A stretch of DNA of 64,000 nucleotides, taken from positions 35,143,780 to 35,207,779 of the forward strand of contig NC_080041.1 in NCBI RefSeq assembly GCF_012489685.1. The letters run 5' to 3'. The notes beneath the pieces are model-generated. The model had not been told where the DNA came from and ran no database searches. It saw only the letters and a program-made list of their open reading frames with translations. Below, one piece after another: positions 1 to 64,000 of this stretch. How positions within the stretch are numbered: the stretch's first letter is position 1; each line of letters starts with the position of its first letter. A program made the translations under genes and the position numbers. Origin of the DNA: Lotus japonicus (Eukaryota > Streptophyta > Magnoliopsida > Fabales > Fabaceae).

Positions 1-1144
1 CTACCAACCCTATCCGTCCTCCCCTCGCAACCGCAGTACGCTCCGATGCTGGACTCACGGGCTTAGGGCCCGAACCCTGATCATCAATGATCGCAACAGA
101 GGGTGCACTAGACCCTGCTGAAGGCACTCCCACTGGAATCTCCTCTGAGGGATCCTCCTCCTCTGAAGATGACGGTGGCGGCGGTGCTCCTCCGAATCCT
201 GGTCCGCAGTGAACGCCCGGTGGCAAGTTGAAGCTGATAGAGCATCGCCTCAACACTCCTGACCTCAAGAGTCCTCCACTGTCCACGTGGTCCTCCATGA
301 TGCGCCCCGAATACGTCGCTCAATGGCTCGCGGGGTCAACCACCCACGACCCGGGGTCGTCCTGATCGATCATCTCGTACCTAATCCCCCCCGAAGGGTG
401 GACCATGGTGAACCAGTCCGCAATATTCATCTGACAAAAGGCGTTGTCCGCCAAAGCACACACAGAAGACGCGAGGGTCAACTCTAAAGAACTATGTAGA
501 TAATAAACCCAATAGGTACAAATAATAAATAGCCACTTAGGCTTATAACTAGAGATGTCATTCCTAGGGTTGCATGTTCCATATCGAACGTAAATGACAA
601 CAATAACAAATAGCATGTTCCAAATAGGATTGACAAATAACAATCACACTCGAAAACTAAATTAGTATGTATGTTGCATGATATGCAATGCAGGTTAACC
701 CAGTCAACCAATATGCAATCCGGAACGGATGGACATCATCGGATCAGCCCTTCACCAGCCACGGTGGTGCCATTTCGGCCCGTGATGCCTCTTACTCCAA
801 CATCATCATGTAGCCAGATCAGCATAAAACCCGAAGGCCTGCCATTTCGGTCTGCTACTAAGAGTCACCTAGCAGCTCTCTTACGCGGAAATCCTGGTCT
901 TATAACCAATTTTGGAATCCGCCGTGGTCCGGTATCTCGCCGTGTTTAAACCACTTAATGAGTGCATGCAATGCAGTGATTAGCCAAACAACGTCTCCGA
1001 CCTCACTCGACACGTCGCCACGTGTTCTAGCTAAATTAATGTCTCTAAAAGCTTACCCTAAGGTAAAGTCGATTCTGCGACAAAATACAATAATCATTAA
1101 ACGAGTGCAACCACTCACGATGACTCTTCGGGTCATCAATACTC

Positions 1145-1290
1145 TCACGAAGTCTCACGCTTCAGTGAAGTTTCATGCTCTCACAAGGTCTCACGCCTCA
1201 GTGGAGTTCCATGCTTTCCACAAGGTCTCACGCCTCAGTGGAGTATCACAAATTCACAAGGTCTCACGCCTCAGTGAAGCTTCTCGGCTC
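1145..1290. repeat. Tandem repeat inside the gypsy LTR
   Basis: Four imperfect units of roughly 35 bp share the core tctcacgcctcagtg(g/a)ag. The same array is at about 22104-22250 in the other LTR, so it belongs to the element. Confidence 0.8.
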
Positions 1291-2137
1291 ATCCCTTGGA
1301 TGGCTAACAAACTGCTCAACGAGCGAAGGAGTACCAACATACTCAGAACTTACCAAACTCCTCAACACTTGGATCCGACGACACTCCTCGTTTTCCCAAA
1401 ACTATGATTTGACTTCCAATGCTTTCCTTCGAGGTTATTATCATTACTTAAAGATTTTGAGGTTATTTAAGGTCTTATGAATTTTCTTTATAAAATAGAT
1501 TCCATTTTGTCTTATCGCAAGTCTTATACATTTGCAGGATCTCCCAATCCCAAGTCGCTTCCAGAGGATGTCTCGATCCACTAAACAAAATTAAGGCCCG
1601 AACCTCGTTCGTCCTATCAAACTTTCTCAAAACTCTCAAAATAAAATCGGCATGACCTGCCCGCTATTCTCACCATTCAGAATCTCAGATTCCAGTACAA
1701 AGCATATTTAAATCATCACAATCAACAACATGTCATATAACAATAAATCGCATCATAAACACTTAGCACTTAGCATATAAAGCATGCACCACACATCCTA
1801 GATTACCCACATAGCACATAGCATGTAAGACAATCTCAAAAACATTCAGTAGATGAATCATCTACATTGTCAGCCGAAGCCTCAGAAAACATTTTCCAAT
1901 CACACACAATTCCAGTGCATAAACAGTAAACAATGTCGAAACATCGACCCTAAGCATTAACTAGAGATTCAGTGAGAAGCCCTCACCTGAAGGTTCTCCA
2001 GTATGATCGTCAAGCGCTTCCTCGCACTCAAAGTGTTGTTCCTCAGAGAAATCCTCAAAAGCACCTTTACAACAAAATCACAGAATACTATAAGAATCTA
2101 TCGAAAACTAAGCTATCGATACTTACTAAGGTTACTC

Positions 2138-2142
2138 GAAGT
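2138..2142. repeat. Target-site duplication GAAGT, left copy
   Basis: GAAGT directly precedes the copia element and recurs at 14277-14281. The uninterrupted LTR near 23096 has it once, so the empty site is present in the same window. Confidence 0.97.
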
Positions 2143-3371
2143 TGAAGGTATGAAAAACGGTAGAAAGGGGGGTTTGAATAACGTTTTCAGTACAAAACTA
2201 CCACCTTAAAGATTTTAACAAATCTTTTCGAGAACTAAGTGCAAAAGATAGAGATAGAAAAGCACACAAGGATTTTATCCTGGTTCACTTGATAAATCAC
2301 TCAAGCTACTCCAGTCCACCCGTTAAGGTGATTTCTTCCTTCTTAGAATGAAGGCAATCCACTAATCAGGTAAGAGTTACAACTGCACTTGAAACCTACA
2401 AGTGACTAACAATTACACTGACTTAGCTCACACTAAGATTCACTCTCTTAGTCTTCTCTAGGATCCGATCAACCTTGATCTCCTAAAGGAAAAATCAAAC
2501 AACTGTTTGAGGTTGGTGTTTACAAGGGTTTGCTTCTGAATAAGCTGAGTGTAAACTAAAATAAATTACAAGATGAAAGAAAGCTTAGAATATTTTGAAT
2601 ATCTTGCGCGTGTGTTGCTTCTTCTATTCACTTCTCTTTTTCTATTCTCGCCGCTTCTTTCAATCTTCAGCCTCTATATATACTCCAAGGATTAGGGTTG
2701 AGCGTTGCATGGAAATGCTACCGTTGGAGGGCAGTTCTGGAAAATCCAGCTTCTGCTGTGGCTGAGAACGTTAGGTAGGTCGTCAGGAAGGTACACTTGC
2801 TTTTGTACTTGGATAGCGACTTGACCTTTTAACCTAGGAGACTTCTGATCAGAGGAATGCTTCGTATTGGAACTTGTGAAGCCGGTTGATCAGAGTCAGA
2901 GGGAAAGCGCAGATCCTCTGACCATTGTATCTTCTGATTCTGAACTCAGAGGGAAGAACATGGCCTTCAGAGTTTCTTGCTTCTGGACTTCAGAGTTTCC
3001 ACTATTCAGCTTCTGGATCTTCAGAGTCTTCTACACCATCGGAACATCTGAACCTTCAGTGTTTCTTGGTTGTCAGAGCTTCTGGATCTTCAGAGCTTCT
3101 AGCGACTGAGTCCTCATCAGAGTTTGTATAGCTTCAGATCTTCTGAAGCTTTTCCACTGTTCATACTGAACATGGTGAATGCGAAAGCGTTGCTTGGGTT
3201 ACCCTTTATACACAGTGCTTCTGATTTGTGTGAAATTGAGTCAGGGTCAGAGCCTGTAAATAGCACACTCAGAAAAAACACGTTAGAGTACCACAATTGT
3301 TCATATCAAAAGGTTAACTTGTAATCATCAAAACATAGAGTTGTACTACTAGATCAAAACTTGATCTTACA
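2143..3371 (-). repeat. 3' LTR of the copia element
   Basis: This 1229-bp LTR begins tgaaggtatg and ends cttaca on the + strand. It has the same length as 13048-14276 and no difference that I can see. In element sense a TATATATA promoter core lies at 2682-2675. The stretch 2830-3260 is packed with TCAGAG hexamers. Confidence 0.97.
2675..2682 (-). promoter_or_regulatory. TATA box in the copia 3' LTR
   Basis: TATATATA lies in the context ggagTATATATAgagg on the minus strand. The copy at 13580-13587 in the 5' LTR would drive the genomic RNA. The related LTR at 31914-33111 has TATAAATA at the matching place. Confidence 0.7.
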
Positions 3372-3930
3372 ATCTCCCCCTTTTTGATGATGACAAAACT
3401 AAGATTTTTGATGAACAATTCTTAAACATTAAACTGAATTCACTCAGAGTTTAGAGATATAGAATAAGACTTATCCTGATGTGAATAGTTTATCTTGCTC
3501 ATTCTGAATTCAAGTCACTGCTTGATTCTGAGCTTAGCTCCCCCTGAATCTAATACTTGATGAAAACGTTAGTAAAGTCTAGATTCTGAGCTAAATCATA
3601 TAAGAGTTCAGAGTGAAAAGCTTATGACATAGATGAAAAACGAATAATCAGAGCGCATAAGTGATCAGAGTCATGGACAAGGTATCAGAGTCTTGGGTAT
3701 CAGAGTCAACTTAGAAACACTTCAGAAGAAGTGAAATGTATTCCTTGTATTTGCCCAGTGACACATCTATGGTCATGAAGGTGGAACTCTTAAAATCTCC
3801 AAAAGAAAAATAAGTCACACTAACACATCTTACACATCAAAAACTGGGTTTACTCCCCCTTTTTGTCATAAGCAAAAAGCTCGGGGTGTGAAAAACTTAG
3901 CTTGAAGTACAAGGTACTCCCCCTTAGAGA
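3372..3930 (-). other. Polypurine tract and upstream purine-tract array of the copia element
   Basis: The tract next to the 3' LTR reads AAAAAGGGGGAGAT on the minus strand and is the likely plus-strand primer. Further GGGGGAG-type tracts lie near 3540, 3853 and 3919. Element 2 has the same four tracts in the same order (about 31383-31912). Multiple polypurine tracts are a known Sirevirus trait. Confidence 0.85.
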
Positions 3931-4113
3931 AGGTCTAAGTTGAAAGAAAATGAAGACGATGTAAGAATCAGAGTGAGGCGATAATAAATAGAAGAGTTAA
4001 TGCAAGGGATGAACGTTTACCACCGGTCAAGTGAGTAAATAGAAGGGTCAGTTACCAAGTACTTAACCTCGAGAAACTGTAAGAGCATTAACTTTCAGAG
4101 AGAAAGTGAAGCC

Positions 4114-4121
4114 TATATAAA
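4114..4121 (+). promoter_or_regulatory. TATA box of the antisense ORF
   Basis: TATATAAA lies 60 bp before the ATG at 4174, on the strand opposite the rest of the element. Element 2 has the same octamer about 50 bp before its homologous ORF (31193-31186). A start about 30 bp downstream would give a short leader. Confidence 0.7.
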
Positions 4122-4173
4122 GCGTTGGAGAGAAAGGTAAGCGTCACAGCTCGAATAATTTTCAGTAAGAAAA

Positions 4174-4566
4174 ATGGCATCATACAGAATGGCATTAGAA
4201 GAGCTCAGAAGGAAGGCGTTTGAGGAAGATATGTTCCTCAATATTAGGCATCCCGATGGTACAAAGACCATACAAGAGCTGACGAAGACACTGCTGGAAG
4301 AAGATCTTGGTCCAGAGATGGAGAAAGATCTGAAGGAGTTCCTCTGCTTCGTGGAAGAGATTCAGGAGCTTTGCCAGCGGGAGCTGAATCTGCTGGAAGA
4401 GAAGGAGACTGTGGAAAAGAGACTCAAGACGACAGAAGATAGTCTAGAAAAAGATGATCTGAGCATCAAACTTGGCAACATAGAGTATGCATTGGATCGT
4501 CTGGAGAAGGAAAGAGTGGAGCAGCGCCAAGAATGCAGAAGAATGAGGAAGGATCCTCCATTCTAG
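4174..4566 (+). CDS. Antisense ORF of the Sirevirus-type element (130 aa, unknown function)
   Basis: I do not recognise this protein. It is 130 residues, highly charged and almost certainly mostly helical: an N-terminal LEELRRKAFEED-type segment, a central run rich in Glu, Leu and Lys, and a basic tail ending RRMRKDPPF. Heptad-like spacing suggests a coiled coil. It lies between the envelope-like ORF and the 3' LTR, tail-to-tail with the former (213 bp apart). A homologue at 31136-30744 in element 2 has the same length, aligns without gaps and differs at about 31 of 130 positions, many conservatively. Both copies have a TATA box upstream and an AATAAA signal downstream. That pattern suggests a selected gene with its own promoter. 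Its role in the element is unknown. Confidence 0.78.
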   Translation: MASYRMALEELRRKAFEEDMFLNIRHPDGTKTIQELTKTLLEEDLGPEMEKDLKEFLCFVEEIQELCQRELNLLEEKETVEKRLKTTEDSLEKDDLSIKLGNIEYALDRLEKERVEQRQECRRMRKDPPF

Positions 4567-4622
4567 ATATAGGGAATAATGTATGATGGAAAAAATTATG
4601 ATGTAAACATAGAACAATTATG

Positions 4623-4628
4623 AATAAA
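4623..4628 (+). terminator. Candidate poly(A) signal of the antisense ORF
   Basis: AATAAA lies 57 bp after the stop of the ORF at 4174-4566. Element 2 has AATAAA 45 bp after the matching stop (30699-30694, minus strand). Confidence 0.55.
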
Positions 4629-4779
4629 ACAGGTTTTGCAAACATATGTGACACAAATATATATAGATATATGCATATAGAATCACAAATGAACAAATTA
4701 AAGTAAGTAAATAAGCAGAGTTTAAATAAAGCAACGTTAAATAAAAAGAAAAAGGAAGAAAAAGAAGAGATCCTAAAAA

Positions 4780-7629
4780 CTAAGATTTGTCAGTACGGCG
4801 CAGAAGTTCCATCATCATGTGCTTCATCTCAATCAGCATGGATTCATGAGTGTCAAGACGTTGTTCCATGATGTCGAGTCTGGATGAGCTTGTCGGAGTA
4901 GAGCTGGAAGGAACGTTCTGAGCAGCTTGAGGTTCTGGAATGGAAGCAGAAGCAGCAGGAGTAAACAGAACTGGTGCAAGTCGCTCTGCCTCAGCTTCAG
5001 CTTCAAGACGTTCTGCCTCAAGTCTGGCTTGTTCAGCCTGAGCTGCTGCTTGACGGGCAGCTTCTTCTTCTTGTTCTTTCTGTCTCTTGGCTTCTTCAAT
5101 GGCTTCAAGAAGCTTGGTTCTCTGTTCGAGTTCATGAAGAGCCACCCTCCTAGCAAACCTTTGCTTTGCAGCCTCAATGCTCTGACTTCCCTCTGCATGC
5201 AGGAGCTGCAGCATAACGGGAAACTGAGCCACCAGCCAAGTGCTCAAATTGTTCCACTCATCAGCCACATTTTCAGCATTCTCACTGAGGTCAGTCTGAC
5301 CGTGCACATTGCGGAGCCTCAAGGAGGCTTCATGATTGAAAATATTGATGCACTCAGAGAGAGATGTGGGTTGAAGGTGAGTATAGGGAATGATGGAGAG
5401 GTTGGGTGCAGGAGAGGCTGGGTGATTGCTGCTATGAGCTTCAGAGGCACCTTGTGGAGAACCAATGTTAATTATGAGAGCATTGGGTTCAGAGGTTCCA
5501 CGGTGAGGGTCTGAAGTTTCAACCAGAGGGTGAGGTGATCTAACCGAGGATTGGTTAGATACTGATTGTTCAGGTTCAGGGTCTGGTTGAATTGGCTCTT
5601 GTTGGTCAGGGACAGGGTGAGCCTGTTGGACTAAGGGGTCTGCCTCTTGGATAGGATTGGCCAAGATAGGTTCATCTGGGTCAACTAGACGTTCAGGTCT
5701 AGGGCCAGGATATTGCCTAGGGCTTGGACAGGTAAGGTAATATTCTTCCAAGGCAGATACCTTCTCTTTCCTAACCTCCATGAATTTTCTAAGTGATTCA
5801 GAGGTATTGGAGGGAGGAGAGTCAAAGACATTGATGGGGAAGGATACAGGTGTGAAGGCTGATGAAGAGTCTGTATCCGTGGTTCTGACAACAGGACGTG
5901 CTGATGCTCTGGGAGCAGAGTGATCAGACGTTCTGGGTTGTGGTTCTGTTGGTTTGGGTTCTGATTGGTTGGAGATGATGGGTTCAGAAGTTAATGGGTC
6001 GTATGGAATGGTAAGGAGAGAGGTTGGATCTTCTGACCTAGAGGGTTGGTTCTGAAGCAAATTCCAGAGTGGTGCTTCAGTAGGAGAAGGTTGAAAGAAT
6101 GAAGATCTTGGGGAATGTGGTGGAGAGGTGGTTTGTGCGGCTGGCTGGGATTCATGAATAGGAGTGAGGGGATTTGAAGAGTGTTGGAGTAAGGCAGAAA
6201 TTGGGAGTGCATCAAATAAATTCAAATCATCATCAGAGGTAAGTGCAGGCTTACTTGTATGTGCTGATGATCGAGTCACTCTGGCAGGAGGTTCAGTCCT
6301 TCTGACCTCTGCAGCAGCTGGTTCCACCCGAGTAGGCTTCACCACAATTCTGACTTTCTTCTGCTTCTTCTTTGGAGGACCATCCTCACTATCATCACCA
6401 TCATCATCATCAGGCTTGCTCTTCGCCTTCTTGACCAGAGGGACATCAGATTCCTCTGAGGATTCGTCCAGAACCATCTTCCTCTTGGTTTTCTTCTTGG
6501 GAGGAGAAGGAAACTCTGGAGCTGGTGGAAGTCTGCTGACGAAATCATCAAGGTCAATCTCGAATCCTTGAGCCCTGAGGTCTTCAACATAGCATCTGAT
6601 GGCTTCAGGATGGTCTGCTTGAGTCCACAGAGGGTAGTCATTCAGAGGCATTCTTCTTCCTCTGATCTCAGAAGATGTGTCCTCATGAGCAGGAGCAATC
6701 TTCTTCTGGACTAAGCCCATCTTCTTCAGAGAGTTGGCAGTGAAGACATCGCTGACGATTGTGCTCAGGTCCTCTGTGCAACCAGTCTCGATCAAATCTT
6801 GCACCAGGTTGCTTTCAATGAGAAAGTCTGAGAGCAGCCTCCCAAAAGGGATATATTTGATGGCTGACTTGATGGAGGAGGTGGTGCGAGACTTCCGGAT
6901 GCATTCCTTCAAATAGGAGAACAGGAAGTAGGGAAGGCAGATCTTCTCCTTGTCTTGAATGAAGAACAGCATCGCCTTCTGATTGAAGTTGATGTAGTCT
7001 GGAGAACTGCCCTTTGGTCGTTGATTGATGCAGTGGAGCAAGATCTTGTGCCAGATTCTCAGTTTGGGGTGAAGGTCCATCACTTTGTAGCTCGTCTTGC
7101 CCGGTTTGAAAGTGGTGTACAGGGCCTTGTTGACGATGTCCTTGGTTCTGGGTTTCAGCTTCGATTCCGTCAGTGAGAACCGATACCCATGAGCAGTTTC
7201 TGCACCTAGCAGATTCACGAATGACTTCTCCGTGATGATGATCTTCCTACCCAGTATGTAAGAGACCACCTGAGTGTCATCACAATCAGCGTGCTTCCAG
7301 AATTCCTTTACTAGCTTCTCATACACCGGTCCTCGAAGTCGATTGAAGTAGTTTCCCCAACCTTGAGCTTGGACTTCAGGACGGAGATCAAACCCATTTG
7401 CAGCCAAGTTGTCGAGGTTGAATCTCCATTCTGCAAGGACTTGGAGTTCCTCAGGAGGAAATACACAGTGAACGGCACAGCCCCGTTCTGCAATAGGAAC
7501 AATCTTCTCTTGAGCTTGAGCTTGTTCTTGTGCTGGGTTCTCAGAGCCCCGTTGACCCGTTGCCAACCCGACTACCATGTGAGGGAACTGAGGTGCATCT
7601 GCAGTAGATCTTCTGGTTTGTCTCACCAT
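4780..7629 (-). CDS. Sirevirus envelope-like ORF (949 aa, likely nuclear, coiled coil)
   Basis: This is the extra ORF downstream of pol that Sireviruses often carry and that is usually called envelope-like. I start it at the Met of MVRQTR, because the homologue at 27635 starts there, the A at -3 and G at +4 give good context, and the sequence upstream drifts like a leader. An earlier in-frame Met lies at 7785. Roughly residues 30-300 are a conserved globular region resembling what databases call putative plant transposon protein. Lysine-rich nuclear-localisation-like clusters (PPKKKTKRK, PPKKKQKK) follow, then a long Pro/Ser-rich stretch, an Ala/Glu/Gln coiled coil and a helical tail. I see no signal peptide or membrane segment, so an envelope role is doubtful. 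Confidence 0.85.
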   Translation of the reverse strand: MVRQTRRSTADAPQFPHMVVGLATGQRGSENPAQEQAQAQEKIVPIAERGCAVHCVFPPEELQVLAEWRFNLDNLAANGFDLRPEVQAQGWGNYFNRLRGPVYEKLVKEFWKHADCDDTQVVSYILGRKIIITEKSFVNLLGAETAHGYRFSLTESKLKPRTKDIVNKALYTTFKPGKTSYKVMDLHPKLRIWHKILLHCINQRPKGSSPDYINFNQKAMLFFIQDKEKICLPYFLFSYLKECIRKSRTTSSIKSAIKYIPFGRLLSDFLIESNLVQDLIETGCTEDLSTIVSDVFTANSLKKMGLVQKKIAPAHEDTSSEIRGRRMPLNDYPLWTQADHPEAIRCYVEDLRAQGFEIDLDDFVSRLPPAPEFPSPPKKKTKRKMVLDESSEESDVPLVKKAKSKPDDDDGDDSEDGPPKKKQKKVRIVVKPTRVEPAAAEVRRTEPPARVTRSSAHTSKPALTSDDDLNLFDALPISALLQHSSNPLTPIHESQPAAQTTSPPHSPRSSFFQPSPTEAPLWNLLQNQPSRSEDPTSLLTIPYDPLTSEPIISNQSEPKPTEPQPRTSDHSAPRASARPVVRTTDTDSSSAFTPVSFPINVFDSPPSNTSESLRKFMEVRKEKVSALEEYYLTCPSPRQYPGPRPERLVDPDEPILANPIQEADPLVQQAHPVPDQQEPIQPDPEPEQSVSNQSSVRSPHPLVETSDPHRGTSEPNALIINIGSPQGASEAHSSNHPASPAPNLSIIPYTHLQPTSLSECINIFNHEASLRLRNVHGQTDLSENAENVADEWNNLSTWLVAQFPVMLQLLHAEGSQSIEAAKQRFARRVALHELEQRTKLLEAIEEAKRQKEQEEEAARQAAAQAEQARLEAERLEAEAEAERLAPVLFTPAASASIPEPQAAQNVPSSSTPTSSSRLDIMEQRLDTHESMLIEMKHMMMELLRRTDKS

Positions 7630-8072
7630 TTTGAAGAGGTTGAAGGTTTGAGGTAGAAGATGAAGTTTGAAGGATGAAGAGAGATCGAGAGAGAAATCAC
7701 GAAGGAAGCGGTTTTGAAAAGCAGGGAGTGCGAGAGTGAAAACCGGAAGTGAGAGAGAACGTGTGTGTATAGTGGGTTTTATCAAATAACCGTTGTTGAT
7801 TCAAAAAGCACTTTAAGATCAACGGTTGAAAATTAAAGATAGACAGTAACAGTAAAATACACAATCACACACAGAAGATAAGCATATCTACACGCAATCA
7901 CTACAGACTGTCACACGGGCACAAGGAACTATGCATCAGAAATTCTGACGCACGTGTTGTTGTCTCAGCTTCAGAGTCAGTACCAGTGGGCACACACACT
8001 CTGATTGAGTTACCTTCTGGACTAGACATCTTCTGATCAAGAAGTATCATAGTCAGAGGTTCTGATCTATCT

Positions 8073-11000
8073 TCACTCTGGACAAAAGTCCATGTTTAGA
8101 TTTTTCAGGATAAAATTAAATCTATCTTCAGCTAAGGGCTTTGTAAAGATATCTGCCCATTGATGGTCAGTATCAACAAACTTCAGAAGAAGTACGCCCT
8201 TCTGCACATAATCTCTAATGAAGTGATACTTTACCTCAATGTGCTTTGCCCTTGAATGCAAGATAGGATTCTTGCTCAACGAAATTGCAGCAGTGTTATC
8301 ACAATAGATTGGGATATTGCTCTCAAGGATCTGATAATCCTCCAGCTGATGTTTCATCCAGAGCATCTGAGTGCTGCATATTGCTGCTGAGATATATTCT
8401 GCCTCTGCAGTTGATAGAGCAATGGTTGATTGCCTCTTGCTTGCCCATGAGACTAGATTGCTTCCCAGAAATTGACAATTTCCAGAAGTACTTTTTCTCT
8501 CTGTTCTATCTCCAGCATAATCAGCATCACAATAACCTGAAAGCTTATACTCTGATGTTTTCTTATACATCAAGCCAAGGTTAGTGGTGCCTTTCAGATA
8601 CCTTAGGATCCTCTTAACAGCAGTTAAGTGGGTTTCCCTTGGATCTGATTGGAAACGAGCACATAAATGAACACTAAATAATATGTCTGGCCTAGATGCA
8701 GTTAAGTATAGAAGTGAACCTATCATGCCACGATAGAGCTTCTGACATACTTTACCACTTATATCTTCTTTTTCCAGAATGCATGTTGGATGCATTGGAG
8801 TCTTGGCCACTGTAGATTCCAGCATATTGAACTTCTTCAGAAGTTCCTTAGTGTACTTGCTCTGATGGATATATGTTCCTTCTGGTGTTTGATCAACTTG
8901 TATTCCCAGAAAGTACTTTAATTCTCCCATCATACTCATCTCAAATTCAGCCTGCATCATCTCAGAAAATTCTTTGCATAGAGATTGATTAGCAGAACCA
9001 AATATAATATCATCAACATAAATTTGCACAATTAAGATATCATCTTTATAAGTCTTGCAAAAGAGAGTTGTATCTACTTTACCCCTTACAAACTCATTCT
9101 CCAGAAGGAATGAGCTAAGTCTCTCATACCATGCTCTGGGAGCTTGCTTCAGACCGTAGAGTGATTTCTTCAATTTGAACACATGGTCTGGTTTCTTTTC
9201 ATCTTCAAAACCTGGGGGTTGATGAACATAGACTTCCTCTGAGATATAACCATTTAGGAAGGCACTCTTTACGTCCATCTGATGTAGAACTATGTTGTGA
9301 TTTACTGAGAAAGAAATCAATAGTCTGATTGCTTCCAGTCTTGCTACTGGAGCAAATGTTTCAGTGTAGTCTATTCCTTCCTGCTGGCTGTAGCCTTGAG
9401 CAACTAGCCTTGCCTTGTTTCTGACTACATCTCCTTTCTCATTTAGCTTGTTTCTGAATACCCATTTTGTTCCAATAACATGGACATTCTCAGGCTTCTT
9501 CACTAAGCTCCAAACATCGTTCTTGGAGAATTGATTCAATTCTTCTTCCATGGCCAGAATCCAATCCTTGTCCTGAAGAGCTTCATCTATGGACTTGGGT
9601 TCAATTAAGGACACCAATCCTTTCAGACTCAGCAAGGTCTCTTCAGAGGGTCTGAAGGCAGATCTGGTTCTGACTGGTTCATCTTTGTTGCCCAGAATCA
9701 ATTCCTTAGGATGAGCTGCAGTGATTCTGCTCTTCTTCAGAGTTTGTGAGTTAGAGGGACCAGCTTCTTCCTCTGGTTCATCTTCCTCTGGCTCAACTTC
9801 CTCTGGAGCTTTGCCTTTGTCAGAAACATTAATGCTTAAATCTGCAAACTTTTCAACTAGCTTTGACTGGTCAGAGTCAAGCTTATCATCAAATCTAACA
9901 TGAATAGATTCTTCAATAGTCTTAGCATCAGTATTATAAAATCTAAAACCTTTAGATCTATCAGAATAACCAAGTAATAGACACTTAGAAGATTTAGCAT
10001 CAAATTTATGCAATCTATCCTTAGTATTGAGAACATAACAAACACAGCCAAAAGGATGAAAATAAGAAATGTTGGGTTTTATGTTCTTCCACAATTCATA
10101 AGGAGTCTTATTCAGAATTGGTCTCACAGAGATTCTGTTCTGAATGTAACATGCTGTATTTACTGCCTCTGCCCAAAAGTGCTTAGCCATGCCAGTTTCT
10201 TGGAGCATGGTTCTAGCCATCTCCTGAAGAGTTCTATTCTTCCTCTCAACAACACCATTTTGTTGAGGAGTTATGGGACAAGAGAAATCATGTGTAATTC
10301 CATAGGAATCAAACAGACTCTCAAACTTGTCATTCTCAAACTCTCCACCATGGTCACTTCTGACACGCACAATTCTACAAGCCTTCTCGTTTTGCACTTG
10401 AGCAATGAAGGTAGAGAACACAGCATGAGACTCATCCTTGCGGGTTAGAAACTTTACCCATGTCCAGCGGCTATAGTCATCAACGATAACCATCCCATAT
10501 CTCTTGCCACCTATAGACTCAGTTTTCACTGGTCCAAACAGGTCGATATGCAGAAGTTCTAACGGCCTTGAGGTTGAGACAACATTCTTTGCCTTGAAAG
10601 GGACTTTTGTGAATTTGCCTTTCTGACATGCTTCACAAAGAGCGTCTGAAGCGAACTTCAGATTGGGTAAGCCCCTGACAAGGTTTAGCTTGCTCAGCTG
10701 AGAAATCTTTCTCATACTGGCATGCCCTAACCGTCTATGCCATACCCACTGCTCTTCATTAACAGACAGAAGGCACTTCACATTCTGAGCCTCCAACTCA
10801 GATAATCTGATCTTATAAATGTTGTTCTTCCTCTTGCTGTTAAACAGAACAGAGCCATCGATCTGACTTACAGCCCGGCAGGACTTTTGATTGAATATAA
10901 CATCATAACCCTTGTCAGCTAATTGACTTATAGACAATAAGTTATGTGTTAAGCCGTCTACCAATAAAACATTATCAATGCATGGACTACTATCTACACA

Positions 11001-11177
11001 TATAGTACCAGTACCAATAATTTTACCCTTTTCATTTCCTCCAAAGCCAACTTCGCCTCCAGGCTTAAGTTTCAGCTCTCGGAACATACGCTTTTCTCCC
11101 GTCATGTGACGCGAGCATCCACTGTCCAGATACCATGATTGGTGTTTCAGTGGAGCTATCAAGGATATCTGCAACAT
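8073..11177 (-). CDS. Ty1/copia pol: protease, integrase, reverse transcriptase, RNase H
   Basis: This 1034-residue polyprotein has the copia order. Protease-type DSG is at residues 18-20 within [11 protein letters not shown]. Integrase zinc ligands are H147, H152, C181 and C184, and its catalytic residues appear to be D212, D275 and E311. The reverse transcriptase YVDD box is at 720-723. RNase H is C-terminal, with CDADYAGD and STAEAEYI. No stop or gap breaks it. It overlaps gag by 113 nt in the +1 frame relative to gag, so Gag-Pol needs either ribosomal frameshifting or an indel that separates once-joined frames. The Met at 11177 is only the first Met of the open frame and may not be used. 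Confidence 0.95.
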
Positions 11178-12975
11178 AGATAATCTTGTCCTTAGGTACC
11201 CACTTTCTGGGTCCTCTTTTGTTAGTTACCCCAAAGGTTCTGATCACCTTGGGTGTCTCAACATGATATTTTAAAGGAATATTTGCATGATATTTAGTCA
11301 TAGAGAAAGATCCCTTTTTAAGAGGGTTTTTAGCAACTTCAGCAGGTACAGGATCAGGCAATATGGTACCAGAGGGAACAAAGCATTCATACAAGGATTT
11401 AGCTTTAGACACAGAAGGCTCATTTCTAATTGGTTTAGAATAGCCAATGCCATGCATTCCATTTCTGCTTACACCATAGATCATTGAAGCCATTAAGCTT
11501 CTATCTACGCTTTTAGCCAGAAATCTTTGAAAAGATTTTTCATACTTAGATTCATGCTTACTATCAGAGGCATCGCAGGCAATAACTTCTTCTAACTTTG
11601 CAATTTGATTCTTAAGCACAGAGTTAGAATTAACTAAAGCATGGTTATCATTTTTCAAATCAGATATGATTTTCTCATGTTCAGAAGGAGTTTTAGAAAC
11701 AGCAGATAAGTTCTTTTTCAGCTTCTTATGCTTAGACAACAAGGAGTTATACTTATCCATGATATCAGACAAAGCATGTTTCAGTTCAGAGGTAGAGAAG
11801 GAAGCAAATACCTCATTTTCATCGTCAGAGTCTGGATCTCCTTCTGATTCTGAGTCAGAGTCAACAGCTTCCTTTGACTCTGTTCCTTTGTCTTTGACAA
11901 TAGCCATGAGTCCTTGGACTTCACCATCAGAGTCAACATCCTCTGACTCTGATTCATCGAATGTCACCATCAGACTCTTCTTGGTCTTGAAGTGCTTCTT
12001 TGGCTTCTTGTCCTTCTTCAATTTTGGACAGTCACTTTTGTAGTGCCCTGATTCTTTGCACTCAAAGCAAGTGACTTCCTTGATTGATGACTTCTTCTGA
12101 CCTGAGGATTCAGACTTTCCTCTTGCCTTTCCAGAGCCTTTGAACTTGCTCTGCCTGTGCTTCCAGATGCGGTTGAGTCTCTTGGAGATCAGAGTCAGCT
12201 CATCTTCATCAGAATCTTCTGATGCTTCTTCAGATTCTTCTTCTTCAGCTTGAAGAGCCTTTGACTTCTCAACCTTAGCCTTTTCAGATTTGGATTTCAA
12301 GGCTATGGACTTTTTCCTCAGATCTTGCATCTCTGAGCGCTTCAGCTCATGGCATTTCAAAATGCTGATGAGTTCTTCTAAACTCATATTCTCAACATCT
12401 CTCGTGAGCTCTATTGAAGTCACCAAAGGCATCCAACTTTCAGGAAGACACCTGATGACCCTTATGACGTGATCTTTTGTTGTGTAGCTCTTGTTGAGAG
12501 GACGTATGCCAGCTACAAGCAGTTGAAATCTGGAGAACATTTCTTCAATGGACTCATTTGGCTCCATGATGAAGGATTCATACTTTTGGATCAAAGACAA
12601 TGCCTTTGATTCTTTGACTTTCTTGTTTCCTTCATGAGACATCTTCAGAGAATCAAAAATGCCTTTAGCAAACTCACGATCTGTAATCTTCTGATACTCC
12701 TCATAGGAGATAGCACTTAGAAGAATTGCTCTTGCTTTATGATGTTGTGAGTACATCTTCTTTTGATCTGCAGACATCTCTGACCTTGGGATCTTTTTGC
12801 CATCTGCATCAACTGGACGCTCATAGCCATCCACAATAATATCCCAGAGATCTGCATCGAAACCCAGAAAGAAACTTTCCAGTCTATCTTTCCAATATTC
12901 GAACCTTTGACCGTCGAACATAGGAGGCTTTGCGTTGTAACCATCTCTTTGAGTTTCACTGGTGGTGGCAGCCAT
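11065..12975 (-). CDS. Ty1/copia Gag (636 aa ORF, one zinc knuckle)
   Basis: This is the capsid/nucleocapsid precursor of the copia element. The N-terminal half is the retrotransposon gag fold of the UBN2 type ([18 protein letters not shown], then [10 protein letters not shown]). A basic linker follows, then a CCHC zinc knuckle [14 protein letters not shown] near residue 305, acidic Ser/Asp/Glu repeats and a coiled coil. The start lies just inside the primer site and 5' LTR. The last 37 codons overlap pol in another frame. They sit where the DSG motif is encoded, so the tail is probably out-of-frame reading of pol. The true end of Gag is therefore uncertain. Confidence 0.92.
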
Positions 12976-13033
12976 TGTTTTTCACACCGGCCCGGATCAC
13001 TGAACACTGTTAGGTGTGGTAATCAGAACTTGC

Positions 13034-13045
13034 GCTCTGATACCA
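13034..13045 (-). other. Primer binding site of the copia element (initiator Met tRNA type)
   Basis: TGGTATCAGAGC on the minus strand, two bases inside the 5' LTR, is the standard plant primer site complementary to the 3' end of initiator tRNA-Met. Confidence 0.9.
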
Positions 13046-13047
13046 AT

Positions 13048-14276
13048 TGAAGGTATGAAAAACGGTAGAAAGGGGGGTTTGAATAACGTTTTCAGTACAA
13101 AACTACCACCTTAAAGATTTTAACAAATCTTTTCGAGAACTAAGTGCAAAAGATAGAGATAGAAAAGCACACAAGGATTTTATCCTGGTTCACTTGATAA
13201 ATCACTCAAGCTACTCCAGTCCACCCGTTAAGGTGATTTCTTCCTTCTTAGAATGAAGGCAATCCACTAATCAGGTAAGAGTTACAACTGCACTTGAAAC
13301 CTACAAGTGACTAACAATTACACTGACTTAGCTCACACTAAGATTCACTCTCTTAGTCTTCTCTAGGATCCGATCAACCTTGATCTCCTAAAGGAAAAAT
13401 CAAACAACTGTTTGAGGTTGGTGTTTACAAGGGTTTGCTTCTGAATAAGCTGAGTGTAAACTAAAATAAATTACAAGATGAAAGAAAGCTTAGAATATTT
13501 TGAATATCTTGCGCGTGTGTTGCTTCTTCTATTCACTTCTCTTTTTCTATTCTCGCCGCTTCTTTCAATCTTCAGCCTCTATATATACTCCAAGGATTAG
13601 GGTTGAGCGTTGCATGGAAATGCTACCGTTGGAGGGCAGTTCTGGAAAATCCAGCTTCTGCTGTGGCTGAGAACGTTAGGTAGGTCGTCAGGAAGGTACA
13701 CTTGCTTTTGTACTTGGATAGCGACTTGACCTTTTAACCTAGGAGACTTCTGATCAGAGGAATGCTTCGTATTGGAACTTGTGAAGCCGGTTGATCAGAG
13801 TCAGAGGGAAAGCGCAGATCCTCTGACCATTGTATCTTCTGATTCTGAACTCAGAGGGAAGAACATGGCCTTCAGAGTTTCTTGCTTCTGGACTTCAGAG
13901 TTTCCACTATTCAGCTTCTGGATCTTCAGAGTCTTCTACACCATCGGAACATCTGAACCTTCAGTGTTTCTTGGTTGTCAGAGCTTCTGGATCTTCAGAG
14001 CTTCTAGCGACTGAGTCCTCATCAGAGTTTGTATAGCTTCAGATCTTCTGAAGCTTTTCCACTGTTCATACTGAACATGGTGAATGCGAAAGCGTTGCTT
14101 GGGTTACCCTTTATACACAGTGCTTCTGATTTGTGTGAAATTGAGTCAGGGTCAGAGCCTGTAAATAGCACACTCAGAAAAAACACGTTAGAGTACCACA
14201 ATTGTTCATATCAAAAGGTTAACTTGTAATCATCAAAACATAGAGTTGTACTACTAGATCAAAACTTGATCTTACA
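13048..14276 (-). repeat. 5' LTR of the copia element
   Basis: It is 1229 bp and, by eye, identical to 2143-3371, including all the short ORFs inside. The promoter for the genomic RNA (TATATATA) is at 13587-13580. It is followed by the GAAGT target duplication at 14277-14281. Confidence 0.97.
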
Positions 14277-15731
14277 GAAGTAATCTATACTCTAAGGTAC
14301 GATAATCTAGCGCGAAAGGACAAGTTTTCGGAAAAGGAAATTTTCCTCCTCCCCCCTATAGGGCTCGACCACTTTGGTTAATTGTGGGGTTCAATTTTTC
14401 TTCGATCAAACTTGGTTCCTATGCTTTCATAAGCCGTAACTAAGGGTATTCTGAACTCGGAAAAATTATCGGATCAAAAACTGTCGCAGGGGTATTTTGG
14501 TCATGATTTTTAACTTAGGATTTTCAAAACTGAAATCCCAAAAATAAAATTTTGCAGGGACGTCACCAACGACGTTTATGACAACTAATCCTACTAGCAC
14601 TAAGCTAAGGCGATAGTTTTCAGCCTAAAGGTTGAAGCTTTACACCAAAAACTCCAAAAATGGGTATTTTAGGCTCAAATTGATTCCGGCGGAATTCCGG
14701 CGACATAACGGAAAATCTAACCCGGCAGAAGTGATCTTGGGCACATATAGAAGAGGTTTAGAATCAGAAATGAAAGATTCATGATAGTTTTGCAAAAACC
14801 CATAAACTATCCGCTCAGAAAACTCTACAGAAAAGCTATGGAAAAAGCGATCGGAGGTAAGGATTAGCGACTATACCTCGAAGCCTTGAAGTAGCAACTG
14901 ATTGATCGACGATCAAGCAAGGATTGAACAAAATCTCTTCTCCTCCTCTCCTTAGCAAACTCGCGGCCTCCTTGGGAAGAAATGGGTAAGATATTTGTTT
15001 TTTCTCATTTTTTTGCTATATATAGAAGGTGGAAATTCGCGGGAAAATGAAAGTTTCGCGAATCTGATTTTTCCGGCGTCATTCTCCATGAATTCATAGA
15101 TATGTTTTGGCAAAAGAATTCCAAAACTATAAAGAGGTCTCTTTGTATTTTTGGCAACTAAAGCATAGTCGGTATAAAACTATTTTACCCGATAAGTTGC
15201 TTTTTGCATCGAATGTCAGAATGGAAAACTTCCTTCGGAAGAAAGATTGAAATCATCAAGAGAAATGGGTGTACGCGTGTAGAATATTCATTTGAAGCTC
15301 TGAATAGAAAAAGTCTTCATTGTCGAGAAATTCTAGGGTTTTGAAATACCAGGGATTCGGTTTCGGCAAACTTCCGATGATTGGAATCGGACGTTCGTAG
15401 ATCCTAGAGTTTCGCCTCGAAATGATGGTGATATATGGAAAAAGAGAAGTTCTAACATTTCTCTGAAGATTTTTGGAATTAACTGCCAGCGTGCCTAAAA
15501 GTGAAAATTAGCTATATACTAGGGTTTCTGACCTAGGTTTAAGCGTGTAACGATCGTGCTATAACTTTTATCGATCATAATGCAATCCTTGAACTTTTCC
15601 TGAACTTTCTCCTTCATAAATATATTTCATTTAATAAACTTTCGTTCAGGTTTCCCTTCACATTACATCAACCCTAATCGTGAATAAGAAGTTTATTCAC
15701 TTAGCATAAACTTAAAAACTCGGGCCTTACA
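14277..15731 (-). repeat. 3' LTR of the level-4 gypsy element, inner piece
   Basis: This resumes the LTR after the copia insertion. The first five bases are the duplicated GAAGT. It matches 23097-24551 with about six differences. A palindromic ctatatatag at 15016-15025 is the likely TATA region. The end cgggccttaca is followed by the element's polypurine side at 15732. Confidence 0.94.
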
Positions 15732-15769
15732 TTACTACCCTCCAAAAAAGAAAGTTTCGACCTCGAAAC
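15732..15769 (-). other. Polypurine tract region of the gypsy element
   Basis: On the minus strand this reads as a purine-rich stretch with TTTTTTGGAGGGTAGTAA directly before the 3' LTR. That is the usual plus-strand primer arrangement in this lineage. Confidence 0.75.
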
Positions 15770-17632
15770 TTAAGGGTTAGTAAAAAGTTCTGGATACTGT
15801 TCTTGAATCTTCTCCTTCAGCTCCCATGTCGCATCACCAGTGTCTTTATTCCAAATGACCTTCACTAACTCGATCTCTTTCCCTCTCAACTGTTTTATCC
15901 TGGTGTCACCAATGCTAATTGGCGGTGTCTCGAAAGACAGATCATCCTTCAACTCAATATCATCCAGCTCGATAACATGTGTCGGATCCGCAATATATTT
16001 CCTCAGTTGTGACACGTGGAATACATCATGAATATTTGATAGAAATGGAGGTAGTGCAATCTGATATGCGACTGGTCCAATTCGACGAGTGATCTGATAC
16101 GGTCCAATGAACTTGGGCGTAAGCTTCTTTGACTTGATTGCTCGGCCAACACCCGTCGTCTGAGTAACTCTCAGAAATACATGATCTCCTTCTTCGAACT
16201 CCAGAGTTCTGCGCCTCTGATCTGCATAACTCTTCTGTCTACTCTGAGAAGTCCTCATCTTCTCTCTGATCTGCTTGATCTTCTCAGTGGTCTGTTGCAG
16301 AAGTTCCGGTCCTACCAACAGATTTTCTCCGTTTTGGTACCAACACAAAGGTGTTCTACACTTGCGGCCATACAAAGCCTCATACGGTGCCATACCAATG
16401 CTCGTATGAAAACTGTTGTTGTATGTGAACTCAATCAATGGCAATAAGGTATCCCAACTGCCCTTGTGGTCCAGAACGCAAGCGCGTAGCAAATCCTCCA
16501 ACGACTGAATAGTTCTCTCAGTCTGTCCATCAGTCTGCGGATGATAAGCAGAACTTAGTCTCAGCCTTGTTCCCAAAGCCTCTTGAAGAGCTTCCCAAAA
16601 ATGTGATGTAAACTTCGGGTCTCGATCGGATACAATACTTGTCGGTACTCCGTGAAGTCGTACAATCTCCGCTATATATATCTCTGATAGTTTCTCCACG
16701 TTGTACGTAGTCCTCACCGGTACGAAATGAGCCGACTTAGTCAGTCGATCCACGATTACCCAAATAGAATCGTATCCCTTCTGAGTTCTTGGCAAAGCCA
16801 CGACGAAATCCATCGATATGCTATCCCATTTCCATTCTGGCACATCCAAGCTTTGTAGCATACCTGAAGACTTCTGATGCTCCACCTTCGCCTTCTGACA
16901 TGTCAGACATGCAGCTACATACTCAGCCACTTGTCTTTTCATTCCTGGCCACCAAAAATTCACCTTCAAGTCCTGGTACATCTTCTTCATTCCAGGATGA
17001 ATGCTTAACTTGCTCTTGTGACCTTCATCCATAATCAATCTTCTCAAGTCAGGGTTGTTAGGCACACAAACCCTATCCTTGCACCGTAGGATATTGTCAC
17101 TTCCCACCTTGAATTCTGGGTCCTTACCTTGACTTACCAAATTTCTTTTCCCGAGCAGAAACTCATCTTGTAACTGTTGGTCTCGGATTTCTTCCATCAA
17201 CCCATTGGTAATTCTGATCATCCCGAACTTCAGTTCTCCCTCGGATAATTTCACATCCAAGCTCAAATCTCGAAATTGCTCTAACAGCTGCAGCTCCTTC
17301 ACCATCATCGACGAGATGTGCATCTTCCTGCTCAAGGCATCAACAACAACATTCGCCTTTCCAGGATGATATTGCAGAGTGAACTCGTAATCTTTGAGAA
17401 ATTCCATCCACCGGCGCTGCCTCATGTTCAGCTCCTTCTGCTCAAACAAGTACTTCAAGCTCTTATGATCACTGAATATGGTGAAATTGCGTCCATATAA
17501 GTGATGTCTCCAAATCTTCAGCGAAAATACGATTGCAGCTAGTTCCAGGTCATGAGTCGGATAATTCTTCTCATGCCCTTCAGTTGTCTTGAAGCATAAG
17601 CAACCACCTTCCGATGTTGCATCAGCACACAA
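15770..17632 (-). CDS. Ty3/gypsy pol, C-terminal part: RNase H end, integrase, chromodomain-like tail
   Basis: This is the downstream part of the gypsy polyprotein, 620 codons in its own frame. It carries the RNase H C-terminal half ([12 protein letters not shown], then DHKSLKYLF). Integrase zinc ligands are H205, H212, C242 and C245. The likely catalytic triad is D275, D336 and E372. The C-terminal segment from about residue 570 ([29 protein letters not shown]) resembles the chromodomain of Del/Tekay chromoviruses, which guides integration to chromatin. The first Met is not a real start: the ORF overlaps the upstream frame at 17539-17632 and the join is a frameshift near 17577. It could only be expressed as part of Gag-Pol. 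Confidence 0.92.
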
Positions 17633-20208
17633 CCCAAACCTTGATGCGAAGCATCACAGTATACCTCATAAGGTTCCTCCGGTTGCGGTAAGACGAGTAC
17701 AGGTGACGTCGTCAACCGTTCCTTCATCGTCTGAAAACTAGTTTCGCACGCTTCAGTCAATGCAAAAGGTTGGTCCTTCCTCGTCAGTTGAGTCAAAGGT
17801 CCAACTAGCTTCGCGAAGTTCTCGATGAAACGACGATAGTATCCCGCCAAACCGACAAAACTTCTGATCTCCGTCACTGTCTTCGGCCGTTCCCACGACA
17901 ATACGGTCTCTACCTTTGCTGGATCCACAGCTATCCCCTCCTTAGAGATCACATGGCCTAAGAATTTTACCTCTTTGAGCCAAAATTCGCACTTAGAAGG
18001 ATTGGCATACAACTCCTTCTCCCTCAGCACTTGTAAAACTTGTCGCAAGTGCTCCTCATGGTCTTCAGCATTCTTTGAATAGATCAGAATATCGTCAATA
18101 AACACCACGACGAATCGATCCAAAAATGTATGGAAGGTCATATTCATGTAAGCCATGAATATTGCTGGTGCATTTGTCACCCCAAATGGCATCACTAAGT
18201 ATTCGTAGTGTCCATAACGGGTTCTGAATGCCGTCTTCTGGATGTCCTCGGTCTTGACCCTGATTTGATGATAACCCGACTTCAGGTCGATCTTCGAGAA
18301 TATTGTAGCTCCTCGCAGTTGATCCATCAAATCATCAATCCTAGGTAACGGATACCTATTCTTGACGGTTACTTTGTTCAGTTGTCGGTAGTCGACACAT
18401 AATCTCGACTTCCCGTCCTTTTTCTTCACCAATAAGACTAGCGCTCCCCAAGGTGAAACGCTTGGTCGTATGAATCCCTTCGACAAAAGATCTTCGAGTT
18501 GGGACTTCAGTTCCACCAGCTCCGCAGGTGCCATACGATATGGTGCAATCGAAATCGGCCCTGTTCCCGGTACGATGTCTATAGCAAACTCAATGTCGCG
18601 TACAGGCGGCAATCCAGGTACATCGCCAGGAAAAACATCCGTGAATTCCTTCACCACTGGAATACTGCCAACTTCTGGGTTCCCTTTGCTCTCCAAGCTT
18701 AGCAAAACAGAATACTCCTGAGATCCCTCGTTCAAAGCGACGCTGATGTGATTGGCAGATAGATACTCGGAAAGATCCGAATCAGGAAGTACCACTCTCT
18801 TTCGGTTGCAGTCCAAAAGACAATGATAGCGGGACAACCAATCCATTCCTAGGATAACATCTAGGTTCTTAAGAGTTAGGCATACTAGGTTAGCATGGTA
18901 GATCCTATTGTTGTATGTTATCGGACAATACATGCATGCTGAATTAGCAAGTAGAGTCTTGGCAGGAGTAGCAACTATCAGATCGAAGCTCAAAGCAGTT
19001 ATAGGAAGTCTTAATCTGATCGCACACTCTCTAGAGATAAAAGAATGCGTTGCACCGGAATCAAAAAGTACGGATAGAAGATTACCGTCAATCCCGCAGT
19101 CGCCTCTAATCAGTCCATCGACTCCCTCAGCATCTTCACCATCCATGGTGTAAACTCTCGCTTTCGCAGCAGGACGCTGTCCTCTAGCAGTGTTGACGGT
19201 TGGTTCCGCCTTTGGTAGCCTGCACTGTGCAGCAGTATGCCCCGGTTTTTGACAATTGAAGCATTGGGGTCTCGTGTCGGGACAATCACGAGCATAGTGC
19301 CCCGGCCTCCCACACTTGTAGCAAGTCAGCTCCCTGTTCTGAGTCTGACCTCCAGAACCACCAGCAGCACCCATCATCGGCCTGTAAGATCCCGAGGCAA
19401 ACCCTCTACCAGCAGGACGCTGATACGGCCTCCTGTTCTGAAACCTTCCCCTGTTCTGATTATTCTGGGAGCCCGACCTCATCGGCCCTCCAGTTCCAGC
19501 CCGGTTCAACCTCCGGTTCTTCATCAGCTCCACTTCAGTGGCTTTCTCCACCAATGATTGGAATCGCATGATTCCCAGTGGCCTTACTGAGTCCTCAATA
19601 TCCGGCCTCAGTCCATTAACGAAACGCTTGCACATGTAGCGCTCGTTCACGTGGTCATGAAAGAATTGGAAATGCTTCGCCAAGGATTCCAGCTTCGAAG
19701 CAAATTCCGGTACAGACATACCTCCCTGACGGAGGGTCAGAAACTGTGACTCCCGCTCGTCCCGAGCACTTGTTGGAAAGTATTTCTCCAAGAAGGCGTC
19801 CCGGAAAGAGTTCCAGTTGATCTCTTCATGGTTAGCTTCCATGATCCCCCTGGTGCCCTTCCACCAGTATTCAGCATCTCCCAGCAGAAGATAAGTCGCC
19901 ATGCCCACCTTGGCACCCTCTACAGTCTGCAGAACGCCAAAAATCTTCTCGATTTCCTGGATCCAGAGATCCGCTGCGTCTGGATCAGTACCACCAGAGA
20001 ACTTTGGTGGGTTTTGCCTCCTGAAGTCATTGAGGCCTTTGTTCTGGTCCAGAGTGACTTCCCTCTGGCGCTGATGCTGTTCACGTGCTTCTTCAGTAGC
20101 ACGCCTCATGGCATTATCGTTTGCCTGTGCTGTTACCGCTTGGGCCTGCGCTGTTACCGCTTGGGCCATAGTGGCCATCATCTCCGCTAACTGATTAGTG
20201 TTCACCAT
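17539..20208 (-). CDS. Ty3/gypsy gag-pol, N-terminal part: Gag, protease, reverse transcriptase, start of RNase H
   Basis: This 889-codon ORF starts at [10 protein letters not shown], about 210 bp after the primer site. Residues 60-230 are the gypsy gag domain ([20 protein letters not shown]). Two CCHC zinc knuckles lie at about 296-309 and 316-329. The aspartic protease motif [10 protein letters not shown] is near 382-391. Reverse transcriptase runs from about 560, with FIDD at 703-706, and is followed by the start of RNase H ([13 protein letters not shown]). The frame breaks after ASRQLKG and ends 14 codons later at a chance stop. The missing continuation is intact in the next frame, so loss of one base near 17576-17578 is the simplest explanation. 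Confidence 0.93.
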
Positions 20209-20421
20209 GTTCTGTTAAAGGAAGCAAACAGTCAGTACTCATCATAAGATAGCATCTAGCATCACTATACAATATGAGTAGGCAATAACTTCAATCAATT
20301 TTTAAGCGAAAAATCGCTTGCAGACAATCAATTTTCACTCTTTGCAGAGTCACACAACCTAGCACAGAAGACCTATTCCCCAACAACTCCCGAAAGACTC
20401 AACCGTGCTCTGATACCACAA
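20209..20421 (-). other. Gypsy leader with primer binding site
   Basis: This is the untranslated leader between the 5' LTR and gag. On the minus strand TGGTATCAGAGC (20418-20407) lies three bases inside the LTR and matches the initiator Met tRNA primer site. Nothing else is visible. Confidence 0.85.
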
Positions 20422-23400
20422 TGTAACACCCCGATTTCGGTGGCGTCACTTTAGTAACCAAAATAAACTTAATGCGGAAAAACGTGAATATTTTTTTTTC
20501 GATAATAACTAAGACAAGACTGAATTAAATAAAACCCAAATGCTAAAAGGTAATAAAACTAATATACAATATATAAACAGCCCCCGCTGTAAGTAACAAC
20601 CTCGTCACGAGTAACCTCCAGTGACGGAAAGAAAAGTGCAACGCCCGTAGGCAATATATACAAACCAAATGAAAAGGGTGAAGTGCCCGCAACACCATCC
20701 CTCAAAACTGAGAATCAGCTGACCCAATGGCCTGAAAATAAGACCTCCTAAGTCCAACCAACTCTCTGTGATTCCCGTAAGGAAACCACACAAAAAGCTA
20801 TAGGCGGATCTACCCTGTCCCCTAAGTAACAAATGAAGCAAGACTGTCAGAGCTAAAACTCTACTCCTACACTAATCCTAACTCGAGGAGCTCATACCAA
20901 CACTCAAAACTATGTGCTAGCATGATCGTCGTCTGAATCAGAATCCAGAACGACCAAGTCTACCAACCCTATCCGTCCTCCCCTCGCAACCGCAGTACGC
21001 TCCGATGCTGGACTCACGGGCTTAGAGCCCGAACCCTGATCATCAATGATCGCAACAGAGGGTGCACTAGACCCTGCCGAAGGCACTCCCACTGGAATCT
21101 CCTCTGAGGGATCCTCCTCCTCTGAAGATGACGGTGGCGGCGGTGCTCCTCCGAATCCTGGTCCGCAGTGAACGCCCGGTGGCAAGTTGAGGCTGATAGA
21201 GCATCGCCTCAACACTCCTGACCTCAAGAGTCCTCCACTGTCCACGTGGTCTTCCATGATGCGCCCCGAATACGTCGCTCGATGGCTCGCGGGGTCAACC
21301 ACCCACGACCCGGGGTCGTCCTGATCGATCATCTCGTACCTAATCCCCCCCGAAGGGTGGACCATGGTGAACCAGTCCGCAATATTCATCTGACAAAAGG
21401 CGTTGTCCGCCAAAGCACACACAGAAGACGCGAGGGTCAACTCTAAAGAACTATGTAGATAATAAACCCAATAGGTACAAATAATAAATAGCCACTTAGG
21501 CTTATAACTAGAGATGTCATTCCTAGGGTTGCATGTTCCATATCGAACGTAAATGACAACAATAACAAATAGCATGTTCCAAATAGGATTGACAAATAAC
21601 AATCACACTCGACAACTAAATTAGTATGTATGTTGCATGATATGCAATGCAGGTTAACCCAGTCAACCAATATGCAATCTGGAACGGATGGACATCATCG
21701 GATCAGCCCTTCACCAGCCACGGTGGTGCCATTTCGGCCCGTGATGCCTCTTACTCCAACATCATCATGTAGCCAGATCAGCATAAAACCCGAAGACCTG
21801 CCATTTCGGTCTGCTACTAAGAGTCACCTAGCAGCGCTCTTACGCGGAAATCCTGGTCTTATAACCAATTTTGGAATCCGCCGTGGTCCGGTATCTCGCC
21901 GTGTTTAAACCACTTAATGAGTGCATGCAATGCAGTGATTAGCCAAACAACGTCTCCGACCTCACTCGACACGTCGCCACGTGTTCTAGCTAAATTAATG
22001 TCTCTAAAAGCTTACCCTAAGGTAAAGTCGATTCTGCGACAAAATACAATAATCATTAAACGAGTGCAACCACTCACGATGACTCTTCGGGTCATCAATA
22101 CTCTCACGAAGTCTCACGCTTCAGTGAAGTTTCATGCTCTCACAAGGTCTCACGCCTCAGTGGAGTTCCATGCTTTCCACAAGGTCTCACGCCTCAGTGG
22201 AGTATCACGCATTCACAAGGTCTCATGCCTCAGTGAAGCTTCTCGGCTCATCCCTTGGATGGCTAACAAACTGCTCAACGAGCGAAGGAGTACCAACATA
22301 CTCAGAACTTACCAAACTCCTCAACACTTGGATCCGACGACACTCCTCGTTTTCCCAAAACTATGATTTGACTTCCAATGCTTTCCTTCGAGGTTATTAT
22401 CATTACTTAAAGATTTTGAGGTTATTTAAGGTCTTATGAATTTTCTTTATAAAATAGATTCCATTTTGTCTTATCGCAAGTCTTATACATTTGCAGGATC
22501 TCCCAATCCCAAGTCGCTTCCAGAGGATGTCTCGATCCACTAAACAAAATTAAGGCCCGAACCTCGTTCGTCCTATCAAACTTTCTCAAAACTCTCAAAA
22601 TAAAATCGGCATGACCTGCCCGCTATTCTCACCATTCAGAATCTCAGATTCCAGTACAGAGCATATTTAAATCATCACAATCAACAACATGTCATATAAC
22701 AATAAATCGCATCATAAACACTTAGCACTTAGCATATAAAGCATGCACCACACATCCTAGATTACCCACATAGCACATAGCATGTAAGACAATCTCAAAA
22801 ACATTCAGTAGATGAATCATCTACATTGTCAGCCGAAGCCTCAGATAACATTTTCCAATCACACACAATTCCAGTGCATAAACAGTAAACAATGTCGAAA
22901 CATCGACCCTAAGCATTAACTAGAGATTCAGTGAGAAGCCCTCACCTGAAGGTTCTCCAGTATGATCGTCAAGCGCTTCCTCGCACTCAAAGTGTTGTTC
23001 CTCAGAGAAATCCTCAAAAGCACCTTTACAACAAAATCACATAATACTATAAGAATCTATCGAAAACTAAGCTATCGATACTTACTAAGGTTACTCGAAG
23101 TAATCTATACTCTAAGGTACGATAATCTAGCGCGAAAGGACAAGTTTTCGGAAAAGGAAATTTTCCTCCTCCCCCCTATAGGGCTCGGCCACTTTGGTTA
23201 ATTGTGGGGTTCGATTTTTCTTCGATCAAACTTGGTTCCTATGCTTTCATAAGCCGTAACTAAGGGTATTCTGAACTCGGAAAAATTATCGGATCAAAAA
23301 CTGTCGCAGGGGTATTTTGGTCATGATTTTTAACTTAGGATTTTCAAAACTGAAATCCCAAAAATAAAATTTTGCAGGGACGTCACCAACGACGTTTATG

Positions 23401-24551
23401 ACAACTAATCCTACTAGCACTAAGCTAAGGCGATAGTTTTCAGCCTAAAGGTTGAAGCTTTACACCAAAAACTCCAAAAATGGGTATTTTAGGCTCAAAT
23501 TGATTCCGGCGGAATTCCAGCGACATAACGGAAAATCTAACCCGGCAGAAGTGATCTTGGGCACATATAGAAGAGGTTTAGAATCAGAAATGAAAGATTC
23601 AGGATAGTTTTGCAAAAACCCATAAACTATCCGCTCAGAAAACTCTACAGAAAAGCTATGGAAAAAGCGATCGGAGGTAAGGATTAGCGACTATACCTCG
23701 AAGCCTTGAAGTAGCAACTGATTGATCGACGATCAAGCAAGGATTGAACAAAATCTCTTCTCCTCCTCTCCTTAGCAAACTCGCGGCCTCCTTGGGAAGA
23801 AATGGGTAAGATATTTGTTTTTTCTCATTTTTTTGCTATATATAGAAGGTGGAAATTCGCGGGAAAATGAAAGTTTCGCGAATCTGATTTTTCCGGCGTC
23901 ATTCTCCATGAATTCATAGATATGTTTTGGCAAAAGAATTCCAAAACTATAAAGAGGTCTCTTTGTATTTTTGGCAACTAAAGCATAGTCGGTATAAAAC
24001 TATTTTACCCGATAAGTTGCTTTTTGCATCGAATGTCAGAATGGAAAACTTCCTTCGGAAGAAAGATTGAAATCATCAAGAGAAATGGGTGTATGCGTGT
24101 AGAATATTCATTTGAAGCTCTGAATAGAAAAAGTCTTCATTGTCGAGAAATTCTAGGGTTTTGAAATACCAGGGATTCGGTTTCGGAAAACTTCCGATGA
24201 TTGGAATCGGACGTTCGTAGATCCTAGAGTTTCGCCTCGAAATGATGGTGATATATGGAAAAAGAGAAGTTCTAACATTTCTCTGAAGATTTTTGGAATT
24301 AACTGCCAGCGTGCCTAAAAGTGAAAATTAGCTATATACTAGGGTTTCTGACCTAGGTTTAAGCGTGTAACGATCGTGCTATAACTTTTATCGATCATAA
24401 TGCAATCCTTGAACTTTTCCTGAACTTTCTCCTTCATAAATATATTTCATTTAATAAACTTTCGTTCAGGTTTCCCTTCACATTACATCAACCCTAATCG
24501 TGAATAAGAAGTTTATTCACTTAGCATAAACTTAAAAACTCGGGCCTTACA
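20422..24551 (-). repeat. 5' LTR of the level-4 gypsy element
   Basis: This 4130-bp LTR begins tgtaacaccccg and ends cgggccttaca on the + strand. The tandem repeat is at about 22104-22250 and the probable TATA palindrome ctatatatag at 23836-23845. Several short ORFs here, including 230 codons at 20910-21602, also occur in the other LTR and look non-functional. The right flank aacaa is the expected target duplication, but the left flank is outside the window. Confidence 0.93.
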
Positions 24552-26373
24552 AACAACATATATAATATAAGTACATTATATGTCTTTTATGGGAAAGAGT
24601 CAGTTACTAACGGAATCTCACTTCACACAACCCACCAAAACTTCCATGGCCATCTTCGTGCTTCCGCAGAGGCACAGTTATCACGGTGACCGCAGTCAAC
24701 CAAATCACATGGAGCCGCAATGATCCACAAAAGTTCACGGTGACCGCAGTCAACCAAATCACGTGAAGCCACACCGGCCCACAAGGTTCACAGGAGACCG
24801 CAGTCAACCCAAATAACTCCCTCGCGTGCAAGGTACCATCGTTCTCATGGACCATAGTCTACCTGACCTATGTCCAAATTATTCACATTTACTTGCAAGC
24901 GAGTTTATTACACTTTTCTCTTTGTTAAGTCTCTAAAGTCAATCCTAGAGTCTTATCATACTCTTTATACAACAACCTTCACAACACAACATTCACAGGT
25001 TACAAGGGAATTACGGCTAGGTGAGTGACCCTTGAACCATTAACTGAGAAAATAAATATAATCCACGTAAAGGAACGCAAGAACATTCACTCATGCATAA
25101 TATATCATCGCAACTCCAACATATTGACAGCAGAAACAACTTTCACAAAAAATAGAGACACAGAATGCATCTTTCAACCAAAAATCACGTATGATACCTT
25201 TCTAGAAAGCTATTTTAAATATCTACAACTCTCTAGTTACACACTTGTTCATTTGAGTCCCATAATTAGGTGATATTAGGCCTTAAAGCTAACTGTCCGG
25301 AACAGGAAAAACAGCAGGTGTGACAGTTACTACACACGACCCCCAGATCACATTACTAAACCAAAAATTATGATTTTTATATGTCTGGAAAGATATTTAG
25401 AAAATCTACAACTTTCATTTTAATCACTGTTTCATTTGATGACCATAAACAGGTAAAAAGGGGCTCTGAAGTCCGCTGTCCAGTACAGGAAACTGGCAGC
25501 GAAACTCCCATGGCTCTATGGTTTTCAAAAATAATTTTCCTTCCTTCCCCTTTGATCATGGCAATCTTGGTACAGCCCCATCAACCCAAATATCCACTCA
25601 AAATTTCAGAACCAAACATTTAGCAAGGATCATGTTATAACAAGTGCAAAATAGCACAAAACTTAACAAATACCAAGGCAACTCGCAAAAAAATCATAGA
25701 TTCAGATCATAAACAATGTTTGAGAATCATATTCATGGCTATTCAAGAGAAAAATTCCAGCAAGCAAGCATGTACAGGAAATCATGCAAAAACAGTCCAA
25801 AACTCAAGTTGTTTCTCATGGCAATTCATGGCATATTCCCTAAAGAACCTACCCATTCCTAGAACCAGCCCTTACCTTGGGTTCTTGGTCTGAAAAGAAG
25901 AAGCTTTGGTGATGAACACGGTTCAGAAACGTTGCTGTCCACGTTCTCAGCTTCTCTCGCCGTCCCTCTTCTCTCCCTCGCGCGCGATCTCCTCCACTCC
26001 CTTGCGCGCGCTACACGGTGATGGTTATGGCTTGGGCGGCGGCGGCTTCTCTTGCTCTCTCTCGAGTTCTCTCTTTTCTCTCTTCTGTATGCTTCCCTTT
26101 CTGTTCTTAAGTGAGTTTGTGCAGGTTCTGTTCTGATTGTGAAAGAATAGGGTTTTCCCCCCTCTAGACTAAACCCCATGCAAAGTGGGCTAGGGTTTCA
26201 ATATTCTTTTCAAGCCCGAACCCTTGACCCGTCAATTTAGTTCTTAATCTGGTCTAAACTCAATTAAAACCCAAGTTGACAGTTCTAATCTGCCAGCTAT
26301 CAAACATTAACTAAAACTTCAATTTTATTCAAACTTCCATAAAATTGTTCCAAATTGAACTTAGGGCCTTACA
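24552..26373 (-). repeat. Fragment of a third gypsy-type LTR (level 3)
   Basis: It has no coding capacity. The right end ...cttagggccttaca has the same terminal form as the LTR ending at 24551, so I read it as the terminus of another minus-oriented gypsy LTR. It abuts copia pol sequence at 26374 in mid-codon context. The left part is replaced by the level-4 element. Inside are a three-unit tandem repeat and two diverged copies of a segment with ctacaactctc/ctacaactttc and gtccggaacagg/gtccagtacagg. Confidence 0.6.
24670..24815. repeat. Tandem repeat in the level-3 LTR fragment
   Basis: Three imperfect units of about 57 bp share gaccgcagtcaacc(c/a)aa. The overlapping minus-strand ORF shows the same periodicity (LTAVT, LHVIW) and is not a gene. 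Confidence 0.7.
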
Positions 26374-27201
26374 CAAGTTGATCAAACACCAGAAGGAACA
26401 TATATCCATCAGAGCAAGTACACTAAAGAACTTCTGAAGAAGTTCAATATGCTGGATTCTACAGTGGCCAAGACTCCAATGCATCCTACATGCATTCTGG
26501 AGAAAGAAGATGCAAGTGGTAAAGTCTGTCAGAAGCTCTATCGTGGTATGATAGGATCACTTCTATACTTAACTGCATCTAGGCCAGATATATTGTTTAG
26601 TGTTCATTTATGTGCTCGTTTCCAATCAGATCCAAGGGAAACCCACTTAACTGCTGTTAAGAGGATCCTAAGGTATCTGAAAGGTACCACTAACCTTGGC
26701 TTGATGTATAAGAAAACATCAGAGTATAAGCTTTCAGGTTATTGTGATGCTGATTATGCTGGAGATAGAACAGAGAGAAAAAGCACTTTTGGAAATTGTC
26801 AATTTCTGGGAAGCAACTTAGTCTCATGGGCAAGCAAGAGGCAATCAACCATTGCACTATCAACTGCAAAGGCAGAATATATCTCAGCAGCAATATGCAG
26901 CACTCAGATGCTCTGGATGAAACATCAGCTAGAGGATTATCAAATCCTAGAGAGCAATATCCCAATCTATTGTGATAATACTACTGCAATTTCATTGAGT
27001 AAGAACCCTATCTTACATTCAAGGGCAAAGCACATTGAGGTAAAGTATCACTTTATTAGAGATTATGTACAGAAGGGCGTACTTCTTTTGAAGTTTGTTG
27101 ATACTGACCATCAATGGGCAGATATCTTTACAAAGCCCTTAGCAGAAGATAGATTTAATTTCATTCTGAAAAATCTGAATATGGACTCTTGTCCAGCGTG
27201 A
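26374..27201 (+). pseudogene. copia pol fragment: end of reverse transcriptase and RNase H
   Basis: The reading frame is open from the junction at 26374 ([16 protein letters not shown]) to the stop at 27201, 275 codons. It is nearly identical to the C-terminus of pol in element 1 (minus strand, about 8900-8073), with a few substitutions such as S to F in KSTFGNCQF and A to T in CDNTTAIS. It has the RNase H motifs CDADYAGD and the AEYISAA segment. The YVDD box, integrase and protease are missing, so this piece cannot work alone. The junction lies at the end of the upstream LTR, which supports insertion of that LTR into pol. Confidence 0.9.
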
Positions 27202-27634
27202 AGATGGATCAGAACCTCTAACTATGATGCTTCTTCATCAGAAGATGTCTAGTCCAGAAGGTAACTCTATCAGAGTTTATGTACCCATTGGTGCTGACTC
27301 TGAAGCTGAGACAGTAAACATGTGTCAGTCTCTATGACACATAGTTCCTTGTGCCCGTGCTGGCAGTCTGTTGTAATGAGTGTTGATGTGCTTCTCTCCT
27401 GTGTGTGATAGGTGTATTCACTGTTACTATCTATCTTTAATTTTCAACCGTTGATTTTAAGTTGCTTTTTGAATCAACAACGGTTATTTGTCAAAACCCA
27501 CTATACACACACGATCTCCTACACTTACGGTTTTACACTCTCTCTCTTCAGTTTTTCAAAACTTCTTACCCACGATCTCTCTCGCTCTCTATTCATCCTT
27601 CACCTTCAACCCAAAACCTTCAACCAACTCAAAA

Positions 27635-30514
27635 ATGGTGAGACAAACCAGAACTGAAGCTGCCGATGCAACCAGGTTCCCTCACATGGTAGTAGGTCAA
27701 GCTACAGGCCAATTGGGTCCTGAGAATCCAAATCAAGGTCAAGCGTCAGAGAAGATGATTCCAATCGCAGAACGGGGCTGTGCCGTTCACTGCGTTTATG
27801 CTCCGGAAGAACTCCAAGTGCTTGCAGAATGGAGATTCGACCTGGACAACATTGCTGCAAATGGGTATGACCTGCGTCCTGAAGTTCAAGCTCAGGGATG
27901 GGAAGAGTACTTCAACAGGCTCAGAGGACCAATTTATGACAAATTGGTCAAGGAATTCTGGAAGCATGCCGACTGCGATGACACTCAAGTGGTCTCCTAC
28001 ATTGCTGGAAGGAGGATCATCATCACTGAGAAGTCGATTGTGAATCTGCTGGGTGCAGACACTGGAAATGGGTATCGATTTCAACTGATAGAATCGAAGC
28101 TGAAACCCAGAACCAAGGATGAAACCAACAAGGCTCTGTACACCACCTACAAACCGGGCAAGAGTGACTACAAGGTGGTGGATCTTCATCCCAAGCTCAG
28201 AATCTGGCACAATATTCTGCTTCACTGCATCAATCAAAGGCCGAAGGGTAGCTCTCCGGACTACGTCAACTTCTGCCAGAAGGCGATGTTATTCTTCATT
28301 CAAGATAAGAAGAAGATCTGCCTCCCTTTCTTCTTGTTCTCTTACCTGAAGGAATGTATCAGAAAGTCAAGAACTACTGCCTCCATCAAGTCTGCCATCA
28401 AGTACATCCCCTTTGGGAGATTGCTTTCAGATCTCTTCATTGAAAGTAAATTCGTAGAAGATCTGATCAATGCAGGATGCACAGAAGATCTGTCCACAAT
28501 AGTCAGTGATGTCTTCACTGCCACATCCTTGAAGAAGATGGGCTTGGTCAAGAAGAAAATTGCCCCTGCTCATGAAGATACGTCTGCTGAAATCAGACAA
28601 AGAAGGGTGCCTCTGAATGACTTCCCTCTGTGGACCCAAGCAGACAACCCAGAAGCAATATTGTGCTATATTGATGGTTTGAAGCAACAAGGATATGAAA
28701 TTGATGTAGATGAGTTCTTCAGAAGTTTGCCACCAGCTCAAGAGTTTGACTCTCCTCCCAAGAGGAAAGTTCAGAGGAAGATGGTCTTAGAAGAATCCTC
28801 TGAGGAGTCTGATGTTCCTCTGAAGAGGAAGAAGAAGGCTGACCAGCCTAAGAGGAAACATGCTGAAACCACCAAGCCAGATGATGGTGATGATGGTGAT
28901 AATGAAGATGGTCCTTCTCCTCCCAAGAAGAAGAAGAAACAAGTCAGAATCGTGGTGAAGCCTACACGTGTGGAACCTGCTGCTGCAGTCATCAGGATGG
29001 AGACTTCTACCAGAGTGACTCGGTCTGCCGTGCGTACAAGTAAGTCTGCTATCATTGAATCTGACGATGACTTAAATTCTATTGATGCACTTCCTATTTC
29101 TACCCTCCTTAAACGCACCTCCACCCAACTCACTACTATCCCAGAGTCTCAACCAACTGCACAAACCACATCTCCACCAAATTCCCCAAGGTCTTCCTTT
29201 TTCCAACCTTCCCAACAAGAAGCCCCTCTGTGGAATATGCTTCAAACCCCACGTCCAGATGAACCAACCTCACCCATCACAATCCAACAAGAACCCATAA
29301 TTCTTGAACCCTCTGAACATGAACCAATCATTCCTGCACAACCAGAACATGAACCCAGAACGTCTGATCACTCTGTCCCCAGAGCATCAGAACGTCCGGT
29401 TGCCAGAACCACTGATACAGATTCTTCCACTGCCTATACTCCTGTATCATTCCCAATCAACGTTGCTGACTCCTCACCTTCCAACAACTCTGAGTCACAT
29501 CGTAAATTCATGGAGGTCAGAAAAGAAAAAGTGTCTGCCATCCCAGAGTATTACCTTACGGCCCCAAGCCCTAGGAGATACCCTGGACCTAGACCAGAAC
29601 GTCTAGTTGACCCAGATGATCCTATCCCGGCTGACCCTTTGCATGAGGCAGACCCTTTAGCCCAACAAGCTCAACCTGACCCTGTCCATCAAGAGCCAAT
29701 TCAACCAGAACCAGAACACTCTGTGTCTAACCACTCTTCGGTTAGATCACCCCATCCTCTGGTTGAAACTTCTGAACCTTACCTTGGAGCCTCTGAACCA
29801 AATGTCCAAACCTTTGACATTGGCTCTCCTCAAGGTGCTTCTGAGGCAAACAGTAGCAATCACCCAACCTCTCCTGAAACCAACCTCTCCATAGTTCCCT
29901 ACACTTACCTCAGACCAACCTCTCTCTCTGAGTGCATTAATGTTTTTAATCATGAAGCTTCATTGATGCTACGCAATGTGCAAGGTCACACTGACCTGAG
30001 TGAGAATGCTGAATCTGTTGCTGAAGAGTGGAATAGTCTGAGTACTTGGTTAGTAGCTCAGGTTCCTATTATGATGAGGCATCTGACTGCAGAAAGGGAT
30101 CAGAGGATTGAGGTTGCTAGGCAGCGGTTTACAAGGAGAGTGGCTCTTCATGAACAACAGCAAAGAAATAAGCTACTTGAAGCTGTTGAAGAGGCCAGAA
30201 GAAAGAAAGAGCAAGCAGAGGAAGCTGCACGTCAAGCAGCAGCTCAAGCTGAACAAGCACGATTAGAAGCTGAGAGACTTGAAGCTGAAGCTGAAGCCCT
30301 TAGATGCCAAGCACTTGCACCAGTGGTCTTTACTCCTACTGCTTCTGCTTCCATTCCAGCTCATCAATCTGCTCAGAATGTTCATTCTTGCTCCACACAG
30401 TCAAGCTCTTCCAGACTCGATCTCATGGAACAACGTCTTGATACTCATGAGTCTCTGCTGATGGACATGAAGCAAATTCTTAAGGAACTTCTGCGTCGCT
30501 CTGACAAGCCCTAG
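27635..30514 (+). CDS. Sirevirus envelope-like ORF of element 2 (959 aa)
   Basis: This is the homologue of 4780-7629, with the same order of parts: MVRQTR start, conserved globular region (HCVYAPEELQVLAEWRF to the KKMGLVKKK area), basic nuclear-localisation-like clusters (PLKRKKK, PKKKKKQ), a Pro/Ser/Thr-rich middle, and an Ala/Glu/Gln coiled coil followed by SSRLDLMEQRLDTHES. The whole frame is open although pol upstream is lost. I start it at 27635 because AAAATGG gives good initiation context and matches element 1. An in-frame Met at 27488 is possible. No signal peptide or membrane segment is visible. Confidence 0.84.
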   Translation: MVRQTRTEAADATRFPHMVVGQATGQLGPENPNQGQASEKMIPIAERGCAVHCVYAPEELQVLAEWRFDLDNIAANGYDLRPEVQAQGWEEYFNRLRGPIYDKLVKEFWKHADCDDTQVVSYIAGRRIIITEKSIVNLLGADTGNGYRFQLIESKLKPRTKDETNKALYTTYKPGKSDYKVVDLHPKLRIWHNILLHCINQRPKGSSPDYVNFCQKAMLFFIQDKKKICLPFFLFSYLKECIRKSRTTASIKSAIKYIPFGRLLSDLFIESKFVEDLINAGCTEDLSTIVSDVFTATSLKKMGLVKKKIAPAHEDTSAEIRQRRVPLNDFPLWTQADNPEAILCYIDGLKQQGYEIDVDEFFRSLPPAQEFDSPPKRKVQRKMVLEESSEESDVPLKRKKKADQPKRKHAETTKPDDGDDGDNEDGPSPPKKKKKQVRIVVKPTRVEPAAAVIRMETSTRVTRSAVRTSKSAIIESDDDLNSIDALPISTLLKRTSTQLTTIPESQPTAQTTSPPNSPRSSFFQPSQQEAPLWNMLQTPRPDEPTSPITIQQEPIILEPSEHEPIIPAQPEHEPRTSDHSVPRASERPVARTTDTDSSTAYTPVSFPINVADSSPSNNSESHRKFMEVRKEKVSAIPEYYLTAPSPRRYPGPRPERLVDPDDPIPADPLHEADPLAQQAQPDPVHQEPIQPEPEHSVSNHSSVRSPHPLVETSEPYLGASEPNVQTFDIGSPQGASEANSSNHPTSPETNLSIVPYTYLRPTSLSECINVFNHEASLMLRNVQGHTDLSENAESVAEEWNSLSTWLVAQVPIMMRHLTAERDQRIEVARQRFTRRVALHEQQQRNKLLEAVEEARRKKEQAEEAARQAAAQAEQARLEAERLEAEAEALRCQALAPVVFTPTASASIPAHQSAQNVHSCSTQSSSSRLDLMEQRLDTHESLLMDMKQILKELLRRSDKP

Positions 30515-30623
30515 TCTTAGGATCTCTTCGTTTTCTCTCTTAACTTAGTTTTATTTTAACTTCTTTTTATTTTCTTTAAGTTACTTTAGTTGTTATGCAT
30601 TGTTAGTTGTTGTTTATCATTGC

Positions 30624-30636
<13 letters not shown>

Positions 30637-30661
<25 letters not shown>
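30637..30661. repeat. (TA)n microsatellite
   Basis: About 25 bp of TA repeats lie just after the envelope-like ORF. Element 1 has a shorter TA-rich stretch at the matching place (about 4657-4672). Confidence 0.85.
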
Positions 30662-30665
<4 letters not shown>

Positions 30666-30693
30666 CACATTGTGTTTGCAAAATTTTCTTTTC

Positions 30694-30699
30694 TTTATT
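30694..30699 (-). terminator. Candidate poly(A) signal of the element-2 antisense ORF
   Basis: AATAAA on the minus strand lies 45 bp after the stop of the ORF at 31136-30744. It matches the one at 4623-4628. Confidence 0.5.
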
Positions 30700-30743
30700 C
30701 ATATCAATTCTATTTTTACATCATACATTTTCTTTCCTAAACT

Positions 30744-31136
30744 CTAGAATGGAGAATCCCTCCTCATTCTTCTGCACTCTTGGCGCTGCTCTGCCCTATC
30801 TTTCTCCAGACGATCCAATGTATACTGGATGATGTTGAGATTGACGTTTAGCTCATCCCTCTCCAGAATCTCTTCTGTCGTCTTGAGCCTCTTTTCTATG
30901 GTTTCCTTTTCTTCCAGCAGCCTCAGCTCAAGCTGGCTGAGTTCTTGAATTTCCTCCACGAAGGCAAGGAATTCCTTCAAGTCATTCTTCAGCTCTGGAC
31001 AAAGGTCCCTTTCAAGCAGTGTCCTCGTCAGCTCTGGTATGGTCTTTGTACCATATGGATGTCTTATGTTAAGGAACAAGTCCTCCTCGAAGGCCTTCCT
31101 TTTGAGCTCTTCCAGTGCAACCCTGTATGATGCCAT
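30744..31136 (-). CDS. Antisense ORF of element 2 (130 aa, unknown function)
   Basis: This is the homologue of 4174-4566: 130 residues, starting MASYRVALEELKRKAFEED and ending RRMRRDSPF, with no gap in the alignment and about 76% identity. Many changes are conservative (K/R, D/E, V/I, M/L), as expected for a protein under constraint. It is charged and helical, probably a coiled coil, without a motif I can name. It runs against the envelope-like ORF, 229 bp from its stop. A TATA box and an AATAAA signal sit in the same places as in element 1. It has stayed open although the host element has lost gag and most of pol in this window. Confidence 0.78.
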   Translation of the reverse strand: MASYRVALEELKRKAFEEDLFLNIRHPYGTKTIPELTRTLLERDLCPELKNDLKEFLAFVEEIQELSQLELRLLEEKETIEKRLKTTEEILERDELNVNLNIIQYTLDRLEKDRAEQRQECRRMRRDSPF

Positions 31137-31185
31137 TTTTTTTTGAAATTGATCGAGTTGTGAAGCTTACCCTCTTCTAACTCGC

Positions 31186-31193
31186 TTTATATA
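31186..31193 (-). promoter_or_regulatory. TATA box of the element-2 antisense ORF
   Basis: TATATAAA on the minus strand lies in the context gcttTATATAAAgcg reading from the right. It matches 4114-4121, at nearly the same distance from the ATG. Confidence 0.68.
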
Positions 31194-31379
31194 AGCTTCA
31201 TTCGCTCTTGGAAGTTATTGCTCCTACAGTTTCTCGAGGTTAAGTCCTTGGTAACTGAAGTTCTATTTACTCCCGTGGCCGGTGGTAAACATTCTTCTCC
31301 TGCATTAACTCCCTTCTTTACTTCGCGTAACTCTCATTCTTACCGCGTTTATTTCTCCATCTTTTCACTCAGACCTTCT

Positions 31380-31913
31380 CTGAGGGGGAGTACTGTGTAC
31401 TTCAAGCTGAGTTTTTCACACCCCATACTTTTTGCTTATGACAAAAAGGGGGAGAACTCCTAGTTTTTGATGTGTAGTGTGATTTATTTTGGAGAATTTA
31501 AGAGTTCCACTTTTATGACCATAGATGTGTCACTGGGCAAATACAAGGAATACATTTCACTTCTTCTGAAGTGATTATATTTGACTCTGATACCACTTAA
31601 CGTTGACTCTGAATACTTATCCGCTCTGATTATTATATTTCATCTATGTCATGCGCCTTCACTCTGAACTCTTACATTATTTAGCTCAGAATCTAGACAT
31701 TTCTAACGCTTTCATTAAGTCTTAGATTCAGGGGGAGCTATACTCAGAATCAAGCTGTGACTTGGATTCAGAATGAGTAAAATAAACTATTCACATCATG
31801 ATAAGTCTTATTCTATATCTCTAAACTCTGAGTGAATTCAGTTTATTGTTTAAGAATTGTTCATCAAAATACTTAGTTTTGTCATCATCAAAAAGGGGGA
31901 GATTGTAAGATCA
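31380..31913 (+). other. Purine-tract array and polypurine tract of element 2
   Basis: GGGGGAG tracts occur near 31385, 31448 and 31731. The final AAAAAGGGGGAGAT directly precedes the LTR at 31914. Order and spacing mirror element 1. Confidence 0.85.
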
Positions 31914-33111
31914 AGTTTTGATCGAGTAGTACAACTCTATGTTTTGATGATTACACGTTAACATTTGAGTATGAACAATTATGGTACTCTAACGTGTTTT
32001 TCTGAGTGTGCTATTTACAGGCTCTGACCTCAATTCAATCTCACACAAATCAGAAGCACTGTGCATAAAGAATGACCCAAGCAACGCTTTCGCAACATCT
32101 ATGTTCACTCTGAACAGTAGAAATGCTTCAGAAGATCTGAAGTTATACAAGCTCTGATATGGACTCAGTCACTTGAAGTTCTGAAGATCCAGAAGTTCTG
32201 ATAACCAAGAAACTCTGAAGGTTCAGATGTTCTGATGGTGTAGAAGACTCTGAAGATCCAGAAGCTGAATAGTGGAAACTCTGATGTCCAGAAGCAAGAA
32301 ACTTTGAAGACCATGTACTTCCCTCTGAGTTCAGAATCAGAAGATACAACGGTCAAAGGATCTGTGCTTTCCCTCTGACTCTGATCAACCGGCTTCACAA
32401 GTTCCAACTTGAAGCATTCCCCTGATCAGAAGTCTCCTAGGTTTAAAGGTCAAGTCACTATCCAAGTACAAAAGCAAATGTACTATCCTGACGACCTACC
32501 TAACATTCTCAGCCACAGCAGAAGCTGGAATTTCCAGAACTACCCTCCAACGGTAGCATTTCCATGCAGCGTTCAAACCCTAATCCTTGGAGTATAAATA
32601 AAGGCTGTAGATTGAAAGATGCGGTTGGAAGAATTACACACGCGCAAGCTATATTCAAAAACCTTCTAAGCATTCTTTCATCTGAATTCATTGTGTTTAC
32701 TATTAGCTTTTCACAAGCAAATCCTTTGTAAACATTCTTTCTTAAACAGTTTGTTTAGTTACCTTTAGGAGATCAAGGTTGATCGCATCCTTGAGAAGAC
32801 TAAGAGAGTGAATCTTAGTGTGAGCTAAGTCAGTGTAATTGTTAGTCACTTGTAGGTTTCAAGTGCAGTTGTAACACTTTACCTGATTAGTGGATTGCCT
32901 TCATTCTAAGAAGGAAGAAATCACCTTAACGGGTGGACTGGATTAGCTTGAGGGATTTATCAAGTGAACCAGGATAAAAATCCTTGTGTGCTTTTCTATC
33001 TCTTATCTTTAGCACTTAGTTCTCGAAAGATTTGTTAAAATCTTTAAGGTGGAAGTTTTATCTTGAAAACGTTATTCAAACCCCCCTTTTCTACCGTTTT
33101 TCATACCTTCA
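31914..33111 (+). repeat. 3' LTR of element 2
   Basis: This 1198-bp LTR begins tgtaagatcaag and ends tcataccttca. It is clearly homologous to the LTRs of element 1 in reverse orientation, but more diverged, with small indels. TATAAATA at 32593-32600 is the probable promoter core. Confidence 0.93.
32593..32600 (+). promoter_or_regulatory. TATA box in the element-2 LTR
   Basis: TATAAATA lies in the context ggagTATAAATAaagg, at the position corresponding to TATATATA in the element-1 LTRs. Confidence 0.7.
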
Positions 33112-33853
33112 GCAAGAAGTGGAGAAAATATTCAGAGTATTGTTGGGAGGAATCGAGTACTCGTGGCGTGCAACTAGGGCAATGATGAAAGAAAGTAATC
33201 AAGCAGTGACATGGGTATCCTTTTGAAGGGCTTTCTTGGAAAAATATTTTTCGCAAAGTGCCAGAGAAACAAAGAAATCGCATTTTCTTGAGAAACACAT
33301 TTGCTTCTTCAACGCGAATGTTGATGAGGACTATCTCTACACCCGCTTTGTTGATGGACTAAGTATTAATTGTAGACGGTTGTCCAACCACGGGATCTGA
33401 CATTTCCAAGTGCTAGTAGAGAAGACCAAAGGCATTGAGGTCATGGACAACAAAGACCACAAGGACAACCATTAGAACAATTGCCATGATAGAGGAGGAT
33501 TGATTAGGTCAAACCATAGAAAGAACGAAAAGGGGGAGCAACCCTTGGGAGAAACCCTACGAATGCCAACAGGACAATGGCCGAACTCAAGCCCCATCAC
33601 TAGAGCCTTCGGTGATTGAGATAACCAAGCTCGGAGGATAGGAGTAACTTGCTTTAAGTGCGGAAAGGTGGGTCACTATGCCGACACATGTGAAGAAAAC
33701 ATACGGGTGTGCATCAAATGCTAGAAGCTGAGGTATCTTGCTAGGAATTGCCAAGTATTGAAGGCAGAAGTCGCTAGGAGTTCTCAGGGCGGAATGCGTT
33801 CAACTATCCAAGGATGGGTGGACACCATGAATGTTGGGGGAGCTGCTAACATG
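33112..33853 (+). pseudogene. Ty3/gypsy gag pseudogene
   Basis: Translated pieces line up with the gag of the level-4 element. EVEKIFRVLLGG corresponds to [23 protein letters not shown] to [13 protein letters not shown], and RFVDGLS to RFVNGLR. A CCHC zinc knuckle CFKCGKVGHYADTC is near 33650, and a second one near 33716 is broken by a stop. In-frame stops and short deletions occur throughout. The sequence enters gag in mid-domain at 33112, directly at the end of the copia LTR, which is how I place the copia insertion. Confidence 0.85.
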
Positions 33854-34839
33854 GACTAGCCAGCCGAAGAATAAAATAACATCGTTAGTGACCTTGTTGC
33901 CTTCAAGTCGTTTTATTCTACCTACATATAATGTTTTTTGTCAGAATTCTATGGGTTGTAACCACTCTATCTTTTGTCGTAGGAGTTTCTATTTTCGTCT
34001 TTCAATATTCAATTTCAAAGTTGTAAGATAAGATGATTCGACTTATTAGCAATACTTCTATAAGATAATTTCCTTAAAGCTTCCACCCTAATCATTTCTT
34101 GAAAGCTTCTGCGATAATGTTTGTATTTATGTAGTTTGTTTGTTTGTTTATTGTTGTTGTTGTTTTGCGTATATTGTTATGTGGGCCAACAATTGGTGGA
34201 TGGAACCATCAGATCGATAGGATGGTGGATGAAACCATCTGTCAGACCAAGATGGTGGATGAAACCATCGAAAAACAAGATTGATGGGTGGAACCAACAA
34301 TCGGATAATGTGGTGGACGAACCCACGATCGAGAAGGGGGTGGACAGACCACCAGATAAATTAGATGGTGGACGAAACCATCAAGCGGGCAAGGTGACAA
34401 ATGAACCATCGAGCAACTAAATTGGTGGATGAAGCCATTGAACTCGAAGTCTGGAAGGATTTTTCCTGTGTTCGAGTTTTTGTTGTTACAACCAGATCAC
34501 TTGATCGAAATGGAGACCGGTATGCGCCGGCAAGAGCATGACACTCTTGTTCTGCATGTGTTTGTTGAGCTTGTCTTGGTAAACTATGTTTAGTAGGAGC
34601 GTGTTCTCTAGCCTTACTCTTTTATTTATTCTAATTGTTACCTCATTATTAAGCTTGATCAACTTAATATTGGGTAGTAGCATGAGAGATCGTAAGATGT
34701 ATCAGACTTTAAGAATGATTCTAAGGTTTGAGATATTAACCACCTGCAGTTAGTTGGAAGGTAAAATGAAGAAGAACTACCCTAGGCTTTTCATTGAGTC
34801 GTAGTTTCAAGGACAACACTATTTTCAGGGGGTAGTAAT
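33854..34839 (+). other. Non-coding 3' internal region of the level-1 gypsy element
   Basis: I see no pol motif here. The stretch 34195-34440 holds an imperfect repeat array, described separately. The last bases GGGGGTAGTAA form the polypurine tract before the LTR. Confidence 0.6.
34195..34440. repeat. Imperfect array of hairpin-forming repeats
   Basis: About eight units of 25-35 bp contain ggtggatgaaaccatc or close variants. In the commonest form GATGGT pairs with AACCATC across a short loop. Spacer sequences differ between units. Confidence 0.7.
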
Positions 34840-35631
34840 GTAAGACCCTAAATATTTGTTCAAGGCTATTTTAGTAATTTATATTTTAATTAAAATGACA
34901 AGTATTTATGTGTGATTTATTCCCTCATAAGAATATTTGTTTAATTGCATATTAGATTATTTGATATATATACAGTTTATTGGTGGAAGAGAAAATATTT
35001 TTCCTTTACCTTGGTATATGTGTGGGAGCTGATGAATATATATATCTTAAGGGAAATATTTGTTTGGTTATATTATTGGATATATGACGTGTTAGTTACT
35101 TTAGGATAATTTTGTGAGACAATTTTAAGTTAGAATTTTTTTATATGTATTCGCGAAATATATATAAATTGGGAGGTAGGTTTTTGTTTTATTGATAATA
35201 TCTTAATTGTACTTCTAAAAGTGATATTTGGAAAAGGTTGAAGAGATAAGGTTGAATTTAAATTTATAAATCAGGTTTTTTTTTTTGAATAGTAGTAGAA
35301 TATTCTAGAACTATTATCTTATGGTTTTTAGTAAAATAAATTGGCTTTTGGTAAAATAAATTCTGGTTAATTAAATCATTTGAAGAATCAAACAATATTC
35401 TTTGGGATATTTTTTACTGATTTATTTTGTTATTAAATAAATTTTGGATTAATTAAAATTCAACCTTTAATCATTTGGAAGGTTCTAGAAACATTAAGCT
35501 AGTCAAGTGTGTGACAGAGGGAGTGGGGGCAAAAATAATAAAAAAAGGGGAAAACGTTTTAAATAATTTATGAATTAATTATTTAATTTAATTGTTGCAT
35601 GGATGAGGTGAAAACATAAGCCTAGGTCAGC

Positions 35632-35639
35632 TATAAATA
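35632..35639 (+). promoter_or_regulatory. TATA box in the level-1 gypsy LTR
   Basis: TATAAATA lies in the context gtcagcTATAAATAgacccc. It sits well inside the LTR, where a transcription start is expected. Confidence 0.65.
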
Positions 35640-35741
35640 GACCCCTTAGGATAGGGGAAAAATCATTCCTTGGAGCGGCTCCCCTTCCCCCACTTTAAGA
35701 ATTCTCTCTTGAGAAAATAGTCAAATCCTCAAGAACCCCCC

Positions 35742-35746
<5 letters not shown>

Positions 35747-35788
<42 letters not shown>
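35747..35788. repeat. (CT)n microsatellite
   Basis: An almost perfect CT run of about 42 bp lies downstream of the LTR TATA box. Confidence 0.95.
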
Positions 35789-35790
<2 letters not shown>

Positions 35791-37119
35791 GAGGAGGACT
35801 CAAACCCTCTTTTTCGGAGATCAGTTTGTAAGGAACACATCCTTGGAGTACGAGGCTCGTGGTTGACTTGAATGTCTTCATCACGTTCTCCCTTTCTTTG
35901 TTGGTCTTCTTGAAATTTTGATAGAGGGTATCTTCTCCGGAGGATCAAACTTTAGAGTTGGATTCAGAATATTTGCTAGGCCAAGGTAAGGGTACTCGGT
36001 CTTACAGAGTCTATGCATGTGAATTGTGTTATTGGTTGATGATTTTCGAAGATTAAATATATGATGTCTTCCTTGTTTGAAAAACATCACTTATTTGCTT
36101 TATCTGCATAATGTTAAGTGTTAAGTTGCTGGGTAATATTCATTGTCGTTGATGTATGCTATTCTAGATTATTCTTTATGTCATGCAAATTGTTATGAAT
36201 TGCTTACATCCTTGTCGTTCGATATGTTGGACATTTGAGGATGTCGTGTGGTTTCGACTAACCCGTGGCATACGCGTGTTTGTGATTCAAAAGAGAAGAT
36301 TGTTCTCATGGTTTGCTTCAATTGAGGAGGTTGTACCTGTGATTTTGGACCAACCGAGGAGGTTGTTCATATTGAAATGGCAAACAAGATAGGTGATAGT
36401 GCGTGATTAAGCTCACCCTCGTTTTTATTTGAGGAGTCGTGTTTGTCTCGCCCTTCTTGTGGTTGGCATTTGATATTCGGATCATGTTTTGTTGAGGGGA
36501 TGGACCTTTACTATGCATACATTCTAGTCTAACCCCATGTTATGTATTATGGTTGAGCGTTGAATTCTTTGTATTATCTTATCATGTGCATACTTTTGAT
36601 AATTCAATTATGTTGTTTGACATTCTTTCCTATTTGAATTTCCTTGTGGCGACATGTATTTTTGAGTTGACCCTTGCTTGTTTGCTTGTGTGCTTTGTGG
36701 GAGGTTAACGTCATAGACGAAGGAAGTTCACGTTGAGATGAATTGTTGTGCCGCTGAGGATGCCTTATTTGTGATGGACCTCTCTTTGGAAGCGTCATTC
36801 GAGACGACTAAGGGTGCGTTCGAGGGACAAGCAGATGCGCTTCTTGCTCAGATGGTTGTTAGACGTAAGGATTCTTGAGTGTCTTAGATCTTTAGTTGGT
36901 CCTTTGATGTTGAGTTTTTATCCTTATCACTTTTTGTCACTAAGGTCATCATCGTCCCAAAGTTTCTTCCCGTGCGTTGACATGGGAGAGATAACATAGT
37001 TTCATTAATTTTCCCTTGAGTTTTGGATAATTGCATTTTTGACTCCTTTCTTATTAAATATGTTTATTGATTTAGATTTCTAATGCTTTAATTGCTTTTA
37101 TTTTATTTTGGATGTTACA

Positions 37120-38189
37120 ATTTTAACCATCAAAAAATCCTGACGTTTCGTGTTATCTCTGAATTTGATGCTTGCTTGTGAAATAATAAAATAATGAATG
37201 TATGGATGAGTGAATCTCGTAGTGCACATGTTGAGAGTTAGGTGACAGAGATTTGAGTGAATTTTGTGAAAGTGTAGTGAGATTATTTGGAATATTAATT
37301 TTGTGGGGATAATACATGCAGTAGAGCTTCCTTGTAACCATTATGTCAAGTTTACGCTCTTTTTAGCTTTAAGGTCAACAAAAAGGCACACATGTGAGAA
37401 TAAAGCAAAGTGATGAAACAAGAGAAGAATGTGAGTAAAAGAATGAGACGTTCTTACAACACTTAGCATACCCCCAATCATATCTCTACCTTGTTAACAA
37501 AAGAAATAAAGAATAATTGAACCTAGAGTTGGTAATAACTGTGAAGGATTTAAAAAATAGCAACAAAAAAATGCGTGTGTGCTCATAATACAAAAATATT
37601 GTTGGGTGTCATTCATGGATTCTTAATCTGGGTTGGGGAGTTAGAATTCGATTGTGAAACCCCACACAATCTGAGGTTTGGAATTCTGTGAACCTGACTA
37701 ACAATGAATCAGTTAGTCAATTTGATGTCAATTAGATTCATTGGTCACGAATTGATCTTTTTGATGCATAGGATGTCGAGTCTTCAACTTTTATGTTGAG
37801 TCGTAGTATCTTCATTATTGCTTGAGTGAATTATTTGTGGTATTTTGATTTGTTTGCTCATTTTGCTCTCATTTCAGTTCATTTTTTACCCTCATTTCAA
37901 ACATGATAGACTAATTTTGGTTCACTTTTCACCCTCATTCCAAATTAAAACTATTTCAATATTTCTAATTTTTATAATTTTTAAAATGTTAATTAATGAA
38001 TTTTTATACTATTTTATCAAAATATATAAATATTATCAAAATATATAAATATACTACCTTTAAATAATATAAATATTATTTTTATACGTTTTTATCAACT
38101 TATCTTTATTACTATAAAATATCATTAATACTTTTAGTTTTCTTAACTAACTATGTCATTAGTTCTTTCCCAAAACAGATTTATTAATT
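37120..38189. other. AT-rich intergenic stretch
   Basis: I see no gene or clear element. It becomes very AT-rich from about 37840. Short ORFs here show no recognisable domain. Confidence 0.6.
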
Positions 38190-38236
38190 TTTTTTTGAAA
38201 GCAAAATTTTATTGAATAAAAAGTCGAGATACAAAT

Positions 38237-41200
38237 TGTAACGCCCCGGTTTCTCAACTGAGGAGTCACATTAGTTACCTAACAAATTCTAAGGACTATT
38301 TCGTAATCCTAAGAAAACACGATATATTTTTTTTCTTTTCAAACAACTAAACATAGTTGAATATATAACATAGTCTTAATTAAACAACTCGTTCCCGACA
38401 TATAATAATAGTGTCTTACAATATCATAAGCAAGTTTCCAAAATAAGTACGCTCACTTAGACAAGTGGCGAAGATAAGGTTTAAACAACAGAGTTTTCAG
38501 ATGGAGAAAGAAACTCAGACATAGTCCTCCAAAAAGGGAGAAGCAACTGCTTCATCCACCTTTACTCGACCGCCCACGGTCACGATCTCTAACTCGAACA
38601 GCTAAGCTTCAGCGGAAGGCTCTCCATCGCCTAATAGCGTTAAGCGCCCAAACAACAAGTAGCAAATAGAAAGGGTTAACTCCATGCAATTACCATGTAT
38701 AAAAGAGAAAATCATGCTATTCAAATTTAATTACCTAGCATGGTAAATAACCTAGCAACATAACTCAACTCATATATCAACAACTTAGCATATATTAACT
38801 CAGAGGATAATAACCTCAACAATGTAACATCAAATCAGATATCAATAAACCAATAACTAAATCCAACAACATAGGGTCATGTGTTAGTTCCCTATGATGC
38901 AACTATATGCTGCTACCAAAATGGATCGATCAGCAACGTCTCTCAAGACGGGACGATCACGTGGGACAATCACCACCACACCGCCACTTAACGCCACTAC
39001 GGACGGGACAATCACGTGGGACAATCACCACCACACTGCCACTTTAGGACATCTCGAAAGATGGGACGATCACGTGGGACAATCACCACCACACCGCCAC
39101 TTTATAACGCCTTAAAAGACGGGACAATCACGTGGGACAATCACCACCACATTGCCACTTCAAGTTCAAGCCCTAAATGTCGAGTTAGTCAACAACAATC
39201 CTCAACCTCAGTAATCACTCAAACAACAGTCTCAAGTCCAACAATCAAATCAAGGTAACCACATGTTATTCATAACCTCAACGAACATAAATCAATTCAA
39301 TGCATACCAACTCAGTTCAATGACAGAAACCAGTAAACGGCCGAAGCCTCTCAGAAAACGGAGACACACGTCTCAATAAGTTTACTCGGCCGGAGCCTTC
39401 AGAATACATTTGGCACAAGCCTCAGAAACAGTCAACATAAGCAAGCATACAACATTGCAAGCATAATAATCATAATCCAATGCTAATCAATATAAACATC
39501 TTCATCTCAAACGCATGCAGTGCGATAAAAGCAGGCAAGACTCAAGGACACGCTAAACCTGAGTTACCCTTACCTTCGTGAGTAGAAGTTGTGCATGGAA
39601 GTTGCGAACCTAAAGCAAGGAAACACAATCATCAACACAAGCTTCACTAGGAGCAACACGATCTAATAATACTAATCGAAATCGTAAAGAAAGCTTTTAA
39701 AGCTTCAGAGTTCCTATTTAAGCACAAATTGACAACGGAGACTTCGTTCGCTAAAACGAGCATAACTCGAGCTACAGAACTCGGAATGACACGAAACCAA
39801 CGCCAAAATTTCGACAATTGAAAGAGCTACGTAATGGCTCAGGTCATAAAGACCCAAAAATTATTTTTGGACATGGTACCCTAACAAATAGGTTTCGGCC
39901 ACTCTCAAAAATAGGGTTTCCGAACTTTTTCTTCGATCTAAATCAATTCCTAGGTATTCTTAGGCGATATTTAGGTCAGGGAAACTCTCAGAAAAATTAT
40001 CGGGTCGAAAACTGTCGCAGGGGTATTTTTGTCAATATATTTAGCTCGGAAACTCAAAATCAGAATTTCAAAAAACAAATTAGATGGGGTCGACACCAAC
40101 GACGATTATGACGACTAATCCTACTAACGCTAAGCTCATTCGAGAGTTTTTGACTCAAAAAGCGGAACCTTTGTCAGAAATGGGTATTTTGAGCAGAATT
40201 GAAGTTCGGAGGCGATTCGACGAGATTCGGCGAAATGTAATCCGCTAAACATGCTCAGGGGCACGCAGGGAATAAGTTTAGACAGAGAAATCAAGTTATT
40301 TGGACAGTTTTACAAAAAGCTCAAAACTTTGAGCACAGAAAAACATAGAGAAAAGCGACAGAATTTACGATCAGAGGTAAGGAAAAGCATAAGTACCTCG
40401 AGGCCTACGCGTACCAACGAACTATGGGACGATCAGGCAAGAATCGGCGAAAAACTCTTCTCCTCCTCCTTCCTCCTTGGCCGCGGGTTTGGGTGTGTGT
40501 GTTGGTGAGATTTTTGTTTTTTTTTTTCATTTTTCAAGCTATTTATAGAAAATGGAAAATGCGGAAAAATGAAAATTTCGCGATTCCGATTTCTCCTGTG
40601 CCATCCTCTGTGAATTCTTAGATAGGTTATGGCGACAGAATTTCAGAACTCAAAATAGGTTTCTTGGAATTAAGACAAACGATCCAAAGTCGGTGTAAAT
40701 CTATTTTACCCGAAAAACTACTTTTTGCAGTTGATGTCGGATGAGGAAACTTCTTTCTGAAGAAAGATTGGAAACATCGAAAGAAATGGGTGAACGCGTG
40801 TGGAATCTTCGTTTGAAGCTCCGAATAGAAAAAGTCTTCATCAACCGTTTATTCTAGGTTTCTTGAGCTATCAGGGTTTTGGTTTCGGCAAACCTCCGAG
40901 AATTAGAATCGGACGTTCGTAAATTCCAGGGTTTCGTATCGAAACGCTTAACATGGAAGGATTAAGAGAAGTTCTAACATTTCTCTGAAGATTTTTGGAA
41001 TTAGTTTCCATCGTGTCTTTAAGTGCAAATTAGTCGTTTACTAATGTTTTCACCCTAAGGCGGAAGTGAATGAACTCGTGCTATAGCCTATAACGACTAT
41101 ATAACTATTCTTAACCATTTCCTGAACTTTCTTCTTCATAATATTAATCCAAACATTAAACACAAGTCAAGTTCCTCTCACGCTTACAAATAATCCTATG

Positions 41201-41251
41201 CGTGAGTTGGAAATTAATTATTTATTTAATTCTAAAATCTTGGGTCTTACA
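38237..41251 (-). mobile_element. Solo LTR of a gypsy chromovirus-like element
   Basis: This 3015-bp sequence begins tgtaacgccccgg and ends tgggtcttaca on the + strand. It is flanked by perfect CAAAT copies (38232-38236 and 41252-41256). No internal region is present, so it is a solo LTR left by recombination between two LTRs. It is related to the level-4 LTR: both share gaaaaattatcgg followed by aaactgtcgcaggggtattt, and a ctatttatag TATA region (about 40535). It contains a four-unit tandem repeat. Confidence 0.92.
38947..39165. repeat. Tandem repeat with four CACGTG boxes in the solo LTR
   Basis: Four units of 55-58 bp share gggac(g/a)atcacgtgggac and accaccacac/t. Each carries one CACGTG palindrome, at 38958, 39013, 39071 and 39129. 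Confidence 0.88.
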
Positions 41252-41700
41252 CAAATCATATCAACAAAAGAATAATTACAACGACAGAAACAACGACCAT
41301 AAACAGTGACCGCAAAACACGACAACAAACAACGATCGTAAACAACGACGACAAGCAACAACCGCAAACAACGCGGAGCCTCTCAGTCACATTAGGCACT
41401 TAGCTTCAAGGAAAATAACAACAACTTCAAAACCTACTCCAACAGTAACGACCATTGGAGGATGCGTACACTGAATTGGTCGAACGAGCTTACCGAACAA
41501 CGTGATCAGAGCTTGAGTTGTTATTATCACAACATAAATACCAAGGTCAAACACAACCATAGCCACCAAACGTTGAACGCAACGCCTATCACTATCTTTC
41601 CCACTGCTACCCCTCGGATGATCATCTCTGAAGACAGTGTCTCGTTAAAAACTTACTAGGAAAAACCCTGTGGGAAATAACCCTAGTAAGGAAAAATAGT

Positions 41701-42049
41701 ACACACATCAACAAGAGAGTCAACACCCTTTCAAGCAAATCGACCATCTTTGTATGGCTTCCAAAAACCGCTGCCAGCTGCGCGCAAATGCTGCCTCCTT
41801 TTAAAACGATTTGAATCAAACAAAACAAGCAACACAAAATCAATTAGATAAACATAATTTACAAAAAAAAACAAAACAAAATTGAAGAGCAAGAGTAAAA
41901 AAGATAGTGGTGTCGGCTTGTGGCCGAAGATGAAGGCGGTGGTTCCGGCGGCATGGAGATGACATAGACGATGTCAACATGTCTATTGGAGAAGGTGAAG
42001 TAGATGTTGCGTAACCCATACTCAATCAAATTCCTGACACGTGCTCTAC
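41701..42049. other. Unassigned stretch right of the split retroelement
   Basis: It may be more of the old retroelement on the minus strand, but I see no domain. The short ORF at 41840-42025 has no recognisable motif. Confidence 0.35.
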
Positions 42050-42190
42050 ATAATCATTTGCTCTCAGCATCAAACAGATCTGCTACCAGGTAGAAGCCGT
42101 GAGCAAAAGCCCCAGCCAACACATCAGTAAACACACTATCTCTCACAGCAGATTTATGCTGCAGCATTGCTCGAACTAGAGGGAGAACAT
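42050..42190 (-). pseudogene. Possible protein-coding fragment of unknown origin
   Basis: On the minus strand a stretch reads protein-like (AMLQHKSAVRDSVFTDVLAG followed by AFAHGFYLVADLFDAES) before a stop. I do not recognise the family. It has no start and no continuing exon that I can find. It could be a captured exon or chance. Confidence 0.25.
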
Positions 42191-43243
42191 GAGCATATAT
42201 AAGAGGAAGAAGGAACTAAATATGGGCTCTGTTATTCTTCTTCTTCCTCACAACAGGTTCTTGGTTGAAAGGATCAAAAGAATCGGACAGCGGTGCCAAG
42301 GCGAAATTGACGGCTGGTCCGACTCTGGTTTGCCATTAATGAGAGAAGCCTCGATCCCTCTCCTCGCCTCCAAGGTCCATATCACGACCATCGGCAGCCA
42401 TAACGAACAACAGAGTCGCACCAGGGACGGAGGAAGCAACGAAGATAACAAAGCTGCTAGGGTGAACGAAACCAACGAGATAAACATCATAAATTTATTA
42501 ATATATTATATATAGATAATTGAAATTTATATGTTTTATTTTGATAAATGCATAATATGTTACTTAAATGAGTGTATATAAAACTGAAAGACAATGTAAT
42601 ATCACCAACAAAAGGTGAACATTGTTATCAAAATTCAAGGTAACATTTGGTAATAGAACTGAACCTGCATTAATAGGGGACTCAAATCCGAGATCTGAGC
42701 TTAATCTAGAAAAATCACGTGCCAATTGATCTACAGGTTTAGTGGTTGTCATGTTTAACATTTGTTTGAGTATAGAATATATTAATATCAATGAAATAAA
42801 ATATTATATTATATATATACATATATAAATTTTAAAAATCATCATATAAAAGCTTCAAAACTGCTATTTTTATTTTATAATATTATTTTATCACTAAATT
42901 TATAAAAGAAGCACCAAATTTTTAAAAACATGCATAACTTATGATTATTAAAATAGTTAAACTCATAATACTTCTATGACTAATATTAATTTGTAATAAT
43001 ATTTATATGTATAAGGCTCTACGAGGGTTCTTACTCTTAGTGAGGCTTTGTTGCAAGGTCTTTCCTCTTGAGGTGTTTTTTTTTTGTTTTGCTGGTTTTT
43101 TCCTTGGGTGTTTTAGTGTTGCGGGATGTTTTCGTGTTTTTTCGGGGTGCCTTCTGGTTTTCCTTTGTTGGATCTGGCTGGTTTTTTGTCGCTTTTTAGC
43201 TATAGCGCGACTTGAGAGTACTCATCTCTTCCTATTTGCTATA

Positions 43244-43284
<41 letters not shown>

Positions 43285-44597
43285 TTTATCTTTCTAAAAA
43301 AAATTTAGATGTACAAGCATTGTAAACATCTTTTTTTGACAGTCATCGTAAACATCTTAAACATCTAGTTTAGGGTCCAATCTCTAAGTGATGTATATGA
43401 AGAAGAATTTGTTGGGATAGATCCGTTTGTAAATCCTCATATAACAAAAATCCTCTTTTAATTTTCCATCCTCGTATTGTATTTTAAAATAATTTTAGTG
43501 AAACATTGTCGTGAGGATCTAGTTGTAAAAATAAAATAATTCAATTAAATATAATTAAACTATAAAGATTTAATTAGAAATTAGATATCAATTTTTTTCA
43601 AGTCCCGTATTATTTATTTATTTAAAAAATACATTCAAATAATGAAATGACAGATCTCAACAAGTGGTTGACTCAAGTATGCTTAATTTTTCTTAAACAA
43701 AAAGTTTGAATTTTTGATATGGAAATATAAAACGCATCTGAAGAGCTAGTCAGCCTATAAACAAGTTCTCATTGTACGTCCCCAAATGATAACTCAAGTG
43801 GTAAGAGTAAGAGATATGTGGGTTGGGTGGGGGAGGTCCAAGGAGGATGCAATTTATCTTTCTGATGTATAAAAAATAATAAACCCTCATTGTATCTATT
43901 CATAACATCCTTTTGAACTTTTTTTAACAAGTTTCTCAAGTAATCTTAAAATAAGTCTTTTTTTTTACATCGGAAAGAAAAATTGCATCATCGAGAGATT
44001 GACCCCTGCATCTTCCTCTTCTCAACTCATATGTCCACCATCTCTTACGACTTGAGCTATCTTTTTTTGTACATTTATGCGATTAACCGTTATTGCTATA
44101 AGCATTTAATTAAATTGTTCACGTTCTAGTTTAATTTCCTTTTATCTTTCAAGGATAAAACTAATAATTTATATAAAATACACTCAGTTCTTCAAGGTTT
44201 GTCATAATGGCACTTGATCTCATTCTTAATTATATGAAATATACACTTCACCTCACTCTCTTTCAACTTTTGCGAATGAATGTTCGAATTTGTCACAAAA
44301 TCCAAATAAAAGATGTTTTTTGCCGCAAAAGTTGGAACTAATTTAAATCATCCTATTTTAGTTATGGTTTATGTTACCATCTATAAAATTCGTCAATAAT
44401 TAAAAATATTTGTTAAATTTTGTATGTATTAGTGACAAGTTTTGGAGATGGAAACAATTTCAGCGCTAAAATAGACAAATTTAATTTAATGATAACTTTT
44501 GTGACGGAAAGTATCACTTTATTATTTTGTGACCGTTTCTACTTTCTAATATTCTATGGCAAAATTTAAAAAGAGTAGAGTGAAGTGTAGAGTTTAT
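42191..44597. other. Intergenic, AT-rich, no gene recognised
   Basis: The ORF at 42189-42515 shows no domain and has an overlapping antisense ORF of similar quality. A G/T-rich block at about 43010-43240 running into (TA)n at 43247-43282 looks like the 3' end of a degraded retroelement. The rest is AT-rich. Confidence 0.5.
43247..43282. repeat. (TA)n microsatellite
   Basis: About 36 bp of TA repeats directly follow the G/T-rich block at 43010-43240. Confidence 0.92.
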
Positions 44598-44613
44598 ATA
44601 AAAATGCAGTGAA
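44598..44613. repeat. LINE target-site duplication, left copy
   Basis: The 16 bp ataaaaatgcagtgaa recur exactly at 48102-48117 after the LINE poly(A) end. Part of the A-run could belong to the tail. Confidence 0.92.
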
Positions 44614-44651
44614 CAGAGTGGAGGAAAAGTTTTGGTTCATCATTTGATTAT

Positions 44652-47444
44652 CATAGGCCAGGACCAGATGGTTTTAACTTTACATTTTTCAGGGAATTTT
44701 GGCATTTGATTAAGGAGGAAATCATGCAGATGTTTGAGGAGTTTTATGAGGGGGGGAAGCTGGTGAAGGGTCTCAATGCTGGTTTTATTGCACTAATACC
44801 AAAAAGACAAACCCCAGAGATGGTGACGGATTACAGACTGATTAGTCTTATTGGGAGCATTTATAAATTGCTTGCAAAAGTGTTGGCTGCTCGCCTACAA
44901 GGAGTGATGCCTTATTTGTTGTCTGAGAATCAGTTCTCATTCACTAAGGGTCGTCAAATAGCAGATTGTCTTTTAATTGGTAATGAGGTAGTGGATACTA
45001 TGCTGAGCAGTGGTCGTGGTGGATTTCTTTTGAAATTAGATTTTGCAAAGGCGTATGATAATATAGAATGGGATTTTCTGATGAATATGATGGAGGACCT
45101 TGGGTTTGGACCTCGCTGGAGATGCTGGATTCATTCATGTGTGTCCACCGCTACTCTGGCAGTACTTGTGAATGGGTCGCCCACAGAGTTTTTTGAAATT
45201 GAAAAGGGCCTCAGGCAAGGGGATCCCCTATCCCCATTGCTCTTTAATTTGTGTGTTCAAGGTTTATCAGTAATGTGGAATCGGTTAGCTATTCGTGAGA
45301 GACCTTGCGGGGTTGTGTTGGGTCCAGGTGTTTGTCTTAATCATCTGCAGTTTGCAGATGATACACTAGTTTTTTGTGATCCTGAGTGTGCTCAGATGGA
45401 GGAGCTCTTTGATGTTATGACAGCTTTTCTATGGGGGTCTGGCTTGAAGTTAAACTATGCGAAATCAGAGTTGGTTGGGTGTAATGTGGATTCTGCAATA
45501 GTAAACCAATTAGCGGTGGAGCTTGGGGTGGTGGTGGGGACACTTCCATTGCCATACCTGGGTTCGGTTTTGGGGGGTGATCCACGTAGGAGGGGTTTTT
45601 GGGCTCCAGTGATTGAAAAGGTGAGGGTTGCGCTGGCCTCTTAGGGGTCCAACTCGGTGTCCCTCAGTGGGAGGTTGGTGGTACTACGTTCTGTTGCTAG
45701 TGCCATTCCCATATATCATATGGCAGTATACAAAGCACCACTTGGAGTGGTGGCAGATATTGAGAAACTGATGAGGTGCTTTCTTTGGGGTAGATCTGGT
45801 GGGGGGAGGAGAATTGCTTGGGTGGCATGGGAGCAAGTTTGTAAGGGAAAGGAGATTGGGGGGTTGGGTGTGGAATTTTTGAAGTTTAGAAACAAGGCTA
45901 TGTTGTTAAAGTGGGCATGGCGGTTTGGTCAAGAACCTGAGGCTCTATGGAGAAGAGTTTTATGTGCAAAGTATGGATTAAATTCCATTCCCTTGGTCCT
46001 GCATCGGGTGCTTGAGGGGTTGCGACATCCATCCCGTTATATGTTTGATATTGTCAACGTGGTTCTTGAGGATAGTGTGCTTGGAAAAACCTTCAGGGAT
46101 CAATGCTTTTGTGTGGTGGGGGATGGATTGCGTATTAGCTTTTGGCGGGATCCGTGGGTGGCGTCTAAAACGCTAGCAGTGCTTTACCCTAGATTTTATG
46201 CTATGGCGTCGAATCAAGATATAATGGTGTCGGAGGCAGGTGTATTTTCGAATTTGGGTTGGGAATGGAACCTGGGTTTTCGGAGACGATTTTTTGGGTG
46301 GGAAGAGCAGGTTTATGATGAACTTATTGCTCGGTGCAATGGTGTGGTGCCTAGTAGGGAGAAGGATTCGTTAATATGGTTGGGAGACACCAACGGGAGG
46401 TACACAGTGAAGACGTTTTGTATGGAGGTTGAACTTCAGTTATATGGTCCTCCTAGTTGGGTGGTGCCATCATGTGTTAAGAAGCTTGCGCCCCAAAAGG
46501 TTGTCTTATTCTTGTGGCAGGCAGCTGAGAATAGGGTGGCAGTCATGGTGAACTTGCATAATCGGGGGGTTTTAGTTGACGCCGAAGCAGTGTGTGTGTT
46601 GTGTGGCCAAGCAGAGGAATCAGTGACACATTTGATATTGGTATGCAAATTTGCATGGGTGCTATGGAGCAAAGTTTTACTGCGGGAAGGAGTTGTGTGG
46701 TGTGTACCAGCATCTATTTTGTCACTGTTGAAGGAATGGGATTCACTCAGGAAGGGGTCGGACTTGGTTTTGTGGAGGTTGATACCGTATGCCCTGGCTT
46801 GGTCTGTTTGGATGGCACGTAATGGTTTAATTTTTAAGGGGGAAGAGGTTTCAGTTGAAACTGTGTGGGATATTCACATAACACGTATGTATTGGTGGAT
46901 TAAAGCGGGGAAACCTCATTGCTCCTTTAGTTTGTGTGATTTCCTTCAAAATTTTGGTGCGGTTACGGTGGGTCAGCGAGTGGAGCGATGTCGACAGGAC
47001 GTGTGGACTTGCCCGCCAGAAGGAATTCTTAAGTGGAACGTGGATGGCGCAGCAAGGGGTGCCCCGGGCATGGGGGGTATCGGTGGGGTGGTGCGGGATG
47101 CCACGGGGGAGATTCGTGGTTTCTTTTCCATGTCTCTTGGTGTGGTGTTTGCGTATGAGGCGGAGGTCAAGGCCATTCGAACGGCTCTGGAGTTCAGTAA
47201 GGAGTTTGGACTCAGTCGTGTGGTGGTGGAGAGTGACTCAACGCTCGCGGTGGGGTGGGTGAGCAAGAGGGCCAATCGTCCATGGAAGCTTCTTAATGAT
47301 CTCCATATGATTGATATATTGCGTAACGAGGTTGAGTGCCTTCGGATCTATCATGTTTTCAGGGAGATTAACTGTCAACCTGATTTCTTGGCCAAGACAG
47401 GCTGTGATCGTAACGAGCCTTTGTGGGTGTGGTGTTCACGTTGA
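44652..47444 (+). pseudogene. LINE ORF2 remnant: reverse transcriptase, zf-RVT, RNase H
   Basis: The frame opens at PGPDGFNFTFF near 44658 and runs to 47444, with a single in-frame TAG at 45642-45644. In order it shows reverse transcriptase (NAGFIALIPK, LKLDFAKAYDNIEW, GLRQGDPLSPLLF, FADD at 45351-45362), the linker (SLSGRLVVLRSV), a zf-RVT zinc-binding region near 46380-46680 (CVLCGQ, then SVTHL) and a plant-type RNase H at the end (WNVDGAARG, EAEVKAIRTALEF, VESDSTLAVG). The endonuclease and first reverse transcriptase blocks are missing. The TAG replaces a codon that is usually Trp in this family, so one G-to-A change would explain it. The copy is otherwise well preserved. Confidence 0.92.
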
Positions 47445-48101
47445 TTGGAACCCTGGTTGAAAGGGGGGTTTATGCTGAATCCCAACAGCGTTTTCTTTCT
47501 TTTTTTGTATTTGCATTTGCAGGTTCTCAATGGGGCGCTCAAGTTGAGGATGCTAGGCAGCGGTGATGCGGATGTGCCATGTTAAGCTCTAGCAGAGGAA
47601 TAGTTCTCTTACAATTCATGGTGTGTGGAGGCGTATTTCTGTTCGTAAAGTGTCTAGCAATTCGAGGGTTCAAATGTCTATCTTGGGCGTGTTTTTTAAG
47701 TCAAGTGCAGGGAGTTTCCAAACAGCTCAAGATCTTGTTACTTTGATAACCAAAAGTGCCTATGGTATATAAGTGTTTTGCAGGTAGTCTGTCTTGATAA
47801 ACTGGGTATATATATAGGCTTAGTACAAAGGTTGTAATGGGATGTGTGTTATCTGATATGAATCGGGAACAAAGTATTTGATGTTGTTGATTGCTTTGGG
47901 TTTGAGTACTCTTTTTCCTTACTAGGTTTTTTCCCATTGGGTTTTTCTTAGTAAGGTTTTAATGAGGCTCATTCCTTTGGCTCGGCTTGGTTCCCCAGGG
48001 GGTTTTAGTTTTGGGGGTGTTTTGATCTTATAGCCTTACCTTGAGAGGGGTGTTCTTTTGGAAACTTTTACTCTATCAATAATATTTTTGTTTTCAAAAA
48101 A
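47445..48101 (+). other. LINE 3' untranslated region
   Basis: It is G/T-rich and carries ttactaggttttttccc and gggtttttcttagtaag near 47920-47960. It ends with an AATAATA-like signal and a short A-run before the target duplication. Confidence 0.75.
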
Positions 48102-48117
48102 ATAAAAATGCAGTGAA

Positions 48118-49119
48118 TTGTTCATTTTGATAAATCTAAAAGGTTTAGTGTCTAATTTATATATCTTTCATAACAAAAATGAACAATGAACCTATATTTC
48201 CGAAGTTGAGCTGACTATTCACTCTGTAATTAATCTGTTTCATCTAGAGCTCGGACTACTCATCCGTAGCTTGAACGTGGCTATGAGCAAGGGATATTGA
48301 CATATTGTCTGTTGTATTGAGCTATAATTTGTTTGGATTAGGTGCTTCACTATTATGTATTGGCTATCTACTGCTTCACTATTATGACATATATTTTTCA
48401 AGTTGAAGTTTAAATTATATTTACTATATTATTTAATATTCCATCAATTTAATCTAACCGCACAATTATGATTTACTGATTTATATTCGCTGTTCAATGC
48501 ATGGGTAAAAACACTAGTTTAAATATGAAAATAAAATTTGAGAAAAAACAATTAACATATATAATAAAGTTTAACATGAGTGCAAACAAAAGGATAATTT
48601 GTAACAAACAAAAAACAAAAGTATAATTGTGGCTTTTTACAATGGTAATCTTAAATGGTGCCAATTTTTTTTTTAAATTACAGAAGGCTAGTATATATGC
48701 TGATGACGGCTCTTACAAGGCAAAAATATTTTTAATGATTTTTATAAAAATAGATTTCATTCAATTACAATACTCATATAAATGGATAATTATTATTTTT
48801 TATGATTCATTTTTATCATATAAAATATACTTTATGATGATTTAATGTTAGTTAAATTTAATTTAATTTCTTAACATTTTATGTTAATAAATAATTTTTT
48901 ATATTATATATTATTAAATTTATATGTTTAAATATTACTGGTTCGATCACGATTCAACCGCGGTTGAGTTATTGAACTGTGAACTAATACCTTCAACGGT
49001 TCAACAATCGGTTCAATTTTAGAAATATTGAATTTTTTAGTACAATTTTCCCTTTTTTCAAGTTCTTGACAGGAAAACAAAGTAAGGCATGACAATATCG
49101 ATTCTCGCACATGCACTAG
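48118..49119. other. AT-rich intergenic stretch
   Basis: No gene or clear repeat is seen. The ORFs at 48627-48845 and 48928-49230 show no domain. Confidence 0.6.
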
Positions 49120-50416
49120 GGTAGCGTTTGGTGACGGAACGGAACAGGACAGAACAGAACGGAACGGGACAGAACAGGATGTAACAGGACAATAATGTTC
49201 TATGTGTTGTGTTTGGTAACTCCAAGTCAATAGAACAGAACCATGATTTTAATTACATATATAACCTTACATGTTTAATATTTGATTGAGTAAAACAAAT
49301 TGAACTCAATTGAACATTTTGTATAGAAACCGTTTGCTATTGCTTACTTCATGAAATAATCATTTATTTCTTTAAAATAATCACTTATATATTGTTTAAG
49401 TTGTTTCAGTATGCTATTGAAAAAAGCAGAAACCTAATTATCTATTTAAGCTATTTTAAGTGCGTTTGTTTAGATTAAAAAATATTGAATTTTAACTATA
49501 GGTTTTTTAAGAGATTTTGAGAAAAGCATAAGTTGATTCGTGTTTGACTGCTATAATTAAAATCACTTTTTTTTTATCTCCCCTCATCTATCATCATAGA
49601 TTTTCATTATAAGCTAAAGTAACTGTTTCAAATAATTTGTTTTCAGCTTCAGCTGAAACAAACACAAAAGGTGATTTTTTGATTAAAAAGTGATTTTTTC
49701 AAAATAAGTTGAATTAAACGCACTCTATTGGCTCGTTTATCATTGCTTACAAAAACTGATTTTACTTTTGAAAAAATAATTGATTTTATTTTAATTAAGT
49801 TGATTCGTGTTTGACACTCTAATTAAAATCACTTTTTTATCTCCTCTCATCTATCATCATAGGTTTTCATGATAAGCTAAAGTAACTGTTTCAAATAATC
49901 TGTTTTCAGCTTCAGCTGAAACAAACACAAAAAGTGATATTTGATTAAAAAAGTGATTTTTTTATTTTAAAAGTGATTTTTTGATTAAAAAATGATTTTT
50001 CCAAAAGAGGTTAAATCAAACGCACTCTAATTAGCTCGTTTATCATTGATTACAAAAAGTGATTTTACTTTTGAAAAAAATAATTGATTTTATTTTAAGT
50101 GATTTTTTTTGAAAAAGTAGATTTTCATTTAACTTTGTCTACAAATATAATAAGTGCTTTCAATTTTATAAGTGATTTTAAACTGTTTAGATACATAAAA
50201 TTTCAAATATAAATTAAGAGTATTTTTGAACTTGCAAAAGTTTTAAGAGAGTGTTCTGTTCCGTTCCCTTCCGTTCCACCCTTTTCCAGGGAACCAAAGT
50301 GTCCCGTTCGTGGAGCCTTTTGTCCCGTTCCGTTCCATTTTAAAAACAAGACAAACACAGAACAGAACTCATGTGTCATGTTCCGTTTCCTTCCTACATG
50401 TTTGCCAAACGCTACC
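49120..50416. mobile_element. 1.3-kb terminal-inverted-repeat element without coding capacity
   Basis: The ends ggtagcgtttgg and ccaaacgctacc are inverted repeats. Inside each end lies a run of GGAAC/GGGAC units (49135-49195) or the complement (50255-50390). No transposase is visible. I could not settle the target duplication, so the superfamily is open. Smaller repeats sit inside it. Confidence 0.6.
49459..50105. repeat. Duplicated inner repeat within the inverted-repeat element
   Basis: Two diverged copies lie 265-300 bp apart and share catctatcatcatag, ttttcagcttcagctgaaac and gctcgtttatcattg. Each ends in aaacgcact. The first has a facing agtgcgttt at 49459, as in a small MITE. Confidence 0.6.
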
Positions 50417-51811
50417 TACGTTTATGGCATGGCATGCAAAGCAAGCCCCATAAACACCCACTTAATAAAAAAAATCTTGCTCCTAGCCGCATAAGGACAA
50501 TTGAATGGCTTGGCATGGCTTTTATTGCAAGTGAATGGCAAGATTCTCTTAAAAACGTGAATCCATGACAAGTGAATACTATTATACTATGCTATGTATT
50601 ACTTCGTTCTAGAAAGTTTGTTATTTTAGACTTTTTTTAATATTTTAAAATGTTTGTTGTTTTAGAAAGCTAATGCATTTTTTGCTAATTTTTTCCACCT
50701 ATACCCTCATTTAATACATTTTCGCTCACTTATCACCTTTCATATTAACCAACCACAGCTTTTCTCTATTCTTCTCTATCTAAGTACAATTTAATAGTTG
50801 CACATCATACTAGTAAAATTAAATAAGGGCAATCTAGTCAAATTATATTTCAATAATTGCTTCCTAACTCTTTGTGTCACAACCTTAAACTACAAACTTT
50901 ATGTAAATTCAGTTTTCAACTCTTTGTCGGTGGCATCCCATATCGTGTTGACTACCACCAGGTCGAGAGCTCTTTGTAAAATTGGAAGGGAGGTGACTGG
51001 TGAACATGTTCGTTTAAAGGAAAATGAAGTTTCGGAGGTTCCATTGGTTTGCGTTTGTGTGGAGTTAGTGACTCAGGTGATTAACCTCCTCAACGAGTTT
51101 TGATTGGGTGAAGCACTTTTGACGGTGGCTTTGGCGAGATTTTCGTGTCATAATTTTGGTGAAATGGATGTGGTTGTGAACAAAGGTCAGGGTTCGCTAG
51201 GATTTTTTGGGGTTTTTGCTGTCAACAGGATTGTGGAGGATCAACATCTTTCTCCGAGGATGAAGAAATTATATATTTAAACCTCTAGAGGTTGCTCGTA
51301 TCCCCATCGGTGCTCTTCCTTGAAATCTCCCTTGATGTTTGTTGTTTTGATGGTGTCTTCTAGCTTGAAGATGAGAGGTTATTGTCCTTCGTTGGCCGTG
51401 GTTGTGAAGGAAGGAAGGTCTCGAGTCCTTTAGGCTAACCTTGCATCGGTCTCAACTTTGTTACCTGCTATATATGCCCACAAATTTTTCTTGTGTTGTT
51501 CATCTTTCCTGTTGTTTTTTGGGGTTTTCCATGATCCTAGGGTTGTGGAGGGAATTGCTGACTCTCTTTTTGAGGTTGCTCCTTGCATTTCTAGACCTTA
51601 GAAAGTTGAGAATAGATGAAGGAAGAAGGGTCCTATTGAGAGCCCCAATAGGTATGATGTAGCAAGTGGCACATATCCTGATGCAGACTAAAGAGGGATG
51701 AAGCTGATGGTTTTGTCGAAGGAGTTTTTGGAGCCTTATGGTGTTCTAACAAGTGCAAAGAGTGTCGTTTTGATAGGAAAGCGATATGGCGTGAAGTACT
51801 ACTGGTTAGAT
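50417..51811. other. Intergenic with possible degraded coding relics
   Basis: Between about 50935 and 51780 several broken frames read protein-like, for example TRSRALCKIGREVTGEHV and MKLMVLSKEFLEPYGVL, but stops are frequent and I recognise no family. A LINE ORF1 relic is one possibility. Confidence 0.35.
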
Positions 51812-52316
51812 TATTAGAATTAGGGAGGTTTAACTAAACCTAAAAGCTACTTAAGAGTTGAGAGTTGTTCTACCCTTTATAAACACTTGTTTGGCCATAT
51901 CTCTAGACAATGTGAGATTTCTAACTCACCCCATCACGCCCAGGGCCACAACAAATGGATATAGGCTCTAATACCATGTCAAGTAACAACTTTTCCCAAA
52001 AGTGTAAGTTATTGGGTAATTGCCACATGAATGGTTTTATATTTTATTTCTAACACACCCCTTCAAGCAAGAGTCCTTTGGGCTTAAAGCGTGGAAAAAT
52101 GCACAAACCCACGTATGATGTGGTTAAATTCCACTTTTTAATTAGAAAGTGAACGAGCAAATATCAAACTCTAGACCGTTAAGTCATAGAGACTTTGATA
52201 TCATATTAGAATTATGAAGGTCTAACTCAACCCAAAAGCTAGCTCAAGAGTTGACGGTTGCTCTATTCTTTATAAACACTTGTTTTGTCATATTTCTAGC
52301 CAATGTGAGACTTACA
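51812..52316 (-). mobile_element. Decayed TRIM cluster (minus), three LTR-like units
   Basis: On the minus strand a 113-bp LTR-like unit (52316-52204) is followed by a degenerate Met-tRNA primer site and a purine tract. A different 79-bp unit (52055-51977) follows, directly next to a clear primer site TGGTATTAGAGCC (51976-51964). After a short interior and another purine tract comes a unit (about 51925-51812) homologous to the first. The outer units are related to the LTRs of the TRIM at 52600. There is no coding capacity and no target duplication. Confidence 0.6.
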
Positions 52317-52599
52317 TTGCCCTCTACCAGATTGCAGCCTAGATCAATGTGCATAGACCTTCTTAGGGGAGCTAAGATTGTTTTTCTTGGGTGTTGGATG
52401 CTTTGTTGGGGTCTTTTGAGCTCATGGGTTGTTTTGATTCTTTGGAGGTTTGTGTTGTTTTGGCGTTTGGGGCCTTGTTTCCCTTTCTTCTATTAGTGTT
52501 TTTCTGGTTTAGTTATTCCTTTTTCTTGGGTTGGTTTGGATTGTAGCCGGCTTTGTAGGTGTTTTTTTTTTTTTTGACCTTTTAATGAGAATTGTATAT
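52317..52599. other. G/T-rich intergenic stretch
   Basis: It resembles a degraded retroelement 3' end and finishes in a T-run (52563-52575). No gene is seen. Confidence 0.4.
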
Positions 52600-52943
52600 T
52601 GTTAGAAGTCCCACATTGGCTAGAGATAGAGCCATGATAAGCTTTATAAGGGTAGTGCAAACCTCAACTCTTAAGCTAGCTTTTGTGGTTGAGTATAGGC
52701 CTCCCGATTTCTAATATGGTATCAGAGCCTATCCTAGATCCATTTGTTGTGTGGAGACCTCCCATATTTGGGCCACCCGTTGTTAATCCCACGTTCCAGT
52801 CTGTTTAATCCTGGACGTGAGGGGGTGTGTTAGAAGTCCCACATTGGCTAGAGATAGAGCCAAGATAAGCTTTATAAGGGTAGTGCAAACCTCAACTCTT
52901 GAGTAGCTTTTGTGGTTGAGTATAGGCCTCCCGATTTCTAATA
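52600..52943 (+). mobile_element. TRIM (miniature LTR retrotransposon), intact
   Basis: This 344-bp element has two LTRs, 52600-52716 and 52828-52943, about 117 bp each with few differences. The interior begins exactly with TGGTATCAGAGCC (52717-52729), the Met-tRNA primer site, and ends with the purine tract gtgagggggtg. TATAT flanks both sides (52595-52599 and 52944-52948). It codes for nothing, as expected for TRIMs, which depend on proteins of other elements. Confidence 0.93.
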
Positions 52944-53527
52944 TATATCTCTATCATTTTCTTCATTAATATATAGATATTTAGCTTAGAAAAATGTATT
53001 ATGTAAATGAATATATGTTTTTAATTACTATTAACGACTTAAAAAAGTCGAAGTTCAAAAAAAAAAGACTTAAAAAAGTCGCACTTCAGATTGATGAACG
53101 AGTGAGACGTCTGTTCTTATGTCAAAGCTCACCGAATATTCACGGACCAACATGCTTTTCATTGTTTTCGTTGAATTTAGTTTTTTTTTTTTTGTTACAT
53201 AAGGAAATACGTTGAATTTAGTTTAATCGTACAACACTACTACAACTATACAGTGGTTGTTTGAAATGGGCTTTTAGAGGGTAAGAGATTAATGAAGGGT
53301 ACCTTTTTTTATTAGATATATATATATATGTATATATAATGTTTATGAAAATAAATAATTAATTGTGACATTATGTTCATTATAATTTATCATTTAATTT
53401 CATTTCAAAAAAAATTAAAAAGTATTAAATTAGAAACTATGTATTTAAAATAAAATTAACTCCATCATTTTCCCTCTAACTGCATGTGCAACAGAAAAAG
53501 CATGCACTAAGTAGCGTTTGTCACTAA

Positions 53528-53928
53528 GAGCATCTCCAATGCAAAGTTCTTAGTTTTGATTTTTGAGTTAAAAACTAAGAACTGAGTTCTTAACATTGGA
53601 GGTGCTGACATGAAGTTCTTAGTTTTTAAAAATGAGAACTCAGTTCTTATATAAGGAGTTTTACTTTTTGAATTCTTAATATAAAAATTATTTTTTCTCT
53701 CTCATTCAAATTACTTTATTACTTTATGAGTTGTTTTATTACTTTATGAAAATAAAAAGTATAAAAAATATGGTTGGTGAGACCAAATGAATAGTGGTAA
53801 GAACTAAGAACTAAAAACTCATGGTTGGAGCAAAATTGCTTGATAATTTCTTAAGCACATGTGACAATACAAGCTCACATGAATAGTACTAAGAACTAAG
53901 AATTAAGAACTAACATTTGGAGATACTC
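53528..53928. mobile_element. MITE, Tourist/PIF-Harbinger type
   Basis: This is a 401-bp AT-rich element with inverted ends gagcatctccaatg and catttggagatactc. TAA flanks both sides (53525-53527 and 53929-53931), the target size of PIF/Harbinger elements. The interior repeats gttcttagtttt and actaagaact motifs on both strands. Confidence 0.85.
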
Positions 53929-53931
53929 TAA

Positions 53932-55818
53932 CAAAGTAAAAATTGAAGGAGCCGATTAAGCCACAGGTCCACAGGCCTAGTATCGCTCAACTAACAATAA
54001 ATTCATATGACTAGAAATAGATTAATCAACCTTGAGTCATATTTGGACCATATGGATGACATGCCATGCTTTTCAATAAGAGGTCAACACATAAATGTGA
54101 CTTTCATTTACAATTTATTTGGTTGAGAACAAAAATATGACGTACCAAAAAGAAAAATGTGAGAAATTAAGTTCATTTTGTTTAGTATAATTGAAATAAA
54201 AGAGGATAAAAGCGGGGGAGAGAAGAAAATTAACTTTTGTCTTAAATATATTTGTGATAGACATAAACATCATTTGTTAGGGTTTATGATCAATTCTAAA
54301 AATAACAAAGAAATTTCTTTTCTACCTCTCCTTTCTCTTGATTTTGGGAGATCCCAAATAAGTGGTGGAACCTACCTCCTAACCTATCTCTCTTCTTCTC
54401 TTCCCTCGCAAACAATATTGTCTCTTCCTCTCTTCTCTTACTCTCTTCATCATTTCTCTCTCGATAAACTTACCTTTAGCAAATGAAGCATTAACATGTA
54501 CATATCCTTCATTTTAAATTTGAAGGATTTAATTTATAAAGTTTACTCTATAATGATGAAACTGAAAAACGATGCATATATCAAAAAGTCAAATAATTTT
54601 TTTGTCTAAACTTTAAAATAATAAAAAGTCATGATCAAAAACTTGAGTTCACACTAATTTAATAGTTTTTTTTTAATTTATATTTTCAGTTGAACCTAAA
54701 AAGTAGAGAAACCTCGGCTAAGTGTATTGGTTGTTAAATACGGATTTGGACTATCTGAATAGAGAAGTTGATTTTAGTTAATTAAGTTACAAGGTGATAG
54801 TTGAGTCAGTTGTCAGCTCATGAATCGACAAATAATCATTTGTTAGCTGATGGATCGACTGTGAGTCAGTCGTTAGCCGATGGATGGGCTGGTAATTATT
54901 CGTTATGCTAATTAGCTTATTTGGATATTTCAAACTATGAAACTAATTTTGCCTTGTTCGGTCATCTTAGTTGATGAACGGGTGCTAATCAACTACTAGC
55001 TGAATGATAGGCTCCTAATCAATTGATTTGAATTCTTTAAATTAGTAAGCTGATTTGGGCCTTGAAATGTGAAAAGTTTTAGCCTAAACTCGTTATTCAA
55101 GTAAAATTCCTAGATAAATCATGTGGTAAGAGAGAAACTACATATTTTGTTGATAACAACAAATCCTTACTTTTTAGAAAGAATATTATGCATAGATATC
55201 GAGAGTTTTACTATAAGTAATTAATCTGTAAGTGAATTTTCATTCAAAACTTGAAGAAAAAAATCAAAATGGATTCTCTTGCCACAAAATTATGAGCTTC
55301 ATCTCAAATGGAGGTTGTGAAGCCAAATGATCAACCAACATAAGAAGGGAAACCTACTAGACAATATGATGATATATTAAGGATGTGATAGGATGTCAAG
55401 ATCCTAAATGTTGGTATACATGCTTAGTGCTTAGAGAACGTGATATACTTCATTAAAGAAAAATAACTATGGTAATCAGCTGATATTTGCCTCTATAAGT
55501 AACCGTCTGAGAGTCGTTAATTTGTACACACAATCAAATCATCAATTCAACTTACAAGTCTTCCGCAGTTTCTCTCTTTTATTTTCTATGCCTTTATAGC
55601 CGTTTGAGCCTTTACTTATCTTTTTTCGCCCTTGCCTTTAATTACATTCATCTACCTCGTCTTCAAGTCTTCAACCTCTCAATAACAATCACTAAGGATT
55701 TTGGAGTGTATTAGAAACATGCATTGATGAATAAAGCTCATTTTCTCGAGTAATCGCTTGTTTAGAGAATCAATACCGTATTAGTTTTTCAGTCGACTCA
55801 CGTGAGAACTCTAGTGGC
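53932..55818. other. Intergenic, no gene recognised
   Basis: A short imperfect repeat of tgatggatcgac and similar units lies at about 54815-54890. The ORF at 54178-54486 is low-complexity and not convincing. Around 55400-55600 the sequence resembles a degraded LTR (tgttggtatacatgc..., CT-rich), but I cannot show ends. Confidence 0.45.
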
Positions 55819-56659
55819 TCGTTTGACACACCGTATTAGGCATGATAGTATAAGCCTATACAATACATGATGGACTTATACATTAATCCCTTCTTATACA
55901 TTTAAATGATGGATTATTTAATTCACCATATAGATGATGGATAAAGCATGATAATAGTGTGATGTATAAGGCACAACGTAACCACAACCCTCCACCATCG
56001 CCACCACACCGCCATCCACCATTGCTACCACCACTCTCCACCACCGCTGTCAACCACCACCACCGTCGCCGCCACCGCAACTGCCGCCGCCACCACCACT
56101 GCTATCACCGCCGTTGTCGTCATCGCTATCGCCATTGCCACCGCTGCCACCACCCACCACTGCCACCCCCACCACCATCATTTTCCACCACCACCACCGC
56201 CTCCACTTCCTCAACTGCCAGTGTCATCGCTGCTATCACTACACGCCGCCATGACCCCGCACCACCACTACCGCCGCAGCTAACTCCCTCCGCCGCCACC
56301 ACCATCACCATCACTGTCACCGCCACCGCCACCACCATCATTACCATCACTTCCAACACTGCCACCGCCGCTGCCACCACTTCCCTCCACTGCCACCACC
56401 ACTGTCACTTCCAACATCGCCGCGGCTGCCACCACACCCTAACCACCACTCAACATCGTCGCTGTCACCTCCACAGCCACCACCCTCCATCACCACCTTC
56501 GCCATTATCACAGCCACCTTGGCCGCCACCGCCATCTTTATCACCCACACTAACACCATCTTCATTTTAATAATATATTTCATTCTTCAATATTTCTCAA
56601 AACATAAGTTTATATTAATTTAAATGAAAAAGTAAGTTATACAATGTGTCACCAAACGA
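55819..56659. mobile_element. Inverted-repeat element filled with CCACC-type repeats
   Basis: The ends tcgtttgacacaccgtat and, on the other strand, tcgtttggtgacacattgta form imperfect inverted repeats. The middle (about 55975-56560) is a degenerate (CCACCN)n array, which explains the long His/Pro/Thr/Ser reading frame there. No transposase is seen and no target duplication is clear. Confidence 0.4.
55975..56560. repeat. Degenerate (CCACCN)n trinucleotide-type repeat
   Basis: About 590 bp consists of ccacca, ccgcca and tcaccg units. Both strands stay open over long stretches because of composition, so the ORFs here are not genes. Confidence 0.9.
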
Positions 56660-56832
56660 TGTATAATATTAAAATTTTATCAGGCCTAAACTATCATATT
56701 CTATACCATACATCTTACCAAAAAGATCCTACGTCTAAATTTATTTGAATCAACAATTATTAAAAGACATTGCACTGTTTTAGTAAAGAATCATGTTTTT
56801 GTTTCTTTCGGAAAAACAATTCAGCTTCAGCC

Positions 56833-56840
56833 TATAAATA
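56833..56840 (+). promoter_or_regulatory. TATA box of the carbonic anhydrase gene
   Basis: TATAAATA lies in the context cagccTATAAATAgcat, about 270 bp before the ATG. A start near 56865 and an intron in the 5' leader (about 56920 to 57094) would fit, but the leader intron is a guess. Confidence 0.65.
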
Positions 56841-57110
56841 GCATAGCAGGCCCTGCAAGATGTACGGGGAATCATCTAGTTTTCACATCTCTCACATACT
56901 TAATTTGCATTGCCATTGGTATCTATAATCTATCTATTCTTTACCAGAAAATTTCACGCATTAATCCTTCCTTCATGCAAATTCATTAAATTAGTTACGA
57001 AACAATTAAACTTACTAACATGCAGTTTATTACATGAAATTGTTGCTTTTAGAGTACTTTAATCATTTGGTGACAACCTTTATTGGAATCTGCAGAAGAA
57101 AGGGAAAAAT

Positions 57111-59386
57111 ATGGCAAAGCATTCACCTGACCAGCTAGCCATCGAAGAGTTGAAGAAGCTTATCAGGTTAACTACCTTCTAAACTGTAATCACAATCACA
57201 TGACATACAAATTAATATAATGTTGCATAAATTGCAATATATAGTGATAGACTATTTAATAATTAAACTTATGGGTTACAGAGAGAAGGAGGAACTTAAT
57301 GAGTCTGCTGATACAAAAATTGAGGACGTTATAGCTGAGTTGCAGCTGCAGGGGTGTCACCCTACTCCTGAAACTGCTGAGCAGAGAATCATTGATGGGT
57401 TTACTTACTTCAAGATCCACAATTTCGAGTATACTCATAAATTAATCAAAAAAATTCATTATCTAATTTCTCTATGTGGCCTTTGTGATTTCAATTTACT
57501 TTATAATTTGGATTCATAAATGTTTCTTCAGCAAGAACCCGGATCTATACAAGGAACTTGCTAAGGGCCAAAGCCCCAAGGTGATTAATTAAGTTTCTAT
57601 ATATTTGTGCTTTTTGTTTTCAAACTCTTTCTCCTTTTTATTATGTTTCATTTTTTTGGTTCATGTGTGTGCAGTTTCTGATATTTGCTTGCTCTGACTC
57701 TCGAGTGAGTCCTACCACTATCCTGAACTTCCAACCTGGAGAAGCTTTCATGGTTCGAAACATTGCTAACATGGTCCCTCCATTTAATCAGGTTCACTAT
57801 TCTGCAGCATCATCACTCTGTAAAGTAGATATAGATCTACATTTAATTTAAGATATAGTTACAACTTAAATTATTGAAATTCATTCCCCAACTCTACTTC
57901 AAATGAGTAGTTTTAACTTTTAATAATCAAGTATATATCTTTCTACAGCTGAGGTACAGTGGAGTAGGTGCGGCCATTGAGTATGCAATCTTGGAGCTTA
58001 AGGTAATAATTTAGCTTATATATATTCATAAAATCATCAAACATATGATTTTAAATTACTCTTGCTCATCTCATGATTGCAACATGATTCTTGAAATTGT
58101 GGAACTGAGGATAAATTTTCATCAGTTAAGATAATCATAATCCACTCATTCAAGAAATTTGAGTCATTTGATTTAAATTTGATCAAAATCAGACAACTCA
58201 CCCATTTCATAAAAATAAGAGAATGAACCATCCATCTTTATCGAAATTTTAAATTATTGTCTGCATGAATTTGAAATTTCACTTACGGAAGAAAATTCAA
58301 GTTGATCGTTATGGATTTATCTTCACTGCAACCAACATAATCAGAAATTCACACATTCAAATAATCTGAGCTGTTTTGCCAAGATCAGACAGCTAATCAA
58401 TTTCATCAAAATGGGACTGCTCATATAAGCTTGAAATATGAGCCATCCGATCTTAATCGAACGTTTCAAACTCCTTGATGATTTCACTTGTTAGAAAATC
58501 CAAATTCTATGGTTATAGGTATTTAAAAAATATTTGTTGCAGATTGCAATTTAAAACCCAAAAGCTAATTTTCTTCGTTGATTGTGATTTTCAATACATG
58601 GAGGAATATAAGAGATGTTTAAGATCAATTAAGTACTCTTACAGGTGCCAAACATCCTGATCATTGGACACAGCCGCTGCGGTGGAATAGCAAGGCTTAT
58701 GAGTCATCCAGAGGATGATTCTCCTTCCTTGTAAGACGAGTTTGTTTGATCTACCCTGAGGGATATATGAAAACAAAAAATAACACATCTCCATGCTTTT
58801 TTTTGGAAGTACTTTAACTAAAAGCGTGTGTTATTTTCATGTTTTCATATTTTCTAACGGTAAATCAAACTTAAATTCTGCCAAAAAAATGATATTTTCT
58901 AACGGACAAATTGGGATACATAATGCTTTTTATGGTTTAATTGAACTTTTCAGTGAGTTCATAGACGATTGGGTGAAAATTGGTTTACCTGCCAAAATCA
59001 AGGTCCTGAAGGAACATGCATGCTGTGATTCCTTAGAACAACGCACACTCTGTGAAAAGGTTAGCTCAGCTGCAATTATATATTTTAATTCGCATTCAGC
59101 TGCCATGCATGCTTGAAATTTTAATTAGTTACCATTTCAAACAATCTAATCTTGTTTGATAAGTTACAATGAAGCTAATTATACACTATGATTTGATTTG
59201 TGCATGCAGGAGTCAGTGAATAACTCCCTAGTGAACCTGCACACATATCCATTTGTTGATAGAGCAATAAGGAGCAAGGGGTTAGGGCTCTTTGGGGGTT
59301 ACTATGATTTTGTGAATGGAGAGTTCAAGCTTTGGAAGTACGAGTCTCACTTCACCAAACACATTTCTATCCCTCACTGTCACTGA
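57111..59386 (+). CDS. Beta-carbonic anhydrase, 8 coding exons, 263 aa, no transit peptide
   Basis: It catalyses reversible hydration of CO2 to bicarbonate. I place exons at 57111-57166, 57282-57428, 57532-57580, 57675-57791, 57949-58002, 58645-58730, 58954-59059 and 59210-59386. All seven introns have GT-AG ends and the sum is 792 bp, one open frame. The zinc site typical of plant beta enzymes is complete: C90 in CSDSRV, H150 and C153 in GHSRCGG, with the D92-R94 pair. Other family blocks are [19 protein letters not shown] and [15 protein letters not shown]. The protein starts [18 protein letters not shown] without a chloroplast-like leader, so a cytosolic form is likely, unless an upstream exon exists. 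The short His-rich C-terminus HISIPHCH is unusual. This is the only intact host gene I see. Confidence 0.94.
58003..58644. repeat. Carbonic anhydrase intron 5 with a diverged internal duplication
   Basis: This 642-bp intron holds two diverged segments (about 58140-58250 and 58350-58465) that share atcagac, ccatc and tcttaatcga/tctttatcga words. It may be a small old mobile element. Confidence 0.4.
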
Positions 59387-59620
59387 ACCCATGAGTTGAC
59401 ATGACTATCTAAATCCTTAGTAGGGAGGCTCTGAAGCATGGCACTACTTCATGCTTATTGTTGAAGTTGCAAGTTACTTTGTTGTGCTCTTTGTGGTTTT
59501 AAATTTCAAATAAATATCATCAACCCTTGAGTTGTAAAAATAAAGAGTGACTAGAGTTCAAGGCATCCAATCTGTGCTTTATGATAACTCTTAGGCTGAT
59601 GTATCTATTCGTCATGTCGT

Positions 59621-59626
59621 AATAAA
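59621..59626 (+). terminator. Candidate poly(A) signal of the carbonic anhydrase gene
   Basis: AATAAA lies 235 bp after the stop. An AATAAA-like site also lies near 59508. Confidence 0.5.
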
Positions 59627-60015
59627 AGATTGAACTTCAGTGATTATGTTTCTTATTACCAATATTCATTGATTTTATTACTAACAAGACGGTTGAAAAG
59701 GATTGTTTGTATTGTAACTCAATAATTGCAGATATTAATTAAAAGCGGTTAAACTTGTTTTGAAGACGATTGGAAAAAGCGTACTAAGTTCCGATTTCAT
59801 TGACTAAGCTTCTACCCTTAAAACAGCATATGAATTCAATTAAGGCATTCGATGATGCTTTGCCTTTGTTTATTAATTAATTTCTTAGTTACACCATAAG
59901 AAAAATATTTTTTACCAACGTCCAAAAGTCGTGAATAAACTAAAAAAATGTCAGTAATGCCTAATTATCGACAGTCATCCGACGATCAAGAAGACGTCGC
60001 TATTTGGCCCGTCAC

Positions 60016-60346
60016 TGTTCCAGCCAAGAACATAGAGATAGGGTATTGTACCTAGAGTGAAGGGATTGCACAAGAGAGAGAATCTAGAGAGATGAATATG
60101 TAACTGCCTAAAGAGAGAATGTAACCGCTTAGAGAGAGAAAATAACTGAATCGAGAGTTTGTTATTAAGTAAATGGGTCAAGAGTCCCTTACATGTGGTA
60201 AACGCTCCCTATTTATAGGCTAGGTGCTGCGCTTGTTAGCCTAACTACCCCTATTGGGCCTCGCGGGAAGGCCCAACTCTGAACTCGTGTGACCGCCACG
60301 AGGCGGGCAGCCCTGGGCAAGGCCCTCTCGAGGCTCGCCCAGTCCA
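60016..60346 (-). repeat. 3' LTR of the gag-only element
   Basis: It begins tgttccagcc and ends cccagtcca. It matches 61532-61882 with several substitutions and small indels, so it is older than the level-4 and level-5 insertions. A ctatttataggc TATA region is near 60211. Confidence 0.9.
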
Positions 60347-61397
60347 CAAGACACCGAGCTCGAAGCATGAGAGCTAAGTGTGTCTTTGAAAATAAAGTTA
60401 CAAATATTTCACCTTTCAACTGTTCCACTTGTCCTCCATCTTTTTCCTTCTTAGCGCGCTTTCTTTTGAACGCATCATCCTCCTCGTCCAAAATGTAGGT
60501 GTTCGCCCGCGCGCGATTCTCCGCCATTGAATGAGCTGGCTTCTTTCTTAGCTTGTTGTTCAACATTCCAGGCAATAGTCCATTCTTGAAGGCTCTCGCA
60601 CAAGCGTGTGGCTCCAATTCCTCGATCTTGACAGATGCTGCGCTGTACCTCGCCACATACTACTTCAGAGTTTCTCCGTCTAGCTGGCGAACGTTGTACA
60701 GGTCATCAATCTTGATTTGCTTGAGCTTGCTTGCGGAAAAATGAACAAGAAACTTTGAGGAGAAATCACGGAAATTCGTGATGGATCCACGAGGCAAAAT
60801 CGTAAACCACGCCATCGTTGTGCCTTTGAACGTTGATGGGAACATTCTGCACTTTACCGCATACGAAGCCGCGCTTATCACCATCTTCGTGTTGAAATAC
60901 AGAAGGTGATCCTTTAAATCCGTCTTTCCGCTGTAAGGTTCTAGGACGAGGTTCTTCATGTTGTCCGGAATTGTGACCTCCCTCACCGTCACTGAGAAAG
61001 GCTCGAATTCCGCTACAGCCTCCGCCTCTCGCACTCCTTCATCCTGTTGCTCATGACGGAAGTAGTCAAGCTGCTCTTGCAAATAATCATTCTATTGCCA
61101 AATGTTGTCGACGTTGCGCATCAAACACCGCCAATCTCTGTGATTAATTGGCCTTTGAGGCTGCGGGGATCCGTTTTCTACAAGGACTGGGGAGTTCTCC
61201 AGCGTTCCTTGCTGTGAAGGTGAGGATGGCGGAGTAGGCAACAGAGGCGTTGGATAAGGAGGAGGCGGTGGAGGTGGAGGAGGAGTCAGTTGCTCACGAT
61301 GAATTTCCTCACGACGTGGTCTCCCCTTCACACAACGCGGTGGTGAACCACGCCTCTGCTCCTGCGTCGACGACGACGAGTTTCCATCGGAAATCAA
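60347..61397 (-). pseudogene. Gypsy-type gag with two amber codons
   Basis: One frame runs from a Met at 61397 towards the 3' LTR and is interrupted by TAG at 61094-61092 and 60662-60660. The N-terminal part is a Pro-rich linker. The middle is the gypsy gag domain (LEPYSGKTDLKDHLLYFNTK, FPSTFKGTTMAWF, NFRDFSSKFLVHFSASKLKQ). The end is basic (FKRKRAKKEKDGG). No zinc knuckle, protease or other pol domain follows. After about 60400 the frame runs into the LTR, so the true C-terminus is unclear. Both stops may replace Gln codons by a C-to-T change. Gag supplied by a relative would be needed for movement. Confidence 0.85.
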
Positions 61398-61531
61398 CCG
61401 TAAACCAGAAAATCAAACTGAAAACAACTAAAACCAAGAAATTCCACAGAATTCCGAACTTCTCTTGACCGTACAAGCAATCCACGAAGTCCGTGAATCG
61501 AAATTCACCGATCCCCACAGACGGCGCCAAA

Positions 61532-61882
61532 TGTTCCAGCCAAGAACATAGAGATATGGTATAATACCTAGAGTGAAGGGATTGCACAAGATAGAGAATC
61601 TAGAACTGCCTAGAGAGATGAATGTGTAACTGCCGAGAGAGAGAATGTAACCGCTTAGAGAGAGAAAATAACTTAATTGAGAGTTTGTTATTAAGCAAAT
61701 GAGCCAAGAGTCCCTTACATGTGGTAACCGCTCCCTATTTATAGGCTAGGGGCTGGGCCTTGTTAGCCTAACTACCCCTATTGGGCCGATTGGGCCTCGC
61801 GGGGAGGCCCAACTTTGAGCTCGTGTGAACGCCACGAGGCAGGCAGCCCTGGGTGAGGCCCTCTCGAGGCTCGCCCAGTCTA
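61532..61882 (-). repeat. 5' LTR of the gag-only element
   Basis: It begins tgttccagcc and ends cccagtcta, followed by GTCAC. The TATA region ctatttataggc is near 61735. The primer site lies at 61529-61510, just inside it. Confidence 0.9.
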
Positions 61883-62129
61883 GTCACTAATTTTTCTGAT
61901 GACTTACAAAAAATAGTCTGACCGACGTTTTTTTCTACCACTAATTTACCGGCGGCTTTTTCTGGTCGCTAATTACCGAAGGTTTTCGGTCGCTAACGTA
62001 CAGACGGCTTTTTTGGCCACTCTATACCAATGATTTTTTTCCTTCGCTAAATTACTGACGACTTTTACCGTTGGTATTCGATTAGGTCTGCACACAAAAA
62101 ACTCATTTTATTGTGAATACATTTTTAGG

Positions 62130-62255
62130 AGTAGGGGGAGGAGAATGAGAAGAATGAGAAGGAGGAGGAGGAGGAGAAGGAGAAGGAGAAGAAGGAGGAG
62201 AAGAAGGAGTAGAAGGAGAAGAAGAAAGAGAAGGAGAGGAGGAGGAAGTGTGAGT
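62130..62255. repeat. GA-rich (GGAGAA)n-type repeat
   Basis: About 125 bp of mixed gag, gaa, agg and aag triplets. It codes for nothing convincing on either strand. Confidence 0.9.
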
Positions 62256-62375
62256 AAGAAGGTATGCACATTCGTATTTATAGGTTACCGCAATTTTATC
62301 TATCGGTAGCTTACCGGCGGTTTTATCCGTCGTAGCTTACCGAAGGCTTTTTTGCTTGGTTACCGATTACTTTCT

Positions 62376-63740
62376 TGGCTGTCGCGCTAATTTTTGAATT
62401 TTTTTTAAACCCAGATTCGATCCCCAGCAACCGTGCAAATTTGAAAAAGATTTTTTCCTTGTTAGTACTGCTTTGGAACTAAACCCTTAAGATTCAATCA
62501 TAGCAAGCATATACAAGTTTATCGTCCTCAGGTATTGTGCGAACATCATTTCCACGAGTTATGGTACATACACACCTCAACCCCTTTTTCAACTTCATTT
62601 TCTATCTATTTCTCTCTTCTTTATCAATCATATCACATATCACATCTTTATTTTCTCTCTCCTTTCTTTCTATCCCTCTCTCTTCTTCCACCTCTTAACA
62701 CCTAAAAAATAGCTGTGAATATACAATTATTCGGCTAGTTAAATATTAACCTGAGCGGATAGTAAGATGTTTGATAAAAAAATTTTGTGATTTAATTTTT
62801 ATAAATATAAAGAAAGCATTAAAAGAAGGTTGTCATCGGTAACAAAGAAGAAACATATCCAGAAATGCATTCGTCTAATCCTCTAATTGTTTTCAACTCA
62901 AACACTTTTGTAAAGGTTCATTTCAGTTATGATGTCGAGAGTTATCTACCTAACTATCCCTAGCCTAATTGAATCTACCAGTTAGAATTCCTAGACTTAA
63001 TCTCTTACAATCTTGAAAACCAAAAGGAACATTATAGCTCAAATTCTCTCTCAAAGACATTTTCAATGACCAATCTATCCTAACACAAGGTACCCAAGGC
63101 TTGCAAATCTCCATTGACCCTCCGGAAACTCCTGTTAGAACTCAGAACCTGTCACGTGGAAATTCATTATTGCTCCTACCCAAGATATTTTCATCCTAAG
63201 ACAACTAGTTCATTGAGTGATTTCTCTCTTGAACCTGACCCGCAATTATCTCTCAATCTCATGCTAGTCCATAGAAATCTAACACAAATCATTGATACTT
63301 GAAGTGTAGAAAGCAAAATTTTAACACACGGTGTGACCTAAGACATAAACGTTCTACCTTCATTGAACTAAGCATACACTCATTCATATCAACCTTCCGA
63401 TCTATTTATAAACTAGTGAAGCTCTTTGATTATCAATTGATTGGATAGAATCATAAAGCTATGACATTCTAGATACAAAAATAGAAAAGAACATATACAA
63501 GGGATAAGAAAGGTAGAGATGAAACCCAAAGAACGGAGACGAATCAACGGCGATGGAAACTTTCTCAAGTTTTCCATAGACTCCAAGAGTTGTCACCATG
63601 CTCCGGAGCTCCACTCCATCAATTCCTTGCCCAAGAACCCTTCCTCCATGCAGCTCATCTCTCCTAGCTAGTATGATTTTCGAGAGAAAGAAGAATGGGA
63701 AAGATTCTGAAAATTTTGTGTTTTGGCCTTTTATAAAGTT
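62376..63740. other. Unassigned intergenic sequence
   Basis: I see no gene, inverted repeat or LTR ends. The ORF at 63114-63302 shows no domain. Parts near 63400-63700 have the style of a retroelement leader, but nothing decisive. Confidence 0.45.
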
Positions 63741-63975
63741 TCTGACCGTCTTAAGTTCGCTTGAGCCAAGTTAAGTTCGCTGAAGTGACTTTTCTTCAAG
63801 CTAAATTACTTGCAAACCGCCTTCAGTTCGTTCAAACCAACTTGAGTTCGCTCAAGCAAACTTCATACCAAAACTTCTTTTTCCTTTATGTAAAACGACC
63901 ACTTGAGCCAACTTCAAGCGAACTTTCCTTCATCTATTTTGTTTTAGTTCGCTTGAGCCAACTTTGAGCCAACAA
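63741..63975. repeat. Imperfect minisatellite of a gttcgcttgag(cc)aa unit
   Basis: About seven units such as agttcgcttgagccaa, agttcgctcaagcaaa and agttcgttcaaaccaa occur, some in opposite order so that short hairpins can form. The array may continue past the window edge. Confidence 0.7.
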
Positions 63976-64000
63976 TCTTCTCTTTCTTTTATTACATAAG

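Follow-up and report, generated by a model that had tools for sequence, protein, structure and literature searches.

A short antisense gene under purifying selection in Sirevirus and Ty3/gypsy retrotransposons of Lotus japonicus that may move as a cassette with its promoter

The open reading frame at positions 4174-4566 of the analysed window (64,000 nt of Lotus japonicus DNA) is a protein gene under purifying selection, which occurs in LTR retrotransposons of both the Ty1/copia and the Ty3/gypsy superfamily. The overall best explanation, to which we assign a probability of roughly 60%, is that positions 4114-4628 represent an antisense unit of approximately 0.5 kb, consisting of TATA box, ORF and poly(A) signal, that moves as a cassette. 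Sirevirus lineages and Retand-like Ty3/gypsy elements would have passed promoter and ORF between them. The antisense accessory gene (aORF) is carried in the window by an element, E1, with the following features:

2143-3371, minus strand: 3' LTR, with the target-site duplication GAAGT at 2138-2142
3374-3385, minus strand: polypurine tract adjoining the 3' LTR (complement CTCCCCCTTTTT)
3853-3864, minus strand: a further polypurine tract with the same sequence, lying between aORF and LTR
4010-4173, plus strand: promoter block of the aORF (CACCGG, CTCGAGAAACTG, TATA, leader), conserved such that copia and gypsy copies can be aligned
4114-4121, plus strand: TATA box of the aORF, TATATAAA, at -60 from the ATG
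4174-4566, plus strand: aORF, 130 aa, acidic, predicted helical hairpin
4623-4628, plus strand: putative poly(A) signal AATAAA of the aORF, 57 bp beyond the stop
4780-7785, minus strand: envelope-like ORF, with a Transposase_32 match slightly below cut-off
8073-11177, minus strand: copia pol (integrase, RVT_2)
11065-12975, minus strand: copia gag (PF14223 family match)
13048-14276, minus strand: 5' LTR, with the target-site duplication GAAGT at 14277-14281

The aORF extends over 130 codons from the ATG at 4174 to a stop ending at 4566, antisense to E1, and is flanked by the envelope-like ORF on one side and the 3' LTR on the other. The preliminary description had placed it there, with a TATA box 60 bp upstream and AATAAA 57 bp downstream, and all of these coordinates proved exact. 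Judging from domain order, polypurine tracts and envelope-like ORF, E1 is classified as a Sirevirus (SIRE lineage, Ty1/copia): it has copia-type gag and pol with the integrase before RVT_2, several copies of one polypurine tract close to the 3' LTR, and an envelope-like ORF after pol, which is frequent but not universal in Sireviruses. With zero mismatches between its two LTRs it is a young one. Multiple polypurine tracts are described as a Sirevirus mark in the accessible part of PMC2829016. The complement CTCCCCCTTTTT is located at -800 and -321 from the aORF ATG in E1 and at -797 and -329 in the genomic locus L071, whereas upstream of the gene in 30 gypsy-type loci (L039-L068) the five-C form of the tract was found in 0/30 and a four-C form in 3/30.

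In E1, gag and pol overlap at 11065-11177 in different frames, an arrangement with shifted pol frame that is known for some Sireviruses (PMC2829016, in part). The element itself is nested in another one, a Ty3/gypsy element with pol at 15770-20208, and interrupts one of its LTRs. This LTR, approximately 3.4 kb or longer, is split into the parts 1-2142 and 14277-15527, sampled stretches of which match the other LTR of the outer element (20960-24347) at 99%.

A second element of the window, E2, spans 26373-33111 on the plus strand, is 5'-truncated and contains a homologous gene:

27488-30514, plus strand: envelope-like ORF, adjoining the side of the aORF that faces away from the 3' LTR
30694-30699, minus strand: AATAAA of the aORF, 45 bp beyond the stop
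30744-31136, minus strand: homologous aORF, same length as in E1
31186-31193, minus strand: TATA box of the aORF, TATATAAA, at -57 from the ATG
31904-33111, plus strand: 3' LTR

Alignment of both genes confirmed the claimed homologue at 31136-30744, equal in length and without any gap. The two are identical at 317/393 nt (81%) and in 100/131 codons including the stop (76%), so that the 76% identity reported earlier is correct for amino acids. Differences at codon positions 1, 2 and 3 amount to 17, 14 and 45. Both signals had been said to lie at nearly the same distances, which holds for the TATA box (-60 versus -57) and less so for AATAAA (57 versus 45 bp). No gap opening is present in the 393-bp ORF, compared to 20 in 703 aligned bp of flank; at the flank rate the ORF should have 11.2 (Poisson P = 1.4e-5). 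The remaining five frames contain two to eight stops each in both copies. The earlier argument that random antisense ORFs do not stay open and gapless at this divergence is thus borne out by the gaps, but a stop-free ORF by itself is weak evidence, since 9% of neutral simulations at the E1-E2 distance are left without a stop (P = 0.09).

Selection on the protein was assessed by the dN/dS comparison proposed in the preliminary description, here as GY94 likelihood fits for 21 chosen copy pairs (copia-copia, gypsy-gypsy and copia-gypsy). In 15 of the 21 pairs, among them pairs of all three kinds, w is far below 1 (0.09-0.33) and w = 1 is rejected (2dlnL 9.9-69.7), which speaks against neutrality. 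The other six pairs are closer copies for which w = 1 is not rejected, as expected from what follows insertion. Intact proteins, defined by an ATG and 125-150 aa, measure 129-130 aa in 31/31 SIRE-A and 129 aa in 16/16 SIRE-B-type sequences, SIRE-A and SIRE-B being two Sirevirus groups, and this length is constant down to approximately 40% identity to E1. Those of the gypsy copies (n = 22) are more variable (129, 130, 136, 137, 138 and 147 aa). At 34 positions the E1 residue is retained in at least 90% of each group of intact proteins (31, 22 and 16 sequences).

Searches of the 553.7-Mb assembly (65 contigs, six of them 68-137 Mb) returned 2972, 4393, 4340, 4194 and 4391 candidates, loose first-look numbers, of which the best 40, 150, 150, 150 and 150, respectively, were scored. 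Stop-free copies among the best 150 numbered 132 (of 4393), 104 (of 4340), 117 (of 4194) and 148 (of 4391), counted by hand in partly overlapping sets of best matches; these fractions are not unbiased rates, since best-match sampling favours intact copies. The genome contains at least hundreds of aORF copies. From the best matches, 89 loci were fetched and oriented on the gene, and except for a single unassigned locus all could be placed by their flanks (38 SIRE-A, 37 gypsy, 13 SIRE-B). The ORF is intact in 69/89 loci, again with a sampling in favour of intact copies. A TATAWA motif at -75 to -45 is present in 86/89 loci (SIRE-A 38/38, gypsy 35/37, SIRE-B 12/13, unassigned 1/1), compared to 2.6% of random windows, and AATAAA within 75 nt of the gene end in 82/89 (36/38, 33/37, 12/13 and 1/1, respectively), compared to 9.1%. 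As the loci are related copies, these counts indicate conservation and not independent events. Judging from this conservation, the aORF would be a Pol II transcript with a putative promoter of its own.

The same antisense gene, with a TATA box near -63, is situated in a gag-bearing Ty3/gypsy family. Its loci L039-L068 were found by a genome search with the homologue P0004 as query. Flanking DNA is common to all 30 of them, including L041, while DNA similarity to E1 is limited to the gene, except for a separate LTR-like stretch in L043. An E1-type LTR match was observed in only 2/30. L041, the only gypsy element read over its full length, piece by piece, has LTRs of approximately 320 bp, a 5-bp duplication (AGCAG) on both sides, a gypsy gag (PF03732) with the aORF antisense to it, and an antisense Transposase_28 (PF04195) ORF before the 3' LTR. 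Gag and Transposase_28 assign L041 to the Retand-like Ty3/gypsy elements, a label that is based on these two features. Together with L069 and L070, this makes an element of approximately 7.5 kb, in which gag is accompanied by two antisense genes. Homology searches of the three L041 pieces with the copia and gypsy pol of the window as queries gave no significant reverse transcriptase match, for which reason the element is apparently non-autonomous. The preliminary description had inferred that the ORF is a gene under selection in a copia lineage. Selection, conserved TATA and AATAAA signals and position were all recovered, but the gene is not private to copia elements.

To delimit the shared segment, six SIRE-A, six gypsy and seven SIRE-B representatives were compared, with random pairs at 0.51 (97.5% at 0.59). 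Mean Sirevirus-gypsy identity is 0.62-0.73 at -130 to -65, 0.56-0.64 at -65 to 0 and 0.66-0.73 in the ORF. Beyond these limits it is 0.49-0.53 at -400 to -130, 0.53-0.58 at +400 to +560 and 0.41-0.45 at +560 to +660. Identity is thus above random in promoter and ORF and at chance level beyond, so that the shared segment comprises these two parts but nothing outside them. For SIRE-A versus gypsy, the value of 0.56 at -65 to 0 falls within the random range, yet the TATA box is kept; motifs common to the copia and gypsy promoter blocks include CACCGG and CTCGAGAAACTG. No convincing terminal inverted repeats bounding the cassette were detected.

In the weakly resolved gene tree (68 proteins, 130 columns), the gypsy copies are situated between the two Sirevirus groups, in the order SIRE-A, gypsy, SIRE-B, with L081 and L083 within SIRE-B. 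The tree requires two changes of the Sirevirus/gypsy label without and three with these two loci. L081 and L083 carry a SIRE-B-type gene, but their downstream flank, cassette excluded, is closest to gypsy-type loci (80% over 806 columns and 83% over 351). The core gypsy genes alone may form one clade (p-AU 0.27), whereas a single clade including L081 and L083 is rejected (p-AU 1.2e-4). The combination of gypsy flank and SIRE-B-type gene and the rejection of one clade point to at least two copia-gypsy exchanges as needed.

A mosaic pattern is also seen between the Sireviruses. Identity of E1 and E2 is 0.95-0.97 in pol (8143-8892), 0.75-0.84 in the envelope-like ORF and aORF (3893-7892) and 0.87-0.96 in and beside the LTR (2143-3892). 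Third-position differences are 356/990 in the envelope-like ORF, 45/130 in the aORF and 27/249 in pol. L090 and L075, whose pol was paired with the aORF by strand and expected distance, have an aORF only 46% and 52% identical to that of E1, while their pol is 94% (668 codons) and 92% (280 codons) identical, respectively; third-position differences to E1 are 0.18 and 0.23 in pol and 0.60 and 0.54 in the aORF. Envelope-like ORF and aORF thus appear to have been swapped as a block, or pol was homogenised.

The protein (15.7 kDa, pI 4.8) contains 24 K+R and 34 D+E. AlphaFold2 with nine sequences gave a mean pLDDT of 74 and helices at 47-86 and 90-126, with the highest confidence at 71-110, and hence a predicted N-terminal helical part followed by a long antiparallel helical hairpin (47-126). 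Its earlier characterisation as charged and coiled coil agrees with these properties. Fold matches of the model are generic helical hairpins. No sequence match was obtained in NCBIfam or PDB, Pfam matches were below threshold only, and PF04195 was absent from both aORF proteins of the window at E 0.1.

From its own putative promoter, the product of the aORF could be made while the LTR promoter is off. An accessory unit in sense orientation would bring its poly(A) signal into the genomic RNA and cut it short, which may explain the antisense placement. It is tempting to speculate, although we do so tentatively, that the stand-alone unit of antisense promoter and gene circulates among unrelated LTR superfamilies as a shared helper, acts in trans against a host barrier such as silencing, and is kept by selection. 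Equally tentative is the suggestion that the protein has a target in trans, namely some host component that matters to both element types; the likeliest target would be a factor of the nucleus or of silencing, to which the hairpin would bind, and not the unrelated Gag or reverse transcriptase of the carriers. The preliminary description had considered action on Gag, on the host or as a regulator. Due to the presence of the gene in a Ty3/gypsy family, action on E1's own Gag has become less likely and the host is favoured.

Alternatively, the protein may serve its carrier in assembly with Gag or the envelope-like protein, in packaging or in nuclear import, and may later have been reused by a Sirevirus-dependent gypsy element. 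An envelope-like match is indeed located on the expected side in 37/38 SIRE-A and 12/13 SIRE-B loci, envelope-like ORF and aORF diverge together at third positions as given above, and L041, having gag but no detected reverse transcriptase, may depend on other elements. However, the Gags belong to different families (gypsy PF03732, copia PF14223), and the last 200 residues of the envelope-like protein gave 0/30 matches within 1.5 kb on each side of the gene in L039-L068. For these two reasons a host target is likelier than a carrier-specific one, and we consider service to the carrier rather unlikely. Independent capture of a host gene by both element types is less probable still. That the promoter region travels with the gene would suit a captured genomic gene, but the flanks place 88/89 of the best-match loci in an element type, and the branching order, with L081 and L083 inside SIRE-B, fits exchange between elements. 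It is very unlikely that the antisense RNA is the functional product, regulating the sense transcript or feeding small-RNA silencing, with the ORF being incidental. Antisense promoters and regulatory antisense RNAs do exist in LTR elements (PMC7264820, in the part available), but neither the third-position excess nor w far below 1 is predicted by an RNA role alone. A functionless chance ORF, common by descent, might be among the stop-free minority of neutral simulations, but it is already contradicted by w of about 0.2, by the lack of indels in the ORF and by conservation down to approximately 40% identity and across superfamilies.

The cassette reading can be compared to several known systems. 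Plant antisense aORFs have been described in Ty3/gypsy elements (PMC7264820, PMC4093653, PMC11963269, each in the sections available). The aORF-3R genes, i.e., maize Grande gene23 and those of rice RIRE2, Silene Retand and bean PvRetro13 (ORF2), are likewise antisense between pol and 3' LTR; they are kept in most copies, and a promoter of its own drives the transcription of gene23 (PMC7264820, PMC4093653). As in these genes, the E1 aORF lies antisense before the 3' LTR and exists in many copies with protein-level conservation. Known aORF-3R carriers in these sources are Ty3/gypsy elements, with bean ORF2s of 211-939 aa, whereas here a gene of 129-130 aa, without a Pfam match above cut-off, occurs in a Ty1/copia Sirevirus. 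Antisense promoters are also listed for AtRE1 and Mdoryco1-1 (PMC7264820). L041 shares an antisense Transposase_28 ORF with the TRP28 ORFs of Retand (PMC11963269, in part), and the aORF, without a Transposase_28 match in its protein, is a second, different antisense gene. The envelope-like ORF of Sireviruses (eORF-3'F; SIRE1, ToRTL1), present in E1 too, is also accessory and downstream of pol, but in sense orientation. In the accessible text of a 2019 survey, eORF-3'F is reported for SIRE, and 582 Ty1/copia elements have extra ORFs, with no separate figure for antisense ones; as ORFs were counted from 250 codons up, a 130-codon ORF was beyond its reach (PMC6317226). The ORF3 genes of bdelloid rotifers are accessory genes likewise exchanged between retroelement classes, but they are enzymatic, whereas here an antisense unit is shared together with its promoter (PMC5408684, in part). 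The anti-silencing proteins of VANDAL elements are a functional analogue only (PMC11728184, in part). An antisense accessory ORF in a Sirevirus, or one common to both superfamilies, was not found in limited searches of the open-access literature, and its novelty is meant in this sense rather than as proven.

Reports of antisense accessory genes in plant retrotransposons go back years, with no function known for them, and short ones would be missed by surveys starting at 250 codons. The present aORF is selected at the codon level, has a conserved promoter region, numbers at least hundreds of copies in a genetic model plant and shows natural copia-gypsy transfers. This suggests that genomic parasites pass a helper gene among themselves. 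Which need of both a Sirevirus and a Retand-like element is met by a 130-residue protein can therefore be tested in one species.

Short contigs in the assembly of Bradyrhizobium sp. TM233 also encode the aORF protein (P0002 and P0007). P0002 is up to 95% identical to Lotus japonicus genome copies, and these contigs are probably plant contamination. Two further repeats were observed in the window. At 38916-39160, a 74-nt unit occurs in four imperfect copies, with a spacing of 55-58 bp and CACGTGGGACAATCACCACCACA-like stretches. A diverged direct repeat (92-95%) at 60016-60344 and 61532-61880, approximately 1.5 kb apart, possibly represents the ends of a small LTR element.
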